A stretch of 64,000 bases of DNA from the NCBI RefSeq assembly GCF_012935695.1, contig NZ_CP052859.1:1963001-2027000 (forward strand), written 5' to 3'. Positions within the stretch are counted from its first letter, which is position 1. Every line of letters begins with the position of its first letter. The translations under genes were made by a program, and so were the position numbers. Shown here piece after piece: positions 1 through 64,000 of this stretch. This stretch comes from Pseudomonas sp. ADAK18 (GTDB lineage Bacteria; Pseudomonadota; Gammaproteobacteria; Pseudomonadales; Pseudomonadaceae). The notes beneath the pieces were generated by a model. That model ran no database searches. It saw nothing but the letters and a program-made list of their open reading frames with translations, and had not been told where the DNA came from.

Positions 1-105
1 AAAAATGGTTCGTGGTTCACGAGGAAATACCCGGGCAAGTACCGCAGGCGGGTGGCATTCTGTGGCGCTATGGGGCAGGGGCCAAAACGCTTGAGAGGTG
101 TGACT

Positions 106-1611
106 GTGATCTATGATGTCGTGATTGCCGGTGCCGGCCCGGTCGGTTTGTTTCTCGCCTGTGAGCTGCGCCTCGCCAAGCGGTCGGTGTTGGTGTTGGA
201 GCAAGCCGAGGATCCGCATTCCCCGTTGAAGCGGCTGCCATTCGGCATGCGCGGTCTTTGGACGCCTACCCTCGAGGCCTTCTACCGTCGTGGGATGTTG
301 GATGACCTTGCGATGTCGCAACCCGTGAAAGTGGACTCGGGCAGTCGCGCACAACCGGCACGCGGCCCGGCCGGTCATTTCGCTGGCATTGTGTTCGACC
401 ACGACCTTATCGACACTTCGCAATGGCCCTATTATTTGCCAGGCTCCCATGTGACCCATATGGCCTGTGATATGGAGCAGATTGAATCCGTCCTGGCTGC
501 TCGCGCTGGTGCGATGGGGGTCGAGATCAGGCGTGGCCTGGGGGTTGAAGCGTTCGAGCAATTGGACACGGACGTGGTCATCCGCGCCGGTGGTGAGACG
601 TTCCGCGCACGCTGGCTCGTGGGGTGTGATGGCGGTCGCAGTACGGTACGTAAGGTCGGCGGTTTTGAATTTCTTGGCACCGATCCGGAGTTCACCGGCT
701 ATTCCGTTCAAGTCGAGATGGCCGACCCTGAGAAACTCCGCCCGGGCCGCCACTACACGCCCATGGGCATGTATTCCCTGACGCCGCCCGGGACCCTCGC
801 CATGGTCGATTTCGACGGTGGGGCTTTCCATCGAACGCAGCCGATCACGCTCGAACACGTGCAGACGGTGTTGCACCGTATCGCCGGCGTCGATGTCAGC
901 TTGACGGCGCTCAAGCAGGCCAGTACCTGGACCGATCGCGCCTGCCAGGCGACGACCTACCGCAAAGGGCGGGTGCTGCTCGCTGGCGATGCCGCGCATA
1001 TCCATTCCCCTTTGGGCGGCCAAGGGCTCAACCTCGGGTTTGGCGATGCGATGAACCTGGGCTGGAAGCTGACGGCTACGCTGCGTGGCGATGCTCCGCC
1101 CGGTCTGCTGGACAGCTATTCAAACGAGCGCTGTCCTGTGGGCGCACAAGTCCTTGACTGGTCACGCGCCCAAGTTGCGCTGATGCGGCCGAGCCGCAAT
1201 TCGCGGGCGCTTGAAGCCATCATCCGTGACCTAATCGACACGCGCGACGGCGCCACCTACTTTGCCGAGCGTGTGTGGGGTATTTCCTTGCGCTATGACT
1301 TGGGCAGCAGCCACCCACTGGTCGGCCGCAGCGCGTCCGACTTCGCGCTGGAGGACGGGACGAAGCTGGGCGAACGGCTGAGGGCGGGGAGAGCGCTGTT
1401 GCTGGATTTCGACAGCAGCGCGCCGCTTCAAGCGTTGGTGAACCAATGGAGTGATCGGATTACCTATGTCGCCAGTGATGCCAAGGAGCGGCTGGGATTG
1501 AGCGCACTGCTTGTAAGGCCGGATGGCATTGTTGCCTGGGTGAGTGAGGCGGATGCTGATCTTGAGGCAGTTGCCGAAGTGGCAGCGCGATGGTTCGGTG
1601 AACCGGTGTGA
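106..1611 (+). CDS. FAD-dependent aromatic hydroxylase (PheA/TfdB-like monooxygenase)
   Basis: Flavoprotein monooxygenase of the FAD_binding_3 family, expected to hydroxylate an aromatic or polyketide-like substrate with NAD(P)H and oxygen in the cytoplasm. The GxGxxG dinucleotide-binding motif (GAGPVG) is at residues 9-14. The CDGGRS motif lies near residue 172, and the second FAD motif LLAGDAAHIHSPLGGQGLN near 289-307. About 120 C-terminal residues follow, matching the thioredoxin-like tail of larger family members. The frame is open from GTG 52, but GTG 106 is preferred because the purine-rich stretch at 93-98 sits 7 bases upstream and the Rossmann strand begins at once. It converges with the lipoprotein gene on the other strand. 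The substrate cannot be told from sequence. Confidence 0.85.
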   Translation: MIYDVVIAGAGPVGLFLACELRLAKRSVLVLEQAEDPHSPLKRLPFGMRGLWTPTLEAFYRRGMLDDLAMSQPVKVDSGSRAQPARGPAGHFAGIVFDHDLIDTSQWPYYLPGSHVTHMACDMEQIESVLAARAGAMGVEIRRGLGVEAFEQLDTDVVIRAGGETFRARWLVGCDGGRSTVRKVGGFEFLGTDPEFTGYSVQVEMADPEKLRPGRHYTPMGMYSLTPPGTLAMVDFDGGAFHRTQPITLEHVQTVLHRIAGVDVSLTALKQASTWTDRACQATTYRKGRVLLAGDAAHIHSPLGGQGLNLGFGDAMNLGWKLTATLRGDAPPGLLDSYSNERCPVGAQVLDWSRAQVALMRPSRNSRALEAIIRDLIDTRDGATYFAERVWGISLRYDLGSSHPLVGRSASDFALEDGTKLGERLRAGRALLLDFDSSAPLQALVNQWSDRITYVASDAKERLGLSALLVRPDGIVAWVSEADADLEAVAEVAARWFGEPV

Positions 1612-1637
1612 GGTGCTACGGATTTGTAGGCACCTCC
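1609..1637. terminator. Hairpin between convergent genes, possible bidirectional terminator
   Basis: Right after the monooxygenase stop, GAGGTGCTAC (1610-1619) pairs with GTAGGCACCTC with a single bulged G around the loop GGATTT. There is no T-run on either strand, so termination here is only suggested by its position between converging genes. Confidence 0.3.
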
Positions 1638-1672
1638 ATGCCATCAAGTGACCGAAAGCGAGTGTATGTCGT

Positions 1673-2515
1673 TTATTTAACTGGAAGATTGGCAAAGTAA
1701 TCGACATCCAGCAGATAGGTTTTACCCAGCAACTTTCCCGCACCGTACCAAGGCGTTCGGTTGAAACTCAGGTTCAGCCCGTCGTATCCGAACTCAAAAA
1801 GATAGCCGTTGTTGCTGGTGAACTTGAAGTCGCTGTCGGAGTACTCAACCAGCGTGTACTGGACATTCTGCCCCTGCGCATAGAGTTCCTTGACCCGCTG
1901 TAGATACAGGGGGGCGATGTCGGCGAACTGTGTTTTGGCCTGTTGATTGTATTGCTCCAGCGTCAGGCCCGGGGTCTTCTCCAGTCGGGTGGCAATCAGC
2001 GCAAAGAAATCAGCGTCCGCCTTGGCGACAGCCAATTGTATGCCGAGGAAATAGTTAAGTTTTTGCGGGTCGACGTTCAGCTTTTTCTTGCCCGAAGCGG
2101 GCGCGGTGGTTGCCTCGACCATGAACTCAGCGGTTTTTGGCACGCTCATCACTGAGGTGGCGATGTAGGCCGCACACGCGGTGACGCGCCGCGATACATC
2201 CGGGTCAACCAGCAATGACAGCGGGTGGCCTTGTTGAGGTACCCGGCTCAGGTCAATGCCTTGCTGCAAAAGGTTCTGGGCCACTTGTTGTTGAGTGCTT
2301 TCGCCCCGAGCCAGCGCACACACCTGATTCATCATCAATTCATTGCGCTGGCCGTCGGGCATCGGCACCAGCGCCATGACGGCACCCTGAATAATCGGGA
2401 GTGCCGGCAGTGCTACGCCTTGCGAGGTTTTCGCGGCGGCGGTGTGAGCACTGTTATCGCAGCCGACAAGCAATACCAGAGGGAGGATCCAGCCAGACAT
2501 TTTGAACAACGCCAT
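1673..2515 (-). CDS. Hypothetical lipoprotein downstream of the YadA-type adhesin
   Basis: A 280-residue protein with a lipoprotein signal sequence: a hydrophobic stretch ends in the lipobox LLVGC, so the mature protein should begin at about Cys19 and be anchored in the envelope. The rest looks soluble, with alternating charged and aromatic segments and no motif I recognise. A second ATG at codon 6 is an equally possible start. It lies 82 bases downstream of the giant adhesin gene on the same strand, but a hairpin terminator separates them, so cotranscription is doubtful. A role linked to the adhesin is possible only by proximity. It converges with the monooxygenase gene. Confidence 0.7.
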   Translation of the reverse strand: MALFKMSGWILPLVLLVGCDNSAHTAAAKTSQGVALPALPIIQGAVMALVPMPDGQRNELMMNQVCALARGESTQQQVAQNLLQQGIDLSRVPQQGHPLSLLVDPDVSRRVTACAAYIATSVMSVPKTAEFMVEATTAPASGKKKLNVDPQKLNYFLGIQLAVAKADADFFALIATRLEKTPGLTLEQYNQQAKTQFADIAPLYLQRVKELYAQGQNVQYTLVEYSDSDFKFTSNNGYLFEFGYDGLNLSFNRTPWYGAGKLLGKTYLLDVDYFANLPVK

Positions 2516-2536
2516 AGGGTATTAGCCTTGTGCTGA

Positions 2537-2569
2537 TGTGGAAAAGACAGGCTGCACGGGTGCAGCCTG
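2537..2569 (-). terminator. Rho-independent terminator after the YadA-type adhesin
   Basis: Perfect 10-bp inverted repeat CAGGCTGCAC (2548-2557) / GTGCAGCCTG (2560-2569) with a 2-base loop. Read on the minus strand it is followed by TCTTTTCC, a short U-tract. It lies 29 bases past the adhesin stop codon. Confidence 0.7.
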
Positions 2570-2597
2570 TTCGTCAGGTACTAAGCAACGCGCTCAC

Positions 2598-5500
2598 TTA
2601 CCACTGGTAGCCGACGCCAACGCCAATCCCCGCATCGCCCTGGGTGTTGGTGGTGGCCTGGAGTTTGCTGACCCAGCGGCCGTTATCGGAGATTCTCGAC
2701 ACGCCAAATGACAGCGCTGATTGCCCGCGATAGTTGGCTGCTGCGATTGACGTCATGCTCGCTCCAGGTGAGTAGGGTTGTGGCAGGCTCGCCATTGCCA
2801 TGGCACCGGCAATCCCCGCGCTCAAGGTGTCGTCCTGTTTCTTCAGGTCGCGCTTGAGTTCGGAGTAACGCTGGTCAGTGTAGGCGTTAGCGTTGTTGGT
2901 GATGTTCGACACGCTTTTATTGAGCTGATCGAAGTTCACCGCGTCAGTACCTTGGGTGGCGGCGGCCACATTGGTGATCTGTCGTTCGCTGCCCACTGCG
3001 CCGACCGAGACGCTGTTGTCACGGCTCGCCACCGAGTTGGCACCCAGTGCCGTGCTGTTGCTCCCTGTGGCGCTGGCGCCGTTACCCATGGCCACCGAAT
3101 TCGCTCCGGAAGCCTTGGCATTGGTGCCGACTGCTGCGCTGTTGTTGCCGGAAGCCACCGAGCCGGCACCACCGGCCACCGCATTGGTACCGGTGGCGGA
3201 AGGTTTGGCGGCGGTACTGGTGTTGTTCACCTGGAACATGCCGTCGGTACCGTTCTGTACCTTGGAGACATTGCCTTCGACCTGAGTGACACGGTTATCC
3301 ACGGCCGTGATGTTGCCCGCGATGTTATTGACGTTGGTGTTGATGGTGTTCAGCGAGTTGTCGGTGTACTGCTTGGACTCGGCCACCGCGCCATCAAGTT
3401 GCCGTACGTTGACCGCATCGGTAGCCTGCCGGCCATCGGCAACGTTGCTGACCGTGCGGGTCTGGCCCGTGGCGGCATTGCCCACCGAAACAGTGCCCAC
3501 GCTGGCGTTACTGGCGTTGGAGTATTTGCCGGTGTAGTTCTCGGCACCGCGGCCGTTGTCGCTTGAGCCTTGACCAACGGCTACGCTGCCATCGGCACTG
3601 GCCGTGGCGCCATTGCCCACCGCCACAGCCCCGGCGCCGGTTGCCTGCGCACCGTTGCCTGAGGCCACCGACGCAGTGCCCGAGGCCTGCGCGCCGTTGC
3701 CCGAAGCCACGGCCCCAGTGCCCGAGGCGCTGGCATTGCCGCCGATCGCCACCGAGTCGGCACCGCCGGCCACCGAGTCAGGCTGGGTAGAGTTGGCGTG
3801 GAAGTACTTCACGCCGCCGCCGTTGGTAATGTTGTTGATGTTGCCCTCAATGGTCGTGACTCGCCCGCCCAGGTTGGTGATGTTGGTGGTGTTTTGCGCC
3901 ACCTGGTCACCCACCGCCGTCAGTTGTTCCACGTTCACCGCATCGTTCGGCGCCGAGCCGGCGGCTAGGCCGGTAATCTTGCGATTACCCAGTGCCGTGC
4001 CAATGCCCAATTCACCGACCGAGGTCTGCGGCGCGCTGAGACCGTAAGCGCTGTAGCCGCTCTGGGCACCCACCGTAGTGACCGAGTTGGAGCCCAGCGC
4101 AATGCTGTTGGCTTGACTGGCCACTGCACCGGCACCGAGTGCCAGCGACTGTGCGCCTTGAGCCTGGGCATCGACACCGATAGCAATACCGGAAGTCGCC
4201 AACACCTTGCTATTGCGACCTACTGCAATGCCGTCCGGCGCCGCCTGGTCAACGGTGGCCTGGTTACCGATGCCGATACCGTTGTCACCACTGACCACGG
4301 TACCGCCGCCCACGGCGACGGCTTCCAGACCTACCGCCTGGGAGTCCGCGCTGGTCGAATTGGCGTGGAAGTACTTGATGCCCGCACCGTTGGTGATGTT
4401 GGTGATGTCACCTTCGATGGTGGTGACCCGCCCGCCAAGGTTAGTGATGCTGGTGGTGTTCTGCGTCACCCGGTCACCGACGGTTGTCAGTTGTGCCACA
4501 TTCACTGCATCGTTCGGCGCCGAGCCTCCCGCCACGCCAGTGATCTTGCGATCACCCAGTGCAGTACCAATCCCCAATTCGCCGACCGAGGTCTGTGGGG
4601 CGCTGAGGCCATAAGCGGTGTAGCCGTTCTGGGCGCCGACCGTGGTGACCGAGCTTGAACCCAGCGCGATGCTCGTGGCGTGGCTGGCCACTGCACCGGC
4701 GCCGAGTGCCAGCGACTGTTCACCCTGAGCCTGGGCCTGGGAGCCGATGGCAATGCCGGAGGCCAGCAGCACCTGGGTATCGCGCCCAATCGCGATGCCA
4801 CCAGCGGCAGCCTGGCCGACGGTGGCCTGGTTACCGATGCCGATGCCGTTATCGCCATTGACCACGGTGGCCGGGCCTACGGCAATCGACTCCTGTCCCA
4901 CCGACAAGGAGTCCTGCGGGTTAGCCGAGTTGGCGTGGAAGTACATCGTACCGGTGGCGCTGATCGAACCGATTGCGCCGGTCAGTTGGCGTAACGTCAC
5001 GGCATCCTGGGAACTGGTACCGTCCGCCACGTTGGTGAGTTGCCGGTACGTGCCGGTTTTACCCAGTGACACGGCACCCAGTAAGGTCGCGTCGGAGGTG
5101 TCGTAGCGAATGGCACCATTGCCCACTGGGATCAAACCGGTGGAGGGCGCGATGGCACGGTCCGAGACCGAGCCTTGGCCCAGCGCTACACCGCCCAACA
5201 CTTGCACACTGGTCTGGTTACCCAGGGCCACGCCGCCGGCGGTAGTCGCGGAAGCACCGGCGCCGGCGGCGAAGGATTGCGCGCCACCCGCTACCGATTG
5301 TGGACCAATGGCCACGCTGTCGATGCCCGTTGCGGCGCTATCAGCCAAGGTCGAATTGGCATGGAAATACTTGATCCCCGTACCGTTGTTGACGATGTTG
5401 TTCACCGAAGTGCCAAGGCCATCGACCGCCGTATTGGTGGCGAACAATTGGCTGCCGTTGACCGCATCGGTGCTGGTGCCCGTGACTTGGCCAGCCGCCA

Positions 5501-8500
5501 CATTGGTGATCTGGCGTTCATTGCCCGCACTGCCCACACTCAAGACGCCTGTCGGTGCGCCTCCCGCATAGGTGTAGGCCGTGCCGTTGACCGTGCCGCC
5601 GGTGGTGGCGTTAGCCGCAGCAGTGGTTGCGCCGCTGCCCAGGGCTATCGAGTTGGCGGTGCCTGCCGTGGCCCCGTTGCCCAAGGCCATGGCATTGGTT
5701 GCCGTGGCGCTCGCGCTAGGGCCGACGGCCACGCTGTCGGTGCCGGTGGCGGTGCTGTCCGCCAGGGTCGAGTTAGTGTGGAAGTACTTGATGCCTGCGC
5801 CGTTGACGATGTTGTTCACCGAAGTGCCAAGGCCATCGACGGCCGTATTGGTGGCGAACAATTGGCTGCCGTTGACCGCATCGGTGCTGGTACCTGTGAC
5901 TTGGCCGGCCGCCACATTGGTGATCTGGCGTTCATTGCCCGCACTGCCCACACTCAAGACGCCTGTCGGTGCGCCTCCCGCATAGGTGTAGGCCGTGCCG
6001 TTGACCGTGCCGCCGGTGGTGGCGTTAGCCGCAGCAGTGGTTGCGCCGCTGCCCAGGGCTATCGAGTTGGCGGTGCCTGCCGTGGCACCGTTGCCCAAGG
6101 CCATGGCGTTGGTCGCCGTGGCGCTGGCGCTAGGGCCGACGGCCACACTGTCGGTGCCAGTGGCGGTGCTGTCGGCCAGGGTCGAGTTAGTGTGGAAGTA
6201 CTTGATGCCTGCGCCGTTGACGATGTTGTTCACCGAAGTGCCAAGGCCATCGACGGCGGTATTTGTCGCAAACAGTTGGCTACCGTTAACCGCATCGGTG
6301 CTGGTGCCTGTGACTCGGCCTGCCGCCACGTTGGTGATCTGGCGTTCATTGCCCGCCGATCCCAGGCTGAGCACACCAATCGGTGCGCCGCCAGCATAGG
6401 TGAAGGCCGTGCCGTTGATCGTGCCGCCAGTAGTGGCGTTAGCCGCAGCGGTGGTGGCGCCACTGCCCAAGGCCACCGAGTTGGCAGTTCCCGCCGTGGC
6501 ACCGTTGCCCAGGGCCATGGCGTTGCTTGCTGTAGCACTGGCGGTTGGGCCGACAGCCACACTGTTGATCCCGCTGGCGGTACTGTCGGCCAAGGTCGAG
6601 TTAGTGTGGAAGTACTTGATGCCTGAACCGTTGTTGACGATGTTGTTGAGTGTTGTGCCGACGCCATTGACTGCCGTGTTGGTAGCGAACAGCTGGCTGC
6701 CGTTAACCGCATCGGTGCTGGTGCCTGTGACTCGGCCTGCCGCCACATTGGTGATCTGGCGTTCATTACCCGCCGTTCCAAGGCTGAGCACACCAATCGG
6801 TGCGCCGCCGGCATAGGTGTAGGCCGTGCCGTTGATCGTACCGCCAACGGTGGCGTTAGCCGCAGCGGTGGTGGCGCCGCTGCCCAGGGCTACCGAATTG
6901 GCAGTTCCCGCTGTGGCACCGTTGCCCAGGGCCATGGCGTTGGTCGCCGTGGCACTGGCGGTCGGGCCGACAGCCACGCTGTTGGTGCCGGTGGCGGTGC
7001 TGTCGGCCAGGGTCGAGTTAGCGTGGAAGTACTTGATGCCTGCACCGTTATTGACGATGTTGTTGACCGAAGTCCCCAGACCGTCGACGGCAGTATTCGT
7101 CGCAAACAGCTGGCTGCCGTTAACCGCATCGGTGCTGGTGCCTGTGACTCGGCCGGCCGCCACATTGGTAATCTGGCGTTCATTGCCCGCGGATCCCAAG
7201 CTCAGGACACCAATCGGCGCGACGCCGGCATAGCTGTAGGCCGTGCCGTTGATCGTACCGCCGGCGGTGGCGTTGGTCGCCGCCGTGGTGGCGCCGCTGC
7301 CCAGGGCCACCGAGTTGGCAGTTCCCGCCGTGGCGCCGTTGCCCAAAGCCATGGCGTTGGTCGCTGTAGCATTGGCAGTCGGGCCGACGGCTACGCTGTT
7401 GGTGCCGGTGGCGGTGCTGTCCGCCAGGGTCGAGTTAGCGTGGAAGTATTTGATGCCGGCACCATTGGTCACGATGTTGTTGAGTGTCGTGCCCACGCCA
7501 TTGACCGCCGTGTTGGTGGCGAACAATTGGCTGCCGTTGACCGCATCGGTGCTGGTGCCCGTGACTTGGCCGGCCGCCACGTTAGTAATTTGCCGTTCAT
7601 TGCCCGCCGTCCCCAGGCTGAGCACACCAATCGGTGCGCCGCCGGCATAGGTGTAGGCCGTGCCGTTGATCGTACCGCCGGTGGTGGCGTTAGCCGCAGC
7701 GGTGGTTGCGCCACTGCCCAGGGCTACTGAGTTGGCAGTTCCCGCTGTGGCACCGCTGCCCAGGGCCGTGGCATTGGTTGCCGTGGCTTTCGCGTTTGGA
7801 CCGAACGCTGACGAATTGTCGGCATCCGCTGACGCGCTGGTGCCAAAGGACGCGGCATTGAGACCCAGCGCTTCGGCGTTGTAACCCATTGAAGTGGAGT
7901 TATCGCCATTAGCCCACGAATCGCGGCCAATCGAAACCGCCCGCTGTCCAAGGGCCTGTGTATTGCTGGCACCAATGGCGATGGCATCCGCGCCGGTTGC
8001 GGTGGGCTTGAAGCTGCTGTTCGTTGCCCCCGTGCCCCCGATCGCGATACTGCCGTCGCCTGCCGCTGATGTATTGCCCACCGAGATCGATCGTATGCCG
8101 GTCGCCGAAGAGTTGGCGCCCAGGGCCGAGCTTTGGGCGGCAGCGGCGGAGGCGTTGTTGCCGACAGCGGTCGAGGTGGCGCCATTGGAGACGGCCAACG
8201 GGCCCACCGCCACACTGTCGACGCCGACAGCGCTTGAGTCGGCGGCGGTCGAATTGGCATGGAAATACTTGATGCCCGCACCGTTGTTCACGATGTTGTT
8301 GAGTGTGGTACCGACACCATTGACCGCCGTGTTGGTGGCGAACAACTGGCTGCCATTGACGGCATCGGTGCTGGTACCCGTGACTCGGCCCGCCGCTACG
8401 TTAGTGATTTGCCGTTCGTTACCCGCCGTGCCCAGGCTGAGGACGCCAATCGGTGCGCCGCCGGCATAGGTGTAGGCCGTGCCGTTGATCGTACCGCCAA

Positions 8501-9941
8501 CGGTGGCGTTAGCCGCAGCTGTAGTCGCGCCGCTGCCCAGGGCCACCGAGTTGGCGGTTCCCGCCGTGGCGCCGTTGCCCAGAGCCATGGCATTCGTCGC
8601 TGTAGCATTGGCAGTCGGACCGACAGCCACGCTGTTGGTGCCGGTGGCGGTGCTGTCGGCCAGGGTCGAGTTAGCGTGGAAGTACTTGATGCCTGCGCCG
8701 TTGTTCACGATGTTGTTGAGCGTGGTGCCGACGCCATTGACCGCCGTGTTGGTGGCGAATAGTTGGCTGCCGTTGACGGCATCGGTGCTGGTGCCCGTGA
8801 CGCGACCTGCCGCCACGTTGGTGACCTGGCGCTCGCTACCCGCGGCGCCGACACTGAGTACCCCGCCAGCCACTGGCGCCGCGCCCGCAAAGTTATAAGT
8901 CGTGCCATTGATCGTGGCATTCGCGGTAGGTGTCGAGGCGGCTACTGTGGAGTTGTTGCCCAGTACAACGGCGCCATCCAGCCCCGTCGGTATCGTAATG
9001 TTGTTGCCCAGTGCAAAGGCATTGTTAGACACGATCGTGTTGTTGTTACCCAAGGAGTACGAGTTAGCCCCCGACACCGTGCTCGGGTCACCAATGGCGC
9101 CCGAATTATTGCCGCTGACCGTATTGCCAAGGCCGATACTGATGCTTGCAGTCCCCGTCGCCTTGGCGTCTCGACCCACAGCGATTGCGTTGGCGGCAGC
9201 GCTGGCACCATCGCCTGCAGCCACCCCATAGGTGCCCGTGGCGGAACTGCCGCGCCCAAGAGCGATGCCGGAGGTTGCTCCCGTCGCCACGGTAGACTGG
9301 CCGCCGATTGCGATGCTATCGGCCGCATTGGCTTGAGCCCCTCGTTGACTATTGCTGCCGATGGCAGTCGAGCCATTGCCTGTGGCAATTGTAGAGTTGG
9401 CCGGTGTCAACGCGGTTGTACCGTCACCACCCGCCCCACCAATCGCGACAGTGTTAATACCGCGTGCCTGGGCACCGAAACCTAACGCTGTGCTGCCGAT
9501 ACCCGTCGCGGTGCTGGACAGCCCATACGCCGACGCCCATTGGCCTGCCAATGCGGAAAAGCCAAACGCGGCGCCTCCCTGCGCGGTTGCTTGGGCAAAA
9601 GTACCGAAAACGGAAACAGACGATTGCCCATTACCACTGGCGTTGCACCCCAAGACATTTGAATACGTTCCAGAGCCATCCACAGGGCCCACAGTCGTTG
9701 GTCCCGTCGTGACTTGACCGATCTGGACATTCCCGCCCCCTGAAACACAGGTTCCAGCGGGAGGATAGGCTGATGCTTCAACCGTTTGAAAGCAGCCAGC
9801 TGCCAGGAAAACCAACGCCGACGTGGCGGTGATGCACTCTTTTCGCAGCACTGTGTTTTTCGTTTTTTTGCCCTTTCTCTCCGGTATTGATAAGCCTGGT
9901 GAATGATCAGAATTAACAATAAAAGGTATTGTTTCTTTCAT
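2598..9941 (-). CDS. Giant YadA-type trimeric autotransporter adhesin
   Basis: A 2447-residue type Vc secreted surface protein. The N-terminus has a long basic region followed by a hydrophobic segment (about residues 38-55), an extended signal peptide like those of trimeric autotransporters, probably cut after VEASA. Then come YadA head repeats with many xAxGxxAxAxG-type motifs. There are about thirteen neck motifs of the type NVAAGRVTGTSTDAVNGSQL, eight of them nearly identical. Short stalk segments follow, then a C-terminal membrane anchor (about the last 70 residues) ending in Tyr-Gln-Trp, as expected for a beta-barrel protein. A run of modules of about 138 residues (near 5340-8770 in DNA) is highly repetitive. 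The ATG has AGGGG about 10 bases upstream. Expected role is adhesion or aggregation; the ligand is unknown. Confidence 0.95.
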   Translation of the reverse strand: MKETIPFIVNSDHSPGLSIPERKGKKTKNTVLRKECITATSALVFLAAGCFQTVEASAYPPAGTCVSGGGNVQIGQVTTGPTTVGPVDGSGTYSNVLGCNASGNGQSSVSVFGTFAQATAQGGAAFGFSALAGQWASAYGLSSTATGIGSTALGFGAQARGINTVAIGGAGGDGTTALTPANSTIATGNGSTAIGSNSQRGAQANAADSIAIGGQSTVATGATSGIALGRGSSATGTYGVAAGDGASAAANAIAVGRDAKATGTASISIGLGNTVSGNNSGAIGDPSTVSGANSYSLGNNNTIVSNNAFALGNNITIPTGLDGAVVLGNNSTVAASTPTANATINGTTYNFAGAAPVAGGVLSVGAAGSERQVTNVAAGRVTGTSTDAVNGSQLFATNTAVNGVGTTLNNIVNNGAGIKYFHANSTLADSTATGTNSVAVGPTANATATNAMALGNGATAGTANSVALGSGATTAAANATVGGTINGTAYTYAGGAPIGVLSLGTAGNERQITNVAAGRVTGTSTDAVNGSQLFATNTAVNGVGTTLNNIVNNGAGIKYFHANSTAADSSAVGVDSVAVGPLAVSNGATSTAVGNNASAAAAQSSALGANSSATGIRSISVGNTSAAGDGSIAIGGTGATNSSFKPTATGADAIAIGASNTQALGQRAVSIGRDSWANGDNSTSMGYNAEALGLNAASFGTSASADADNSSAFGPNAKATATNATALGSGATAGTANSVALGSGATTAAANATTGGTINGTAYTYAGGAPIGVLSLGTAGNERQITNVAAGQVTGTSTDAVNGSQLFATNTAVNGVGTTLNNIVTNGAGIKYFHANSTLADSTATGTNSVAVGPTANATATNAMALGNGATAGTANSVALGSGATTAATNATAGGTINGTAYSYAGVAPIGVLSLGSAGNERQITNVAAGRVTGTSTDAVNGSQLFATNTAVDGLGTSVNNIVNNGAGIKYFHANSTLADSTATGTNSVAVGPTASATATNAMALGNGATAGTANSVALGSGATTAAANATVGGTINGTAYTYAGGAPIGVLSLGTAGNERQITNVAAGRVTGTSTDAVNGSQLFATNTAVNGVGTTLNNIVNNGSGIKYFHTNSTLADSTASGINSVAVGPTASATASNAMALGNGATAGTANSVALGSGATTAAANATTGGTINGTAFTYAGGAPIGVLSLGSAGNERQITNVAAGRVTGTSTDAVNGSQLFATNTAVDGLGTSVNNIVNGAGIKYFHTNSTLADSTATGTDSVAVGPSASATATNAMALGNGATAGTANSIALGSGATTAAANATTGGTVNGTAYTYAGGAPTGVLSVGSAGNERQITNVAAGQVTGTSTDAVNGSQLFATNTAVDGLGTSVNNIVNGAGIKYFHTNSTLADSTATGTDSVAVGPSASATATNAMALGNGATAGTANSIALGSGATTAAANATTGGTVNGTAYTYAGGAPTGVLSVGSAGNERQITNVAAGQVTGTSTDAVNGSQLFATNTAVDGLGTSVNNIVNNGTGIKYFHANSTLADSAATGIDSVAIGPQSVAGGAQSFAAGAGASATTAGGVALGNQTSVQVLGGVALGQGSVSDRAIAPSTGLIPVGNGAIRYDTSDATLLGAVSLGKTGTYRQLTNVADGTSSQDAVTLRQLTGAIGSISATGTMYFHANSANPQDSLSVGQESIAVGPATVVNGDNGIGIGNQATVGQAAAGGIAIGRDTQVLLASGIAIGSQAQAQGEQSLALGAGAVASHATSIALGSSSVTTVGAQNGYTAYGLSAPQTSVGELGIGTALGDRKITGVAGGSAPNDAVNVAQLTTVGDRVTQNTTSITNLGGRVTTIEGDITNITNGAGIKYFHANSTSADSQAVGLEAVAVGGGTVVSGDNGIGIGNQATVDQAAPDGIAVGRNSKVLATSGIAIGVDAQAQGAQSLALGAGAVASQANSIALGSNSVTTVGAQSGYSAYGLSAPQTSVGELGIGTALGNRKITGLAAGSAPNDAVNVEQLTAVGDQVAQNTTNITNLGGRVTTIEGNINNITNGGGVKYFHANSTQPDSVAGGADSVAIGGNASASGTGAVASGNGAQASGTASVASGNGAQATGAGAVAVGNGATASADGSVAVGQGSSDNGRGAENYTGKYSNASNASVGTVSVGNAATGQTRTVSNVADGRQATDAVNVRQLDGAVAESKQYTDNSLNTINTNVNNIAGNITAVDNRVTQVEGNVSKVQNGTDGMFQVNNTSTAAKPSATGTNAVAGGAGSVASGNNSAAVGTNAKASGANSVAMGNGASATGSNSTALGANSVASRDNSVSVGAVGSERQITNVAAATQGTDAVNFDQLNKSVSNITNNANAYTDQRYSELKRDLKKQDDTLSAGIAGAMAMASLPQPYSPGASMTSIAAANYRGQSALSFGVSRISDNGRWVSKLQATTNTQGDAGIGVGVGYQW
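3780..4930. repeat. Two ~570-bp direct repeats in the distal part of the adhesin
   Basis: The parts coding for the segments that begin KYFHANSTSADSQAV and KYFHANSANPQDSL, and run to the necks GNRKITGLAAGS and GDRKITGVAGGS, are near-copies of each other. They encode the same order of head motifs, neck and short coiled stalk, and are distinct from the 414-bp family. Confidence 0.75.
5341..8775. repeat. Tandem ~414-bp repeats coding for head-neck modules of the adhesin
   Basis: Nearly identical units recur with a 414-417 bp period. The segment reading GTGCCGTTGACCGTGCCGCC occurs at 5581 and again at 5995, and the flanking bases match almost perfectly. Further copies begin near 6400, 6820, 7240, 7650 and 8470. 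One unit (about 7750-8270) is roughly doubled in length by extra head repeats. Adjacent copies at the 5400-6170 end are the most alike, suggesting recent duplication. Confidence 0.9.
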
Positions 9942-10204
9942 CTTAATATCGCCCCTATATCATCGATCAACAAGAACATGCATAGGCAAACGGCCCATCC
10001 ATTGTTGTGAACAAGGCGTAATCATCTGTTTGTTTCGTGTCTTCGAGTCGCACACTCAAGCCTGATAAAAGGGCATAAAACGCTTATGCGTACTTACAGT
10101 CTCGCACTGCACTTCGAACCACACATCAGTTTGATTAGAGGTCTAGTTCTTACAATAAAACTCGGAGGTGAGTAACCGATCGCCATTTTCTGGCGTAAAG
10201 GTCT
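9942..10204. other. AT-rich upstream region of the adhesin gene
   Basis: Non-coding stretch clearly richer in A and T than its surroundings. It must hold the adhesin promoter, but I could not single out a convincing -35/-10 pair or operator. Confidence 0.4.
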
Positions 10205-10411
10205 TCAAGTGGTATCAAACCCGCAGAAAAAGGCGTAGTCCAAGCTCATTTTGTTTTGCAAGCCATTGAATATAAATGTATTTATTTCGATTGTTTTCGG
10301 TGCGTGAGCGGCCATTTCCCGGACCGTAGTCCCTTTGCCGGAACATAACGGGCAACCGTCGTCGCGAAGGTTATTCACCAACACTCCATGTAAGGTAGTT
10401 GCAGCAACCAT
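10205..10411 (-). CDS. Possible small hypothetical protein (68 aa)
   Basis: Short open frame in the AT-rich gap upstream of the adhesin. It is supported by a good ribosome binding site: AAGGA ends 6 bases before the ATG. The product has a CPLC cysteine pair near residues 20-23 and no family I recognise. The base composition differs from neighbouring genes, which fits either acquired DNA or chance. It might be a small regulator of the adhesin, but nothing in the sequence shows this. Confidence 0.35.
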   Translation of the reverse strand: MVAATTLHGVLVNNLRDDGCPLCSGKGTTVREMAAHAPKTIEINTFIFNGLQNKMSLDYAFFCGFDTT

Positions 10412-10451
10412 GACAATTCCTTGGCGTCAAAAAAATAAAGCCATTTGAAAA

Positions 10452-10477
10452 CAACAGGTTGTTAGCCTGTTGCTAAC
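10452..10477. promoter_or_regulatory. Overlapping inverted repeats, possible operator
   Basis: Two dyads overlap. CAACAGG (10452-10458) pairs with CCTGTTG (10466-10472), and GTTAGC (10461-10466) pairs with GCTAAC (10472-10477). They lie about 40 bases upstream of the possible 68-residue ORF in a region otherwise without genes (10412-10662). The two structures are mutually exclusive as hairpins. Confidence 0.4.
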
Positions 10478-10662
10478 CGTAGCAAGAGTCTGGCGCGCGG
10501 TTGTATCTTTTTGCTATAAGGACGCTGATTAAATGATATTAGCAGGGCTTTAGTTTTCTGTTTTTGTTTGTGGCGGAATTTTCAGGAAAATTGGTATTAA
10601 TTATAAAGGTGTGCTTTTGCTGTTTTCGGAACACGCTTGATGTCTACTGTTTAAAAGTATAG

Positions 10663-11577
10663 TTAGTGCAGCGCCTGCTCATCCAGATAGTTACTCAGAC
10701 ACTCGATAAATGCCTGGTGCTTGCGGGTGTGGCGCCGGTGTTCAGGGTAGATGACATGGATTTTTGCTCCGAACTGATCCGGGTCAGTCTCTATATCAGG
10801 GAGTAGTTGCACCAGTTCACCGCGTTTTAGATAAGGGACGGCACTCCACTGCGGACACAACTGCAAGCCCATGCCTGCCAGGAGGGCCGCGAACAGGAAG
10901 TCATAATTGTCGCTCGCCAGGCGAGGTGCTGGCTGCGATATGCGCTGACGTTCTCCTTCATGGGTAAACCACCAGTAATGAGGGTTAAGTGCCGGGTGTC
11001 GAAAAACCAGCCAGTCGTGCTGATCGAATGTGTGCGGCAGCACCTCCAGTGGCTTGCGTTGCAGGTAAGCGGGGCTGGCGCACAGCAGGATGCGGTTTGC
11101 GGTCAGTGGCCGCGCGATCAGGTCGGGCAATTCGACAGGCCCGTCGCGTACCGCCAGGTCGTAGCTGCCCTCGACAAGGTCCACGAGTTCATCGGTCAGG
11201 TCGACCTCGAGGCGCATCAGCGGATACTGCTCGAGAAAGCGACAGCACGCGGCATTGAGAAAAGCCGGAGCGAAGGAGGGTGGGGCGACCACGCGCAAGG
11301 TGCCGCACATCTCCTGCTGCAGCTGATCAATATCTTCTCGCGCCTGCTGAAGCTCAATCAGCACCTGTCGAGCGCTTGCCAGATAGAGATGCCCGGCTTC
11401 GGTCAGGGCAATCCGGCGTGTGGAGCGCTCGAACAGACGTGTTCCCAGTTCCGCCTCAAGGTGGGTCACGGCTCTGGTCAGGGCCGAAGTCGTTTTGCCC
11501 AGATAGGCAGCTGCACGGGTGAAACTGCCGTGGTGTGCGGTGGCCACGAACATGGTGATGGCGCCAAGCTGATCCAT
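10663..11577 (-). CDS. LysR-family transcriptional regulator
   Basis: A 304-residue regulator with an N-terminal winged helix-turn-helix (residues about 1-60, beginning MDQLGAITMFVATAHHGSFT) and a C-terminal effector-binding domain, in the CrgA/AaeR-like branch. ATG 11577 is chosen over the longer frame (to 11634) because AAAAGGA lies 8 bases upstream and the HTH starts directly there. It is divergent from the amidohydrolase gene, with a 105-base shared promoter region, so it probably controls that gene. The effector is unknown. Confidence 0.88.
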   Translation of the reverse strand: MDQLGAITMFVATAHHGSFTRAAAYLGKTTSALTRAVTHLEAELGTRLFERSTRRIALTEAGHLYLASARQVLIELQQAREDIDQLQQEMCGTLRVVAPPSFAPAFLNAACCRFLEQYPLMRLEVDLTDELVDLVEGSYDLAVRDGPVELPDLIARPLTANRILLCASPAYLQRKPLEVLPHTFDQHDWLVFRHPALNPHYWWFTHEGERQRISQPAPRLASDNYDFLFAALLAGMGLQLCPQWSAVPYLKRGELVQLLPDIETDPDQFGAKIHVIYPEHRRHTRKHQAFIECLSNYLDEQALH

Positions 11578-11682
11578 GCGCTTTTTCCTTTTGGGAAAGT
11601 ATGTGTTTCTGCCATCAAGTATTCTTAACATCACCTGACTTGGCTAGTCTCTCGAACACTCGAATAAAAAGGTGTTGGGGCT

Positions 11683-13422
11683 ATGAAGAACGTTCTCAGG
11701 GCGACGCTGGCAATGGCGGTGGCTTTTTCATCAATGGAAAGCATGGCGGCGGCCGATCTGCTCTTGTACAACGGCAAGGTGTTCACCGCCGAGCCGGGGC
11801 AGGCGCTGCAACAGGCCGTTGCGGTGCTCGATGGCCGGATCGTCAAGGTCGGTAGCGACGCCGAGGTGCTTGCGCTGAAAGAAGCCGGCACGCAGGTGAT
11901 CGATTTGCAGGGCAAGGTGTTGATGCCCGGCTTCATCGACAGCCATAGCCATGCGATCTTTGGCGGGGTGAAACTCAAGTCGGCCGATCTTGAATCGCAG
12001 ATGCTGCCCTTCGACGAGCTGGATCGACGGTTGCGCGCGTGGCGAGATGACGGCAAGGCTCGCCATGGAGACATGCTCAGTGTCGGCGGCTTCCCGTCGA
12101 CCTACTGGAGCCAATTGGCCGAACTTGAGAAACGCTTCAACCAGGGTGAATGGGCTGATACGCCGATTGCTTTCATCGGTTGGGACTACCACACCGGCTG
12201 GGCCAACAAGGCGATGCTCAAGCGCGCAGGCATTGACGCCGAACGGATCAAGTCGCTCAAGGGCGAAGCCGTAGCGACCATCGGCCATCATGCGGACGGC
12301 ACCCCAAACGGTTTCGTGGCAGACGCCGGATTGTCTGCGGTGGAGTCTCAGCTTCCTGCTCCAACCTTTGACCAGTTGCTGGATGCAGGCCGGGCGGCGC
12401 GTGATCTGAATCACCGTTTGGGCATTACCGCCCTCATGGACCCGGCGGCCAATGCGATGCCAGGCGATGCGGTATTTGATTTCAAACCTACCGCGCAAAC
12501 GGTGGGGGTCTTGCCCGTCTATAAAGCGTTGTCGGACAAGGGCGAGCTGCAATTGCGGGTGGCCGCGTTAATGGTCGCCAACCCCAAGAGCAAGCCTGTC
12601 GATCTGGAGGTGCTGGATCAAGTCAGAAAGCAGTTCTCCGGTGTCGACAACCTCAGCCTGCCAGGCATCAAGATCTTTGCCGATGGTGTCGCCGAGGTCC
12701 CGGCGCAAACCGCGTCCTTGCTCGAACCCTACAAGAACTCAAAAAAAGCCGGAGAGTTGTTGATCGACCCTGCGCATTTCGGTGAGCTGGTCAGCGCCGC
12801 CGATGCGCGTGGCTGGCTGGTGCATGTGCATGCGATTGGTGACCGTGCGGTACGCGAGTCGCTCAATGGCATCGAGCAGGCACGCCGTGACAGGCAAAGT
12901 GGCGTCACCCATTCGATCACCCATCTGCAACTGGTCAACCCCAAGGAATTCGCCCGCTTCAAACCGCTGAATGTGATTGCCTCCATGCAGCTGTATTGGG
13001 CCAGTGCAGACGAGACAAGCATCGACTTGCTCAAGCCCTATATCAACGCGATGCAATTCCAGTACATGTATCCGGCGCGCTCGCTGCTGAAAAATGGTGC
13101 GACCATTGCGGGTGCCAGCGATTGGCCGGTCAGCACCCCGGAACCGTGGAAAGCCATTTCCCAGGCAATCAGTCGCAAGGGACCCAAGGGTGTGCTGAAC
13201 AAAGACGAGGGGATCGACCGCGAAACGATGTTCTATGCCTATACCCGCAACGCGGCCCGGGCCATTGGGCTTGAGAAAGAGATTGGCTCGCTCACGCCGG
13301 GTAAACAGGCTGACCTGATCGTCCTGGATCGCGATGTATTCAGCGTGGCTGACGAGCAACTGGCCGACACCCAGGTACTCAAGACCTACTTTTCCGGGCG
13401 CGAGGTCTATAGTCGCCCCTAG
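11683..13422 (+). CDS. Exported amidohydrolase (YtcJ-like, Amidohydro_3 family)
   Basis: A 579-residue metal-dependent hydrolase with a cleavable signal peptide (residues 1 to about 23, ending SMAAA), so it acts in the periplasm. The metal-binding HxH motif is in GFIDSHSHA at about residues 84-92. Further metal or catalytic residues are likely the histidines of VHVHAIGD near 379-386 and the Asp of GASDWP near 479. The family hydrolyses amide or related C-N bonds; the true substrate is not predictable. An AAAAAGG stretch precedes the ATG. It is transcribed away from the LysR gene and is followed 84 bases later by a VOC protein. Confidence 0.87.
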   Translation: MKNVLRATLAMAVAFSSMESMAAADLLLYNGKVFTAEPGQALQQAVAVLDGRIVKVGSDAEVLALKEAGTQVIDLQGKVLMPGFIDSHSHAIFGGVKLKSADLESQMLPFDELDRRLRAWRDDGKARHGDMLSVGGFPSTYWSQLAELEKRFNQGEWADTPIAFIGWDYHTGWANKAMLKRAGIDAERIKSLKGEAVATIGHHADGTPNGFVADAGLSAVESQLPAPTFDQLLDAGRAARDLNHRLGITALMDPAANAMPGDAVFDFKPTAQTVGVLPVYKALSDKGELQLRVAALMVANPKSKPVDLEVLDQVRKQFSGVDNLSLPGIKIFADGVAEVPAQTASLLEPYKNSKKAGELLIDPAHFGELVSAADARGWLVHVHAIGDRAVRESLNGIEQARRDRQSGVTHSITHLQLVNPKEFARFKPLNVIASMQLYWASADETSIDLLKPYINAMQFQYMYPARSLLKNGATIAGASDWPVSTPEPWKAISQAISRKGPKGVLNKDEGIDRETMFYAYTRNAARAIGLEKEIGSLTPGKQADLIVLDRDVFSVADEQLADTQVLKTYFSGREVYSRP

Positions 13423-13506
13423 GACTTTGCGAGAGTGGGTGCCCGAGCAATCGATCGGTTCCACCCCCTCCAAAAGCAGACCACCGCAAATCTTGGGATT
13501 GATGCG

Positions 13507-13923
13507 ATGAAACCTAGAATCAGTTTGATCACCTTGGCTGTCGATGACCTGAAAAGAGCCGTGCGTTTTTACCAGGAGGGCCTCGGCTTGCCCACCGAAG
13601 GCATCGTCGGTGAAGCGTTCGAAAACGGGGCGGTTGCCTTCTTTGACCTGCAGCCGGGTTTTCGACTGGCACTCTGGCCGCGTGTCAGCCTTGCCGCGGA
13701 CTCGGGTCTGCCGGTGAGCGTTGCGTCTTCAACCGGTATTTGCCTGGCACATAACGTTGCGTCCAGAGATGAAGTCGACCTCGTGATGGCCGAGGTCAAG
13801 GCCGCGGGTGGCACTCTCGTCAAACCGGCGAGAGATACTTTCTGGGGAGGGTATGCTGGCTATTTTCAGGACCTCGACATGCACCTCTGGGAGGTGGCCT
13901 GGAATCCAGAGATGCTTGCGTAG
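13507..13923 (+). CDS. VOC-family (glyoxalase/bleomycin-resistance fold) protein
   Basis: A 138-residue protein of the vicinal oxygen chelate superfamily with the typical opening ISLITLAVDDLKRAVRFYQEGLG and the closing segment GYAGYFQDLDMHLWEVAWNP, which supplies the usual metal-site Glu. Family members are small dioxygenases, isomerases or antibiotic-binding proteins. The ATG at 13507 begins the fold; the frame extends to 13435, but that part reads as untranslated leader. It may be cotranscribed with the amidohydrolase. The substrate is unknown. Confidence 0.8.
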   Translation: MKPRISLITLAVDDLKRAVRFYQEGLGLPTEGIVGEAFENGAVAFFDLQPGFRLALWPRVSLAADSGLPVSVASSTGICLAHNVASRDEVDLVMAEVKAAGGTLVKPARDTFWGGYAGYFQDLDMHLWEVAWNPEMLA

Positions 13924-13960
13924 GCGACGGGGGTGTTCGGCTATGTGTAATAACCGACGG

Positions 13961-14782
13961 TCAAGACACTTTCAGTGCGCTTAACGACAGTGCATAGGCC
14001 GCAGTCATGACCTGCCAAGTGTGCGCATCAGCGGGAATCAGATGCTCGATCCGCAACGACGTCACGGTGATGTCCAGCGGCATGCCGAAGGTCGTGAAGG
14101 TCGACAGGAAATTCAACTCGCCTTGCCGGGAATTGATGCGAGTCAGCACCAAGGGCGGCAGATCATTGGCCATGGCGGTGAGGCTGTCCGGAGGCGGCAG
14201 TCTTTCCACGAGGCTGGCCAGTGTGGGGTTGCTCAGGGCTTCTCGCGATGCCCGCTGCCAGGCAATATTTCTGATTTCGTCGGCATTGATCAAGTGATCG
14301 CCAAGACCTCCAGGCTGCAGCAACGTGACCAGTAGATTCAGCCCTTCGGCCGCGTCTGGCGCCAGCCCTACCAGATCGAACAACACGGCAGTACTGGCAT
14401 TGGCGGCGAGGACTTCCCACTGGCTGCCCAGCACAATCGCCGGCGCGGGATTGTTGGCGTGAAGCACATGGCTGATGGCGTCTCGAATCGCCTCCATCGA
14501 CGGTGAAGAGAGCGGGGTGGCTTCGTAGCGCGGGGCATAGCCCGACGCCAGGAACACGCTGTTGCATTGCTCCAGCGGTACCTCCAGCGCCATCAGCAGG
14601 TTGTGCAACGTGCCGGGGCTCGGTTTGGCGCGACCTGTCTCGATGCAACTCAGGTGGCGCTGGGAAATTCCGCTGATCAGCGCCAGGTCCAGCTGGCTCA
14701 GGCGGGCCTGTCGGCGCAAGTGGCGCAGCTGTGCGCCGGCGGTGCTTGGAGGAGTTGTTCGGAGAAAGGGCTGGGTGCTCAT
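13961..14782 (-). CDS. XRE-family regulator with MmyB-like ligand domain
   Basis: A 273-residue regulator with an N-terminal helix-turn-helix (residues about 15-70; LRRQARLSQLDLALISGIS and RHLSCIETGRAKPS). A C-terminal MmyB-type, PAS-like sensor domain follows (LGSQWEVLAANASTAVLFDL). ATG 14782 is chosen because the family normally starts 15-20 residues before the HTH; the frame is open back to 14965 but that extension is not domain-like and runs over a dyad. No strong ribosome site is visible, so the exact start is uncertain. It is divergent from the DUF2834 gene and is the obvious candidate for its control. Confidence 0.82.
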   Translation of the reverse strand: MSTQPFLRTTPPSTAGAQLRHLRRQARLSQLDLALISGISQRHLSCIETGRAKPSPGTLHNLLMALEVPLEQCNSVFLASGYAPRYEATPLSSPSMEAIRDAISHVLHANNPAPAIVLGSQWEVLAANASTAVLFDLVGLAPDAAEGLNLLVTLLQPGGLGDHLINADEIRNIAWQRASREALSNPTLASLVERLPPPDSLTAMANDLPPLVLTRINSRQGELNFLSTFTTFGMPLDITVTSLRIEHLIPADAHTWQVMTAAYALSLSALKVS

Positions 14783-14817
14783 GGTTTGACTCTGGCAGTG
14801 CGGGTCAATGACGTCCA

Positions 14818-14832
14818 TGACCTGAGAGGTCA
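14818..14832. promoter_or_regulatory. Palindromic operator candidate TGACCT-N3-AGGTCA
   Basis: A perfect 6-bp inverted repeat with a 3-base spacer in the divergent region between the XRE regulator and the DUF2834 gene. Its position 36 bases from the regulator start and 72 from the other gene fits an autoregulatory operator. Confidence 0.5.
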
Positions 14833-14903
14833 TTGAGGGCAAGGCGACGTTATCACTAACGTGCTCGCGTCGATCAGCCACTTTTGTCTCCAAGGAGGAG
14901 AAA

Positions 14904-15230
14904 ATGCAACGACCGTATCTCGCCCTCGTTACCCTGGTGGGTTTTTCCCTGTATACGACGTACACGCTGTTGCTGGCAGATCAGTCCCTTATTGCGTTTG
15001 GCCTGGAACTCATGTCTCGTCCAGACACCGCGCAAGTGGTCGTCGACCTCTATGTGCTCGCGGTCATGGCTTGCGTCTGGATGTACCGGGATGCTCGCTC
15101 GAAAGGACGCTCGCTTGCCTTCATCCTCCCCTACTTGCTGATAACGGCGATCTTCGTCTCGATTGGCCCGCTGCTGTACATCGTGATCAACGGCTTCAGC
15201 CGCCAACCCCACACGATGGCAGACGGATGA
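14904..15230 (+). CDS. DUF2834 small membrane protein
   Basis: A 108-residue integral membrane protein with three predicted transmembrane helices (about residues 5-25, 44-62 and 70-95). The typical DUF2834 core VVDLYVLAVMACVWMYRDAR is present. Start codon support is very strong: AAGGAGGAG lies just upstream. The biochemical function of the family is unknown. It is transcribed away from the XRE regulator. Confidence 0.8.
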   Translation: MQRPYLALVTLVGFSLYTTYTLLLADQSLIAFGLELMSRPDTAQVVVDLYVLAVMACVWMYRDARSKGRSLAFILPYLLITAIFVSIGPLLYIVINGFSRQPHTMADG

Positions 15231-15328
15231 CCGTGTTTGTGTTGGACGTCACCGAAAAATCTACACCGCTTCTGCCTAATGCCGATCAGTTAAGCGAACG
15301 CAGGCCTTCAAGACAGAGAAGATCATAG

Positions 15329-15435
15329 GTGGGAGTTGTCGAGCCCCAGCGAGGCTGCGATGGCGGTGGGTCAGGCAACGTCAATGTTGACTGTGCCGAC
15401 GTCATCGCAGCCTCGCTGGGGCTCGACAGCCACAC
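15329..15435. repeat. REP-type inverted doublet (GAGGCTGCGATG family)
   Basis: Perfect 26-bp inverted repeat: 15337-15362 against 15403-15428, separated by 40 bases. It fills most of the gap between the DUF2834 protein and the amidotransferase. A sister copy lies at 28965-29073. Confidence 0.85.
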
Positions 15436-15504
15436 GGGATTACGTTCGTTTATCTGACCTTCATTCCTTAACTGACTGGCATTGGGCTGGGTGGCGGGCT
15501 CTTG

Positions 15505-15527
15505 CGTATGACACCTTGTGTCATATA
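15505..15527. promoter_or_regulatory. Operator candidate TATGACAC-N3-GTGTCATA
   Basis: A perfect 8-bp inverted repeat with a 3-base spacer (15507-15514 / 15518-15525), 41 bases upstream of the amidotransferase ATG, where a repressor would overlap the promoter. The binding protein is not known; no regulator gene is adjacent. Confidence 0.55.
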
Positions 15528-15566
15528 CGATCTGTGGTGTTATGCATCAGCCACCGAGGAATTCCA

Positions 15567-16286
15567 ATGAAAGTTCATTTCATCGTTCACGAAGCCTTTG
15601 AGAATCCCGGCGCCTATGAGAAGTGGGTCAAAGCGCGCGGATATGAAGCCAGCTATTCCCGTGTCTATGAGGGTACAGGCTTGCCCGGTAACGTCGACAA
15701 TATCGACCTTCTGGTCATCCTCGGTGGCCCGCAGTCTCCCGCCACTACCCAGCAGGAATGCCCCCACTTTGACGCCGCTGCCGAATGTGTCTTGATCGCC
15801 AAAGCAGTCAAGGCGCAAAAGGCTGTGGTAGGTGTGTGTCTTGGCGCTCAACTGGTCGGTGAGGCCTTGGGGGCCAGGTTCGGTCACAGCCCTGAGAAAG
15901 AGATCGGCAAGTACCCGATTACGCTGACCTCGGAGGGTAAAACCAACGACAAGGTTGCGGACTTTGGCGACGTCCTGGATGTCGGTCATTGGCATAACGA
16001 CATGCCCGGCCTGACTGACACCGCGAAGGTCCTGGCCTACAGCGAAGGCTGCCCAAGGCAGATCATTGAGTACAGCCCGCTCGTGTATGGTTTTCAGTGC
16101 CATATGGAGTTCACTCGCGACGTCGTGGAGTCGCTCATCTCTGCATCCGAGAGCGAGCTGGCCGCTGCGACAGGCCGTCGTTTTGTTCAGCAATCGGCGG
16201 CGCTACTTGCCAACGACTATGACGAAATGAACCAGAAACTCTTTGGGTTTCTGGATAAGTTAGTAGCGGACTACAGCCTGCAATAA
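15567..16286 (+). CDS. Class I glutamine amidotransferase-like protein
   Basis: A 239-residue stand-alone GATase1 domain related to the GuaA-type glutaminase. The catalytic triad is visible: nucleophile Cys91 in GVCLGAQ, His179 and Glu181 in FQCHMEF. The oxyanion-hole segment LLVILGGPQSP is near residue 50. No synthetase partner lies beside it, so it may be a free-standing gamma-glutamyl hydrolase or amidotransferase. ATG 15567 is chosen because CGAGGA lies 6 bases upstream; the frame is open earlier but runs through a REP element. It converges with lysE. Confidence 0.88.
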   Translation: MKVHFIVHEAFENPGAYEKWVKARGYEASYSRVYEGTGLPGNVDNIDLLVILGGPQSPATTQQECPHFDAAAECVLIAKAVKAQKAVVGVCLGAQLVGEALGARFGHSPEKEIGKYPITLTSEGKTNDKVADFGDVLDVGHWHNDMPGLTDTAKVLAYSEGCPRQIIEYSPLVYGFQCHMEFTRDVVESLISASESELAAATGRRFVQQSAALLANDYDEMNQKLFGFLDKLVADYSLQ

Positions 16287-16296
16287 CGTCGTCCGC

Positions 16297-16917
16297 TCAA
16301 GCACGTCGCGCCATCAACAACACCGTCGCTGCCGCCGACAACAACCCGGCGCAGCAGCGATTGAATATCCGCTTGCCCCGAGGCTGCGCAAACCAGCGGC
16401 GCATATGCAGGCCCATGTAGGCGTAGGCGCTGATGGCGATCCATTCCAGGGCCAGGAACATCGCGCCGAGCAGGGCAAATTGCGGGGTGATGGGCTGTGC
16501 AGGATCGACGAACTGCGGTAGGAAGGCGGTGAAGATCAGGATTGCTTTTGGGTTGCCCGCCGCTACCAGAAACTCCTGCCGTGACAACGCCCACAGTCCA
16601 ACCTTGGCCGCCGCCGATTCGGCCTCTGCCTGCGGATTGGCACGCCACAGCTGATACGCCAGATAAAACAGATACGCCGCCCCAAGAATCTTGATCCCGT
16701 AGAACAGCAACTCCGAGGTTTGCAACACCACCGCCAGCCCGGCGGAGGCGAGGGCGATCATGCCGGCGAAGGCCAGCAGGCGACCGACACCGGCCAGGCA
16801 CGAGGTGCGGTAGCCGTAGCGGGTGGAGTTGCTGACGGACAACAGGTTGTTGGGGCCGGGCGCCATGTTCAGGGCGAAGCAGGCCGGGAGGAAAAGGGTG
16901 AGGGTGGCGAGGTCCAT
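16297..16917 (-). CDS. LysE/RhtB-family amino-acid exporter
   Basis: A 206-residue inner-membrane exporter with about six transmembrane helices. The family hallmark PGPNN is seen in LNMAPGPNNLLSVSNSTRYG near residue 20. These proteins export amino acids or small related metabolites. GGAG lies 6 bases before the ATG. The first third of this gene is duplicated as debris at 24096-24262 and, more degraded, near 26846-26890. Confidence 0.9.
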   Translation of the reverse strand: MDLATLTLFLPACFALNMAPGPNNLLSVSNSTRYGYRTSCLAGVGRLLAFAGMIALASAGLAVVLQTSELLFYGIKILGAAYLFYLAYQLWRANPQAEAESAAAKVGLWALSRQEFLVAAGNPKAILIFTAFLPQFVDPAQPITPQFALLGAMFLALEWIAISAYAYMGLHMRRWFAQPRGKRIFNRCCAGLLSAAATVLLMARRA

Positions 16918-17096
16918 GAACGGCTCCGGAAGGGCGGACGGGGAGCCTTAAACTGCCATCATCGGAAAGCTGGGGGCAAGCTCTATATTGCTCATCATCA
17001 GGCCTGCTTGAACCTGGCTTGACCTTCCTCTGAGCGGATACCGCCGAATGATTCGCCTAGCTATGTGCTGCCAGGCGTCGGGGGTAGGTAAAGCAC

Positions 17097-18311
17097 TCAT
17101 TGGGCGCGATCACCGCGTCCAGTGTCGTGGCGTTTGGAATAGGAGGCCCCCATCAGATAGAAGCATCCGCCCGCCACGATAAACGCTGCGAGCATATAGA
17201 ACATGAAATGCGCCGGCTGCGATGCCAGGGCAAATCCGCACAACACCGGTCCCAGTGCTCCGCCGAGGTTGGACAGGTTTTGCGCGCCGTAATACATGCC
17301 GCGCAAGTGGTCTGGCGCGATGCGGTCGATGAACATGTACTCGGCCGGGAAGACGATGATTTCGCCTAGGGTGAATATCGCCACTGCCAACGCCCAATGC
17401 AGCACGCTGGTGGACAACGCAAAACCGACGACGCCCAGCAGAAACAGGCTGAAGCCCGCCGTCAGCCATTGATTCAAATGCTCATTGGTAATGCGCTTGC
17501 CCACGATGTACTGCAGGCAGATCACCACCGTCGCATTAACCGCCACCACCGAGCTGATGACCTGGTAGGTAAATTCCGGTGTGCTTGTGGTCACTAGGTA
17601 TTGCGAGATGTAGCCGGTGAACTGGCCGAACGCCACAGCGCTCAACGCGCCGCCAACCGTGAAGCAGACCAGGCGATAGTCCTTGAGCAGAATGCGCCCC
17701 ACCGCGACGAACGATACCGGGGCATTGGCCGGGTCAGCGGAACTGAGGGTCCTGTCGCCCCAGACCATATAAGTCAGGAAGTAGCTCATGCCCAGGATCG
17801 CTGACATCAAGAACGGCAGTTTCATATTCATGTGCGCGAGCCCAGCGCCAATGAACGGCCCCACTGCGTAACCAATGTTGATCAGTGTGTAGCGTACCGA
17901 AAACACTTTGCCGCGTTCGGCTTCCGGCAGCAGTTTGCCAAACGCGGCCTTGACCACAATATCGATCACTGAATAGGCGAAATTGAATGCCACCAGAAAC
18001 AGGAAAAACAGCCACAGCTGCCGCGTGACGCACATGCCGATGAAGCCTACGGTGAAAAACCCCGTGAAGCTCAGGATCAATCGATAGCTGGAGATTTTGT
18101 CAGTCAGGTAGCCGCCGTACAGGCTGAGTAACGAGCCGACAAGCATCGCACCACCCACTACCAGACCGATTTCGCTGATGCCCAACGTGAAGTTGGATGA
18201 CAGATAAATCACCATATACGGCAGGGTAATGGCGCGACCCAGTGTCAGGAACAACGCAGACGACAGCAGCAGATTGACCGAAAACGGGTAGTGTCTGAAG
18301 GCAGTGAGCAT
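17097..18311 (-). CDS. MFS transporter (YdeE-like)
   Basis: A 404-residue major facilitator with 12 predicted transmembrane helices. The N-terminal half resembles E. coli YdeE: LLLSSALFLTLGRAITLPYM opening, then GGYLTDKISSYR as the loop 2-3 motif. YdeE-type pumps export dipeptides and related compounds. AGGA sits about 10 bases before the ATG. It is flanked by lysE and a chemoreceptor gene, all on the minus strand but separated by 179 and 191 bases, so it is probably a single-gene unit. Confidence 0.85.
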   Translation of the reverse strand: MLTAFRHYPFSVNLLLSSALFLTLGRAITLPYMVIYLSSNFTLGISEIGLVVGGAMLVGSLLSLYGGYLTDKISSYRLILSFTGFFTVGFIGMCVTRQLWLFFLFLVAFNFAYSVIDIVVKAAFGKLLPEAERGKVFSVRYTLINIGYAVGPFIGAGLAHMNMKLPFLMSAILGMSYFLTYMVWGDRTLSSADPANAPVSFVAVGRILLKDYRLVCFTVGGALSAVAFGQFTGYISQYLVTTSTPEFTYQVISSVVAVNATVVICLQYIVGKRITNEHLNQWLTAGFSLFLLGVVGFALSTSVLHWALAVAIFTLGEIIVFPAEYMFIDRIAPDHLRGMYYGAQNLSNLGGALGPVLCGFALASQPAHFMFYMLAAFIVAGGCFYLMGASYSKRHDTGRGDRAQ

Positions 18312-18502
18312 CCGCGTTGGTTCCTGTAATGAACAGTATCAAGGGCTGAGACACATATGGTTACATGGCCAGCTTTGACTTGACAGCGCGATTTGTTGGC
18401 TGGCAGGCCATGCGTGGGATTCCGTGCCATCCTCCATTCCGGTGCTACTGCCAATCCGAGTCAGCAGTAGCGCTTGAGTCGAGCACCGGGTCTTGCTCCC
18501 AC

Positions 18503-19999
18503 TCACTGATGAAACCTGCGCCCCAACGCATCCAAGCGCACCGCAATCGGCGGCAAGCGCTCACTGCTCCTGGCCAACGTTTCTACATCCTGCGCCGTAC
18601 TCTGCGCAATGCTCTGCACCGACTGCAGCCGTCCCACAATCTCCACATTCGCTGTGGATTGCTCGCGGGTGGTCGACACAATCCTTCCATTCAACTGATC
18701 AATTTGCGAAATGTCATTGCCCACCGCCTGCAGCATCTGCACCGCCAGTTGGCTGTCTTCCACGCACCGCTCCACCCCTTGTCGGCTAGCGTGCATGGCT
18801 TCAACCGCCCGCCGGCTGCCGTGTTGCAACCCTTCAATAATGGTCTTGATCTCCTGGGTAGACACCGCCGTGCGCTGCGCGAGGCTGCGTACCTCATCGG
18901 CGACTACGGCAAACCCGCGTCCTTGCTCACCCGCGCGGGCGGCTTCGATGGCGGCGTTGAGGGCCAGTAGGTTGGTCTGGCTGGCGATGCTGCTGATGAC
19001 TTCCAGCACCGAGCCGATTTGTTCGGCTTGCACGGCCAGCCCTTGGACCGTCTCGTTGGTGTCGTGGAGGCGGGTGGCGAGTTGGGTGATTTCCTGTTGG
19101 GCGCGGCCGACGCTTTCCTGGCCGCGGATGATTTGCTGGCTGGCTTGGCCCGCGTGTTCGACGGCATGTTCGACGTGTACGGCGATGTGGCCCATGGCGT
19201 CTTCCATGCGTTGCATGGAACCGGTCATTTGGGCGATTTCCGCCAGTTGGTGGCGCGCGCCTTTTTCCAGAGTACCGCTGGCGTGGGCAAGTTCCTGGCC
19301 GAGTTGGCCGAGGCCGTGGGAGTCGCGGGCGACGCCGTCGATCAGGCCGGTGATCTGAGTGAGAAAGTGGTCGAAGCGGGTGGCGAGGGAGACGTGGATT
19401 TTTTCCGGGTCGTCCTTGGCGGCCTCACCGCTGAACTGGGTGGTGACGGCGAGCATTTTTTCGAGCATTTCCTGGCTTTCTACTGCTTCGGTCTGGCTGT
19501 GCACGGCGAGGTAGAGCAGGGCGACGGTCTCCATGACCACGTAGAAGGCGTGGACGAAAATCATGTTCCAGCCTCCGTGATGCTCCATCACAAACACAGG
19601 GAAACCCTGGTGCTGCAAGGCGTGGAACACCACGTGGTGCACTGCAATGGTGACGGCGGCCACCAGGATGGGCAGCCAGTCGCGGTAGAAGGTCAGCACC
19701 GCCAGCAGCGCGAAGATGCCGAAGTGCGATTCGATGACGCCTTGGGTCTGGTTGATGTGCAAGGCAGCCATGACCATCAGGCCAACGCCAAGCGCGCAAC
19801 GCATCAGGCGTGTGCCGCCGATGACGCGATAGGACAGGGTGAGCACCACGCAGGTGCCGCCTCCCACGAAGAGCGCTTGAAGCAGGGTGTCGTGCCAGAA
19901 AGCCAGGCCCAGAGAGAACAGGCCCATCAGCCAGATCAGGGCGAGCATAATGCGGTCGGCTTTGCGGTAGTGCTCGATGAATCGGGCTTGCGCAGGCAT
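18503..19999 (-). CDS. Methyl-accepting chemotaxis protein with histidine-rich membrane domain
   Basis: A 498-residue chemoreceptor. The cytoplasmic signalling hairpin is clear (about residues 345-395: [19 protein letters not shown], then [15 protein letters not shown]). Unlike classic receptors there is no large periplasmic ligand domain. Residues about 17-185 hold roughly six hydrophobic segments with short loops. This region is dotted with histidines ([31 protein letters not shown]). No HAMP domain is obvious. Such an arrangement suggests sensing inside or at the membrane, perhaps with a bound metal or cofactor; that is inference. It should act in the polar chemosensory array. Confidence 0.88.
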
Positions 20000-20288
20000 T
20001 CACTCGTACTCCATGGGGGCTGGCCAAGTTCAAGCAGGCATGCGAGGTGCCACACGCGCATGCGGGGAGCGAATCAGACGTAAGGGAACGCTGATCGATT
20101 GATGCAAGAAGGTTATCGGCATCATTGGGACGGGCTTTAGGTCGGTAACGGCCAGAGCAGCCGTTAGACACCTATTAAGCCGAATGGGTAATTGGGTCTC
20201 ACTGAAAACGTAGTCAATTGAACATCCGGCTCTTGCGATAAAGCCTCACAGGTTCGAGGCTAATTTATAGGGTCTCTCTGCTCAGCCA

Positions 20289-21317
20289 TCACTTCAGATT
20301 GCTCTGAAAAAAACTTGCCAGTTTGTCAAAAGGAATGAGGTCGACTCGATCATAAAGGTCAACATGGCCAGCGCCAGCAATGATGACGAGCTCCTTGGGT
20401 TGACCCGCGAGCTTGTACGCTTCTTCGCTGAATTCTCTCGAGTGCGCATCGGCTCCGGCGATGAACAGCATCGGACGAGGTGAAATCGTCTCGATGTCAT
20501 TGAACGGGTAGAAGTTCATGAATTTGATGTTGCTCGTCAGCGTAGGGTGCGTGGTCAACTCTTTGGATGAGCTGGCTGGCGTGTATTCACCGCGCGGTGT
20601 GCGATAGAAATCATAGAACTCACGCTGGATCGGGTGAGTATTCTCGTCCAGTTGGTGCACCGTACCGCTGGTGTAGAGGGTTTGACCGCTCGTGAACTCG
20701 ACATAACGCTGCTGTACCGCTTGTGCGATGGTCTCTTTGCGTTGTTCAAGTGTCTGCGCATGCTTCAGGCCATTGCGATTGGCGGCGCCCATGTCATACA
20801 TGCTAACCGTTGCGATGGCTTTCATACGTGGGTCGATCTTGGCCGCGCTGATAACGAAGCTACCGCTGCCACAGATGCCGAGTGCACCAATCCGCTCCTT
20901 GTCGATAAAAGGCCGGGTACCGAGAAAATCCACCGCCGCGCTGAAGTCCTCGGCATAAATATCCGGCGAGACAGCATTGCGCGGCAACCCTTCGCTTTCG
21001 CCCCAGAATGAAAGATCCAGGGACAGTGTCACGAAGCCTTTTTCCGCCATTTTGGTGGCATATAGATTAGCGCTTTGTTCCTTGACCGCGCCCATTGGGT
21101 GGCCAACAACAATCGCAGGGCTCCTGGTTTTGGCGTCTGGTTTTTTGGGGATAAACAGATTGCCCGACACGTTCATTTGATACTGATTTTTGAAGTTGAC
21201 CTTTTGCACGGTCACTTTGTCGCTGGTATAAAAATTATCCGCACCGTTAGACATATCGGCTCCTACTGCTGAGAGTGAACTGACAAGAAGCGTTAATAAA
21301 ACAATGATCTTTTTCAT
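20289..21317 (-). CDS. Exported alpha/beta hydrolase (DLH/YcjY-like)
   Basis: A 342-residue alpha/beta hydrolase with a signal peptide (cut near residue 20, SAVGA). The nucleophile elbow reads GICGSG, with Cys149 where serine is usual, as in dienelactone-hydrolase relatives. A catalytic Asp near residue 290 (AGADAHS) and His in AGAGHVDLYD near 319 complete the triad. GHPMGAVKEQ near residue 73 would form the oxyanion region. AGGGA lies 5-6 bases before the ATG. It is the last gene of a three-gene unit (NepI-like pump, cyclophilin-like protein, hydrolase) with gaps of about 25 bases. The substrate is unknown. Confidence 0.85.
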   Translation of the reverse strand: MKKIIVLLTLLVSSLSAVGADMSNGADNFYTSDKVTVQKVNFKNQYQMNVSGNLFIPKKPDAKTRSPAIVVGHPMGAVKEQSANLYATKMAEKGFVTLSLDLSFWGESEGLPRNAVSPDIYAEDFSAAVDFLGTRPFIDKERIGALGICGSGSFVISAAKIDPRMKAIATVSMYDMGAANRNGLKHAQTLEQRKETIAQAVQQRYVEFTSGQTLYTSGTVHQLDENTHPIQREFYDFYRTPRGEYTPASSSKELTTHPTLTSNIKFMNFYPFNDIETISPRPMLFIAGADAHSREFSEEAYKLAGQPKELVIIAGAGHVDLYDRVDLIPFDKLASFFQSNLK

Positions 21318-21342
21318 TGGAATCCCTATCGATGCAAAGTAG

Positions 21343-21846
21343 TCAGTTTTGGGAAAACATCACTTTCACCGCATGACGACCTAAAACCTGTGCCAGGTTC
21401 GCGTTGTCGTCCACGTGCCCAAGGCGGGTGTATGCGTATGTCGATTCAAAGGTCGAATAGAAAATAACCAGGGTGTCCGTGCCATACAGCATCAGATCAC
21501 CCGTGTGGATCGTTCCCGGTTTGCTTGCATTGGCGGGCAGGGCTTCAGGAAGGCTGGCGTATTTTTCATTGCTATTGAGATCGCTCATGTCCAGCTTCAG
21601 TGGCAATAGCGTGGCAAACACACGAGCGGCTGCGTTGTCGGCCAGGGTGATGGCAAAGCGTTGTTCGCCGATGATCATCCACATGCGAGATTTCTCCGTA
21701 ATCGAAGACGCCGACGCGACATTATTCAGTAGGATGTAACTGCCAAGCACGAAAGCTGAATACAGCAAACCAGGCCAACGAAATGGCCGCTTGCCGCAGC
21801 CTTGGCGCTGCTCGGTATTTGCAGCATGCTGAATGCTCCTGGTCAT
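21343..21846 (-). CDS. Exported cyclophilin-like fold protein
   Basis: A 167-residue protein with one hydrophobic segment (about residues 27-48) that may be a signal peptide or anchor. It is followed by a cyclophilin-like domain of the PF18050 type: FAITLADNAAARVFATLLPL, then GDLMLYGTDTLVIFYSTF and YTRLGHVDD. These domains have the cyclophilin barrel but usually lack prolyl-isomerase residues. ATG 21846 is chosen over GTG 21849 because GGGAG is 7 bases upstream. It sits in the middle of the efflux/hydrolase operon. Such proteins are often found with hydrolases and LysR regulators, but the role is unclear. Confidence 0.78.
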   Translation of the reverse strand: MTRSIQHAANTEQRQGCGKRPFRWPGLLYSAFVLGSYILLNNVASASSITEKSRMWMIIGEQRFAITLADNAAARVFATLLPLKLDMSDLNSNEKYASLPEALPANASKPGTIHTGDLMLYGTDTLVIFYSTFESTYAYTRLGHVDDNANLAQVLGRHAVKVMFSQN

Positions 21847-21873
21847 CACCCGTCTCCCGGATCGTTGCGTGGT

Positions 21874-23061
21874 TCAAGCGGTTCTAGAGGGTGTCGAACG
21901 TGACGTCAGTACGGTCACCACTGCACCCAGCAGCAGCACGACTGCGCTAGCGACAAAAGTGCTTTGATAGCCGCGACTATCGAGCAGCAGTCCACCCACG
22001 ATTGAGCCCAGAGCAATGGCCAGTTGAATCACGGCTACCATCAGGCCGCCGCCAGCCTCGGCATTATTTGGCATGGCCTGTGCAATCCAGCTCCACCAGC
22101 CCACCGGGGCCGCAGTCGCCAACAGCCCCCATAAGCCCAGCAGTGCAGCAACGACGATGATCGAGTTGCCAAAAGGGATCAGTGCCAGGGCGATCAAGGC
22201 CATCAAGACTGGAATTGCGATCAATGTCCGGAACAGGCTGCGCCTTAGAAATCGGCCGATGGTCAAGGTGCCGATAAAGCCTGCCGCACCGATCACCAGC
22301 AAGATCAACGACAACGTGGATACATCGACGCGCGTTACCGTTTCAAGGAAGGGCCGCAGATAGGTGAACAGCGCAAACTGCCCCATGAAGAAGGCCCCGC
22401 AGCCGACCATACCCAGCACCACTGATCGATTCTTTAGCAGTTTGAACACGTTCCCGGAGCCCGGTATGCGCGACTGCACCTGCATGGGCGGCAGGCTGAT
22501 GTACATCCAGACGAGAGCAATCGCCGCGACAGGTACCACACAGAAAAAAGCCCCGCGCCAGCCAATAATCGAGCCCAGATAACTGCCCAGCGGTGCGGCA
22601 ACTACGGTAGCCAGCGCGTTACCGCCGTTGAAGATGGCCAACGCCCTCGGCACCTGTGCGGCAGGTACCAGGCGCATAGCCGTTGCAGCCGACATCGACC
22701 AGAAACCGCCGATGACCACGCCGATAAGCGCCCGGCCGACCAGGTAAGTCTGATAGTCGGGGGCTAGCCCGACGATCGCGCCCGAGAGGGCCATCAACCC
22801 GGCCAATGCCAACAGCAGTGTCTTGCGATCGAGGGTTCCGGCAATCCACGAGATCGACAGGCTGGTCAGGACCGCAAATACCCCGGAAATCGCAATGCCT
22901 TGCCCGGCCATTCCCTCGGTAACTTGAAAATCAGCCGCCATCGGTGTCAGCAGGCTGACAGGCATAAACTCCGAAGCGATCAGGACGAAAACACAAAGCG
23001 TCATTGCAAAGACACCGCTCCAGTAGGCGGGAGCCTCGTTGCTGGTGGAAGAAGTGTCCAT
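21874..23061 (-). CDS. NepI-like MFS efflux transporter
   Basis: A 395-residue, 12-helix major facilitator. Matches to E. coli NepI (purine ribonucleoside exporter) are easily seen: IASEFMPVSLLTPMA, GGFWSMSAATAMRLVP, and PVGWWSW in the second half. ATG 23061 (codon 10 of the longest frame) is chosen because GAGG lies 5 bases upstream, while the upper ATG has none. It is the first gene of the minus-strand operon and divergent from a LysR regulator that likely controls it. The exported compound might be a nucleoside or drug. Confidence 0.86.
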   Translation of the reverse strand: MDTSSTSNEAPAYWSGVFAMTLCVFVLIASEFMPVSLLTPMAADFQVTEGMAGQGIAISGVFAVLTSLSISWIAGTLDRKTLLLALAGLMALSGAIVGLAPDYQTYLVGRALIGVVIGGFWSMSAATAMRLVPAAQVPRALAIFNGGNALATVVAAPLGSYLGSIIGWRGAFFCVVPVAAIALVWMYISLPPMQVQSRIPGSGNVFKLLKNRSVVLGMVGCGAFFMGQFALFTYLRPFLETVTRVDVSTLSLILLVIGAAGFIGTLTIGRFLRRSLFRTLIAIPVLMALIALALIPFGNSIIVVAALLGLWGLLATAAPVGWWSWIAQAMPNNAEAGGGLMVAVIQLAIALGSIVGGLLLDSRGYQSTFVASAVVLLLGAVVTVLTSRSTPSRTA

Positions 23062-23140
23062 CGGGGCCTCACAGTCATTCGTATTCATACAGGAATGATG
23101 ACGAACGAATACTCACGCGACTAGCTAATGAGTGTTTAAC

Positions 23141-23171
23141 AAGGCTATAAGCTTTACTAATCAATAGCCTT
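23141..23171. promoter_or_regulatory. Inverted repeat in divergent LysR/NepI-like promoter
   Basis: AAGGCTAT (23141-23148) and ATAGCCTT (23164-23171) form a perfect 8-bp inverted repeat with a 15-base spacer, ending 16 bases before the LysR start. The span fits autorepression by the LysR protein, although the half-site is not a textbook T-N11-A box. Confidence 0.4.
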
Positions 23172-23187
23172 AAAGGCATATCGCACT

Positions 23188-24081
23188 ATGGTCAGAAGAA
23201 ACCTCAACGATCTGCTGTATTTCGTGACAGTGGCGCGCGAAGGCGGCTTCACCCGCGCCGCCGGGGTGCTGGGTGTTACCCAATCTGCGCTGAGTCAGGC
23301 AATCAGCGGTCTGGAAGCACGCCTGCAAATCAGGTTGCTGACGCGCACCACCCGCAGCGTCTCGCCAACCGTCGCAGGCGAGCGGCTACTGCAAGCGATC
23401 GGTAATCGCTTCGATGAAATCGAGGCGGAGCTGGATAACTTGACGCAAATGCGCGACAAGCCGGCGGGCACCGTCCGCATCACCTGCGGCGATCATGTTC
23501 TGCGTATGACGTTGCTACCCAAACTCACTGCGCTGCTACACGAATATCCGGACATCAACGTTGAGTTCGATGTCAATTACGGCTTCAGGGACATCGTGGC
23601 GGATCGTTTTGATGCAGGCGTGCGCCTGGGTGACACCATCGACAAAGACATGATCGCAGTCCCGATAGGCCCACCATTGCGGATGGCTGCCGTCGCCTTG
23701 CCAGCGTACTTTGCCACCCGAGGCATTCCAGAAAACCCGCGCGACTTGATGAACCATTGCTGCATCAACCAGCGCATGCAGACATCAGGCGGGCTCTATG
23801 TATGGGACTTTGAGCGGCAAGGTAAGCAGGTGAACGTACGCGTAGACGGCCAGCTCATTTTCAACACGTCTAGCCATATCGTGGATGCGACATTGGCCGG
23901 GCTGGGCATTGCTTACCTGCCTGAGGAGGAGTTTGAACCGCACCTTCGGGAAGGCAGGCTGATGCGTGTGTTAGAAGATTGGTGCCCACCGTTTTCTGGG
24001 TACTATTTGTATTACCCCAGTCGTCGACAACCCTCTCCCGCATTTACGCTGGTTGCCAATGCATTGCGCAAATTAGGGTAG
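23188..24081 (+). CDS. LysR-family regulator, divergent from the efflux operon
   Basis: A 297-residue LysR protein with HTH at residues 1-62 (NLNDLLYFVTVAREGGFTRA) and a substrate-binding domain containing the CRISIS-like region FDVNYGFRDIVADRFDAGVRLG. It resembles regulators of MFS drug pumps. It is divergent from the NepI-like/cyclophilin-like/hydrolase operon, with 126 bases between starts, and is the likely regulator of it. Confidence 0.88.
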   Translation: MVRRNLNDLLYFVTVAREGGFTRAAGVLGVTQSALSQAISGLEARLQIRLLTRTTRSVSPTVAGERLLQAIGNRFDEIEAELDNLTQMRDKPAGTVRITCGDHVLRMTLLPKLTALLHEYPDINVEFDVNYGFRDIVADRFDAGVRLGDTIDKDMIAVPIGPPLRMAAVALPAYFATRGIPENPRDLMNHCCINQRMQTSGGLYVWDFERQGKQVNVRVDGQLIFNTSSHIVDATLAGLGIAYLPEEEFEPHLREGRLMRVLEDWCPPFSGYYLYYPSRRQPSPAFTLVANALRKLG

Positions 24082-24095
24082 AGGGGACGAACTGA

Positions 24096-24262
24096 TGGTT
24101 CAGATGGGCCAGCAGGCGACCGACACCGGCCAGGCACGAAGTGCGATAGCCATAGCCATAGCGGGTGGAGTTGCTGACGGACAGCAAGTTGTTCGGGCCG
24201 GGCGCCATGTTCAGGGCGAAGCAGGCGGGGAGGAAGAGGGTGAGGGTGGCAAGCTCCATACG
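24096..24262 (-). pseudogene. Truncated lysE fragment (N-terminal third)
   Basis: Reading from an ATG at 24259, the translation MELATLTLFLPACFALNMA through NSTRYG matches the first 45 or so residues of the intact LysE exporter at 16297-16917. It then carries an in-frame 6-bp duplication (GYGYR for GYR). It loses homology after GVGRLLA and runs into the end of the LysR gene. No downstream part of lysE follows, so it is debris of a partial duplication. Confidence 0.85.
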
Positions 24263-24294
24263 GCTTCGGCTAAGGATAAGGGATGAAGGCCTGA

Positions 24295-26769
24295 CTAGCG
24301 CCAATGGCTCAAAGCTGATGTGTCCAAGGCTTGCCACGCTTCCAGATGACGAAGCTGATCTTTCGTCAGCCAGAGTCCTGCGCGTGGGCACAGGGCTTCG
24401 GCGGGAAGGGCCAGCAGGTCGCTCAACTTCAGCACGTTGATTGTGCCTCGGTCCCTATCATGCTTGGCGTCCCAGTCGCGCTGAAACAGACGCACCTTCA
24501 AGGCCTCGGTATTAAAACCTTCAAACTGTGGTCGATTGCGCAGCCACTGAGGTGAATGCCTCAAGGTTCGCTCCTGCACATCCAACAGCAAGATCTGCCA
24601 GGCCCTCCGGCCTGCATGGTCATCGTTGACGTCGGTATGGAGTCGAGTCAGCGCGAGATAGCGTGCATCTTTGGACCAGATCATCGAAGGTGCGAGATCG
24701 CTGATGGCGCAACCGGAGGCCGTCAGCAAATGCCCGCCCAGGCGAGGGCTTTGGACGCGCAGCCAACTGTCGGCGTATTCGGTTTCACAGCCGAACAGCC
24801 AGGCGGCATCTTTATCCGTAGGGGCTGGCTGGACGAAGTTGCCATCGGCTATGGCTGACTGTGGCTGTTTAACCAGGCGCCAGTCGGGCAGGGCGGTCAG
24901 GCCTTGTGGGCTGACGTTCAGCTCGCACCACTCATAGTAAAGTCGCGAGTCCGGTCGATGCTGCGAGAATGCAGCGCCATCGCTCGCCTCCGGTGGCGAC
25001 TGGTCGAAGCGTTGCAATGGACTGCTTTGCCGATCCTGATCCAGGCGACCTCGAATCACTGCCACGCTCAGTCTCGGGCCACGAAAATCCAACAATCGTG
25101 CAACCAGCAGTGGAGGGCTGCTCATCAACTGGCGTTCCTGTGCGTCGACCACCACCACATGACCGGCTGTGGCGGGCGGCAGGGTAAACGGTATCAAGGC
25201 GATGTAACGGCCAACGTTCGACACTCGATGATCGAGTAGCCAAACACCCGGCAGCTCCCAGTCCGCAATCCGGCAGGTATAACCGCCGAGCCCAAGGCTA
25301 TTGTCTTGCTGCCAGGTAAATTGCGCCCGGGTTTTACCCGCCAAAGGTGCCGACTCGACCCTCGTCGCGCCTCGCTGCCCATCACCCGCCAGCGGCACGG
25401 CCAACCGCACGCGAGTCAGCTGCCGCTGCGCGACCTGCATCCGGCCGTTCGCATCATGGCCAACCTGAGACTCACAGTCGCTGTGGACGCGGTGCAAGCT
25501 GTAACCATAACGACCGCAATCAGGCTGCGGGTATTCGAAGTAGGACGAGAGCCGCAAGCAGTGGTCATCCAGCTCCAGGGGTTCGCTCCAACCCAGGGAG
25601 GGCTCACTTTCAGCGGGCACCCATGGGGAAGGCAGTGCTTGCCAGCCTCGGTCTACGTGCCAGAGCCAGTAGTTGAGGGGTTGCTCTGCATCCATCCGTG
25701 CGTGGCACGCGAAAGAACGGCCATCGGGATTCCAGATGATTGCGGTGTCAGTCCTGATCAGCAACGCGGTGGGCTGACCGTTCAGGCTGACACGATATTG
25801 CGGGTTGCTCAGCGGGTCGCAAGGCTGCGGCAATTCGCGCAAGCTGGCCGGCAGCGCCAGGCTGGCGTCTAAACGTTGCTTGCCATCGGGGGACGTGTAC
25901 CGGAGCGTTTCGAGGGCAAGGTTTTTTTGCCAGCCACCAGGCTCAAGCCAAAGGTCAACAATGGGTACCAGGCTGACCTTTTCAGCGGTTGTCAGCAGTT
26001 GTTCGAGGCTGATCTTCCGTGCGCCATTGTCGACCAGAGGGCTGTAACGCCCAGTCAGGGCGCCGTCGTTAAAGGCGTCCAGCTCCCAGAAATCATCACA
26101 CGAACACCGGTAGAGCTGACGCAACTGTCGATCCAGAATTACCAACCCCCAGCTTTGGCGCGAGGGCAAAGGCGCGGCGAAATAACGCCCGTCATTGGAG
26201 AAACGAGCCGACGATCCAAGGCTCTGGAGCAGCACCCCATCGGGGAACAGGTAATCGCACAGGACGGGGCCGCCCATGGCGATTTCACTGTAGTTGAACA
26301 CGCGGATGGGCTCGCCCTCGGGCGTTTGCTGGGGTTCGTCTCCACCCCAGGCACTGGCGCCGCCCGAAGACTGCCCCCTCGATGGCGACGACGACTTGGC
26401 CTGCTTCTTATCGACCAGGCCAAAACGTTTTTCCAGATGACTGACGCACGCCAGGCCGCAGAACATCACCGCTGCTGCACCCGCGATATCCCAATACGGC
26501 GGCAAAGCCCTGCCCAGATTAAAACCCAGGCCTATTGCGGCAGAGGTCATTAACCTGGCAAACCCTTTGCCGGTTGCTTGCCAGCCGGCCCGTGCCGTCA
26601 GCCACATCAAGGCAGCACACACCAGCACGACACCCAGTGCCCATAGCAACGGTATTACCGTTACAAGGAAGATCGGGATCAGCAATACGGCGATTTGCCA
26701 AAGCAGATCGAGCAATAAGCGCGGCAGGCTTTTTTCGTCAGCACGTTGATCAGAAGAGTTGGGCACCAT
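24295..26769 (-). CDS. Unrecognised 824-residue membrane protein with propeller-like repeats
   Basis: The N-terminus has three or four hydrophobic helices (about residues 18-60 and 75-110). A low-complexity linker follows (about 125-150: KSSSPSRGQSSGGASAWGG). Then comes a long, probably soluble domain rich in Trp, Asp and Gly, with recurring beta-propeller-like phrases: ARFSNDGRYFAAPL, AIIWNPDGRSFACH, MIWSKDARYLALTRL. I do not recognise the family. ATG 26769 has GAGG only 2-3 bases upstream, so GTG 26766 could be the real start. The gene is bracketed by lysE-derived debris on both sides, which suggests it entered or was copied as a block. Confidence 0.75.
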   Translation of the reverse strand: MVPNSSDQRADEKSLPRLLLDLLWQIAVLLIPIFLVTVIPLLWALGVVLVCAALMWLTARAGWQATGKGFARLMTSAAIGLGFNLGRALPPYWDIAGAAAVMFCGLACVSHLEKRFGLVDKKQAKSSSPSRGQSSGGASAWGGDEPQQTPEGEPIRVFNYSEIAMGGPVLCDYLFPDGVLLQSLGSSARFSNDGRYFAAPLPSRQSWGLVILDRQLRQLYRCSCDDFWELDAFNDGALTGRYSPLVDNGARKISLEQLLTTAEKVSLVPIVDLWLEPGGWQKNLALETLRYTSPDGKQRLDASLALPASLRELPQPCDPLSNPQYRVSLNGQPTALLIRTDTAIIWNPDGRSFACHARMDAEQPLNYWLWHVDRGWQALPSPWVPAESEPSLGWSEPLELDDHCLRLSSYFEYPQPDCGRYGYSLHRVHSDCESQVGHDANGRMQVAQRQLTRVRLAVPLAGDGQRGATRVESAPLAGKTRAQFTWQQDNSLGLGGYTCRIADWELPGVWLLDHRVSNVGRYIALIPFTLPPATAGHVVVVDAQERQLMSSPPLLVARLLDFRGPRLSVAVIRGRLDQDRQSSPLQRFDQSPPEASDGAAFSQHRPDSRLYYEWCELNVSPQGLTALPDWRLVKQPQSAIADGNFVQPAPTDKDAAWLFGCETEYADSWLRVQSPRLGGHLLTASGCAISDLAPSMIWSKDARYLALTRLHTDVNDDHAGRRAWQILLLDVQERTLRHSPQWLRNRPQFEGFNTEALKVRLFQRDWDAKHDRDRGTINVLKLSDLLALPAEALCPRAGLWLTKDQLRHLEAWQALDTSALSHWR

Positions 26770-26845
26770 GACCTCGATAACAGATGGGTGATTTCAAATA
26801 CACGGGTCTGCGACGATAGGTGTAGCGCTTTTGGACGATCCCGGA

Positions 26846-26945
26846 CCCCATTCAGGGCGAAGCCGGCGAGTGGCGATGTCCATGTAAGCCCCGGTGCGAG
26901 GTGGCAGGTAAGGTCACGAGGATAAGGGATGAGAGGCGGTTGAAC
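26846..26945 (-). pseudogene. Second degraded lysE 5'-end remnant
   Basis: The stretch ATTCAGGGCGAAGCCGG, GAGTGGCGATGTCCATG matches the region around the lysE start (16868-16919) with a deletion. It is followed by AGGATAAGGGATGA, which is also found next to the other fragment at 24273-24286. Only about 50 bases are alignable. Confidence 0.55.
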
Positions 26946-27061
26946 AATGAATCACGCAGCACCCATCCACGGTTTATTATCCTTCTCGAAAAGACGGCAC
27001 TATGGCCCGCCTCGCGGGTCTTTGGTTTATGAGAGAGCCGGAAAATCTGATGGAGGCACCT

Positions 27062-27901
27062 GTGAGCATCAAAGACAACCCCGAGGACTACCAGGACCTG
27101 AAGCGGGCCGTGGGTTTGCTGGAGTCACCCTCCCTGACGGCGAGGCTCTCGGGCATGATCGGCTCACCTATCGAAAGCGCGGTAAAGGCATTGCCGGGTG
27201 TGGTTTCAAAACGCATCAATGGCGCCGTGGCGGCGGCGCTGCATTCGTCCGCTGACGCAGCACTGTGGAGCCTGGAAAACAGCCCGAAAAAGCCGGCCTC
27301 GACCCGTCTGCACAAGGTCTATGCTGCGACCTCGGGGGCTATCGGCGGGGCTTTCGGGATTGCGGCGCTGTTTGTCGAGCTGCCGATCTCCACCACCATC
27401 ATGATGCGCTCGGTCGCCGACGTGGCGCGCAGCGAAGGTTTTGACCTGGGAGACTTTGCTACCAAGCAGGCGTGCATCGAGGTGTTTGCCATGGGCGGCA
27501 ACAGCCAGGCCGACGATGCGACGGAGACGGGTTACTACATGACCCGCAGTTTCACCACTCAGGCTATGCAACAGCTGTCCAAGGAGCTGGCGGGGATAGC
27601 CGCCAAGCAGGGTTCCAAGGCCATCAGCACCCTTTCCCCAGGGCAGGCCGGGAAATGGCTGGCGATACTGATTGATAAAGTTGCGACACGTTTTGGTTTC
27701 ACCATTTCCAGCAAGTTCGCGGCCCAGGCTGTTCCGGTGATGGGGGCCTTTACCGGGGCGACGATCAATGCACTGTTTACCCATTTCTATCAGGACATGG
27801 CGCGAGGGCACTTCATCGTCAAAAGGCTTGAGGAAAAGTATGGCTTTGAGCAAATCAAGAGCGAGTACACGGCCATCAAGGCCGCGCCTCGGGTGAGCTA
27901 G
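27062..27901 (+). CDS. EcsC-family protein
   Basis: About 279 residues, with the EcsC domain spanning most of the protein: a glycine/alanine-rich amphipathic core (AATSGAIGGAFGIAALFVELPI at about residues 83-104) and a second one near residues 200-250 (KFAAQAVPVMGAFTGATINALF). EcsC was named from a Bacillus operon affecting secretion, but its biochemical role is unknown. GTG 27062 is preferred because GGAGG is 5 bases upstream; ATGs at 27002, 27029 and 27050 are in frame and would add up to 20 residues. It stands alone, followed by a REP element. Confidence 0.8.
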   Translation: MSIKDNPEDYQDLKRAVGLLESPSLTARLSGMIGSPIESAVKALPGVVSKRINGAVAAALHSSADAALWSLENSPKKPASTRLHKVYAATSGAIGGAFGIAALFVELPISTTIMMRSVADVARSEGFDLGDFATKQACIEVFAMGGNSQADDATETGYYMTRSFTTQAMQQLSKELAGIAAKQGSKAISTLSPGQAGKWLAILIDKVATRFGFTISSKFAAQAVPVMGAFTGATINALFTHFYQDMARGHFIVKRLEEKYGFEQIKSEYTAIKAAPRVS

Positions 27902-27983
27902 ACGCAGGTGAAGCGATTCGACAGCCCTGGTGCGCCACAAGCCCTTTGAAAGGTCACCCGTATTTGGAGAACGACCACTGAAC

Positions 27984-28130
27984 TGTGGCGAGGGGGCTTG
28001 CCCCCGTTGGGCTGCGAAGCGGCCCCAATAAGATCGCTGAATTTTTTCAGATAGACCGAGATGGCAGGTTTTAGGGCAGCTTCGCAACCCAACGGGGCGA
28101 TACGGCGATCCGGCAAGCGCCCTCGCCACA
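27984..28130. repeat. REP-type doublet (TGTGGCGAGGG family)
   Basis: The outer arms TGTGGCGAGGG and CCCTCGCCACA are inverted. Next to them CTTGCCCCCGTTGGGCTGCGAAGC pairs imperfectly with GCTTCGCAACCCAACGGGG. A small inner hairpin CTGAATTTTTTCAG is in the centre. This is the common fluorescens-group REP sequence and fills most of the 312-base gap between the EcsC and GST genes. Confidence 0.85.
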
Positions 28131-28214
28131 GGGGCAGTGTTGGGTCTTAATTGGCGGCTCGAAGCCAACTCGGTGGGCTTTCAAGGCATTGAATGACAGC
28201 AACCGCTCTGCAAT

Positions 28215-28841
28215 CTACTTCGCAAACGCATATTCCCCACCCTGTTCCAGCGCCTTGCGATACGCAGGTCTATCCTGGAACCTTTGCACCCACGCCGCCA
28301 CGTTCGGGTACGGTTTCAACTTTCCCTGGGCCCTGGCGAGTTCGCCAATGAAACTCATCTGGATGTCCGCGCCACTCAATGCTTCACCCATCAGATAAGG
28401 CGTCTGCCCCAGCACATCGTTCAGATAACCCAGGTAATTGGCCAGCTCCGATTCGATACGCGGATGCAACGGTGCGCCAGCTTCACCCAGGCGCCCGACG
28501 TACAGGTTGAGCATCAGCGGCAGCATGGCCGAGCCTTCGGCGAAGTGCAGCCATTGCACGTACTCATCGTAGGCGGCAGTGGCGGGGTCCGGTTGCAGGC
28601 GGCCGTCGCCATGGCGGCGAATCAGGTAATCGATGATAGCGCTGGACTCGATCAACACCTGGGGACCGTCTTCAATCACCGGTGATTTGCCCAGCGGATG
28701 GATGGCCTTGAGTTCAGGCGGCGCGAGGTTGGTTTTCGGGTCGCGCTGGTATCGTTTGATCTCGTAGGGCAGGGCGAGCTCTTCAAGCAGCCATAGAATG
28801 CGTTGCGAGCGTGAGTTGTTGAGGTGGTGGACAGTGATCAT
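28215..28841 (-). CDS. Glutathione S-transferase
   Basis: A 208-residue two-domain GST. The N-terminal thioredoxin fold shows LNNSRSQRILWLLEELALPYE, with the active-site Ser region at residues 9-12, then the cis-Pro segment GKSPVIEDG and the ESSAIIDYL glutathione-binding motif near residue 64. The all-helical C-terminal domain follows. It should conjugate glutathione to electrophiles in the cytoplasm or serve in stress protection. GGAG is 6 bases before the ATG. Confidence 0.92.
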   Translation of the reverse strand: MITVHHLNNSRSQRILWLLEELALPYEIKRYQRDPKTNLAPPELKAIHPLGKSPVIEDGPQVLIESSAIIDYLIRRHGDGRLQPDPATAAYDEYVQWLHFAEGSAMLPLMLNLYVGRLGEAGAPLHPRIESELANYLGYLNDVLGQTPYLMGEALSGADIQMSFIGELARAQGKLKPYPNVAAWVQRFQDRPAYRKALEQGGEYAFAK

Positions 28842-28964
28842 AGGAGGCTCCGCTGTGCGAAAGTGGGGAGTCTAGGGCAAATACGACACCGCCGCCTTAG
28901 CGTCAGACTTTTCAAGGTCTTTGCAGGCTTGGGATGAAGATCTGACCGACGACGTGAAACCCTT

Positions 28965-29073
28965 GTGGCAGCTGTCGAGCTTTAGCGAGGCTGCGATAGC
29001 GGTGGGTCAGACACCCTCAATGTTGGCTATGCCGACGTCATCGCAGCCTCGCTAAAGCTCGACATCTCCCACA
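28965..29073. repeat. REP-type inverted doublet, sister of 15329-15435
   Basis: Perfect 25-bp arms 28973-28997 and 29040-29064 around a 42-base centre. The centre is nearly the same as in the first copy (GGTGGGTCAGAC, CTCAATGTTGGCT, GCCGACGTC), so both come from one family. Confidence 0.85.
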
Positions 29074-29508
29074 GTTGCTCTTCACTGCCCTGAACTGGGT
29101 GTTTCAAGCGTAGTTGGCTGCATTCTCAAAGACCTTGAAAGGGCTGTTACTTTGGGGCGGGCACCCGACCGCCCTTATTGGCAAGCTCGGGTTCCCCGTT
29201 CTGTCATCTGCCGAACCCGTAGGCACTGCCCATGCGCATTCCAGCGCAACCTCCACGCAGCACGGTGAAACCTCGCTGTCACCTGAGCCGAAACCGTCCG
29301 CTTTTGTTGCCGAAACACCCGAGAATCTATTTGAAAATCAAGGGTTTTCTCCCGAGGTTTTTTCCTTTAGCTGTCATCGGAAACTGCGAACTTCTTCGCC
29401 ATGGCCTCACCTTCAAGTCACCCCTGATCCAGGCTTGGGACCGGAGCGCCATAGCGTCATGCAAGAGCCATCTACTCAACGTACGAACACGACGAAAGGA
29501 GCATCTTC
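29074..29508. other. Long leader region upstream of the DING genes
   Basis: About 430 bases with no gene I accept. A 142-codon frame (29114-29542) overlaps the first DING gene and has no ribosome site or recognisable protein. Three CTGTCAY half-sites occur at 29201, 29276 and 29371; the last has a plausible partner. Confidence 0.5.
29360..29377 (+). promoter_or_regulatory. PHO-box candidate upstream of the DING genes
   Basis: TTTTCCT-TTAG-CTGTCAT matches the 7-4-7 PhoB box, with a perfect second half-site, a weak first half (4 of 7) and an A/T-leaning spacer. It lies 132 bases before the first DING start codon. Phosphate control of DING genes is known in pseudomonads. Confidence 0.5.
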
Positions 29509-30669
29509 ATGTTTAAGCGCAATGTTCTCGCGGTATCCATGACCCTCGCTGCACTGTGCACCGCCCAGGCTGCCATGGCTGACATCAACGGTGGCGGTGC
29601 AACCTTGCCACAACCGCTGTACCAGACTACCGGCGTGTTGACTGCCGGTTTTGCCCCGTACATCGGTGTGGGCAGTGGTAACGGTAAAGCGGCGTTCCTG
29701 AACAACGATTACAGCAAGTTCGTGCCGGGCGTTACCAACAAGAACGTGCATTGGGCGGGTAGCGATTCCAAGCTGTCCACTACTGAGCTGACCGGTTATT
29801 CGGCTGCCCATGGTGCGGCCTGGGGCCCGCTGATCCAGGTGCCTTCGGTGGCCACCTCGGTTGCCATTCCGTTCAATAAGGCGGGTACCGCCGCAGTCGA
29901 CTTGAGCGTCAGTGACCTGTGTGGTGTGTTCTCCGGTCGTGTGAACCTGTGGGAGCAGATTCCGAGTTCGGGCCGTACCGGCGAAATCGTCGTGGTTTAC
30001 CGTAATGAAGCCAGCGGCACCACTGAGTTGTTCACCCGCTTCCTCAATGCCAAGTGCTCTGAAGCCAAGCCGTTTGCGATCACCACCAACTTCTCGGCCA
30101 GCTACGGCACTCTGCCACCGAAGGCGGTGGCCGCCGTGACCAGCCAAGGCGTCATGGACGCTCTGAACGCTGGCGACGGTCGCATCACTTACATGAGCCC
30201 GGATTACGCCGCTCCAACGTTGGCCGGCCTGGATGACGCCACCAAAGTGGCTCGCATCGGCGGTGTGTCGCCAGCTCCAAGCAACGTATCGGCCGCCATC
30301 GCTGCTGTTCCGGTGCCAGCTGCGGCCAACCGCTCCAACCCTAACGCCTGGGTGCCTGTATTCGCGGCTACCACCAGCGCTGACCCAAGCGTTGTGCCTT
30401 ACCCAAGCAGCGGCTACCCAATCCTCGGCTTCACCAACCTGGTGTTCAGCCAGTGCTATGCCGACGCAACTCAAACCTCGCAAGTACGTACTTTCTTCGG
30501 CCGCCACTACGGCGCGTTGGTCAACAACGACGCCGCCATCAATAGCAACCGCTTCGTGCCGCTGCCAGCTTCCTGGAAAACCGCAGTACGTGACACCTTC
30601 GTCACCGCTTCCAACGGCTTGAGCATCGGTAACACCAGCGTCTGCAACGCCATCGGCCGTCCGCTGTAA
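29509..30669 (+). CDS. DING-family phosphate-binding protein (LapA/PstS-like), first copy
   Basis: A 386-residue exported protein. The signal peptide (residues 1-24, ending AMA) is followed at once by the hallmark mature N-terminus DINGGGATLP. Phosphate-binding segments are typical of the DING/PstS group: YIGVGSGNGKAAF near 50 and SSGRTGEIVVVYRNEASGTTELFTRF near 160-185. Members bind phosphate tightly, and some (P. aeruginosa LapA, LapB) are reported to have phosphatase activity. AAAGGAG is 8 bases before the ATG. It is followed by a strong terminator and a paralogue. In P. aeruginosa two such genes also precede pdtA. Confidence 0.9.
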   Translation: MFKRNVLAVSMTLAALCTAQAAMADINGGGATLPQPLYQTTGVLTAGFAPYIGVGSGNGKAAFLNNDYSKFVPGVTNKNVHWAGSDSKLSTTELTGYSAAHGAAWGPLIQVPSVATSVAIPFNKAGTAAVDLSVSDLCGVFSGRVNLWEQIPSSGRTGEIVVVYRNEASGTTELFTRFLNAKCSEAKPFAITTNFSASYGTLPPKAVAAVTSQGVMDALNAGDGRITYMSPDYAAPTLAGLDDATKVARIGGVSPAPSNVSAAIAAVPVPAAANRSNPNAWVPVFAATTSADPSVVPYPSSGYPILGFTNLVFSQCYADATQTSQVRTFFGRHYGALVNNDAAINSNRFVPLPASWKTAVRDTFVTASNGLSIGNTSVCNAIGRPL

Positions 30670-30698
30670 TTCGGGCTTTCGACGCTACGTAACACCCG

Positions 30699-30733
30699 AT
30701 CAGCAACGGCCTGTGCCGTTGCTGATTTTTTTT
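30699..30733 (+). terminator. Rho-independent terminator after the first DING gene
   Basis: Perfect 12-bp stem ATCAGCAACGGC (30699-30710) / GCCGTTGCTGAT (30715-30726) with loop CTGT and a run of T to 30733. It sits 30 bases after the stop codon, separating the two DING genes or attenuating readthrough. Confidence 0.92.
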
Positions 30734-30794
30734 GCCAGGGGGGTGCCCTCTGATGCGTCACCCCACGGATGAACACCACGAAAGGAATTTGCTC

Positions 30795-31958
30795 ATGTTC
30801 AAGTGCAACGTTCTCGCGGTCTCCATGACCCTTGCCGCTCTGTGTACTGTCCAGACGGCAATGGCCGACATCAACGGTGGCGGCTCGACTCTGCCACAAC
30901 CGCTTTACCAGACTGCCGGCGTATTGACCGCCGGTTTTGCCCCTTACATCGGTGTGGGCAGCGGTAAAGGCAAATTGGCGTTCCTGAACAACGATTACAG
31001 CCAGTTTGTACCGGGCTCCATCAACAAGAATGTGCATTGGGCCGCCAGTGATTCCAAGTTGACGGCCGCTGAACTGAGTACCTATCGGGTTAATCATGGC
31101 GAGGCCTGGGGCCCATTGATTCAGGTCCCGTCGGCGGCCACCTCGATCGCCATTCCCTTCAATAAAACAGGCGCTGCGGCGGTCGATTTGAGCGTCAATA
31201 CGTTGTGTGGGGTGTTCTCCGGGCGTTTGACCCAATGGGATCAGATCCCTTCCTCGGGTCGCACCGGTTACCTGACTGTGGTTTACCCCGCGCAGAGCAG
31301 TGGCACCACCGAGCTGTTCACCCGTTTTCTGAACGCTAAGTGCGCAGAAACCGGGGTCTTTTATGTCACGACCAACTTCGCCTCCAGCTACACGGGGGGC
31401 TTGCCGGCCAATGCTGTGGGTGCCGTCACCAGCCAAGGGGTGATGGATGCAATGAATGCCGCCGAGGGCCGTATCACGTTCATGAGCCCGGCCTATGCCG
31501 CGTCTACATTGGCGGGCCTGGATGACGCCACCAAAGTTGCCCGGGTCGCGGGTGTGTCGCCTGCGCCTGCCAACATCTCGATGGCAATCGCCGCCGTTGC
31601 CGTACCTGCCGTTGCCAATCGTTCCAACCCGATTGCTTGGGTCCCTGTGTTCTCCGTTGCTAATCCTAATGATCCAAGTGCCGTGCCTTACCCAACTCAA
31701 GGTTACCCAATCCTCGGCTTCACTAACCTGATTTTCAGCCAGTGCTACGCCGACGCAACCGAAACGGCGCAAGTACGCTCCTTCTTCAGCCGCCACTACG
31801 GCGCGTTGGCCAACAACGACGCAGCCATCAACAGCAACCGCTTGGTGCCACTTCCGGCGTACTGGAAAACCGCTGTGCGTCAAACGTTCACCACCGCCGC
31901 CAACGGCCTGAGCATCGGCAACCCGAACGTCTGCACCGGGCTGGGTCGCCCTCTGTAG
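30795..31958 (+). CDS. DING-family phosphate-binding protein, second copy
   Basis: A 387-residue paralogue of the preceding protein, alike over the whole length (ADINGGGSTLPQPLYQTAGVL; YIGVGSGKGKLAF; SSGRTGYLTVVYPAQSSGTTELF). A signal peptide ends at AMA before DING. The main differences lie in the middle, for example RNEASGTTE in copy one against PAQSSGTTE here. ATG 30795 follows AAAGGA; the frame is open from 30732 but without a ribosome site. No separate PHO box was found in the 125-base gap, so it may depend on readthrough or on a promoter I could not see. Confidence 0.9.
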   Translation: MFKCNVLAVSMTLAALCTVQTAMADINGGGSTLPQPLYQTAGVLTAGFAPYIGVGSGKGKLAFLNNDYSQFVPGSINKNVHWAASDSKLTAAELSTYRVNHGEAWGPLIQVPSAATSIAIPFNKTGAAAVDLSVNTLCGVFSGRLTQWDQIPSSGRTGYLTVVYPAQSSGTTELFTRFLNAKCAETGVFYVTTNFASSYTGGLPANAVGAVTSQGVMDAMNAAEGRITFMSPAYAASTLAGLDDATKVARVAGVSPAPANISMAIAAVAVPAVANRSNPIAWVPVFSVANPNDPSAVPYPTQGYPILGFTNLIFSQCYADATETAQVRSFFSRHYGALANNDAAINSNRLVPLPAYWKTAVRQTFTTAANGLSIGNPNVCTGLGRPL

Positions 31959-31964
31959 CCCTTG

Positions 31965-31995
31965 AACGGCAATGGCCCTGGTCGTTGCCGTTTGC
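31965..31995 (+). terminator. Weak hairpin after the second DING gene
   Basis: AACGGCAA (31965-31972) and TTGCCGTT (31985-31992) pair across a 12-base loop just after the stop codon. Only a short T stretch follows, so termination is likely partial. Confidence 0.4.
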
Positions 31996-32023
31996 ACTGG
32001 CGGGGTGCCGTTATCAGTTGCAT

Positions 32024-32050
32024 ATGAATTTTCCGTGACAGAAGTTCAGT
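32024..32050. promoter_or_regulatory. PHO box and conserved promoter element upstream of pdtA
   Basis: Reading the plus strand, ATGAATT-TTCC-GTGACAG is a reverse-oriented PhoB box (12 of 18 positions agree with the consensus), followed directly by AAGTTCAGT. The same arrangement stands upstream of phdA at 45712-45738, with 20 of 27 bases identical. A further shared motif, CCATACGTGACGCGC, lies at 32077-32091. The layout suggests PhoB acting together with a dedicated sigma factor. Confidence 0.6.
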
Positions 32051-32124
32051 CCCGCCCCTCGCCAACGGCCTAACTCCCATACGTGACGCGCGTATTCGGC
32101 AATAACAAAGAAGGATGAGTCCAG

Positions 32125-35100
32125 ATGGTCCGCTGCAAACCTCCGGTAAACGTGAATGCCCAAGGCCCTGGCGGCCAGACGATCCTGCGCCTCAAGCCCC
32201 TGGCCCATGCCATCGCCTTGTTGCTGGTAGCGGGCAGCGCCCAGGGTGCCACGGCGTTCAGTTCCGGTTGGTTCGCGGCCAAAGGGGCTTCCCAGGCGGC
32301 GACGGCCGCGCGTCCCGGTGCCCAGATGCTGGGGATGCCGCCACCGCTGTCTCAGCAGACCCGGGTCAACCAGCAGTTGCAGCGTTCCTTGAGCACCCTC
32401 AATACCAGCGTCGCCGCCATTGCTGCCCAGCAGGCGGCTCAGGCGGCGGGTCGGCAGGCAGCGTTCGGCCAGGTCTCGAGCATTCCCGACGGCCTAGGCA
32501 AGGGCGGGCTGCAGGTCGATAACAGCCTGACTCAGGGCTGGACCAACGCCAAAGGCCCGGTACAGAACCAGGCGGGTGGTAAGACTACCGTGACCATCGA
32601 GCAGACCGCCGACAAGGCGATCCTCAACTGGGAAACCTTCAACGTCGGACGCAACACCACCGTCGACTTCCAGCAGCAGTCGAACTGGGCCGCACTGAAC
32701 CGGGTCAATGACCCCAATGGGCGGCCCAGTGAAATCCAGGGTCAGATCAAGGGCGCCGGCACGGTAATGATCATGAACCGCAACGGTGTGGTTTTCAGTG
32801 GCAGCAGTCAGGTCAACGTGCGTAACCTGGTGGCCGCCGCCGCGACCATCACTGATGAGCAGTTCACCCAGCGCGGGATTTACGTGGACGCCAACGGTAC
32901 CCAACCGACGTTCACCGAGGCGGCAGGCAAGGTTGAAGTACAGCGTGGTGCGCTGATCCAGACCCACGCGGCGGCAACCTCCACCGATTCGGGCGGCTAT
33001 GCTTTGCTGTTGGGCTCGGAGGTGGAGAACGCCGGCACCATCATCACCGCCAAGGGCCAGACCACCCTGGCGGCGGGTGACAGTTTTTATATCCGCCGAG
33101 GCGTGGGTACGGCGGGCAACCATAAGTCCACCACCCGTGGCAACGAAGTAGCGACCAGCCTCAAGGCGGGCAGTACGTCCGGTCAGGTCAGCAATAGCGG
33201 CTTGATCATGGCCTCGACCGGCGATATCACCCTGACCGGGCACCACGTGCAGCAGAACGGCGTGGCCCTGGCCAGCACGTCGGTGGAGACGCGCGGCACC
33301 GTCCATTTGCTCAACTCGGCCACTGACAGCAGTGGCAGTGTGACCCTGGGGCAGGGCAGCACCACCGCCATCCTGCTGGACAGCAGCGGTTCCTCTGCCC
33401 TCAACAGCCAGCGGGAGAATGGCCTGGTTAACCTCGACGGCCTACCCAACAACCTGATCACCGGCGCGTTCAATCATTTGAGCACTGTCAGCGATCGTAC
33501 CGACCAGTCGCGCATCGAGATCGTCAGCGGTGGCACCGTGGACTTCCAGAAAGGCTCGATCACCCTGGCTACCGGTGGCCAGGTGGCGGTCAGCGCCGGC
33601 CAGCGCAGTCTGGTACGCGATGGCGCGCTGATTGATGTGTCGGGTGCGGTCGGCGTCAAGGTGGCGATGGAAGCCAACAACATCAAGATCAACGTGCAGG
33701 GTAACGAGCAGCGCGATGCGCCGGTCAACCGTGACGGTGGCAAGCTGATCAACAACGATGTGTGGGTCGACTTGCGTGAACTGGTGTTCGTGCCGGCGGG
33801 CACCAACGGCTACGCCACCGATCGTTGGTACACCGCCGGGGGGCTGCTGGAAGTGGGCGGCTACCTCGGTACCCAGGGCCACTCGGTGGGCGAATGGATG
33901 GCCCAGGGCGGTACCGTGACCTTTACGGGTAAGGATGTGGTGACCCAGCAGGGCGCACAGATCAATCTGTCCGGCGGCACTGTTGATGTGCAGGGCGGCT
34001 ACATCCAGCAGAGCTGGCTGAAGGACGCCACCGGACGCCTCTATGAACTGTCGAAGGCGCCGGGGGACATTCTCTATACGGGGTTCTACAAGGGCTATGA
34101 AGACACCAGCGCACGTTGGGCACGCACCGATCTCTACTACAACCCGCTGATTGCCTCGCAACGTCGCTACGAGGCCGGTTACACCGTAGGGCGCGATGCC
34201 GGCAAGCTGGTGATCGGTACCGCCGGCGCGGTACTGGAAGGTCAATTGATCAGTGAGGTGTTCCAGGGCGACCGCCAGACCCTGGCGCCGGCGATCAATC
34301 TTGATGGTTATCAGCAGTCGCAGAAGGCGGCGGCTCAGCGCGCACAACTGATCATTGGCAGCTATACACCGATCTACAACAAGGCCACCGGCACCTTGCG
34401 CTACAACCTGAGCCCAACGACGAATGAGGTGTTGATCGAGGGCAAACCGCAAAAAATCGCCGATGGCCTGGACCTGAGCACCGCACTGCCTACCGAGCGT
34501 CAGGGCAAGCTGGTGCTCGACAGTGATCAGCTTAACGGCTACCAACTGGGTGCGATCAAGGTAGGCGCCAAGCAGCAGATTGAGGTCAATGGAGCCCTCA
34601 AGGTCGCCAACGGCGGGGATATCACCCTGTTCGGGCCACGGGCCTTGGTGAATGCCAACCTTACCGCTAACAGCGGCAGCCTGAATGTGGGCAACGTGCT
34701 TAACCAGGTCGACCTCAACCGCGCCAATACAGTGGGCGATGTGACGCTCGCACCCACTGCGGGGACTCAAGCATGGGTGAAGGTGGCCCAAGGCGTCACA
34801 CTGGACGCTTCAGGGCGTTGGAACAACCTGGCGCTGGAGGCTTCTGACGCCAGCGGGGTGGCCTACACCAATGGGGGTAAGGTGTCACTGCGCAGTAGCG
34901 GTGATGTCACCCTGGCGAACACCAGCCTGGTGAATGCGGCCTCCGGCGCGACCATCGGCCTGGACGGCAAAGCCAGCGGCGGCAAGGGCGGCAATGTCAC
35001 GCTGAGTGCCTTGGGAGCGCTTGGGATGGGGGGAGACATTCACGGCTATGGCATCAACGGCGGTGGCACGCTGGCCTTGCAGGCCCGCAAGGTGCTGATC

Positions 35101-38100
35101 GGTGACGACGCCAGCGCGACGGATACCGGCACCCTGAAACTGGCCGGTGACTTCTTCGACAAGGGTTTCTCGGCGTATGACATCACTGGCAATGAGGGGT
35201 TGATTGTCGCCGACGGGACTCGTGTGGATGTCAGCCAGCCGGTCTATCGGTTGGGCGACCAGGCGAGTACCACGCCGAGCGGCAGCGATCCGGCGGCGAT
35301 CCTGGAACCTTGGACGCCTCCGTTGTATCAAGAGGACGCGGTCAAAGGTGTGCTGACTCAGCGGCGCGGCGCGGGGCTTACGTTGACGGCCGGCCATCTG
35401 GAGTCCTCCGCCGCACAGTTGGCCAGCGCCGCGTTGACGGTGGGGCAGGGAGCGGTGATCAGTGTTGATCCGGGCCAGGCGATCAGCTTGCTCAGCGTCG
35501 GCCAATTGACCCTGAACGGCACACTCAGTGCCTGGGGCGGCAATGTCAGCCTGGGCGGCCTCACGGTGCCGGTCTCCGAAGCGGTGAATGCCGTGGGGCA
35601 CAACCGCTCGATCTGGCTCGGCGAACACGCTCTGATTGATGTCACGGCCCGGGCCGCGACGGCCGTCGACAACCGCGGGCGCAACTACGGGCTGGTGCGT
35701 GAAGGTGGCAAGATCAGCGTTGGCGGCGAGATTGACCTGGCCACCGGCATCGCTAAGGCCAGCGATCTGTTTGTCGTGGTGCGCGATGGTGCACGGTTGG
35801 AGGCCTCGGGTACCCAGGCCTTACTCAATGTGCCGGGGCAGGGCATGCTCCAGGTCGCCAGTAACGGCGGCAGCATCAGCCTGGTTTCCAATAACGGTCT
35901 GTATCTGGACGGTAGCCTGATTGCCCGGGCGGGTGGGGCCGGTGCGGCAGGTGGTAGCCTCGCGGTGGGACTGGAGAGCCCGTACTACACCAAGAACGGC
36001 GTGACCGACCGGGTGCTCCATGGCCGGGAGCTGGTGCTCGGTCAGACACATCAGACGAATGAACCGGGCGCCACTGCGCAGACTGCCGCCGACCGCCTGG
36101 AATATGGCCACGGCCGTCTGGGAGTGGACCAGGTCCGCGCTGGCGGTTTTGACAACCTGGCGCTGCTGAGCAACGGTTTGTTGAGCTTCGAGGGGGATGT
36201 GTCACTGAACGTGGGGCAAAGCCTGCGACTGTACAGCGGCGCGTTCAACCTCAGTGAAACGGCGGCGAGTGATTCCCGAGTCAACCTCTCAGCCCCTTAT
36301 CTGCTATTGGCCGGCATACTCGCGCCGCCGGAATCCAAGGATCAATACGTGCGCGCGGTCGTTGCCAATGGAGTGCCTTCGCTGCGGGCGAGCGAGGCGC
36401 AGTTCAATGCCGACGCTGATTTGCTGGATGTGCGCGGCAGTGTGATGTTCGGCAGCAAGGGCAACCTGCACCAGGCAGACAACAGCCTGGTGATGGTCGA
36501 GCGTCGAGGCTTCGACCGGGTGCAATTGACCAGTCAGGGGGATTTGCGTTTTCTCGCCGGCGCCGGTCCCAACGTCGTGGCCACGGGCGTCAGCACCCAG
36601 TTGTTGACCCAAGGGGACATGACGTTGCGTGCAGCCCAGTTGTACCCGGGTACCGACGTCGGTGCGCGGGTGATCGCCGGTTATCAGGGCGCCAGTTCAG
36701 CGTTCGACCCCACGCGAACACTGACCATCGGGCGAACCCACAACAGCGACCCGGCGCTGCCTTATTCGGCATTTGGCCGTCTAAAGCTGGAGGCCGCCAA
36801 CATTCGCCAGGGCGGCGTGGTTCGCGCGCCGCTGGGGCTGATCGATATCGGCAGCCAGGGCAGCAACCAGGTGCAATTGCTACCCGGCAGCCTGACGTCG
36901 GTCAGTGGCAAGGGGCTGGTGTTGCCTTACGGCGGCACGGTCGATGGGCAGGTCTATCAATACAACGGCAAGACGGTGACGTTCCTCGGCCAGGGTGCAG
37001 TGGCCAATGATGCAACCGAATTGAGTGTCGGGGTGATCCTCGGTGGCAAGTCGGTCTCGGTATTGCCTGATGCCACCTTGGATCTGTCCGGTGGCGGTGA
37101 GTTGCTGGGCGCCGGGTTCATTTCCGGGCGGGGCGGTTCTACCGACGCACGCTATAACCCATTGGTGCAATTCGGGGCCAATAGTGGATTTGTGTTGCCG
37201 GGTCTGGCCACCAACCCGGTGTACGCGATCGTGCCTGGCACGCAACCCGCTGCGGCGTCGGTGGCGGCGGAAGGTGGAGCAGTCGCGCCGCTGATCGGCC
37301 AGCAGGTCACTATCGGTGCCGGTGTGCCGGGGTTGCCGGCCGGCACCTACACCTTGATGCCGTCCACCTTTGCGCTGATGCCGGGGGCCTTTCGTGTCGA
37401 AGTCAACGGTCTGGCCGGGCTGGGCAGTGACGCGGCCACCCAACAGATGCGTAATGGTTCCTGGTCCACTGCCGGGCATTTATCGATTGCTAACACCGCG
37501 ATCAGCAGCAGCACGGCGAGCCAGTTGATCCTGACCTCAGCTGACACCTTGCGCCGCTATTCCCAATACAACGAAACCGGCTATGCCCAGTTCGCCCGTG
37601 CCGACGCGACCAGGCTCGGCGTGCCACGCCCGATGGTGGAGGCGGATGCCAAGACCCTGAAGCTGGCACTGCGCCCCGGCAGCGGCGCAGAGGCGTTTTC
37701 GTTCCAGGGGATCGGGCGCTTCGACGCGGCGAGTGGTGGTTACGGTGGGACCGTGGCCGCACTGAATATGAGCAATAGCGGTCTTGAGGTGGTGAAGGCT
37801 GACCAGCCGGCGAGCCACTCGTTCAGCGGTGTGACCCTCAACGCCGACAGCCTCAATGCACTGAGCGCCGCGCGCCTGATGCTGGGCGGCCTGACGGGTG
37901 TGATGTACGGCCAGTCAGGTAATTACATCACCCTGGTCAGTGGCGTGAACGAGCCCAGGGGTAGCATCATTTTGCGCGAAGGCGCGACGCTGGCGGCCCC
38001 GGAAGTCTTTCTGGTCAGTAACACCGGCGAGATCCTCCTGGAGCAGGGTGCATCCATCAACACCCTTGGCCGGGGCAAGGCCAGTTACGACGCCGGGGAT

Positions 38101-41100
38101 GGGTTTATCTATCAGGTCGCAAACATGCTGGCGGTCTCCAATGGCCTGCTCAACGTGGTCAGCAAGACGCAACCACCGGGCGTGGTCAGTGGTGGCGTCA
38201 AGATCGGTGTCTGCGCCAGCGTCGCCTGTAGTGGGCAGACCGCCCTGTATTCCGAAGGCAGCATCGTGGCCTTGACGGACAAGACCTTCGAGCTGGGCGA
38301 TCAGGTGCGTTACGGCACGCGTCACCTCAACCTGGGAGTGAACACCATCAACCTCGGCAGCGCCCAGGCTTTGACCGATGTGGCCGGCAACCGTTTACCG
38401 CCGGGGTTGACCCTCACCCAGCCACTGCTCGACCGTCTGCTGCGTGGCGATACCCAATTAGGCGCGCCAGCCCTTGAGACCCTGCAACTCTCGGCTCGTG
38501 ACAGCGTTAACTTCTACGGCAGCACCACACTGGACACCTATGACCCGGTGACTGGAAAGTCGCTGCTGAGCAACCTGATGCTGTCCACACCCGCGATTTA
38601 TGGCGCCGGTGGCCGCGATGATGTGGCGACGATCCATACAGCCAACCTGATCTGGCAGGGCGCTTCGACACCGGCAGGTGCGGTGATCGCCGGCGGCGCC
38701 GGCACCGGTAGTGGCCGCCTGGACATCAATGCCCAGCGCATCGAATTTGGCTACGGCGCTTTTGCCCAGCCCAGTACCACCAAAAGCTTCGACCGACTGG
38801 CCCTGGGCTTTGCCAACGTCAACCTCAATGCCAGCGAACGTATCACCGCCAACCACAAGGGTAGCCTGTCGGTCTATCAGCGCCAGGGTGCGTATGACCC
38901 GGTCACAGGCTTCCAGTACAGCGGTGGCGACCTGACTATTCGAACGCCGCTGATGAGTGGCGAAGGTGGTTCGGTCAACCGCATCACGGCGGGTGGAGCC
39001 ATTGATGTATTGGCCTCGGCCGGCAGCCGTGGCACGGTCAGCGGCCAGGGCGCTGAACTGGCCTTGCAAGGCGACAGCATTCGCCTGGCTAGCGCGGTGG
39101 TGCTGCCCAGCGGCAAGGTCAGCCTGAACGCCCGTGGCGATGTGGTGCTGAGCGATGGGTCGTTGATCGACGTAGCTGGTCACGCCATCACCTTCAACGA
39201 TGTGACGAAGTACAGTTGGGGCGGTGACGTGCTGCTGGACAGCCGGACCGGCAATATCCTCCAAGCGGCGGGATCGACCCTTGACCTGTCGGCCCAGCAT
39301 AACCAGGCCGGCAAGTTACGGGCCGTGGCGGTGGATGCGGCAGGGGGGATTGTCGACCTGCAAGGCAGGATCCTTGGCAGCAGCAGTGGTGAGTACGATG
39401 CCGGTGGCACCCTGATGCCGTACCAGGCCGGTACTGTGGAAATCCAGGCCCAGCGCATGGGCCGCAGCGGTTTGCTGGACCAGCAGTTCGCCGCTCTCAA
39501 CCAGCGCCTGAACGAGGGCCAGGTCTTCGGCGCGCGCAGCTTCCAGCTCAAACAGGGTGACCTGACCCTTGGTAGCGGCCTCAAGGCCAGCAACATCAAC
39601 GTCTCTGTGGACCGCGGCAGCCTGCGGGTCAATGGCCTGGTGGACGCCAGTGGAACACGGGTTGGCAGCATCAACCTGGCCGCCCGCGATGGATTGACCC
39701 TGGACAGTAGCGCCGTGCTTGACGCTCATGGCAGCCGGCTGCGGGTGGACAGCTACGGCAAGATTATCGACTCACCCAACCGTGCAATGGTGGTCCTGAG
39801 CTCAGGCGACGGTGTGCTGACCCTGGCGGACGGCGTGCGCATCGACCTGCGTCACGGCACAGAGGCAGTGAAGGGCAACGATGGGCGCAGTCGTGGGACG
39901 CTGGAACTCAACGCGCCACGCCTGGCGGGCGTCGATGGCACCCTCAATGACATTGCCATCGATGCCCGTGGCCGCCTGGATATCCAGGGTGCGCGCTCGA
40001 TTGCCCTCAATGGCATGGCTCGCTATGACGACGCCGCGCTCAAAAACGATGCCACCGCCAGCGGCCGACCCTACCAGGTGATCGACCAGGTGTATCTGGA
40101 TGGCAAGCACGCCTTGAGCACTGCGTTTATCAACGCGGTGTTGCTTAACGAGGATCTGCTGCAGAACAAACTGGCCGGCTTGAACAACGCGACCTACGCC
40201 GATGTGTTCCACCTGCGCCCTGGGGTGGAAATCGTCAGCAAGACCCCGGACGGTGACCTGGTAGTGCAGGGTGACGTTGATTTGTCCGGTTATCGCTATG
40301 CAAGCCTTAACCCGCATACGCAGAAAACGTCGGTCTATGGCTCGGGTGAATCCGGCAGCTTGACCCTGCGCGCCGGTGGTGACCTGAACATCTATGGCAG
40401 CATCAACGATGGCTTTGCACCGCCACCGCCAACGGCGGAAGACAAAGGCTGGGTGCTGTTGCCGGGGGTGGACTTCACCGGTGGCGATATCGTTGTGCCC
40501 GCCAATGGCGTGACCCTGGCTGACGGTACGGCATTCCCGGCCGGTACCATGCTGAACTATGACTTGCCGATCAAGGGCCTGACCGTGGCCGCCGGTACCC
40601 GTTTACCGGTGCGCGCCACCCTGGACCAGGCATTGGTGTTACCGGCCGGGACGGTACTGTCTGCGGCGGTGCTGGATGCCTCGGGTAACCTGCTGCTGGC
40701 GGCCGGTACCTTGCTGGACTCAGCGCAGATCCTGGTAGTCGGCACCCAACTGGAGGCTGGCACCTTGCTGGTCGGGGGCACCCGATTGCGGGCCATGATC
40801 TGGCCCAAGGGCGTTCCCCTGCCTTCCGTGCACCTTGCGCCCAATGCGGCCAGCAATATCGTGAGCCTCAATGGCAATGTGGCGTTGCCACGCGGCGCTT
40901 TGATCCCCTCTGGCACCAACGTCAAGTTGCCAGGCAACGCGGAGTCGGTCCAACTGCGCCCGGAAGTGGCAGGGCGCCAAGGCCAGCTCTGGGCAATTGC
41001 GCCGATGCTCGCCGAGGGGTCGCAGTCCTGGTCGCTACGCCTGGTGGCAGGCGCGGATACCGAGGCGGCGGACAGTCGCATTTTGCAGGCAGCTCCACGT

Positions 41101-44100
41101 AGCGGCGACTTGCACTTGGCGGACAGTCACTACGGCATGTTTGCCAAGGAGTTGCCGTCCAAGGCCGTGCTGGTCTGGACGGCCCAGGCGGTTGAAGAAC
41201 TGGCGGGATCGGGTATCGACGTCAAGGAGGGCGACCCGATCGATCAAAAACTGTTGGATGATCTTGGACAGGGCAGTATTGCCGACTTCTGCGCCAGCAG
41301 CCCCTCGTACTGCGCCCTCAAGGCCACGTATGTATGGACCCAGCAGGCTGTGGATGACCTGGCCAGTTCCGGGATCGATGTTCCGCTCGGCGGGGTGATC
41401 GATAACACGTTCCTCGAACAGTTTGGCACCACGGTCGATCAATTCTGTGCCGATACCCCAAGCTACTGCCTCGCGCAAAATGCCAAGGAGTACGGCGCGA
41501 CACCTTCCAGTGCGCGCTTCAGCGTGATCCGCACCGGCACCGGTGACCTGCAACTGTTGAGCGCGGGCAACCTGAGCATGGACTCGTTGTATGGGGTCTA
41601 CACCGCAGGCACATCCTCTGCCAGAACAGCGGCGGGCGATCCTTACAACCAACCCAAGGCACTGGGGCGGGCCGATACCGTGCTCAACGACGACCACAGT
41701 TATTTCGAGCAATTCGTCAACGGTGGCAGTGACAGCCTGTATCGCGCCTGGTACCCGCAGGGGGGTGGAAACCTGACCTTGGCGGTGGGCGGCAACCTGA
41801 CGGGCAACATCGTTGCTCCCACGAGCAATGCGTTCTTGCGGCCTAACCCTCAGGATACCGGTACGGACTCGGCAGGCGTGGGTAACTGGCTGTGGCGTCA
41901 GGGCAGTGCGGGCGTGAACACCGGGGGCAAACCTCAGCCGACAGCCTGGTGGATCAATTTTGGCAGCGTAACGGCGACCGAGGCGGCTGATCAGTTGGTT
42001 GGCTTTACCGGCTTCGGCACCCTGGGCGGTGGTGATCTCGACGTGCAGGTAGGCGGCGATGCCGGCCTGCTGCGACGCATGGCCGGTAGCGCGGTCGACG
42101 GTTTCAGGGTCAACCCGCGCAGCCAAGGATTGGTCCTGGCCGTCGGCAGTACCGGGCGTGTGGCGGCTGACGGCAGCCTGCAGTTGACGGGCGGCGGCGA
42201 TCTGCGTGTGCGCGTCGGTGGCACCTTGAACCCCGCCAGTGACCTGAGTAAGGAACTGCAGAACGGCCTGCTGGTGGACTTGCGTGGCAGCGCGCAGTTA
42301 CTCAGTGGTGCGATGGGGCAGATTGACCTGCGCTATGGCAGTAATAAATCTGACCACAGCCCCGGTGAGACCCGTGCGTTCGATCCATTGCAGGCGACCC
42401 GTGGCCTGGCCACGGGCGGCATGACGCTGGTGCCGGGCGACGCGACCTTCAGCCTCGCCACTTTGGGTGACCTGGTCCTGCAGGACGTAGTCGATCCTGG
42501 TCGTGTGGGGTTGTTGAATACCTCCGCGTTCACCCGGGGCACCCAACACGGTACGGGGACCAGCTGGTTTTCGTTGTGGACCGAGCGCACGGCTATTGAC
42601 CTGTTCTCGGCCGGCGGCAACTTGACGCCTTTCACCGGTATTGCCGCGTCTGACCTGGCGATCGTCTATCCGTCGATCCTTCGGGCGACGGCCGCCAGCG
42701 GCAGCCTCTATTACGGCAAGGCGGCTGCGTCGCAGATGCTGGATGTCACTTATTCTTCACCTTTGCTGCTAGCGCCTGGGGCCAAGAGTCAATTGCAGTT
42801 CCTGGCGCAGGACTCGATTTATGGCGGTGGCCTGTATGTCACCCCTTCGTCTGCCGACCCGGGCATCATGGCTACACCCTGGCAGCCGGCATTTGTCGGT
42901 CAGATTGGCGGTCAGGCAGTGGCGGGTGGCAGTAACCTTTCCGCCAACGGTAACCCGGTGAGCACTGAGGCTTTGCCGCTGTTTGTCTTCGGGGCTGCGA
43001 GTGCGTCATCGGCGTCCACCGCCTTGATGGAACCTGCGCGTTTTTATGCGCTGACCGGTGACCTGCTTGGCGTCAGCAGTGGGCGAGTCATCACCTTTGG
43101 TACCGGCCCCCAGGATGTCCATTCGGGGCAGACCTGGTACGAGGGCGGCGGGCCGGTGTGGATGATGGCGGGGCGCGACATCGTCAGCAGCGGCAGTCGC
43201 TTTGATGACATCGCCAGCCCTCAAGGTGCGCGGTCGCTGGGCAACCTGTTCATCCAGCGTAATCCCAACGATATTTCCGTTATCTCTGCCGGGCGCGACA
43301 TCCTCTACAGCAACTTCCAGGTCGCCGGCCCCGGTACGCTGGAGCTGACGGCCGGGCGTAACATCCTGATGGAGGACAAAGTCAGCATCACCAGCCTCGG
43401 CCCCGTGGTCCCGGGCGATAACCGCCCCGGCGCGAGCATCGTTATGCAAGCCGGTGGCAGCAGCTCGGACTACCGCCGTTTCGTCGAGGCCTACCTCGAG
43501 CCGTCCAACCAACTGGCGGCGGGTGAACCGGTGACCTTGCAAAGCAAGAAAGTCGCCAAGACCTATGAGAAAGAACTGGCCACCTGGCTGGCCGAGCGCT
43601 TCGGGTTTGTCGGCGACACCGACCAGGCCCGTGCCTATTACGCGGCACTGCCGGCCGAGCAACAACGGGTATTTGCCCGTGACGTGTACTTCGCCGAGCT
43701 CAAGGTTGCCGGCCGTGAGTACAACCAGGACGGTGGCGTGCGCCAGGGCAGTTACGTGCGTGGCCGGGGGGCGATTGCCGCGTTGTTCCCGGACAAGGAC
43801 GTGGCCGGTAATCCGATCACCTACAAGGGCGATATCACGATGTTTGGCGGTTCGGGCGTGCACACTGATTTCGGTGGTTCGATCCAGATGCTCACACCGG
43901 GTGGCGGCCAGGTCTTCGGCATCGAGGGCGCCGCACCACCGTCTACGGCTGGGGTGATCACCCAGGGCGCCGGAGATATCCAGCTGTATTCCATGGGCAG
44001 CATCCTGCTGGGTCAGAGCCGGATCATGACCACCTTTGGTGGTTCGATCATGGGCTGGTCGGCCGAGGGTGATATCAACGCCGGCCGAGGCTCCAAGACC

Positions 44101-44670
44101 ACTGTGGTGTATACGCCGCCTCGGCGGATCTATGACAACTGGGGTAACGTCAGCCTGTCGCCATCGGTGCCGAGTACCGGTGCGGGTATTGCCACGCTTA
44201 ACCCGATTCCAGAAGTACTGGCGGGGGATATCGACCTGATCGCACCGTTGGGCACCATCGATGCGGGAGAGGCGGGAATTCGGGTGTCGGGCAATATCAA
44301 CATTGCGGCGTTGCGGGTGGTGAACGCGGCGAATATCCAGACTCAGGGCAAGTCGTCCGGGGTGCCGGTGTCGGCGGCGGTGAACACCGGGGCGATGACC
44401 TCGGCCAGTGCGGCGGGGGCGGCGGCGTCCCAGGCGGCGGAAGATGCGGCGCGTAATCAGCAGGCGGCGGCGCGCCAGGGCAGGGCGTCGATTGTCACGG
44501 TTGAGGTGTTGGGGTTTGGCACGGAGCCGGTGCAGCGTGGGCCGGATTCGGCTTCGACGTCGCCGGTTTATAACCCGGACAGTCCGGTGCAGGTGCTTGG
44601 GGCTGGGCCATTGAGTGACCAGGCGCGGGCGCAGTTGACGGATGAGGAGCGGCGGCAGATCAGTTTGTAG
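32125..44670 (+). CDS. pdtA: Giant two-partner-secretion exoprotein (TpsA, PdtA-like)
   Basis: A 4181-residue secreted beta-helical protein. It has an extended signal peptide (residues 1 to about 42), a spacer, then a TPS secretion domain (about 105-290: ILNWETFNVGRNTTVDFQQQ, MIMNRNGVVFSGSSQVNVRNLVA). Thousands of residues of filamentous-haemagglutinin-like repeats follow. The end (about 3770-4130) resembles the DUF3739 region of HxuA/HMW-like adhesins (GDIDLIAPLGTIDAGEAGIR). Cysteines are rare: C4, C2030/C2035 and two CxxxxxxC pairs (3056/3063, 3108/3115) inside a duplicated segment. AAGGA precedes the ATG by 10 bases. TpsB is two genes downstream. In P. aeruginosa PdtA is made under phosphate limitation; the same is inferred here. 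Confidence 0.9.
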   Translation: MVRCKPPVNVNAQGPGGQTILRLKPLAHAIALLLVAGSAQGATAFSSGWFAAKGASQAATAARPGAQMLGMPPPLSQQTRVNQQLQRSLSTLNTSVAAIAAQQAAQAAGRQAAFGQVSSIPDGLGKGGLQVDNSLTQGWTNAKGPVQNQAGGKTTVTIEQTADKAILNWETFNVGRNTTVDFQQQSNWAALNRVNDPNGRPSEIQGQIKGAGTVMIMNRNGVVFSGSSQVNVRNLVAAAATITDEQFTQRGIYVDANGTQPTFTEAAGKVEVQRGALIQTHAAATSTDSGGYALLLGSEVENAGTIITAKGQTTLAAGDSFYIRRGVGTAGNHKSTTRGNEVATSLKAGSTSGQVSNSGLIMASTGDITLTGHHVQQNGVALASTSVETRGTVHLLNSATDSSGSVTLGQGSTTAILLDSSGSSALNSQRENGLVNLDGLPNNLITGAFNHLSTVSDRTDQSRIEIVSGGTVDFQKGSITLATGGQVAVSAGQRSLVRDGALIDVSGAVGVKVAMEANNIKINVQGNEQRDAPVNRDGGKLINNDVWVDLRELVFVPAGTNGYATDRWYTAGGLLEVGGYLGTQGHSVGEWMAQGGTVTFTGKDVVTQQGAQINLSGGTVDVQGGYIQQSWLKDATGRLYELSKAPGDILYTGFYKGYEDTSARWARTDLYYNPLIASQRRYEAGYTVGRDAGKLVIGTAGAVLEGQLISEVFQGDRQTLAPAINLDGYQQSQKAAAQRAQLIIGSYTPIYNKATGTLRYNLSPTTNEVLIEGKPQKIADGLDLSTALPTERQGKLVLDSDQLNGYQLGAIKVGAKQQIEVNGALKVANGGDITLFGPRALVNANLTANSGSLNVGNVLNQVDLNRANTVGDVTLAPTAGTQAWVKVAQGVTLDASGRWNNLALEASDASGVAYTNGGKVSLRSSGDVTLANTSLVNAASGATIGLDGKASGGKGGNVTLSALGALGMGGDIHGYGINGGGTLALQARKVLIGDDASATDTGTLKLAGDFFDKGFSAYDITGNEGLIVADGTRVDVSQPVYRLGDQASTTPSGSDPAAILEPWTPPLYQEDAVKGVLTQRRGAGLTLTAGHLESSAAQLASAALTVGQGAVISVDPGQAISLLSVGQLTLNGTLSAWGGNVSLGGLTVPVSEAVNAVGHNRSIWLGEHALIDVTARAATAVDNRGRNYGLVREGGKISVGGEIDLATGIAKASDLFVVVRDGARLEASGTQALLNVPGQGMLQVASNGGSISLVSNNGLYLDGSLIARAGGAGAAGGSLAVGLESPYYTKNGVTDRVLHGRELVLGQTHQTNEPGATAQTAADRLEYGHGRLGVDQVRAGGFDNLALLSNGLLSFEGDVSLNVGQSLRLYSGAFNLSETAASDSRVNLSAPYLLLAGILAPPESKDQYVRAVVANGVPSLRASEAQFNADADLLDVRGSVMFGSKGNLHQADNSLVMVERRGFDRVQLTSQGDLRFLAGAGPNVVATGVSTQLLTQGDMTLRAAQLYPGTDVGARVIAGYQGASSAFDPTRTLTIGRTHNSDPALPYSAFGRLKLEAANIRQGGVVRAPLGLIDIGSQGSNQVQLLPGSLTSVSGKGLVLPYGGTVDGQVYQYNGKTVTFLGQGAVANDATELSVGVILGGKSVSVLPDATLDLSGGGELLGAGFISGRGGSTDARYNPLVQFGANSGFVLPGLATNPVYAIVPGTQPAAASVAAEGGAVAPLIGQQVTIGAGVPGLPAGTYTLMPSTFALMPGAFRVEVNGLAGLGSDAATQQMRNGSWSTAGHLSIANTAISSSTASQLILTSADTLRRYSQYNETGYAQFARADATRLGVPRPMVEADAKTLKLALRPGSGAEAFSFQGIGRFDAASGGYGGTVAALNMSNSGLEVVKADQPASHSFSGVTLNADSLNALSAARLMLGGLTGVMYGQSGNYITLVSGVNEPRGSIILREGATLAAPEVFLVSNTGEILLEQGASINTLGRGKASYDAGDGFIYQVANMLAVSNGLLNVVSKTQPPGVVSGGVKIGVCASVACSGQTALYSEGSIVALTDKTFELGDQVRYGTRHLNLGVNTINLGSAQALTDVAGNRLPPGLTLTQPLLDRLLRGDTQLGAPALETLQLSARDSVNFYGSTTLDTYDPVTGKSLLSNLMLSTPAIYGAGGRDDVATIHTANLIWQGASTPAGAVIAGGAGTGSGRLDINAQRIEFGYGAFAQPSTTKSFDRLALGFANVNLNASERITANHKGSLSVYQRQGAYDPVTGFQYSGGDLTIRTPLMSGEGGSVNRITAGGAIDVLASAGSRGTVSGQGAELALQGDSIRLASAVVLPSGKVSLNARGDVVLSDGSLIDVAGHAITFNDVTKYSWGGDVLLDSRTGNILQAAGSTLDLSAQHNQAGKLRAVAVDAAGGIVDLQGRILGSSSGEYDAGGTLMPYQAGTVEIQAQRMGRSGLLDQQFAALNQRLNEGQVFGARSFQLKQGDLTLGSGLKASNINVSVDRGSLRVNGLVDASGTRVGSINLAARDGLTLDSSAVLDAHGSRLRVDSYGKIIDSPNRAMVVLSSGDGVLTLADGVRIDLRHGTEAVKGNDGRSRGTLELNAPRLAGVDGTLNDIAIDARGRLDIQGARSIALNGMARYDDAALKNDATASGRPYQVIDQVYLDGKHALSTAFINAVLLNEDLLQNKLAGLNNATYADVFHLRPGVEIVSKTPDGDLVVQGDVDLSGYRYASLNPHTQKTSVYGSGESGSLTLRAGGDLNIYGSINDGFAPPPPTAEDKGWVLLPGVDFTGGDIVVPANGVTLADGTAFPAGTMLNYDLPIKGLTVAAGTRLPVRATLDQALVLPAGTVLSAAVLDASGNLLLAAGTLLDSAQILVVGTQLEAGTLLVGGTRLRAMIWPKGVPLPSVHLAPNAASNIVSLNGNVALPRGALIPSGTNVKLPGNAESVQLRPEVAGRQGQLWAIAPMLAEGSQSWSLRLVAGADTEAADSRILQAAPRSGDLHLADSHYGMFAKELPSKAVLVWTAQAVEELAGSGIDVKEGDPIDQKLLDDLGQGSIADFCASSPSYCALKATYVWTQQAVDDLASSGIDVPLGGVIDNTFLEQFGTTVDQFCADTPSYCLAQNAKEYGATPSSARFSVIRTGTGDLQLLSAGNLSMDSLYGVYTAGTSSARTAAGDPYNQPKALGRADTVLNDDHSYFEQFVNGGSDSLYRAWYPQGGGNLTLAVGGNLTGNIVAPTSNAFLRPNPQDTGTDSAGVGNWLWRQGSAGVNTGGKPQPTAWWINFGSVTATEAADQLVGFTGFGTLGGGDLDVQVGGDAGLLRRMAGSAVDGFRVNPRSQGLVLAVGSTGRVAADGSLQLTGGGDLRVRVGGTLNPASDLSKELQNGLLVDLRGSAQLLSGAMGQIDLRYGSNKSDHSPGETRAFDPLQATRGLATGGMTLVPGDATFSLATLGDLVLQDVVDPGRVGLLNTSAFTRGTQHGTGTSWFSLWTERTAIDLFSAGGNLTPFTGIAASDLAIVYPSILRATAASGSLYYGKAAASQMLDVTYSSPLLLAPGAKSQLQFLAQDSIYGGGLYVTPSSADPGIMATPWQPAFVGQIGGQAVAGGSNLSANGNPVSTEALPLFVFGAASASSASTALMEPARFYALTGDLLGVSSGRVITFGTGPQDVHSGQTWYEGGGPVWMMAGRDIVSSGSRFDDIASPQGARSLGNLFIQRNPNDISVISAGRDILYSNFQVAGPGTLELTAGRNILMEDKVSITSLGPVVPGDNRPGASIVMQAGGSSSDYRRFVEAYLEPSNQLAAGEPVTLQSKKVAKTYEKELATWLAERFGFVGDTDQARAYYAALPAEQQRVFARDVYFAELKVAGREYNQDGGVRQGSYVRGRGAIAALFPDKDVAGNPITYKGDITMFGGSGVHTDFGGSIQMLTPGGGQVFGIEGAAPPSTAGVITQGAGDIQLYSMGSILLGQSRIMTTFGGSIMGWSAEGDINAGRGSKTTVVYTPPRRIYDNWGNVSLSPSVPSTGAGIATLNPIPEVLAGDIDLIAPLGTIDAGEAGIRVSGNINIAALRVVNAANIQTQGKSSGVPVSAAVNTGAMTSASAAGAAASQAAEDAARNQQAAARQGRASIVTVEVLGFGTEPVQRGPDSASTSPVYNPDSPVQVLGAGPLSDQARAQLTDEERRQISL
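40490..40920 (+). repeat. In-frame imperfect AGT-L repeats within pdtA
   Basis: Residues about 2790-2930 of PdtA consist of a short motif, roughly aliphatic-x-AGTxL, repeated about nine times (FPAGTMLN, VAAGTRLP, LPAGTVLS, LAAGTLLD, LEAGTLLV, VGGTRLR, IPSGTNVK). It interrupts the ordinary haemagglutinin-type repeats and is much more hydrophobic. Confidence 0.65.
41167..41490 (+). repeat. Duplicated cysteine-pair module within pdtA
   Basis: Two copies of about 52 residues: VWTAQAVEELAGSGIDVKEG through DFCASSPSYC, then VWTQQAVDDLASSGIDVPLG through QFCADTPSYC. Each carries a CxxxxxxC pair and an Asp/Leu-rich, probably helical, body. It is unlike the surrounding beta-helix. Confidence 0.8.
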
Positions 44671-44698
44671 GGTTTTTAGGGACCTCTCGTTGTATTTG

Positions 44699-44726
44699 GG
44701 GCGATCATTGATCGCCCATTTTTTTT
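44699..44726 (+). terminator. Rho-independent terminator after pdtA
   Basis: GGGCGATCA (44699-44707) and TGATCGCCC (44709-44717) form a near-continuous palindrome followed by A and eight T. It lies 28 bases after the pdtA stop, so phdA-pdtB need their own promoter. Confidence 0.9.
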
Positions 44727-44739
44727 GGGGTTGGGTTGG

Positions 44740-45690
44740 GTACATATCCGTTTTTTTGGTTATGGCGGCTATTGGTTCCGCTCTTACAGCGGCTCACTTT
44801 TGAGAAGCGCAAAAGTAAGCAAAACGCTCTTGCCCCACCACTCGGTGCCTCGCCTAGGCTCGGCATGCCCGCACGCAGGCATTGCTCCGTGGGCCCGCCG
44901 CGATCGGCCATCCATGGCCGTGTCGCGGCTACCCCGGCATCCATGCCGGGGTGCCCACTGCGCAATACCTGCGTGCGGCCATCGTGGTTTAACGGGGCGC
45001 CTAAGATCACAATCAAAAGCACGGCGGCCTGAAAGCCGACCTGAGTGGTAGAAGCAAAGGCAAGGGCCAGAGCGAAAGCAGATCTGCTTTTCTGTGGGAG
45101 CTGGCTTGCCTGCATCGCAGCATAGGTATCTACACATTTCTTGAATCCCCTGAAAACCTGTAGCCGCTGCCGAGGTACGAGGCTGCGATGGGTGGCGCAG
45201 CCGCCCCTGGGGCGATCCTGCGGACCGCTTCGCAGCCTCGTACCTCGGCAGCGGCTACAGAAAATCAGGTCCCCAAGCAATTGCGTAGATGCCATCGCAG
45301 GCAAGCCAGCTCCCACAGTAGACCGTGCCGGCTTTTGATTTTGCCTTCGCTTCACACCACTCAAGCCGGCCGGTAGGCCGCTGTGTTCTTGATCTGCTTT
45401 TGATTTTGATCTGAGGCGCCCCGTTAAACCACGATGGCTGAACGCAGGTATTACGCAGTGGGTAAACCGGCAGGACGCCGGTTTAGCCGCACTGGGCCAG
45501 GGATGGCCCATTGCGGCGGCCCACGGAGTAATGCCGGAGTGAGGGCACACCGAGCCTGGGCGAGGTGCCGAGTGGTGGGGCAAGAGCGTTTTGCTTACTT
45601 TTGACTGGGCCGGCATTCCGGCTGTTCAAAAGTGAGCCGCTGTAAGAGCGGAACCAATAGCCGCCGTGACCGCAACAACGGATATGTACA
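44740..45690. repeat. Large palindromic non-coding element, copy 1
   Basis: About 950 bases bounded by GTACATATCCGTT and its inverse AACGGATATGTAC. The two arms (about 44740-45060 and 45400-45690) are imperfect inverted repeats of each other: GCTCTTACAGCGGCTCACTTTTGA, CTTGCCCCACCACTCGG and GTGGTTTAACGGGGCGCC occur in both. The centre holds CTGTGGGAGCTGGCTTGCCTGC repeats and a complete REP doublet. No credible coding frame was found. A second copy is at 60490-61275. Confidence 0.85.
45159..45259. repeat. REP-type inverted doublet (TGTAGCCGCTGCCGAGG family)
   Basis: Arms TGTAGCCGCTGCCGAGGTAC and GTACCTCGGCAGCGGCTACA extend inward through GAGGCTGCGA / TCGCAGCCTC. It is nested within the large palindromic element; a sister copy is at 55992-56095. 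Confidence 0.85.
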
Positions 45691-45711
45691 CCCCCCTCCA
45701 ACAACCCCCGA

Positions 45712-45775
45712 ATGAAGCTTTTATGACAAAAGTTCGGTAGCCCCCAGCCACTCCCGTCTTGCCTATGTAACGCGC
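45712..45775. promoter_or_regulatory. PHO box and conserved promoter element upstream of phdA
   Basis: ATGAAGC-TTTT-ATGACAA (45712-45729) agrees with the reverse-oriented PhoB box at 14 of 18 positions, including the whole A/T spacer. AAGTTCGGT follows, then CCTATGTAACGCGC at 45762-45775, both matching the pdtA promoter region. The element lies about 60-120 bases before the phdA ATG. Confidence 0.65.
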
Positions 45776-45832
45776 TTGAGGAGGCCGCAAGGCAACTTTC
45801 CGGCCAGTGACAAGATGCCAGGAGTGGAGCAA

Positions 45833-46444
45833 ATGGGCACTATGGAACGCTACTCGAAAGTGGGTATGCAGGAGCTGGATCAGCGCCTGTCAAAAATCGT
45901 CGAAGCCGCCCGAAAAAAGCCGGTCTCGGTCTATCGCTACGGCGCACCCTGGGTCTGGATCGTCTCCCAGGACGACTGGCAAGGCGCCTTGAAAGAAGTC
46001 TCCAGCTACATCCCCGCAGGCCACTCGCTGGTGCTGCTGCGCCCGCAGATCGACGACGTGTTCGACCAACACCGCGACCTGCTCCAGGCCCTCAACGTCG
46101 AGCCCGGTCTGGTGATCGCGCCGCGCACAGTGCTGCAAGTCCTCCTGCTGCAACTGCTCTATTCAGTGCCCAGCGAGCAGCAACTGCACGAGCAGCTCAA
46201 TTACAACCTGCTGTTCCGCTGGTTCGTCGGCTTGGACCTGAGCCAGAAAGTCTGGAGCGCCACCACCTTGCGGCGCGACATCGCCACGCTGCTGGACGAC
46301 CCGCGCGCGGTACAGCTGATCCAGAAAATCATCGGTGAAGTGTTCTGCGGCGCCTTGCTGCACATGCCGGAGTTCTCGCTGAACTTCGCCCTGCTGCACA
46401 CCTGGCTGGCGCGTCACGGCGCTACCTCGACCACTAGCAATTGA
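45833..46444 (+). CDS. phdA: PhdA-like hybrid: Phd-antitoxin domain fused to IS5-type transposase N-terminus
   Basis: A 203-residue protein. Residues about 4-52 look like a Phd/YefM antitoxin DNA-binding domain (YSKVGMQELDQRLSKIVEAA, then KPVSVYRYGAPWVWIVSQDDW). Residues about 95-165 match the DUF772 N-terminal domain of IS5-family transposases (VLLLQLLYSVPSEQQLHEQL, NLLFRWFVGLDLS). No DDE catalytic domain follows, so it is not a transposase. ATG 45833 has AGGAG 8 bases upstream. It has its own PHO-box promoter and overlaps the reading frame of pdtB. Its place between tpsA and tpsB matches P. aeruginosa PA0691. Function is unclear; a regulator of the secretion locus is one possibility. Confidence 0.8.
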   Translation: MGTMERYSKVGMQELDQRLSKIVEAARKKPVSVYRYGAPWVWIVSQDDWQGALKEVSSYIPAGHSLVLLRPQIDDVFDQHRDLLQALNVEPGLVIAPRTVLQVLLLQLLYSVPSEQQLHEQLNYNLLFRWFVGLDLSQKVWSATTLRRDIATLLDDPRAVQLIQKIIGEVFCGALLHMPEFSLNFALLHTWLARHGATSTTSN

Positions 46445-46518
46445 GTCGGCCAAACGCTGTTCAAACAGCGACGGCCAGTTCCCGGCATCCGGGTATTTCG
46501 AGCATTTCAGGGGGCGGT

Positions 46519-48141
46519 GTGGAGCATCTGTTCAAGTCAACGTGGCCGCTCGGTACCGGGCGTTGCCTGGCGCTGTGCTGGTTGGCGCTGGGGGCGCTGG
46601 CGCAGCCGGTGCAAGCTGAGGAGGAGGGCGCCCAGCCTGAGACACCCGCGCGTCTGGTGGACGTCAATGAGTACTTCGTGCGCGGTAATACCGTACTTGA
46701 TGCGCGGGCCATCGAGGAGGCGGTGTATCCGTTTCTGGGGCCGCAAAAGTCCCTGGGGGATATCGAAGGCGCCCGTGATGCCTTGCAGAAGATCTACCAG
46801 GAACGTGGCTACCAGTCGGTGTTTGTCGAGCTGCCGGAGCAGAAGGTCGATGACGGCATCGTCTACCTGCAGGTCAGCGAAACCAAGGTGGGCCGGGTAC
46901 GGGTGGTGGGTGCCAAACATTATTCGCCGGTAGAAATTCGCGATGAAGTGCCGGCGTTGAAGGAAGGCGCTGTACCGGATTTTGCCCGCGTGCAAACCCA
47001 ACTGGCCGGCCTCAATCGGGGGGCCGGGCGCCAGGTTACGCCGCTGGTTCGCGAAGGCCAGCGCCCGGGCACCATGGACGTTGATCTGCAAGTGGAAGAC
47101 CAGAATCCCTGGCACGCCAGCATCGGCCTGAACAACGACTACAGTGCCGACACCGAGAAGCTGCGCAGCGTTGCCACCCTGGGTTACGACAACCTCTGGC
47201 AACTGGGCCACAGCATTTCCCTGACCTACTTCACCGCACCCCAGGACAGTTCCAATGCCAAGGTCTGGTCGGGTTCCTACAGCGCACCGCTGAACGAGCG
47301 CTGGACCCTGCAATTCTCCGGTTATCAGTCCGATAGCAATATCGCCACCATCGGCGGCAGCAATGTGTTGGGCAAGGGCCATTCCTATGGTGTGTCGGCA
47401 ATCTACAACCTGCCGGCCAGCGCCAACTGGGCCAACTCCTTGTCGGTGGGCGTGGACTTCAAGGACTTCGACGAGCAGATGCGTTTCGGTGGCAGCAGCG
47501 ACCAGATCCCGCTGAAGTACGCGCCAATGACCTTTGGCTACAACGGCTTTCGCTACAACGAAAACTCGCAGTTGGGGCTTGGCCTGAACCTAGTGGTCGG
47601 CACCCGCAGCTTTTTCGGCTACGGCAGCGACGACAAGGAATTCCAGTACAAACGCGACAAGGCCAGTGCCAGTTTTGCCGTGCTCAAGGGCGACCTGAAT
47701 TACACCTACACCTTCGCCAATGACTGGCAATCGGCATCCAAGGCCGGTTTTCAGTTGGCGTCCGGGCCGCTGGTTTCCAACGAGCAGTATTCCGCCGGTG
47801 GCGCCACCTCGATACGTGGCTACCTCGCTGCCGAGCGCACCGGGGACGAAGGCTTCCTGTTGTCCCAGGAGCTGCGCACGCCCTCCCTGGCCAAATTCCT
47901 CAGCAGTTATGTGCAGGAGTGGCGCTTCTATGCGTTCGCCGAAGGTTCACGCCTGCGCCTGCACGACCCGCTGCCCGAGCAGGAAGACGAATACAGCCTG
48001 GCCAGTGTCGGCCTGGGCACCCGCGCCAGTTTGAGTAAATGGTTATCCGGCAGCCTGGATTGGGGCTACCCGCTGCTTGATGGACCGAACACCCAGAAAC
48101 AGGACTCGCGACTGCACTTCAGTGTGCAGGCGACTTTCTGA
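46519..48141 (+). CDS. pdtB: TpsB outer-membrane transporter (ShlB/FhaC family, PdtB-like)
   Basis: A 540-residue Omp85-superfamily protein that should secrete PdtA across the outer membrane. Signal peptide is residues 1 to about 33 (WLALGALAQPVQA). Two POTRA domains follow (about 40-190: VNEYFVRGNTVLDARAIEEA; ETKVGRVRVVGAKHYSPVEI), then a 16-stranded barrel with the loop-6 motif as SIRGY near residue 430. It ends in a phenylalanine (VQATF), as barrel proteins do. GTG 46519 is chosen because a G-rich ribosome site precedes it and a good signal peptide follows; the frame is open from a TTG at 46441 that overlaps the phdA stop. Confidence 0.9.
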   Translation: MEHLFKSTWPLGTGRCLALCWLALGALAQPVQAEEEGAQPETPARLVDVNEYFVRGNTVLDARAIEEAVYPFLGPQKSLGDIEGARDALQKIYQERGYQSVFVELPEQKVDDGIVYLQVSETKVGRVRVVGAKHYSPVEIRDEVPALKEGAVPDFARVQTQLAGLNRGAGRQVTPLVREGQRPGTMDVDLQVEDQNPWHASIGLNNDYSADTEKLRSVATLGYDNLWQLGHSISLTYFTAPQDSSNAKVWSGSYSAPLNERWTLQFSGYQSDSNIATIGGSNVLGKGHSYGVSAIYNLPASANWANSLSVGVDFKDFDEQMRFGGSSDQIPLKYAPMTFGYNGFRYNENSQLGLGLNLVVGTRSFFGYGSDDKEFQYKRDKASASFAVLKGDLNYTYTFANDWQSASKAGFQLASGPLVSNEQYSAGGATSIRGYLAAERTGDEGFLLSQELRTPSLAKFLSSYVQEWRFYAFAEGSRLRLHDPLPEQEDEYSLASVGLGTRASLSKWLSGSLDWGYPLLDGPNTQKQDSRLHFSVQATF

Positions 48142-48165
48142 CCCTTTTGACGGAGATCCCTTCAC

Positions 48166-49977
48166 ATGCAACGCCTATTTCTGAGCCTGTTGATCTGCCT
48201 GGGTTTCGTACTCCCGGCCACCGCCCATGCCTGGTGGCAGGACGATTGGCACTACCGCAAACAGATCTCAGTGGACACCACCGCACAAGGTGCGGCGATC
48301 AGCCAGGCCCTGGGTCGTACTGCGCTGTTGGTGCGCCTGCACACCGGTAACTTCACCTTCGACGGGGTCAAGGACGACGGTTCCGACCTGCGCTTTGTCA
48401 GTGCCGATGATAAGACCGTGTTCAACCACCAGATCGAAAGCTTTGACCCGTTGATGGGCATGGCATTGATTTGGGTCGACGTGCCCAAGGTCGAAGGCGC
48501 CCAGCGCCAGGACCTGTGGATGTACTACGGCAACCAGAAGGCGGCGGCCACGGCCAACGGCCAGTTGACCTTCGATCCGAACTACACCGCGCTCTACCAT
48601 TTCGACGGTTCCAACGGTATGCCGCCACGGGACACCACGGCGTATGGCAATACCGCGTTGAACGCCACCGGTGCCAGTATCGACGGGGTGATCGGCCGCG
48701 CGCTGCAGTTCAGCGGCCAACCGTTGCTGTTGCCGGCCAGCCCATCGTTGCAGCACAACGCTGGCGAGGCTTTTACCTTTAGCGTCTGGTTGCGTCTGGA
48801 CCAGGCCAGTGGCGAGCAAGTGGTGCTGGCCCGTCGCGAAGGCACCCAGAATCTGTTGCTGGGCTTGAACCAGGGCATGCCGTTTGTGGAAATCGACGGC
48901 CAGCGAGCGGTCTCGACTCAGCCGTTGAATCCGGGGCAATGGCAGCACTTGGCGTTCACCGCCGAGGGCGAAAAAGTCACGCTCTACGTCAATGGGCGCG
49001 AAACCGCGAGCCTCGCGGCGGCGGTGCCGGCGTTCAATTCACAAATGGCGATTGGCGCCGACCTGCCAGCGGTAGCCGGTGCGCCTGCCAGCACTTACTT
49101 GCCGTTCACCGGCGCCATGGATGAGCTACGCCTGTCCAAGGTCGCGCGTCCTGCCAGCCTGTTGTTGGCTGATGCCAGCGCCCAGGGCGCCGAGTCGAAA
49201 CTGGTGGTCTATGGCGTCGATGAAGAACAGTCAGGCTTCGGTTTTGGCAGCCTGGGCTTCTTGCTCAAGGCCGTGCCGATAGACGCTTGGGTGATCATCC
49301 TGGTGCTGGTGGCGATGATGTTCCAGTCGTGGGTCATCATGTTTCGCAAGAACCGCATGGTCGGCCGGGTCAGCAGTGCCAACGAGCTGTTCCGCGAGCA
49401 GTTCGCACAGATCGGTACGCGCCTGGAAATGTTCGCCGACGACCAGCAGTTGGCAGAGCGCCTGAACCATTCTTCGCTGTGGCGCCTGTACCTGGTGGCG
49501 GTCAAGGAGATCCGTACCCGCCGCGCTCAGGGCGCTGACACTTCGTCGGTATCAGCGGCGACTATCGAAGCCATCCGCTGCTCCATGGACGGTGTGCGCA
49601 CCCGCGAGAACCAGCAACTGAGTTCCAAGCTCTCGACCCTGTCCAACGCGATTGCTGGCGGGCCTTACATCGGCCTGCTCGGGACGGTGCTGGGGATCAT
49701 GGTGGTGTTCCTCGGCACGGCCATGGCCGGTGACGTGAACATCAACGCCATCGCCCCAGGCATGGCGGCGGCCTTGCTGGCCACGGCCATGGGGCTGTTC
49801 GTCGCGATCCCCGCGCTGTTTGGCTACAACCGCCTGATTACCCGCAACAAGGAAGTCAGCGCCGACATGCGCGTATTCGTCGACGAGTTCATTACCCGCT
49901 TGGCGGAGATGCACGGCGAGAGCCAGTCCAGTGAATCGGCGCATCAACGTGCCCACCACGCCGCCTTGCCGGCCTGA
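48166..49977 (+). CDS. DUF2341/LamG-like domain fused to ExbB/TolQ/MotA proton channel
   Basis: A 603-residue inner-membrane protein. It starts with a signal peptide (1-22, ATAHA) and an exported part: a DUF2341 domain (about 20-130) and a concanavalin/LamG-like jelly roll (about 150-345: ALYHFDGSNG, FTFSVWLRLDQ, GQWQHLAFTAEGEKVTLYVNG). A first membrane helix (about 370-390) leads to a cytoplasmic segment, and the ExbB channel helices lie at about 495-518 and 531-556 (GPYIGLLGTVLGIMVVFLGT). Ordinary ExbB is about 240 residues, so some 350 residues are an N-terminal addition. It should form the proton-driven motor with the next two proteins; the lectin-like domain may bind glycan or peptidoglycan. 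Confidence 0.9.
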   Translation: MQRLFLSLLICLGFVLPATAHAWWQDDWHYRKQISVDTTAQGAAISQALGRTALLVRLHTGNFTFDGVKDDGSDLRFVSADDKTVFNHQIESFDPLMGMALIWVDVPKVEGAQRQDLWMYYGNQKAAATANGQLTFDPNYTALYHFDGSNGMPPRDTTAYGNTALNATGASIDGVIGRALQFSGQPLLLPASPSLQHNAGEAFTFSVWLRLDQASGEQVVLARREGTQNLLLGLNQGMPFVEIDGQRAVSTQPLNPGQWQHLAFTAEGEKVTLYVNGRETASLAAAVPAFNSQMAIGADLPAVAGAPASTYLPFTGAMDELRLSKVARPASLLLADASAQGAESKLVVYGVDEEQSGFGFGSLGFLLKAVPIDAWVIILVLVAMMFQSWVIMFRKNRMVGRVSSANELFREQFAQIGTRLEMFADDQQLAERLNHSSLWRLYLVAVKEIRTRRAQGADTSSVSAATIEAIRCSMDGVRTRENQQLSSKLSTLSNAIAGGPYIGLLGTVLGIMVVFLGTAMAGDVNINAIAPGMAAALLATAMGLFVAIPALFGYNRLITRNKEVSADMRVFVDEFITRLAEMHGESQSSESAHQRAHHAALPA

Positions 49978-49988
49978 GGAGAACCATC

Positions 49989-50414
49989 ATGGCTTCCGTG
50001 AATGCCTCCCACGACGATGACGACGACGCCGCTGTCGACAGCATCAATATCACGCCCCTGGTGGACGTGCTGATGGTGGTGCTGGTGATGTTCATCCTCA
50101 CCGCTACCGCCCAGGTCTCGGGAATTCAGATCCACCTGCCCAAGGCCAGCGCCTCGGTGTCGTTGTCCGAGGCTAAGACCAAGGCTATTTCGGTGAATGA
50201 CGGCGGCCAGGTGTTCCTCGACGCCTACCCGGTAACCCTCGGCGAGCTGGAAGAGCGCCTGCGTATCGAGAAAGCGCAGAACCCGGACTTCCCGGTAATC
50301 GTGCGCGGCGACGCCATGGTGCAGTACCAGAAGGTGATCGAGGTGCTCGACTTGCTGCGGCGTCTGGAGCTGTCGCAGGTCGGGCTGGTCACCGGCAAAC
50401 CGAGCCAGGGCTGA
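49989..50414 (+). CDS. exbD: ExbD/TolR-family biopolymer transport protein
   Basis: A 141-residue protein with one transmembrane helix (about 19-41: NITPLVDVLMVVLVMFILTA) holding the conserved proton-carrying Asp of the LVDV motif, then a periplasmic ExbD domain ending in RRLELSQVGLVT. GAGGAG lies a few bases before the ATG and the gene begins 11 bases after the ExbB fusion. Together they should convert the proton gradient into motion of the TonB-like partner. Confidence 0.93.
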   Translation: MASVNASHDDDDDAAVDSINITPLVDVLMVVLVMFILTATAQVSGIQIHLPKASASVSLSEAKTKAISVNDGGQVFLDAYPVTLGELEERLRIEKAQNPDFPVIVRGDAMVQYQKVIEVLDLLRRLELSQVGLVTGKPSQG

Positions 50415-50417
50415 GTG

Positions 50418-51125
50418 ATGACTGCACAGATGCCGATCCCGCCTGTACCGGTGAAGAACAAGCCGCTGCTGCGCCCACTGAAGTGGGGCGCAGGTCTGCT
50501 GCTGGGTGCCGTGGCCGCCTGGTTTCTCTGGCAATGGGCCAATGACATGAGCGGTGTGCGCCGCGAAGCGCCCAAGGTGCCGATGATTATCCCGTTGCCG
50601 CCACCGCCACCGCCACCGCCGGAAAAACCCAAGGAGCCCGAGCCCAAGGTGGAAGAGAAGATCCCCGAGCCGGAACCCACACCTGCACCCGAGGAGGTCA
50701 AGCCCGAGGAACAGGCGCCCCCGTCTCCGGCCGACGACCTGGCTAACCCGATGCAGATCGACGGCGATGCCCAGTCCGGCACCGACGGTTTCAACATCGG
50801 CGCGGGTAAAGGCGGCGGCATGGCAGGTTCCGGTGGCGGCGGTCTTGGCACCGGAACGTTCAAGCAGTACCTGGCGGGCGTTTTCCAGCGCCTGCTGCGC
50901 GAAGACCCCGAGTTGCGCAAGAAGGCCTACACGGTGCAGGCCGACCTGTGGCTGAGCGCGGACGGCGAGGTGACCCGCGTGGAATTGGCCAAATCCAGTG
51001 GAGATGCCGATACCGACGCCCAGGTAGTGGCGGCACTGCGGGCTACGCCACGCCTGAAAGAACGTACGCCGGCCTCTCTGACCCTGCCGGTACGCCTGTC
51101 CCTCAAGGGCCGGCGACCGGATTGA
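50418..51125 (+). CDS. TonB-like energy-transducing protein
   Basis: A 235-residue protein with one N-terminal membrane helix (about 18-38), a proline-rich periplasmic span (residues about 55-105, with seven prolines in a row and many Glu-Pro and Lys-Pro pairs), a glycine-rich hinge, and a C-terminal TonB-like domain (about 155-235: VQADLWLSADGEVTRVELAKSSGD). ATG 50418 starts directly after the exbD stop; the in-frame GTG at 50415 is also possible. No TonB-dependent receptor lies in the window, so the outer-membrane partner may be the nearby porin, PdtB or a distant receptor. Confidence 0.87.
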   Translation: MTAQMPIPPVPVKNKPLLRPLKWGAGLLLGAVAAWFLWQWANDMSGVRREAPKVPMIIPLPPPPPPPPEKPKEPEPKVEEKIPEPEPTPAPEEVKPEEQAPPSPADDLANPMQIDGDAQSGTDGFNIGAGKGGGMAGSGGGGLGTGTFKQYLAGVFQRLLREDPELRKKAYTVQADLWLSADGEVTRVELAKSSGDADTDAQVVAALRATPRLKERTPASLTLPVRLSLKGRRPD

Positions 51126-51166
51126 TCGAACCCTTTTTTGCAGTTCTCTACAGGAGTTGTGTGCAG

Positions 51167-52867
51167 ATGATTTCCCATGTGAATCGATTGACCCTGGCGG
51201 TCGGCATGGTCATTGCGACCCTGGTCGGCCAGGCGACGGCAGCACCTGCCGCGCCCTCGGAAAACGCCACGATCAACCTGATCCGCCTGCTGGTGCAGCA
51301 GGGTGTACTCAAGCAGGAACAGGCCGACGGTCTTATCGCCCAGGCCGAAAAAGAAGCCCAGCAAGCCCGCCAGGCCAGCACCGCCACGGCAGTCGCGGCA
51401 GGTCCTGCGACGGCCCCGGGGGATGTGCGGGTGCAGTACGTGCCGGCGGCGGTGCGCGATCAGATTCGCGATCAGGTCAAGGCCGAAGTCATGGCCACCG
51501 CCAAACAGGAAAACTGGGCCCAGCCCAATACCTTCCCCGATTGGGTCTCGCGCATCAGCTTCGACGGCGACATTCGCCTGCGGGACGAATCGCGCTACTT
51601 CTCCGGCAACAACAGCAATGAAATTGTCGACTACGCCAAGCTCAACGACTCGGGCCCTTACGACGTCAACAAGGACACCAACAGCCGGCTGCCGCCCTTG
51701 CTCAACACCCGGCAGGACCGCTCCAACAGCATGCGTCTGCGGGCGCGGTTGGGCATGAAAGCGGTGGTGGCGCCGGACTGGACCGCCGGCATTCGTATCG
51801 GCACCGGTTCCGACAACAATCCGGTGTCGACCACCCAGGCCCTCGGTGGCGGCTTTGGCAAAAAGGATATCTGGCTCGACCAAGGCTACCTGACTTGGAA
51901 GGTCACCCAAGACCTGACCCTGACCGGTGGACGGTTTGCCAACCCGTTCTTCTCCACCGACATGATGTATTCCAACGACCTCAACTTCGACGGTGTGGCG
52001 GCGCTCTTCAACCACAAGCTCAGCAGCGATTGGGACGTGTTCGGCACCCTCGGTGCGTTCCCGGTGGAGTACAGCTCCGACACCGCCAGCAACAATGGCC
52101 TGGACAAGGAAGACAGCGACAACAAGTGGCTGTTCGGCGGCCAGATCGGCGCCAACTGGAAGATCAATAACACGAACAGCCTCAAGGGTGCGTTGGCCTA
52201 CTACCGCTTCGACAGCATCGAAGGCCAGCGTTCCAGCCCTTGTGCACCGTGGGCCGGGCAGCCGAGCTGTGACAGCGACGGCTCGCGCTCGGCCTTCATG
52301 CAAAAGGGCAACAGCGTGTTCCTGCTGCGCAATATCAGCGCCAACCCGGCCACGCCTGGCCTGACCCCGCAGCCACAGTACGTGGGCCTGGCCTCCAAGT
52401 TCGACGTGCTGGACCTCAACCTGGTCTGGGACAGCGAGCTGGCGAACGACTTCAAGCTGCGCAGTCAGACCAACTTCATTCACAACCTGGCCTACGACAA
52501 GGGCGAGATGCTCAAGCGCAGCGAAGGCGAGATCGTCAACAACATCAACCGCGATGGCCAGTTCGAAAGCGGCGCCAACGCGATGATGGTGCAGTTCACC
52601 CTGGGCCGCGCGCTGGAGATGAAAAAGGCCGGCGACTGGAACGTATTGGCGGGCTACAAGTACATCCAGCCGGACGCCTTGCCCGATGGTTTCAACGACT
52701 CTTCATTCCACCTCGGTGGTACCAACGCCAAGGGCTATTTCATCGGCGGCAACTACGGCATCGACAAGAACATCTACGCCAGTGCTCGTTGGCTCAGCGC
52801 CTCCGAAGTGTATGGCGCACCGTTTGAAGTCGACGTCATGCAACTGGAACTCAACACGCGCTTCTGA
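51167..52867 (+). CDS. Putative outer-membrane porin (Porin_5 family)
   Basis: A 566-residue protein with signal peptide (residues 1 to about 26, GQATAAP). A short helical segment follows (about 32-70: IRLLVQQGVLKQEQADGLIAQAEKEA), like those used for trimerisation or peptidoglycan contact. A large beta-barrel with repeated aromatic strand ends comes next, and the last residue is Phe (LELNTRF). ATG 51167 is supported by CAGGAG 10 bases upstream; the frame runs further back inside the tonB-like gene but is not coding. It is in the middle of the operon and might take up a nutrient or serve as partner of the TonB system. Confidence 0.83.
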   Translation: MISHVNRLTLAVGMVIATLVGQATAAPAAPSENATINLIRLLVQQGVLKQEQADGLIAQAEKEAQQARQASTATAVAAGPATAPGDVRVQYVPAAVRDQIRDQVKAEVMATAKQENWAQPNTFPDWVSRISFDGDIRLRDESRYFSGNNSNEIVDYAKLNDSGPYDVNKDTNSRLPPLLNTRQDRSNSMRLRARLGMKAVVAPDWTAGIRIGTGSDNNPVSTTQALGGGFGKKDIWLDQGYLTWKVTQDLTLTGGRFANPFFSTDMMYSNDLNFDGVAALFNHKLSSDWDVFGTLGAFPVEYSSDTASNNGLDKEDSDNKWLFGGQIGANWKINNTNSLKGALAYYRFDSIEGQRSSPCAPWAGQPSCDSDGSRSAFMQKGNSVFLLRNISANPATPGLTPQPQYVGLASKFDVLDLNLVWDSELANDFKLRSQTNFIHNLAYDKGEMLKRSEGEIVNNINRDGQFESGANAMMVQFTLGRALEMKKAGDWNVLAGYKYIQPDALPDGFNDSSFHLGGTNAKGYFIGGNYGIDKNIYASARWLSASEVYGAPFEVDVMQLELNTRF

Positions 52868-52885
52868 CGCGCAGGGAGACACCCC

Positions 52886-53521
52886 ATGAACACGCGAATT
52901 TGCGGCCTGTTACTGGTGATTGGCAGCCTGGCCGCCACCGGCGCCTCGGCCGAGGGCATGGAGGAGCGCCTGCGCACTCAACTGCGTAGCACCACCGCCC
53001 AGTTGCAGGCCTTGCAAAGCGAGCAGGCCCAGGCCAGTGCTGCGCGCATCGCCGCCGAGAACCAGGCCAAGCAGGCTCAGGCGCAGATCAAGCAATTGAC
53101 TGGCGAACTGGACAAGGCCCGAGGTGTGGCCGAACAACTGGTGGGGCAGCAGCAGAGCCTGCACAGCCAGGCCCAGGCGCAGGTGTCGGCCAGCAATGAA
53201 CAGACCGGTAAGTTCAAGAAAGCTTATGAAGAACTGTTGGTGCTGGCCAAGGGCAAAGAGACCGAACGCGCGCGGTTGCAGGTGCAGTTGAGCGAACGTG
53301 ACACACAAGTGCAGCAATGTTCAGCCAAGAATCAGCAGATGTACGGCGTGGCCCAGCAGTTGCTGACGGCCTACGAAAAAATCGACGTGGCCGAGGTCAT
53401 GAGCATTCGTCAGCCGTTCGCCAGCGGCGCACGGGTCAAGTTCGAAGAGCTGGCCCAGGGTTTTGGCGACCAGCTGTACCAGAGCCGCTTTGACGCGCCC
53501 CAGGCTGTCGTCAATCACTGA
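52886..53521 (+). CDS. Periplasmic coiled-coil protein
   Basis: A 211-residue protein with a signal peptide (1-22, ATGASA). A long Gln/Ala/Glu-rich coiled coil (about 27-150) follows and then a short globular tail (VMSIRQPFASGARVKFEELAQGFGDQLYQ). I recognise no enzyme family. AGGGAGA precedes the ATG. It lies 18 bases after the porin gene and 21 before the YbjN-type gene, in one operon. A scaffold or spacer role between membranes is plausible from its shape only. Confidence 0.8.
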   Translation: MNTRICGLLLVIGSLAATGASAEGMEERLRTQLRSTTAQLQALQSEQAQASAARIAAENQAKQAQAQIKQLTGELDKARGVAEQLVGQQQSLHSQAQAQVSASNEQTGKFKKAYEELLVLAKGKETERARLQVQLSERDTQVQQCSAKNQQMYGVAQQLLTAYEKIDVAEVMSIRQPFASGARVKFEELAQGFGDQLYQSRFDAPQAVVNH

Positions 53522-53542
53522 TCAACCAGGAAGCGATAAACC

Positions 53543-54013
53543 ATGAGCGAATTGATCACCAGCGTGACGCCCCAAGGCCTGACCGAGTTGCTGCAAGAAG
53601 CCGGCTACCGGGTCAACCAGACCGAACAGAACGGCATCGTGCAACTGCTCAGCGCCAGCCAGGGCATCGGCTTTGCCGTGCGGTTTGGCAACCCGGCAGC
53701 AGAGCAGGGCAGCTACATGGACTTCACCTACAGCTGCGCGCTGCGGGTCCAGGGCCAGTTGCCGGAAGGCCTGGCACAGGTGTGGAACGCTTCCCGGCGT
53801 TTTGCGCGGTTGTCATTGCAGGGTGAATTCCTGCTGATGGAAATGGACGTGGTGGTGGGCGGCGTTGGCGCCAGTCATCTGCGCAGTCAGCTGGAGCTGT
53901 GGGATCGGCTGTTGCAGGAGTTCATCGTTTACCTGCGTGAGTACAGCCAGAATGCCGCGCAACTGGCGGACGCGTCCTCTGTTGATACCCGTGAAGAGGC
54001 GCCGGCCCTGTGA
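53543..54013 (+). CDS. YbjN-domain protein
   Basis: A 156-residue cytoplasmic protein with the YbjN/type III chaperone-like alpha-beta fold: TPQGLTELLQEAGYRV opening, then a central sheet (LLSASQGIGFAVRFG; MDFTYSCALRV) and a C-terminal helix. YbjN-type proteins are small chaperone-like proteins of uncertain role. The stop overlaps the start of the next gene by 4 bases, showing translational coupling. It might chaperone an exported protein of this locus. Confidence 0.78.
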   Translation: MSELITSVTPQGLTELLQEAGYRVNQTEQNGIVQLLSASQGIGFAVRFGNPAAEQGSYMDFTYSCALRVQGQLPEGLAQVWNASRRFARLSLQGEFLLMEMDVVVGGVGASHLRSQLELWDRLLQEFIVYLREYSQNAAQLADASSVDTREEAPAL

Positions 54014-54942
54014 AAAAGCCAACCCTGGTGATCGGCACTGGAGCACTGCTGTTGCTGGTGGTAGCGGTTACGCTGGCCCTGCGCCCGGGCAGTGATCCGG
54101 TGGCCGCCCAGCAACCGGCGCCCGTCCTCAATGATGGACCTGCTGTGGCGCGCTTGGGCAATCAACAGGTGGCGCTGGCGGAGCTCAAGGCCTTGTTGGC
54201 GACCTTGCCGGTGGAGTCTCGTGAGCAACTGCGGGGCAATCGTGGTGCCCTGGAAACCTGGATCCGCTCGCGACTGGCGCAAAAGGTCGTGCTGGAGCAG
54301 GCCGATGCCCAGGGCTGGCGCCAGCGCCCGGAAGTGGAGCAACAAACCCGCGCCGCCACCGAGCAGATTGTGTTTCGCGACTACATGCTGTCGGTCAGTC
54401 AGGTTCCAGCCGACTACCCAAGCGAGGCGGAACTGCAACAGGCCTATGACAGTGGCAAGGCTGGCTGGGTGACCCCGCCGTTGTACCGGATCAGTCAGAT
54501 ATTTCTCGCGGTGAATGACCCACAAAGCCTCGACGCGGTGCGCCGCCAGGCCCAGGAACTGAGCCGCAAGGCGCAGGCGGCACCGGGTGAGTTCGCCGCG
54601 TTGGCCGGGCAGTACTCCCAGGATGTCGACAGTGCCCCGCGCGGCGGCGATTCTGGTTTGCAGCCGTTGCAGCAACTGGTGCCAGAGGTACGGGGCGCTG
54701 TCTCGCGGCTGAAAGTCGGCGCGGTGTCGGACGCGGTACAAAGTGCTGCGGGCTTTCATGTGCTCAAGCTCACCGGGCAACAGCCGGCAGGCACCGCCAG
54801 CCTCGAGGACCTGCGCGAGCGCCTGACCCAGGCCTTGCGCGCCCAGCGCCAGGAACAGATCGCCAAGGCGTACCTGGAGGGCATGCTTAATACCGCGACC
54901 TTGAGCATTGATGGCGCCGAACTGAACAAGGTTCTGGACTAG
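54010..54942 (+). CDS. Parvulin-type peptidyl-prolyl cis-trans isomerase
   Basis: A 310-residue membrane-anchored or periplasmic foldase. An N-terminal hydrophobic helix (about 5-24) is followed by a SurA/PpiD-like helical region and one parvulin domain (about 155-260: LYRISQIFLAVND, AGQYSQDVDSAPRGGDSGLQP, SDAVQSAAGFHVLKLTG). It starts with GTG overlapping the upstream stop. Its place at the end of the operon suggests it assists folding of PdtA, PdtB or the porin in the periplasm. Confidence 0.9.
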   Translation: MKKPTLVIGTGALLLLVVAVTLALRPGSDPVAAQQPAPVLNDGPAVARLGNQQVALAELKALLATLPVESREQLRGNRGALETWIRSRLAQKVVLEQADAQGWRQRPEVEQQTRAATEQIVFRDYMLSVSQVPADYPSEAELQQAYDSGKAGWVTPPLYRISQIFLAVNDPQSLDAVRRQAQELSRKAQAAPGEFAALAGQYSQDVDSAPRGGDSGLQPLQQLVPEVRGAVSRLKVGAVSDAVQSAAGFHVLKLTGQQPAGTASLEDLRERLTQALRAQRQEQIAKAYLEGMLNTATLSIDGAELNKVLD

Positions 54943-54990
54943 AAAACTGCAAGGCTTGGATGCAAAGCCCCATACGACAGGGAGTCCCCC

Positions 54991-55977
54991 ATGGCATTAC
55001 TGGAACCCGCTGCACCCCAAGACGGCACGCCGTATCGCACCCACAGTCACGGGCGTGAAACCTGGCTTGCCCAGACCTCCACGATCGTCATGAGCGATTC
55101 GGAAGTGATCGGTTACTTTCTTACCAGTGCGCGCTGTGGCTGCTTCATGCAGGCGGCGCGCCGGCTCAATATCAAGGCGACGTTGCTGCGCAAGCGCCTG
55201 GCACAGCTGGAAAACTACTTGGGGCGTACGCTATTCAACTATCAGGGCAACGGGATCCTGCTCAGTCGTGAAGGTCAGCAGTTGCAGGCTCATCTGGTTG
55301 CCAGGTCCCATGAGTGGCGCCTGCCGGTGATCGAGCAACCGCTGATCCGCCTGGCGGTGGCCGAGCCGATCCTGCATGACATCCTCGGGCGCGACCTGAT
55401 TGCGTTGTTACGGCGCAATGCAAGCGTGCGGCTGGAGATTATCTCCATCGACAGCGAGCTGGCTTTGCAATCCGTGGAGGCCGATGTGGTGCTGTGGCTA
55501 TCGGGAGCGGACGCTTCAACGCCCGGCCCCGGTTGTGCTACCCAGCCGCCACGGGCCCTGGCGAGTCTGAATTACCTGCCGCATATCGCCAAGCGCTACT
55601 CGCGGCTGACGACCCGCCCGGATAGCCTCGACGATTTGGCTGACTACACGTTGGTGCAATGGCAACCAGATCAGCAGGTCGAAGCCCTGCAACCCTGGAA
55701 CACCCTGGTGCGAGAGCGCCTGGCCGCGGTGGTGCGGGTGCACGTCTATTCCCTGATGCTGGAAATGATTCGCTGCGGTGCATGCATTGGTTTGTTGCCA
55801 CGCTATATGAGTTGCGTCGACCGTGGGCTGATCGCCTTGCCCGGGTTACTGGCCGAGAACATGCGGCGTCAGGTGTGGATGGCGGTGAATGCTGACGTGC
55901 GGTATCCGGAGGAGGTGGACATGATGGTCGAGTTGATCGTCAGTACGTTTGAGGGGCGCAGGGATTGGTTTGATTAA
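54991..55977 (+). CDS. LysR-family regulator at the end of the pdt locus
   Basis: A 328-residue regulator. The HTH is at about residues 34-90 (VIGYFLTSARCGCFMQAARRLNIKATLLRKRLAQLE), preceded by a 30-residue extension that is unusual for the family. The effector domain follows. GGGAG is 5-6 bases before ATG 54991; an internal ATG at codon 34 would give the usual family length. It is 48 bases after the PPIase and probably cotranscribed. A LysR gene is at the same place in P. aeruginosa. Confidence 0.85.
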   Translation: MALLEPAAPQDGTPYRTHSHGRETWLAQTSTIVMSDSEVIGYFLTSARCGCFMQAARRLNIKATLLRKRLAQLENYLGRTLFNYQGNGILLSREGQQLQAHLVARSHEWRLPVIEQPLIRLAVAEPILHDILGRDLIALLRRNASVRLEIISIDSELALQSVEADVVLWLSGADASTPGPGCATQPPRALASLNYLPHIAKRYSRLTTRPDSLDDLADYTLVQWQPDQQVEALQPWNTLVRERLAAVVRVHVYSLMLEMIRCGACIGLLPRYMSCVDRGLIALPGLLAENMRRQVWMAVNADVRYPEEVDMMVELIVSTFEGRRDWFD

Positions 55978-55991
55978 ACGGGTGGAACAGG

Positions 55992-56095
55992 TGTAGCCGC
56001 TGCCGAGGCACGAGGCTGCGATGGGTGGCGAAGCCGCCCCAAGAGGGCGGTCCTGCGGACACGCATCGCAGCCTCGTGCCTCGGCAGCGGCTACA
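55992..56095. repeat. REP-type inverted doublet (TGTAGCCGCTGCCGAGG family)
   Basis: Arms TGTAGCCGCTGCCGAGGCAC and GTGCCTCGGCAGCGGCTACA are perfect inverted repeats. It fills the 120-base gap between the convergent LysR and decarboxylase genes and may act as a bidirectional transcription stop. The sister copy is at 45159-45259. Confidence 0.88.
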
Positions 56096-56097
56096 AA

Positions 56098-56883
56098 TCA
56101 GCGTCCCTCAAACGCAGGCGGCCGACGCTCTGCAAACGCCGCCAACCCCTCGCCAAAATCCGCACTTTCACAGGCCTGGCGCCGCAACTCGGCAATCTGC
56201 TCCATGGCTTGCACTGGCATGGGTTGCAGGTCTTCGAGAATCCGCAGTTGTTCCTTCACCGCCTGGATCGCCAACGGTGCTTTGGCGGCAATGCCCTGGG
56301 CCATTTCCAGGGCGGTGGACTCCAGGGTATCGGTAGACACCAGCCGGTTGATCACGCCAAAACGCTCGGCGCGTTGTGCGTCCAGTTTTTGTGCGCAGAA
56401 GAACATTTCCTTAAGCACATGGATCGGCAGGTTGTTGAAGAACCGCAACAGGCCGCTGGTGGTGTAGGGCAGGCCGATATTGGCCGGGGTCATGGCAAAG
56501 CTGGCGCTGTGATCGGCGACCACCAGGTCGCAGCTCATGGCCAGGTCGACGGCGCCCCCCCACGCGGAGCCCGAGATGGCGGCGATGACCACACCGGGGT
56601 AGGCGCGAATCCTGCGCAGCACCCGCTCCAGGGGTTTGCCGTAGGCCACCGGGTCGCGATCGTGGGACAGTTCGCCGATGTCGTGACCAGCGCTCCATAC
56701 CGATTGACCCACTTCGGCCCCGAGGATCACCACGCCAACACGCTGTTCGGCGAGGGCCGCCAGGCTTTCATCGACAGCGTTGAGTAGTTGCGCGCTCAGG
56801 GCGTTGCGCTGGCTGGGGTTGCTGAAGACCAAACGGGCGATGCGCGGCTCGAGCCTGTGGACCGTGACGTGGTTGGAAGTCAT
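56098..56883 (-). CDS. scpB: Methylmalonyl-CoA decarboxylase-like enoyl-CoA hydratase family protein
   Basis: A 261-residue crotonase-fold enzyme close to E. coli ScpB (YgfG). Shared segments are VWSAGHDIGELS near 61, GSAWGGAVDLAMSCDLVVA near 105-124, and SFAMTPANIGLPY near 128-140. The Tyr of that last segment and the oxyanion Gly-His are those of the decarboxylase. It should turn methylmalonyl-CoA (or malonyl-CoA) into the acyl-CoA plus CO2. The start overlaps the CoA-transferase stop (ATGA), so the two are translationally coupled. No mutase gene is nearby, so it probably uses an imported acid activated by the neighbour. Confidence 0.85.
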   Translation of the reverse strand: MTSNHVTVHRLEPRIARLVFSNPSQRNALSAQLLNAVDESLAALAEQRVGVVILGAEVGQSVWSAGHDIGELSHDRDPVAYGKPLERVLRRIRAYPGVVIAAISGSAWGGAVDLAMSCDLVVADHSASFAMTPANIGLPYTTSGLLRFFNNLPIHVLKEMFFCAQKLDAQRAERFGVINRLVSTDTLESTALEMAQGIAAKAPLAIQAVKEQLRILEDLQPMPVQAMEQIAELRRQACESADFGEGLAAFAERRPPAFEGR

Positions 56884-58094
56884 TGGGCGGTTCCTGTTGA
56901 GTGTTGGTAGAGAACGTTGGCTTTGAGCAGGGCCTGGATCGACGCAGGGTCGAAACCGGCCTCTTGCAGCACCGCCACGCTGTGCTCGCCCAGCAGGGGC
57001 GGTGGACGTTGTTCGCGGCTTGTGGCGGTACCTGTGTTATTGAAAATCGGCGTCACCACTTGGCGCAGTGCACCCAGGGTGGGATGACTGAGGGTTTGGG
57101 TCAACTGGCTGTGCAGCACCTGTGGGTCATTGAAGACTTCGTCCAGGGTATTGATCGGCCCAGCGGGCAATCCTGCGCCGATAAACAATTCGGTCCATTC
57201 CCGTTTGCTGCGGGTTTTCAGGCGGCTTTCGAGGATGGCTTTCAGTTCGTCCCGGCGTTCTACCCGGGCTTCATTGCTGGCGAAACGCGGATCGTCTGGC
57301 AGATGCGCAAGGTCGAGCAGGGCACACAAACGCCCCCACATGGCCGAGGTGATCGGCGCCAGGTTCAGCGGCCCGTCCAGGGTCTGGAATACCCCATAAG
57401 GGGCAATCACCGAGTGCGCGTTGCCGGTGCGCCGTGGCACATCCCCCAGGCTCAGGAAGCGCTGGCCATGCACACTGAGCAAGCCCACCAGGCTGGCCAG
57501 CAGCGAGGTGTTGACGTGTTGGCCGCGTCCGGTACGTTCGCGCTCCAGCAGGGCCGCTAATACTGCGGTTACCAGCCACATACCCGAGGTCAGGTCGCCA
57601 ATGGCGGTGCCGGTACGGGTCGGGTCGCCGTCGCTGAAACCGGTCAAGCTCATCAGCCCCGAATAGCCTTGGGCGATTTGGTCGAACCCCGGCCAACTGC
57701 TCATCGGTCCGTCGCTGCCAAAGGCGTTGATACTGCCCAGGATCAGTCGTGGATTGCGTGCGCTGAGTACTTCATAACTCAAACCCATGCTGTCCAGGGT
57801 GCCGGGCTTGAAGTTCTCGATGACCACGTCGGCTCCATCGATCAGTTGCTGGATGGTGTCCAGGCCATGGGGGGAACGGAAGTCCACGCACAGGCCGCGT
57901 TTGTTGCGGTTGCACGACAGGTAATAAGTACTGACGCCCCGGTCGAACGGTCCCCAGGTGCGGCTCATGTCGCCGGCGGGGCCGGGCTCGACCTTGATCA
58001 CATCGGCCCCCAGGTCTGCCAGCACCATGGTGCAGAACGGTCCCGAAAGGGCGCGGCTCAGGTCGATGATCTTGATGCCTTGCAACGCTTGCAT
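56880..58094 (-). CDS. Family III CoA-transferase (CaiB/BaiF)
   Basis: A 404-residue enzyme with all family marks: DLSRALSGPFCTMVLADLGADVIKVE at the N-terminus, NRNKRGLCVDFRSPHG, and the catalytic Asp in TGTAIGDLTSGMW near residue 167. It moves CoA between carboxylic acids through an aspartyl-CoA intermediate. GGAG is 6 bases before the ATG. It sits between an MFS carrier (18-base gap) and ScpB, suggesting import, CoA activation, then decarboxylation of a dicarboxylic acid such as methylmalonate; that is inference. Confidence 0.92.
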   Translation of the reverse strand: MQALQGIKIIDLSRALSGPFCTMVLADLGADVIKVEPGPAGDMSRTWGPFDRGVSTYYLSCNRNKRGLCVDFRSPHGLDTIQQLIDGADVVIENFKPGTLDSMGLSYEVLSARNPRLILGSINAFGSDGPMSSWPGFDQIAQGYSGLMSLTGFSDGDPTRTGTAIGDLTSGMWLVTAVLAALLERERTGRGQHVNTSLLASLVGLLSVHGQRFLSLGDVPRRTGNAHSVIAPYGVFQTLDGPLNLAPITSAMWGRLCALLDLAHLPDDPRFASNEARVERRDELKAILESRLKTRSKREWTELFIGAGLPAGPINTLDEVFNDPQVLHSQLTQTLSHPTLGALRQVVTPIFNNTGTATSREQRPPPLLGEHSVAVLQEAGFDPASIQALLKANVLYQHSTGTAQ

Positions 58095-58112
58095 GGGTTT
58101 CTCCAGTCAGGG

Positions 58113-59417
58113 TTATTGCGGCAATGTCTGGTGGCGGGTTTCGACGGCGAACGGCAGGATCAGGATGCCCAACACAAAGGCCGCAGCCGTCCAGGCGATC
58201 GGTGCGCCGATGGAGCCGTACCAATGAATCGCGGCGGCCAGCAGGAAGTTGACCCCGGCACCGATGAAACGCCCCACTGAAGCATTGAAGGCGAACGCCG
58301 TGGCGCGAATCCGAGTGGGGTACTGTTCGGGCAGCCACAGGGAAAAGATCGCGAAGTTGCCGCCGAAAAACCCCAGGAACAGCAACGACACCATGAACAG
58401 GTGCAGGCCGTTATCCAGGTAGAACACCCAGCCGAAAGCGAAGACGATCGAGGCTGCCATGCCGGCAAAGTAAATGCCCAGCGCCTTGCGTCGGCCAACC
58501 CGTTCGGCCAGCCACGGTGCGACGAGGCAGCCGAGGATGGTGCTCAACGACAACACTGCCGCACCAATCGAGGCCAGGTGTACCGCGCCCACGTGGTCGA
58601 TGCCGGCGCGGGTCGCCAGAGTGACCACTGCGGTGGCTTCATACACCGAGCCGGCCCACAGCCCGACGATGGCTACGCCCACCAGGGCCGAGCTGGTCAA
58701 CGTGCGACGTCGGAATGCCGGGGCAAATATTTCCCACCACGCAGCACGTGTGGTCGCGGCGGGTTTTACCTGGCGAACATGCTGGGGTTCCTTGACCTTC
58801 AACGCGGTATAGATCGCTACGACGGCCGGGAACAGCCCGCACAAAAACATCACCCGCCAGCCATAGGTGGCGCCGACGGTGTAGTTGAGCAAGGCCGCAA
58901 TGAAAAAGCCCAGGTAGTAACCGGTCTGCAAATACCCGGCGCCCATCTTGCGCCGGTCTTCCGGCCAGCTCTCGGCCACATACGTACCGGCCAGGGCCCA
59001 TTCGCCACCGACGCCGATCCCAGCGATCAAACGGAAAATCGCCAACTGCCAGATGTTGTCGGAGAACGCCGCCGCGCCGGTAAACAACGAATACACCAGG
59101 ATGCTCGCGGCCAGCACTTTGACCCGCCCGAACCGGTCCGCCAGCGGCCCCCAGATGAATGAGAGGCCCCAACCCACCAGGAACAACCCAAACATGATCG
59201 AGCCGTACATGGCGATGTTGGCGGGCGTGGGGGCGAGGCCCGAGTTGGGCAGCAATTCGGTGAGGGCAGGAATCAGCACCAGGGCAAAGATCACCGAGTC
59301 CACGCCATCCAGGACCCAGCCCAGGTACACCGCCCAGAAGCCGCGAATCTGTTCGCGGGACAGGGGTGTTTTGAGTGGTTTTATGCTCGTTGCCGATGCG
59401 GTTAACGCTTTGGACAT
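58113..59417 (-). CDS. MFS transporter, probable organic-acid:H+ symporter
   Basis: A 434-residue carrier with 12 helices of the sugar/acid symporter branch. The loop 2-3 motif is GPLADRFGRVKVLAA, and GIGVGGEWALAGTYVAESWPEDRR is the pattern seen in aromatic-acid and metabolite:H+ symporters. GGGAG is 7 bases before the ATG. First gene of the operon with the CoA-transferase and decarboxylase, so it most likely imports their substrate. Confidence 0.88.
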   Translation of the reverse strand: MSKALTASATSIKPLKTPLSREQIRGFWAVYLGWVLDGVDSVIFALVLIPALTELLPNSGLAPTPANIAMYGSIMFGLFLVGWGLSFIWGPLADRFGRVKVLAASILVYSLFTGAAAFSDNIWQLAIFRLIAGIGVGGEWALAGTYVAESWPEDRRKMGAGYLQTGYYLGFFIAALLNYTVGATYGWRVMFLCGLFPAVVAIYTALKVKEPQHVRQVKPAATTRAAWWEIFAPAFRRRTLTSSALVGVAIVGLWAGSVYEATAVVTLATRAGIDHVGAVHLASIGAAVLSLSTILGCLVAPWLAERVGRRKALGIYFAGMAASIVFAFGWVFYLDNGLHLFMVSLLFLGFFGGNFAIFSLWLPEQYPTRIRATAFAFNASVGRFIGAGVNFLLAAAIHWYGSIGAPIAWTAAAFVLGILILPFAVETRHQTLPQ

Positions 59418-59577
59418 GACGATCTCCCATTGACCCTGATCGGGCCTATAGAAGCGCGGCGAGGCGCTTCGTTTATTGTGAAATCAATCTATGCCCCGTG
59501 ACCCATAAGCCACAAATATGAAATTCCTTTGGTTCCATCGGATCTTTATATAGAGTCGAATTTTTCAGGAGGCTCCC
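59418..59577. promoter_or_regulatory. Divergent promoter region of the acid-utilisation operon
   Basis: 160 bases between the MFS and LysR start codons, A/T-richer than the flanks (AATCAATCTATG, CCACAAATATGAAATTCC, TCTTTATATAGAG). It must hold both promoters and the LysR site; no exact box could be fixed. Confidence 0.4.
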
Positions 59578-60489
59578 ATGGACCTGCGCCAGCTGCGGTA
59601 CTTCATCAAGGTGGTCGAGTGCGCCAACATCACCCGCGCCAGCGAAGCCCTGCACATCGCCCAGCCGGCCATCAGCCAGCAGATGCGCAATCTGGAGCGG
59701 GACATGGACATGCAACTGCTCGAACGGAGCGTGCATGGCGTGGTGCCGACTGCGGCGGGGCAAACCTTGTATCGGCATGCCATTGAGTTATTGCGCCAGG
59801 CCGACGGTACCCGGGAACTGCTGCGTCAGGATGCTGAATACCCGCAGGGCAAGGTTTCAGTGGGCATGCCGTCGAGCACGGCGCGGATGCTGGCGATTCC
59901 CTTGGCCCGGACCATTCGCAGTCGTTATCCGGGGATCAAGCTGGAGTTGATCGATGCGCCGAGTGCTGAACTTGGAGGGTTGATCACCGTAGGTCGGGTA
60001 GCGATGGCGGTGATTGTCGATGGGGTACCGACGCGTGGTGTGGCGTCGCGGCGGTTGCTCAGTGAGATTCTGTACCTGGTGGCGTGGCCTGAGTTTTTGC
60101 TGCCTGATGGGCCGGTAAGTATTGATGCCTTGGCGCAGATGCCGCTGGTGTTGCCGTGTGCGCCGAACACCATTCGCAGCCGGGTTGATGCGGCCATGCA
60201 GGAGGCGGGGTTGCCGTTTGAGGTGGAGTTTGAGGCGAACTCGACGGACCTGTTGTTTTCGGCGGTGTTGGCGAGGTTGGGGGTGACGGTGTTGCCTTGG
60301 GCTGCAGCGCATGTGGAGTTGGAGCAATGCAGGCTGAAGCTGGCGCGGATTGATCATCGGTTGTTTACGCGGGAGTTGTCGTTGTGCTGGCCGGATACGG
60401 GGGTGCAGAGTAATGCGGTGGAGAAGGTCAGGGAGACGATATTTGAGTTGTTTGAGGGGTTTGAAGGGGAGCCGGGGTGGGGGTATTGA
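59578..60489 (+). CDS. LysR-family regulator (Nac/Cbl-like branch)
   Basis: A 303-residue LysR protein with an N-terminal domain like Nac and Cbl (MDLRQLRYFIKVVECANITRA, LHIAQPAISQQMRNLE). The usual effector domain follows. CAGGAGG lies 6-7 bases before the ATG. It is divergent from the MFS/CoA-transferase/decarboxylase operon and is its likely regulator, with the imported acid as possible inducer. It is followed directly by the large palindromic element. Confidence 0.9.
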   Translation: MDLRQLRYFIKVVECANITRASEALHIAQPAISQQMRNLERDMDMQLLERSVHGVVPTAAGQTLYRHAIELLRQADGTRELLRQDAEYPQGKVSVGMPSSTARMLAIPLARTIRSRYPGIKLELIDAPSAELGGLITVGRVAMAVIVDGVPTRGVASRRLLSEILYLVAWPEFLLPDGPVSIDALAQMPLVLPCAPNTIRSRVDAAMQEAGLPFEVEFEANSTDLLFSAVLARLGVTVLPWAAAHVELEQCRLKLARIDHRLFTRELSLCWPDTGVQSNAVEKVRETIFELFEGFEGEPGWGY

Positions 60490-61275
60490 GTACATATCCG
60501 TTGTTGTGGTCATGGCGGCTTATGGTTCCGCTCTTACAGCGGGTCACTTTCGAAAAGCGCGAAAGTAACCAAAGCGCTCTTGCCCCACCACTCGGCACCT
60601 CGCTCAGGCTCGGTGTGCCCGTAATCCGACATTGATTTGGGGGGCCGCCGCCATCGGCCATCCATGGCCGAGGGCGGCTAAACCGGCGTCCTGCCGGTTT
60701 ACCCCCCAAATCAATGTCGAATTCCGGCCAGCGTGGTTTAACGGGGCGCCTCAGATCAAAATCACAAGCCAGATCAAAAGACCGCTGACTTCGGGGCAAG
60801 GGCCAGAGCGAAAGCAGATCTGCTTTTCTGTGGGAGCTGGCTTGCCTGCGATGGCATCACCTCGGTGTTCCTGAAAGACCGAGTTGCCTGCATCGCAGGC
60901 AAGCCAGCTCCCACAGTAGACCGTGCCCGCTTTTGATCTTGCCCTTGCTTCACACCACTCAAGCCGGCCGGTAGGCCGCTGTGTCCTTGATCTGCTTTTG
61001 ATCTTGATCTTAGGCGCCCCGTTAAACCACGCTGGCCGAACGCAGGCATTACGGAGTGGGTATCCCGGCATGGATGCCGGGATAGCCGCGTTGGGCCATG
61101 GATGGCCCGTCGCGGCGGCCCACGGAGTAATGCCGGAGTGAGGGCATGCCGAGCCAAAGCGAGGCACCAAGTGGTGGGGCAAGAGCCCTTTTGGTTACTT
61201 TTGGGGCTCTTTTCCAAAAGTGACCCGCTGTAAAAGCGGAACCAATAGCCGCCATCACCGCATCAACGGATATGC
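60490..61275. repeat. Large palindromic non-coding element, copy 2
   Basis: About 785 bases bounded by GTACATATCCGTTG and CAACGGATATG. Arms 60490-60770 and about 60960-61275 are inverted imperfect copies of each other and of the element at 44740-45690. Shared parts include GGTTCCGCTCTTACAGCGG, CTTGCCCCACCACTCGG and GTGGTTTAACGGGGCGCCTC. Inner hairpins such as ATCGGCCATCCATGGCCG are present. No gene is credible here. Confidence 0.85.
60829..60916. repeat. REP-type doublet (CTGTGGGAGCTGGCTTGCC family)
   Basis: CTGTGGGAGCTGGCTTGCCTGCGATG (60829-60854) and its exact inverse (60891-60916), in the centre of the second large palindrome. The same unit is present as separated inverted halves at 45098-45115 and 45294-45320 in the first one. 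Confidence 0.85.
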
Positions 61276-61281
61276 CCCCAC

Positions 61282-62229
61282 TCAAAGCTCCAAATGACAC
61301 CGCACCTGCTGGTGCACACTTCCTGCCAGCCGTTGCGGCTTCTCACACCCCTGAGTACGCCTCGAACACCGCTCCAGAAAAAAACACCCACTGGGCAACA
61401 CCCGATTCCCCGGCAGTTCCGTTGCCGCACTGACATACGCATCATCCAGCGCCACCCCCAACTTCGGCACTGCCTCCAGCAACAACTGCGTATACGGATG
61501 CCGCGGCTGCCCCAGCACCTGCTCGGCATCCCCCAGCTCCACAATCTGCCCCAGGTACATCACCGCCACCCGGTCAGCCATGTGCCGCACGACCGAAACG
61601 TTGTGGGAGATCAGGATATAGGTCAGGCCCAACCGCCGTTGCAACTGCGCTAACAGGTTGAGGATCTGCGCCTGCACCGAGATGTCCAGGGCCGAGGTCG
61701 GTTCGTCGAGCACCAGAATGCTCGGGTTCGACGCCAGGGCCCGGGCAATGGCGATCCGTTGCCGTTGCCCGCCGGAGAACTGGTGCGGGTAGCGGTCCAG
61801 GTACTCGGCGCGAATGCCCACTTGCTCGGCCACTTTGGCGGCGATGGCGCGCATTTCGCGTCTGGGCGTGTCACCCAGGGCGAACAGCGGTTCGGTGATG
61901 ATCTTCCAGATCGGCAGGCGCGGGTCGAGGGACGATTGCGGGTCCTGGAATACGATCTGCACATGGCGATGACGCTCCCGGGCGGAGCTGTAGACCCAGT
62001 CCACCTCGCCGCCGCTGGGCGCCACCAGGCCCATCAGCAGTTGGGCGAGGGTGCTTTTGCCGCAGCCGGATTCGCCGACAATGCCCAGGGTTTCACCTGG
62101 GCATACCTGCAAGTCGATGCCGTTAAGGGCATGGGCATAACCACGAGGGCGGCCCAGCCAGTCGTTTTTTACCGGGAACTTCACCTGCACGTCCCGCAGG
62201 GTCAGCAAGGGCTCTTGGGAAACCGTCAT
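61282..62229 (-). CDS. Oligopeptide-type ABC transporter ATPase (DppF/OppF-like)
   Basis: A 315-residue ATPase with Walker A GESGCGKSTLAQLL near residue 55, signature FSGGQRQRIAIARAL near 150, Walker B ILVLDEPTSALD near 170, and the C-terminal cysteine-bearing oligo_HPY region (LPSGCFFLERC). ATG 62229 is chosen because AAGGAG is 8 bases upstream; it overlaps the stop of the preceding ATPase by one base. It powers uptake of a peptide, nickel or similar solute through the permease upstream. Confidence 0.92.
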   Translation of the reverse strand: MTVSQEPLLTLRDVQVKFPVKNDWLGRPRGYAHALNGIDLQVCPGETLGIVGESGCGKSTLAQLLMGLVAPSGGEVDWVYSSARERHRHVQIVFQDPQSSLDPRLPIWKIITEPLFALGDTPRREMRAIAAKVAEQVGIRAEYLDRYPHQFSGGQRQRIAIARALASNPSILVLDEPTSALDISVQAQILNLLAQLQRRLGLTYILISHNVSVVRHMADRVAVMYLGQIVELGDAEQVLGQPRHPYTQLLLEAVPKLGVALDDAYVSAATELPGNRVLPSGCFFLERCSRRTQGCEKPQRLAGSVHQQVRCHLEL

Positions 62230-63221
62230 CACACAGACTCCTTGGCGGACAGCCAGCACGCACTTTTGCGCAGGTGGGCCGGATCGATCGGGTTAAGGCG
62301 CGGGCGTTCGGCACATTGGGTCATGGCCTGGGGGCAGCGTTCGCGAAAGGTGCAGCCCGAGGGCAGGGCGGCCAGGTTGGGCACTTGGCCGGGGATGGTC
62401 AGCAGGTCTTCGCCGGGTTGCACCTGCTCCGGCAGGCCGCTGAGCAAGCCTTGGGTGTAGGGATGCCGGGGATCGCCCATGACGTGGGCGGTGGGGCCTT
62501 CTTCGACCACGGCGCCGGTGTACATCACGTACACCCGGTCACAGAACTGCGAGACCACCGCCATGTCGTGGGTGATCAGCAAGATCGCCGTGCCGCGTTG
62601 GCGTGCCTTTTCCCGCAGCAGCAACAACACCTGGCGCTGTACCGTGACGTCGAGGGCGGTGGTCGGCTCGTCGGCGATCAGCAGTTGCGGATCGCAGGAA
62701 AACGCCAGGGCAATCATCACCCGCTGACGCATGCCGCCGGACAGTTCGAAGGGGTAGCTGTCGAGGATCTGCTCGGGGTCGGCGATGTGCATGTCCTTGA
62801 GCAGGGCGATGGCTTTGGCGCGCGCCTCGGCCTTGCTCAGGCGCTGGTGGTGGATGATCACGTCGAGCATCTGCCGGCCGATGCGCCGCGTGGGGTTGAG
62901 GGCGGTCATCGGCTCCTGGAAGATCATCGCCGCGTCACGGCCACGGACCTGCAACAGGTCTTTTTCCTGGGCGCCAAGCATATCGCGGCCGAGCATGTGC
63001 AAGCTGCCCTGGGTGATCCGGTAACTGCGCTCCGGCAGCAGGCGCAAGCTGAGCATCGCGGTGACCGATTTACCCGAACCGGACTCACCCACCACGCCGA
63101 CGATTTCGCCGGGATTGACGTGCAGTGACACACCGTTAAGGGCCTGGACGTTGTTGCGGTAAGCCGGGAATTCCAGGCTCAGGTTGTCGATGGCGAGGAC
63201 CGCTGGACTGGACATGCTCAT
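62229..63221 (-). CDS. Oligopeptide-type ABC transporter ATPase (DppD/OppD-like)
   Basis: A 330-residue ATPase with Walker A GESGSGKSVTAMLSL near residue 45, signature LSGGMRQRVMIALAF near 160 and Walker B LLIADEPTTALD near 180. The oligo_HPY C-terminus has cysteines in LPSGCTFRERCPQAMTQC. AGGGGAA precedes the ATG, which overlaps the permease stop by 4 bases. It should pair with the next ATPase as the heterodimeric motor of the importer. Confidence 0.93.
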   Translation of the reverse strand: MSMSSPAVLAIDNLSLEFPAYRNNVQALNGVSLHVNPGEIVGVVGESGSGKSVTAMLSLRLLPERSYRITQGSLHMLGRDMLGAQEKDLLQVRGRDAAMIFQEPMTALNPTRRIGRQMLDVIIHHQRLSKAEARAKAIALLKDMHIADPEQILDSYPFELSGGMRQRVMIALAFSCDPQLLIADEPTTALDVTVQRQVLLLLREKARQRGTAILLITHDMAVVSQFCDRVYVMYTGAVVEEGPTAHVMGDPRHPYTQGLLSGLPEQVQPGEDLLTIPGQVPNLAALPSGCTFRERCPQAMTQCAERPRLNPIDPAHLRKSACWLSAKESV

Positions 63222-64000
63222 TTCCCCTGTTGCCGTGGATCAAGCAGGTCACGCACACCGTCACCCAGCAGGTTGAAACCGGTAGCGGTGATCAGGATCG
63301 CCAGCCCCGGGAAGGTCGAGTACCACCAGTTGTCGAGGATGAAATTACGCCCGGTGGCGACCATAGCGCCCCATTCGGCGGTGGGCTGTTGTGCGCCCAG
63401 GCCGATAAAACCGAGGGCCGAGGCCATGAGGATGGCGCTGCCGATGTCCAGGCTCAGTTGCACCAGCAAGGGTGGCATGGCGTTGCGGCCCACGTGCCAG
63501 GAGACGATATGCCAGCGCCCTGCACCGAAGGTCTGGGATGCCTTGACGTAGCCCATCTGGCGAATACTCAAGGCCTGGCCGCGGGCCAGACGCACGTAGA
63601 ACGGAATGCGCACCACGGTGATCGCCAGCATCGCATTGAACAGGCTCGGGCCCAGGGCGGCGGCCAGCGCCATGATCAGCACCAGAGACGGCACCGAAAG
63701 CATGATATCCATCAAGCGCATGATCAGGCCGTCGAAACGCCCTCCGATGATGCCCGACAGACAGCCCAACAGGCCGCCCGCCAGGCACGAGGCAAACGCC
63801 ACGAACAGGCCGACGCCCACCGATTGACGGCTGCCATGCAATACACGGCTGAACAGGTCGCGGCCCACTTCATCGGTGCCGAACCAGTGCTCGGCCGAGG
63901 GCGCAGCCAGGCGTTGGGCCAGGTTCAGGGCGTTGGGGTCATGGCTGGCCAGCCACGGCGCGAAAGCCATGCAGATCAGTACGATCAGGGTGATGGTCAG
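63218..64000 (-). CDS. ABC transporter permease (DppC/OppC-like), 5' end outside the window
   Basis: At least 260 residues of an inner-membrane permease. The BPD_transp_1 domain carries the EAA-type loop (SQTFGAGRWHIVSWHVGRNAMP). FGTDEVGRDLFSRVLHGSRQS is the typical DppC N-terminal segment. The open frame continues through 64000 with LTITLIVLIC, the first membrane helix, so the ATG at 63970 is internal and the real start lies beyond the window. It is in one operon with the two ATPases (4-base overlap). Confidence 0.93.
   Translation of the reverse strand: MTITLIVLICMAFAPWLASHDPNALNLAQRLAAPSAEHWFGTDEVGRDLFSRVLHGSRQSVGVGLFVAFASCLAGGLLGCLSGIIGGRFDGLIMRLMDIMLSVPSLVLIMALAAALGPSLFNAMLAITVVRIPFYVRLARGQALSIRQMGYVKASQTFGAGRWHIVSWHVGRNAMPPLLVQLSLDIGSAILMASALGFIGLGAQQPTAEWGAMVATGRNFILDNWWYSTFPGLAILITATGFNLLGDGVRDLLDPRQQGK

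Follow-up and report, generated by a model that had tools for sequence, protein, structure and literature searches.

By textbook account, export through type V secretion is energy-free, and a review describes translocation in two-partner systems other than the one considered here as reconstituted without energy. Among described systems, the closest to our locus is PdtA/PdtB of Pseudomonas aeruginosa, whose two-partner secretion is reported to be functional and whose genes belong, together with exbB2-exbD2-tonB4-PA0696-PA0701, to the PUMA3 regulon. The motor of the pdtB operon was called 'still uncharacterized' in 2020, and in the zebrafish experiment reported for an insertion mutant of the tonB homologue PA0695 with VreI over-produced, virulence equalled that of the wild type. 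Linkage of such genes in a few other bacteria was already noted in 2009. HxuCBA of Haemophilus influenzae, as described, likewise links two-partner secretion genes to a Ton-driven outer-membrane step, there through HxuC, a TonB-dependent transporter.

The window analysed here is a 64,000-nucleotide stretch of the Pseudomonas sp. ADAK18 genome. As the original prediction had read it, pdtB is followed by genes for an ExbB fusion, ExbD, a TonB-like protein, a porin, a coiled-coil protein, a YbjN-type protein and a PPIase, all on the plus strand (Table 1), with intergenic gaps from pdtB to ppiC of 24, 11, 0, 41, 18, 21 and -4 bp. This gene order is far beyond chance. The predicted set was incomplete, since the giant TpsA gene and two PBP_like_2 genes upstream belong to it too. 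The proposed synteny with PA0688-PA0701 holds, as that locus has been described, for the gene order that runs from phdA through ppiC to the LysR gene, and fails at PA0700, a counterpart of which is missing between ppiC and the LysR gene. The window is not from P. aeruginosa: among 10 proteins scanned from 16-32 kb of the window no Hxc component of type II secretion was recognisable, and the VreA cassette is found away from the locus. The closest ExbB fusions are those of other Pseudomonas (92% to locus L072).

Table 1. Features of the locus (positions in the window).
Feature	Position	Strand	Evidence
PBP_like_2 protein, LapA/PA0688-like by position	29509..30669	+	Pfam PF12849 6.3e-21
Second PBP_like_2 protein, PA0689-like by position	30732..31958	+	Pfam PF12849 3.1e-21
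PdtA, TpsA exoprotein, 4181 aa	32125..44670	+	PF05860 1.4e-26, PF12545 3.2e-38
PdtA tail motif, residues 4122-4132	44488..44520	+	tail comparison; AF2 pLDDT about 36-41
Terminator-like hairpin with T run, 3' of pdtA	44699..44717	+	pattern scan
PhdA-like protein (DUF772); longest ORF, start codon uncertain	45776..46444	+	PF05598 3.3e-15; PF02604 (Phd_YefM) 2.8e-5, below cut-off
PdtB, TpsB translocator	46519..48141	+	PF08479 (POTRA_2) 1.2e-17, PF03865 (ShlB) 5.3e-25
ExbB2 fusion	48166..49977	+	DUF2341 4e-20, Laminin_G_3 5.7e-20, MotA_ExbB 2.6e-26
ExbD2	49989..50414	+	PF02472 3.4e-29
TonB4, TonB-like	50415..51125	+	PF13103 (TonB_2) 1.6e-6; TIGR01352 28.5 bits vs cut-off 27.1
Porin_5	51167..52867	+	PF16930 1.8e-207
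Coiled-coil protein, PA0697-like by position	52886..53521	+	sequence; relatives' counterparts 3' of porin
YbjN-family protein	53543..54013	+	PF10722 1.2e-8
PpiC-type foldase, N-terminal hydrophobic segment	54010..54942	+	PF00639 8.3e-17

PdtA carries the N-terminal TPS domain of a type Vb exoprotein (residues 144-408) and, near its other end, DUF3739 (residues 3972-4082); PdtB combines POTRA domains with a ShlB/FhaC barrel, and its PDB matches include CdiB (6wim, 4.4e-8) and TpsB4. To this extent the pair resembles classical FhaB/FhaC, from which it differs in its dedicated motor and porin, its DUF3739 domain and tail, the mostly short segment before POTRA1 and, in some genomes, several TpsAs per TpsB. 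That segment is short in PdtB itself, and among 81 linked TpsBs the distance from hydrophobic core to POTRA1, judged by length only, is at most 30 residues in 64 (median 18) and longer in 17; three of the four other TpsBs of the ADAK18 genome have a segment of about 45 residues that by eye is charged and helix-like. In most linked TpsBs there would thus appear to be scant space for an N-terminal plug helix of the usual kind.

We place the motor, uncharacterized in the P. aeruginosa account, within a conserved system with DUF3739 TpsAs. Among 274 genomes of the class, the ExbB fusion occurs in 17, a DUF3739 TpsA in 18 and a full-length Porin_5 (E<1e-100) in 19; fusion and DUF3739 coincide in 16, fusion and porin in 17, and DUF3739 and porin in 18 (Fisher p of 8e-23, 4e-25 and 3e-27, respectively, genomes taken as independent). 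These counts exclude 18 genomes with partial Porin_5 matches alone (best 1.8e-34), a 1,632-aa DUF2341 frame in one genome (G101) and a sub-cut-off DUF3739 match in another (G223). A full fusion is missing from two DUF3739 genomes (L184 and L187), both of which have motor pieces on cut contigs. Across a phylum sample of 398 genomes, all 13 with DUF2341 fall within the 14 with DUF3739, the DUF2341 matches being frames of 577-735 aa counted without individual confirmation as ExbB fusions. At 13 canonical ExbB/TolQ stretches, 11 of them from motor-bearing genomes, there was no TpsB, DUF3739 TpsA or Porin_5; for one control pair (in G000), a classical TpsA is located at a distance of about 8 kb and the TpsB of that TpsA at 13 kb, just beyond the stretch.

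Gene order follows the same pattern. At 73 of the 80 named loci, tpsB stands immediately 5' of exbB; these are the best 80 of at least 531 confirmed stretches ranked by ExbB-fusion similarity, so that close relatives are over-represented, and 20 near-identical pseudomonad loci were omitted from the tree. Because genes were taken from mechanically called ORFs (some antisense, some with over-long starts) and labels came from HMMs built on 4-21 members (one for YbjN), counts of coiled-coil, PpiC and YbjN genes are lower bounds. Co-occurrence of motor and tpsB beyond a few close relatives, on which the original prediction depended, was found: the link spans Pseudomonadota and extends to metagenome-assembled genomes from Verrucomicrobiota and, in one case, from Myxococcota. 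Some fused motors (L042, L047 and L048) stand apart from tps genes. What is new here is that the coupling of motor, DUF3739 TpsA and porin is general and near-exclusive. Such coupling to a proton-driven motor and a porin in many bacteria suggests an energised branch of a secretion route thought to be energy-free, and it makes DUF3739, DUF2341-ExbB and Porin_5, families without a function in the literature found, parts of one system.

A single set of TpsB, motor and porin can accompany several TpsA genes located elsewhere. Hyphomicrobium has seven DUF3739 genes, one motor and one TpsB, which adjoins the motor; the corresponding numbers are four, one and one in Bradyrhizobium altum, six, one and two in Alcaligenes endophyticus, and three, one and three in Burkholderia Bp8963. 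None of the 20 client TpsA stretches, several of which end at contig ends, contains a tpsB. In Alcaligenes the second TpsB and its DUF3739 fragment are about 7 kb apart, and the extra TpsBs of Alcaligenes and Burkholderia could serve some clients.

The DUF3739 TpsAs, with frames of about 3,300-5,100 aa where uncut, also share a C-terminal feature. A strand-like motif occurs in 57 of 58 of their tails; among other ORF ends it occurs in 1 of 635, among shuffles in 0.8%, and among three TpsAs without DUF3739 from the ADAK18 genome in none. The regular expression was composed after viewing sequences and then frozen for a fresh set, in which it matched 14 of 20 tails; five of the misses retain the shape by eye and one does not. 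In the AF2 model of PdtA the motif follows a low-confidence, probably flexible linker (Table 1).

The near-exclusive co-occurrence, the many TpsA genes per motor and the common tail strengthen the proposal of an envelope machine for giant exoproteins such as PdtA, the first of two ideas in the original prediction. We give an even chance to a proton-driven machine that handles DUF3739 TpsAs, which would constitute a proton-driven branch of two-partner secretion. TpsB would export the exoprotein with its N-terminus leading; the DUF3739 cap and flexible tail would come last and be kept in the periplasm at least temporarily. TonB4, whose C-terminal domain has a fold that binds short strands such as TonB boxes, perhaps grips the tail motif, and proton flow through ExbB2-ExbD2 would pull on or re-set the tail and thereby gate, anchor or release the exoprotein. 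The porin, which among solved structures is closest to an attachment porin of the outer membrane, could act as an outer-membrane dock or cargo path; the coiled coil, the foldase and the LamG domains, which ExbB topology places in the periplasm, might hold or chaperone the chain. Either this widespread subclass, hardly ever without its own motor, would break the energy-free rule, or it would show a motor acting on a finished exoprotein in anchoring, release or cargo handling. Rather unlikely in its entirety is a distinct proton-powered class in which a plug-less TpsB, motor and docking porin serve interchangeable giant exoproteins known by a C-terminal TonB-box-like strand, with the tail read by VreA and the exoprotein as the missing PUMA3 'receptor'.

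The porin bears on another reading, in which the system performs energised uptake on the HxuCBA plan: the TpsA would be a surface catcher, and the motor would open the porin rather than a TonB-dependent receptor to admit whatever the TpsA binds, in Pseudomonas phosphate compounds. Porin_5 is coupled as tightly as the motor, and since its full-length members are confined in this sample to genomes with the system, it is not a general porin. PBP_like_2 genes adjoin pdtA, and a related secreted gene of about 500 aa adjoins relatives' tps genes, with a PF12849 match in one of two scanned members that is below cut-off (24 of 27 bits). Pho control is reported for the regulon of P. aeruginosa, and HxuCBA, as described, supplies a precedent. 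However, the AF2 model of the porin, with 16 long strands and, at the N-terminus, three helices, has no separate plug domain to gate, and a porin shared by as many as seven TpsAs would have to be a general uptake pore. The scanned minority of recurrent neighbour clusters contained no recognisable uptake or catabolic family. As the original prediction stated, there is no TonB-dependent receptor, in contrast to HxuCBA, among the 10 operon and flanking proteins scanned with Pfam. Best Pho-box scores reached at least 11 of 14 at only 7 of 81 tpsB starts (shuffles 1.7%) and 2 of 37 tpsA starts (shuffles 2.2%); Pho boxes are therefore unsupported as a general feature, though tpsB starts exceed shuffles, and phosphate control may be confined to a minority. 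This counts against the predicted alternative, a nutrient system under phosphate stress, and we regard uptake as unlikely.

ExbB2 consists of an N-terminal hydrophobic, signal peptide-like segment, DUF2341, LamG and an ExbB/TolQ channel domain, and TonB4 of a transmembrane segment, a Pro-rich spacer and a TonB_2 C-terminal domain. ExbB, ExbD and a TonB C-terminal domain are thus encoded together, as in Ton systems. The transmembrane Asp of ExbD and two Thr of ExbB, which we take to be channel residues, are invariant or nearly so in alignments of relatives. The Ton and Tol-Pal motors share the channel, the ExbD Asp and the TonB_2 domain, but here ExbB is fused to DUF2341-LamG, and no receptor, TolB or Pal is among the 10 proteins scanned. 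The SxxxH motif needed in the transmembrane helix of TonB and TolA is absent from all 87 TonB4s (helix taken as the most hydrophobic stretch within the first 110 residues), so coupling may differ.

By solved structures the ExbB2 channel is nearer TolQ than ExbB, as it is by NCBIfam score (153.6 vs 78 bits, both below cut-off). The porin model, which has N-terminal helices, finds its best Foldseek match in OmpM1 of Veillonella, an attachment porin and envelope tether (3.9e-15; identity 15%; TM-score, normalised by query length, 0.42), and differs from it in that the porin's Pfam matches include no S-layer-homology domain. Both likenesses would suit a scheme in which the tail is read by the POTRA domains of TpsB, since POTRA domains also bind strands, or by the barrel-assembly machine through strand addition, leaving the motor another role such as Tol-like bracing of the envelope during giant export. 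Yet around other large TpsAs of the ADAK18 genome, one of 3,504 aa and one of at least 1,651 aa, no fused motor was present in stretches of 5-20 kb, so size alone is no reason for a motor, and we consider this scheme quite improbable.

Very improbable is co-regulation only, with unrelated envelope genes held together by one sigma factor and PhoB. A single promoter is reported for phdA to PA0701 in P. aeruginosa, but the coupling persists where TpsA and motor stand apart (by 18 kb in G136, and in Hyphomicrobium and Alcaligenes) and in class genomes without a VreA match over both domains, at most nine candidates being scored per genome. Within that number of candidates both domains were matched in G000 alone of the 274, and VreA was rejected as a core part. 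A PUMA3-type VreA-sigma-FecR cassette is encoded beyond the window, at 2.81 Mb of the ADAK18 genome and 0.8 Mb from the locus; its STN, sigma-70 region 4 and FecR matches exceed the cut-off. VreI activity is reported to be independent of VreA. In lineages with such a cassette, the TonB-like domain of VreA could read the same tail as TonB4 and signal to transcription, and the system offers a direct test of what VreA binds. The VreA profile matches TonB4 through the C-terminal half of TonB4, and VreA-type cassettes adjoin DUF3739 TpsAs of relatives.

The original prediction had the coordinates of the operon at 46519-54942 right, and gene calls on the + strand agree with them. In order, the genes encode PdtB (the TpsB translocator), an ExbB fused at its N-terminus to DUF2341 and LamG domains (ExbB2, here the fusion), ExbD, a TonB-like protein (TonB4), Porin_5, a coiled-coil protein, YbjN and PpiC, with intergenic gaps of -4 to 41 bp. 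Upstream lie two PBP_like_2 genes and the gene for the exoprotein PdtA (4,181 aa), a TpsA with a TPS domain and DUF3739. In P. aeruginosa, a single promoter is reported to drive phdA, pdtB, exbB2D2, tonB4 and PA0696-PA0701, and a separate one to serve pdtA alone (PMC4971064). Our pattern scan of 44.6-56.1 kb found no sigma-70-like promoter and 16 terminator-like sites against 10.7 expected. The PhdA-like gene has relatives at 8 clustered loci, those of Achromobacter and Alcaligenes among them.

Features in the window and, where a locus handle precedes the coordinates, in stretches fetched from other genomes
Feature	Location	Strand	Remark
Single ORF	2598-9941	-	2,447 aa
Terminator-like site, clear	44699-44717		after pdtA; pattern scan
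Nested palindrome, ~1 kb	44733-45696		in the pdtA-phdA interval; four inverted arms (86, 78, 76 and 52 nt) with 83-90% complementarity
PhdA-like gene	45776-46444		DUF772 transposase domain, weak Phd/YefM match
Terminator-like site, weak	53780-53807	+	inside ybjN; sole + strand site within the operon; pattern scan
Fusion copies with ExbD and TonB	L042:8919-12043; L048:8006-10905		adjoin ATP-synt_ab (V/A-type ATPase-like) genes
Fusion-ExbD-TonB set	L047:9051-11895		immediately 3' of T2SS genes D, E, F and a DsbC-like gene
PEP-CTERM and PBP_like_2-type secreted proteins	L052:4339-6832		adjoin tps genes; with relatives, ~10 class genomes
Small Ala-rich protein	L100:18607-19011		downstream of ppiC

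The motor genes, DUF3739 and the porin are distributed together. Among 274 genomes of the class, 17 carried a full fusion, 18 DUF3739 over the cut-off and 19 a full-length Porin_5. The fusion coincided with DUF3739 in 16 genomes and with the porin in 17, and DUF3739 coincided with the porin in 18; Fisher's test on these overlaps assumes that genomes are independent. Gaps in the assemblies seem to account for the exceptions: in two genomes (G101 and G200) pieces of the motor operon lie at contig ends and in a third (G104) the fusion starts 434 bp into an 8.6-kb contig. Gene orders, the window included, showed a tpsA or tpsB at most one gene away from exbB in 14 of the 17 fusion genomes (divergently in G249); of the others, G010 had tps genes within the same 50 kb, G136 had a TpsA 18 kb off, and G104 was not assignable. 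In 398 genomes of the phylum, some of them also in the class sample, all 13 with DUF2341 fall within the 14 with DUF3739.

Gene order in named genomes agreed with this coupling. Counting tpsB genes beside ExbB fusions, the check that the original prediction had proposed, gave a tpsB directly 5' of exbB at 73 of the 80 best loci analysed from at least 531 confirmed stretches (70 by script and three, L099, L130 and L133, where an over-long exbB ORF masked it). At the remaining seven, a tpsA preceded exbB (L140, L147, L150 and L151), a TpsA piece lay further up (L149), the contig ended (L142), or tpsB was downstream instead (L143). The same best 80 included ExbD at 76 loci, TonB at 72, porin at 77, coiled coil at 53, PpiC at 52 and YbjN at 41, and by record title came from Pseudomonas (25), Alphaproteobacteria (21), other Pseudomonadota (27), Verrucomicrobiota (6) and Myxococcota (1), the last seven being metagenome bins. 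The Verrucomicrobia fusions form a separate clade with long branches in the ExbB tree, unlike simple contamination; the Myxococcota fusion clusters with Magnetospirillum, and transfer or mis-binning is therefore possible. A TpsA piece lay within the stretch at 41 of these best 80 loci. Of the other 39, 38 genomes were searchable and 36 carried DUF3739 elsewhere; it was absent from two searched genomes, both bins (L127 and L134). As a control, none of 13 canonical ExbB/TolQ stretches (8-20 kb) contained a TpsB, a DUF3739 TpsA or Porin_5; in one (G000) a classical TpsA ends ~8 kb from ExbB/TolQ, its TpsB just beyond the stretch.

One TpsB-motor set can accompany several DUF3739 exoprotein genes, or clients. 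No tpsB was found in the 20 client stretches fetched, several of which end at contig ends. A gene labelled VreA-like was present in nine of them (eight different genes, since L165 and L166 have one in common), and the two scanned had STN and TonB_2 domains, both below cut-off. Of 120 clustered loci, 24 had FecR-like genes and 23 had ECF sigma genes; both of these clusters include the Pfam-confirmed gene of locus L152.

DUF3739 genes, motors and TpsBs per genome
Genome	DUF3739 genes	Motors	TpsBs	Remark
Hyphomicrobium (L123)	7	1	1	TpsB at the motor
Bradyrhizobium altum	4	1	1	TpsB matched as two pieces
Alcaligenes endophyticus	6	1	2	one gene a fragment; 7 matches
Burkholderia Bp8963	3	1	3	
Achromobacter pestifer	3	2		
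Sphingomonas S2M10	2	2		
B. hereditatis	2	1		

Neither motor-TPS linkage nor multiple tpsAs per tpsB-motor is new as single cases, since both were reported in 2009 (PMC2729926). According to that paper, PUMA3 homologues of P. fluorescens (two strains), P. entomophila, B. vietnamiensis, R. palustris and Janthinobacterium accompany TPS, ExbBD and PA0696 homologues, and in R. palustris and Janthinobacterium a tpsA follows three of four clusters and a tpsB with exbBD follows one. A 2025 paper describes DUF2341 as an appendage, so far unexplained, of proteins of the ExbB type. A literature search that left most subscription journals uncovered found nothing on general TPS-motor coupling, the TpsA tail or the TpsB N-terminus, and no paper on DUF3739.

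The clients share a C-terminus in which the DUF3739 solenoid is followed by a linker enriched in small residues and then by a motif resembling S-I-V-T-V-E-V-L-G-F-G, with just two residues beyond the matched part in 8 of 58 tails. A regular expression composed post hoc matched 57 of the 58 (the sole miss being a piece with a frameshift), 1 of the 635 C-termini taken from other mechanically called ORFs and 0.8% of shuffles; in the bodies of 34 TpsAs it matched 0.005 times for every 110 residues; an earlier version, which this one superseded, had matched 49 of 58 tails but 52 of 635 other ends. Frozen, it matched 14 of 20 fresh tails; by eye, five of the six misses retain the shape (four with R for E/Q) and one does not. 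The motif was absent from the three TpsAs without DUF3739 in the window's genome; the Pfam TPS domain was matched in two of these and in the start of the third. In the AF2 model of the PdtA C-terminus the solenoid is mostly confident (~90) and the motif is not (36-41). To our eye the motif resembles a TonB box.

The translocators differ as well. Motor-linked TpsBs (84 aligned, two truncated at the N-terminus) mostly pass from the signal peptide through a short linker into POTRA1, the distance from hydrophobic core to POTRA1 being 4-95 residues (median 18; at most 30 in 64 of 81). By eye, ~45 residues before POTRA1 form a charged segment, helix-like in character, in three of the four other TpsBs of the window's genome; it would be the counterpart of the FhaC plug helix. 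Scored against ShlB, PdtB reached 91 bits versus 302-324 for three of the four other TpsBs; the fourth, a partial match, reached 34. The channel part of ExbB2 is closest to TolQ, and SxxxH was found in the TM segment of none of 87 TonB4s, 18 of which have a TM histidine. In the Porin_5 model, three helices at the N-terminus accompany 16 long strands, and OmpM1 is the top PDB match.

The demonstrated steps are the coupling itself, the number of clients, their common tail and the distinct TpsB; beyond them, we infer that the motor would act on the exoprotein and that TonB4 would grip the TpsA tail. The main rival is that the set serves uptake through the porin.

The L042, L047 and L048 fusions fall together on one side of a branch in the ExbB tree, and the L042 and L048 stretches contained no porin or TPS genes. 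Two Luteibacter loci (L107 and L111) have a Pho-box-like site upstream of tpsB, one base off the site upstream of the window's pdtA. The small Ala-rich protein (~134 aa, signal-like start) recurs at 16 loci.
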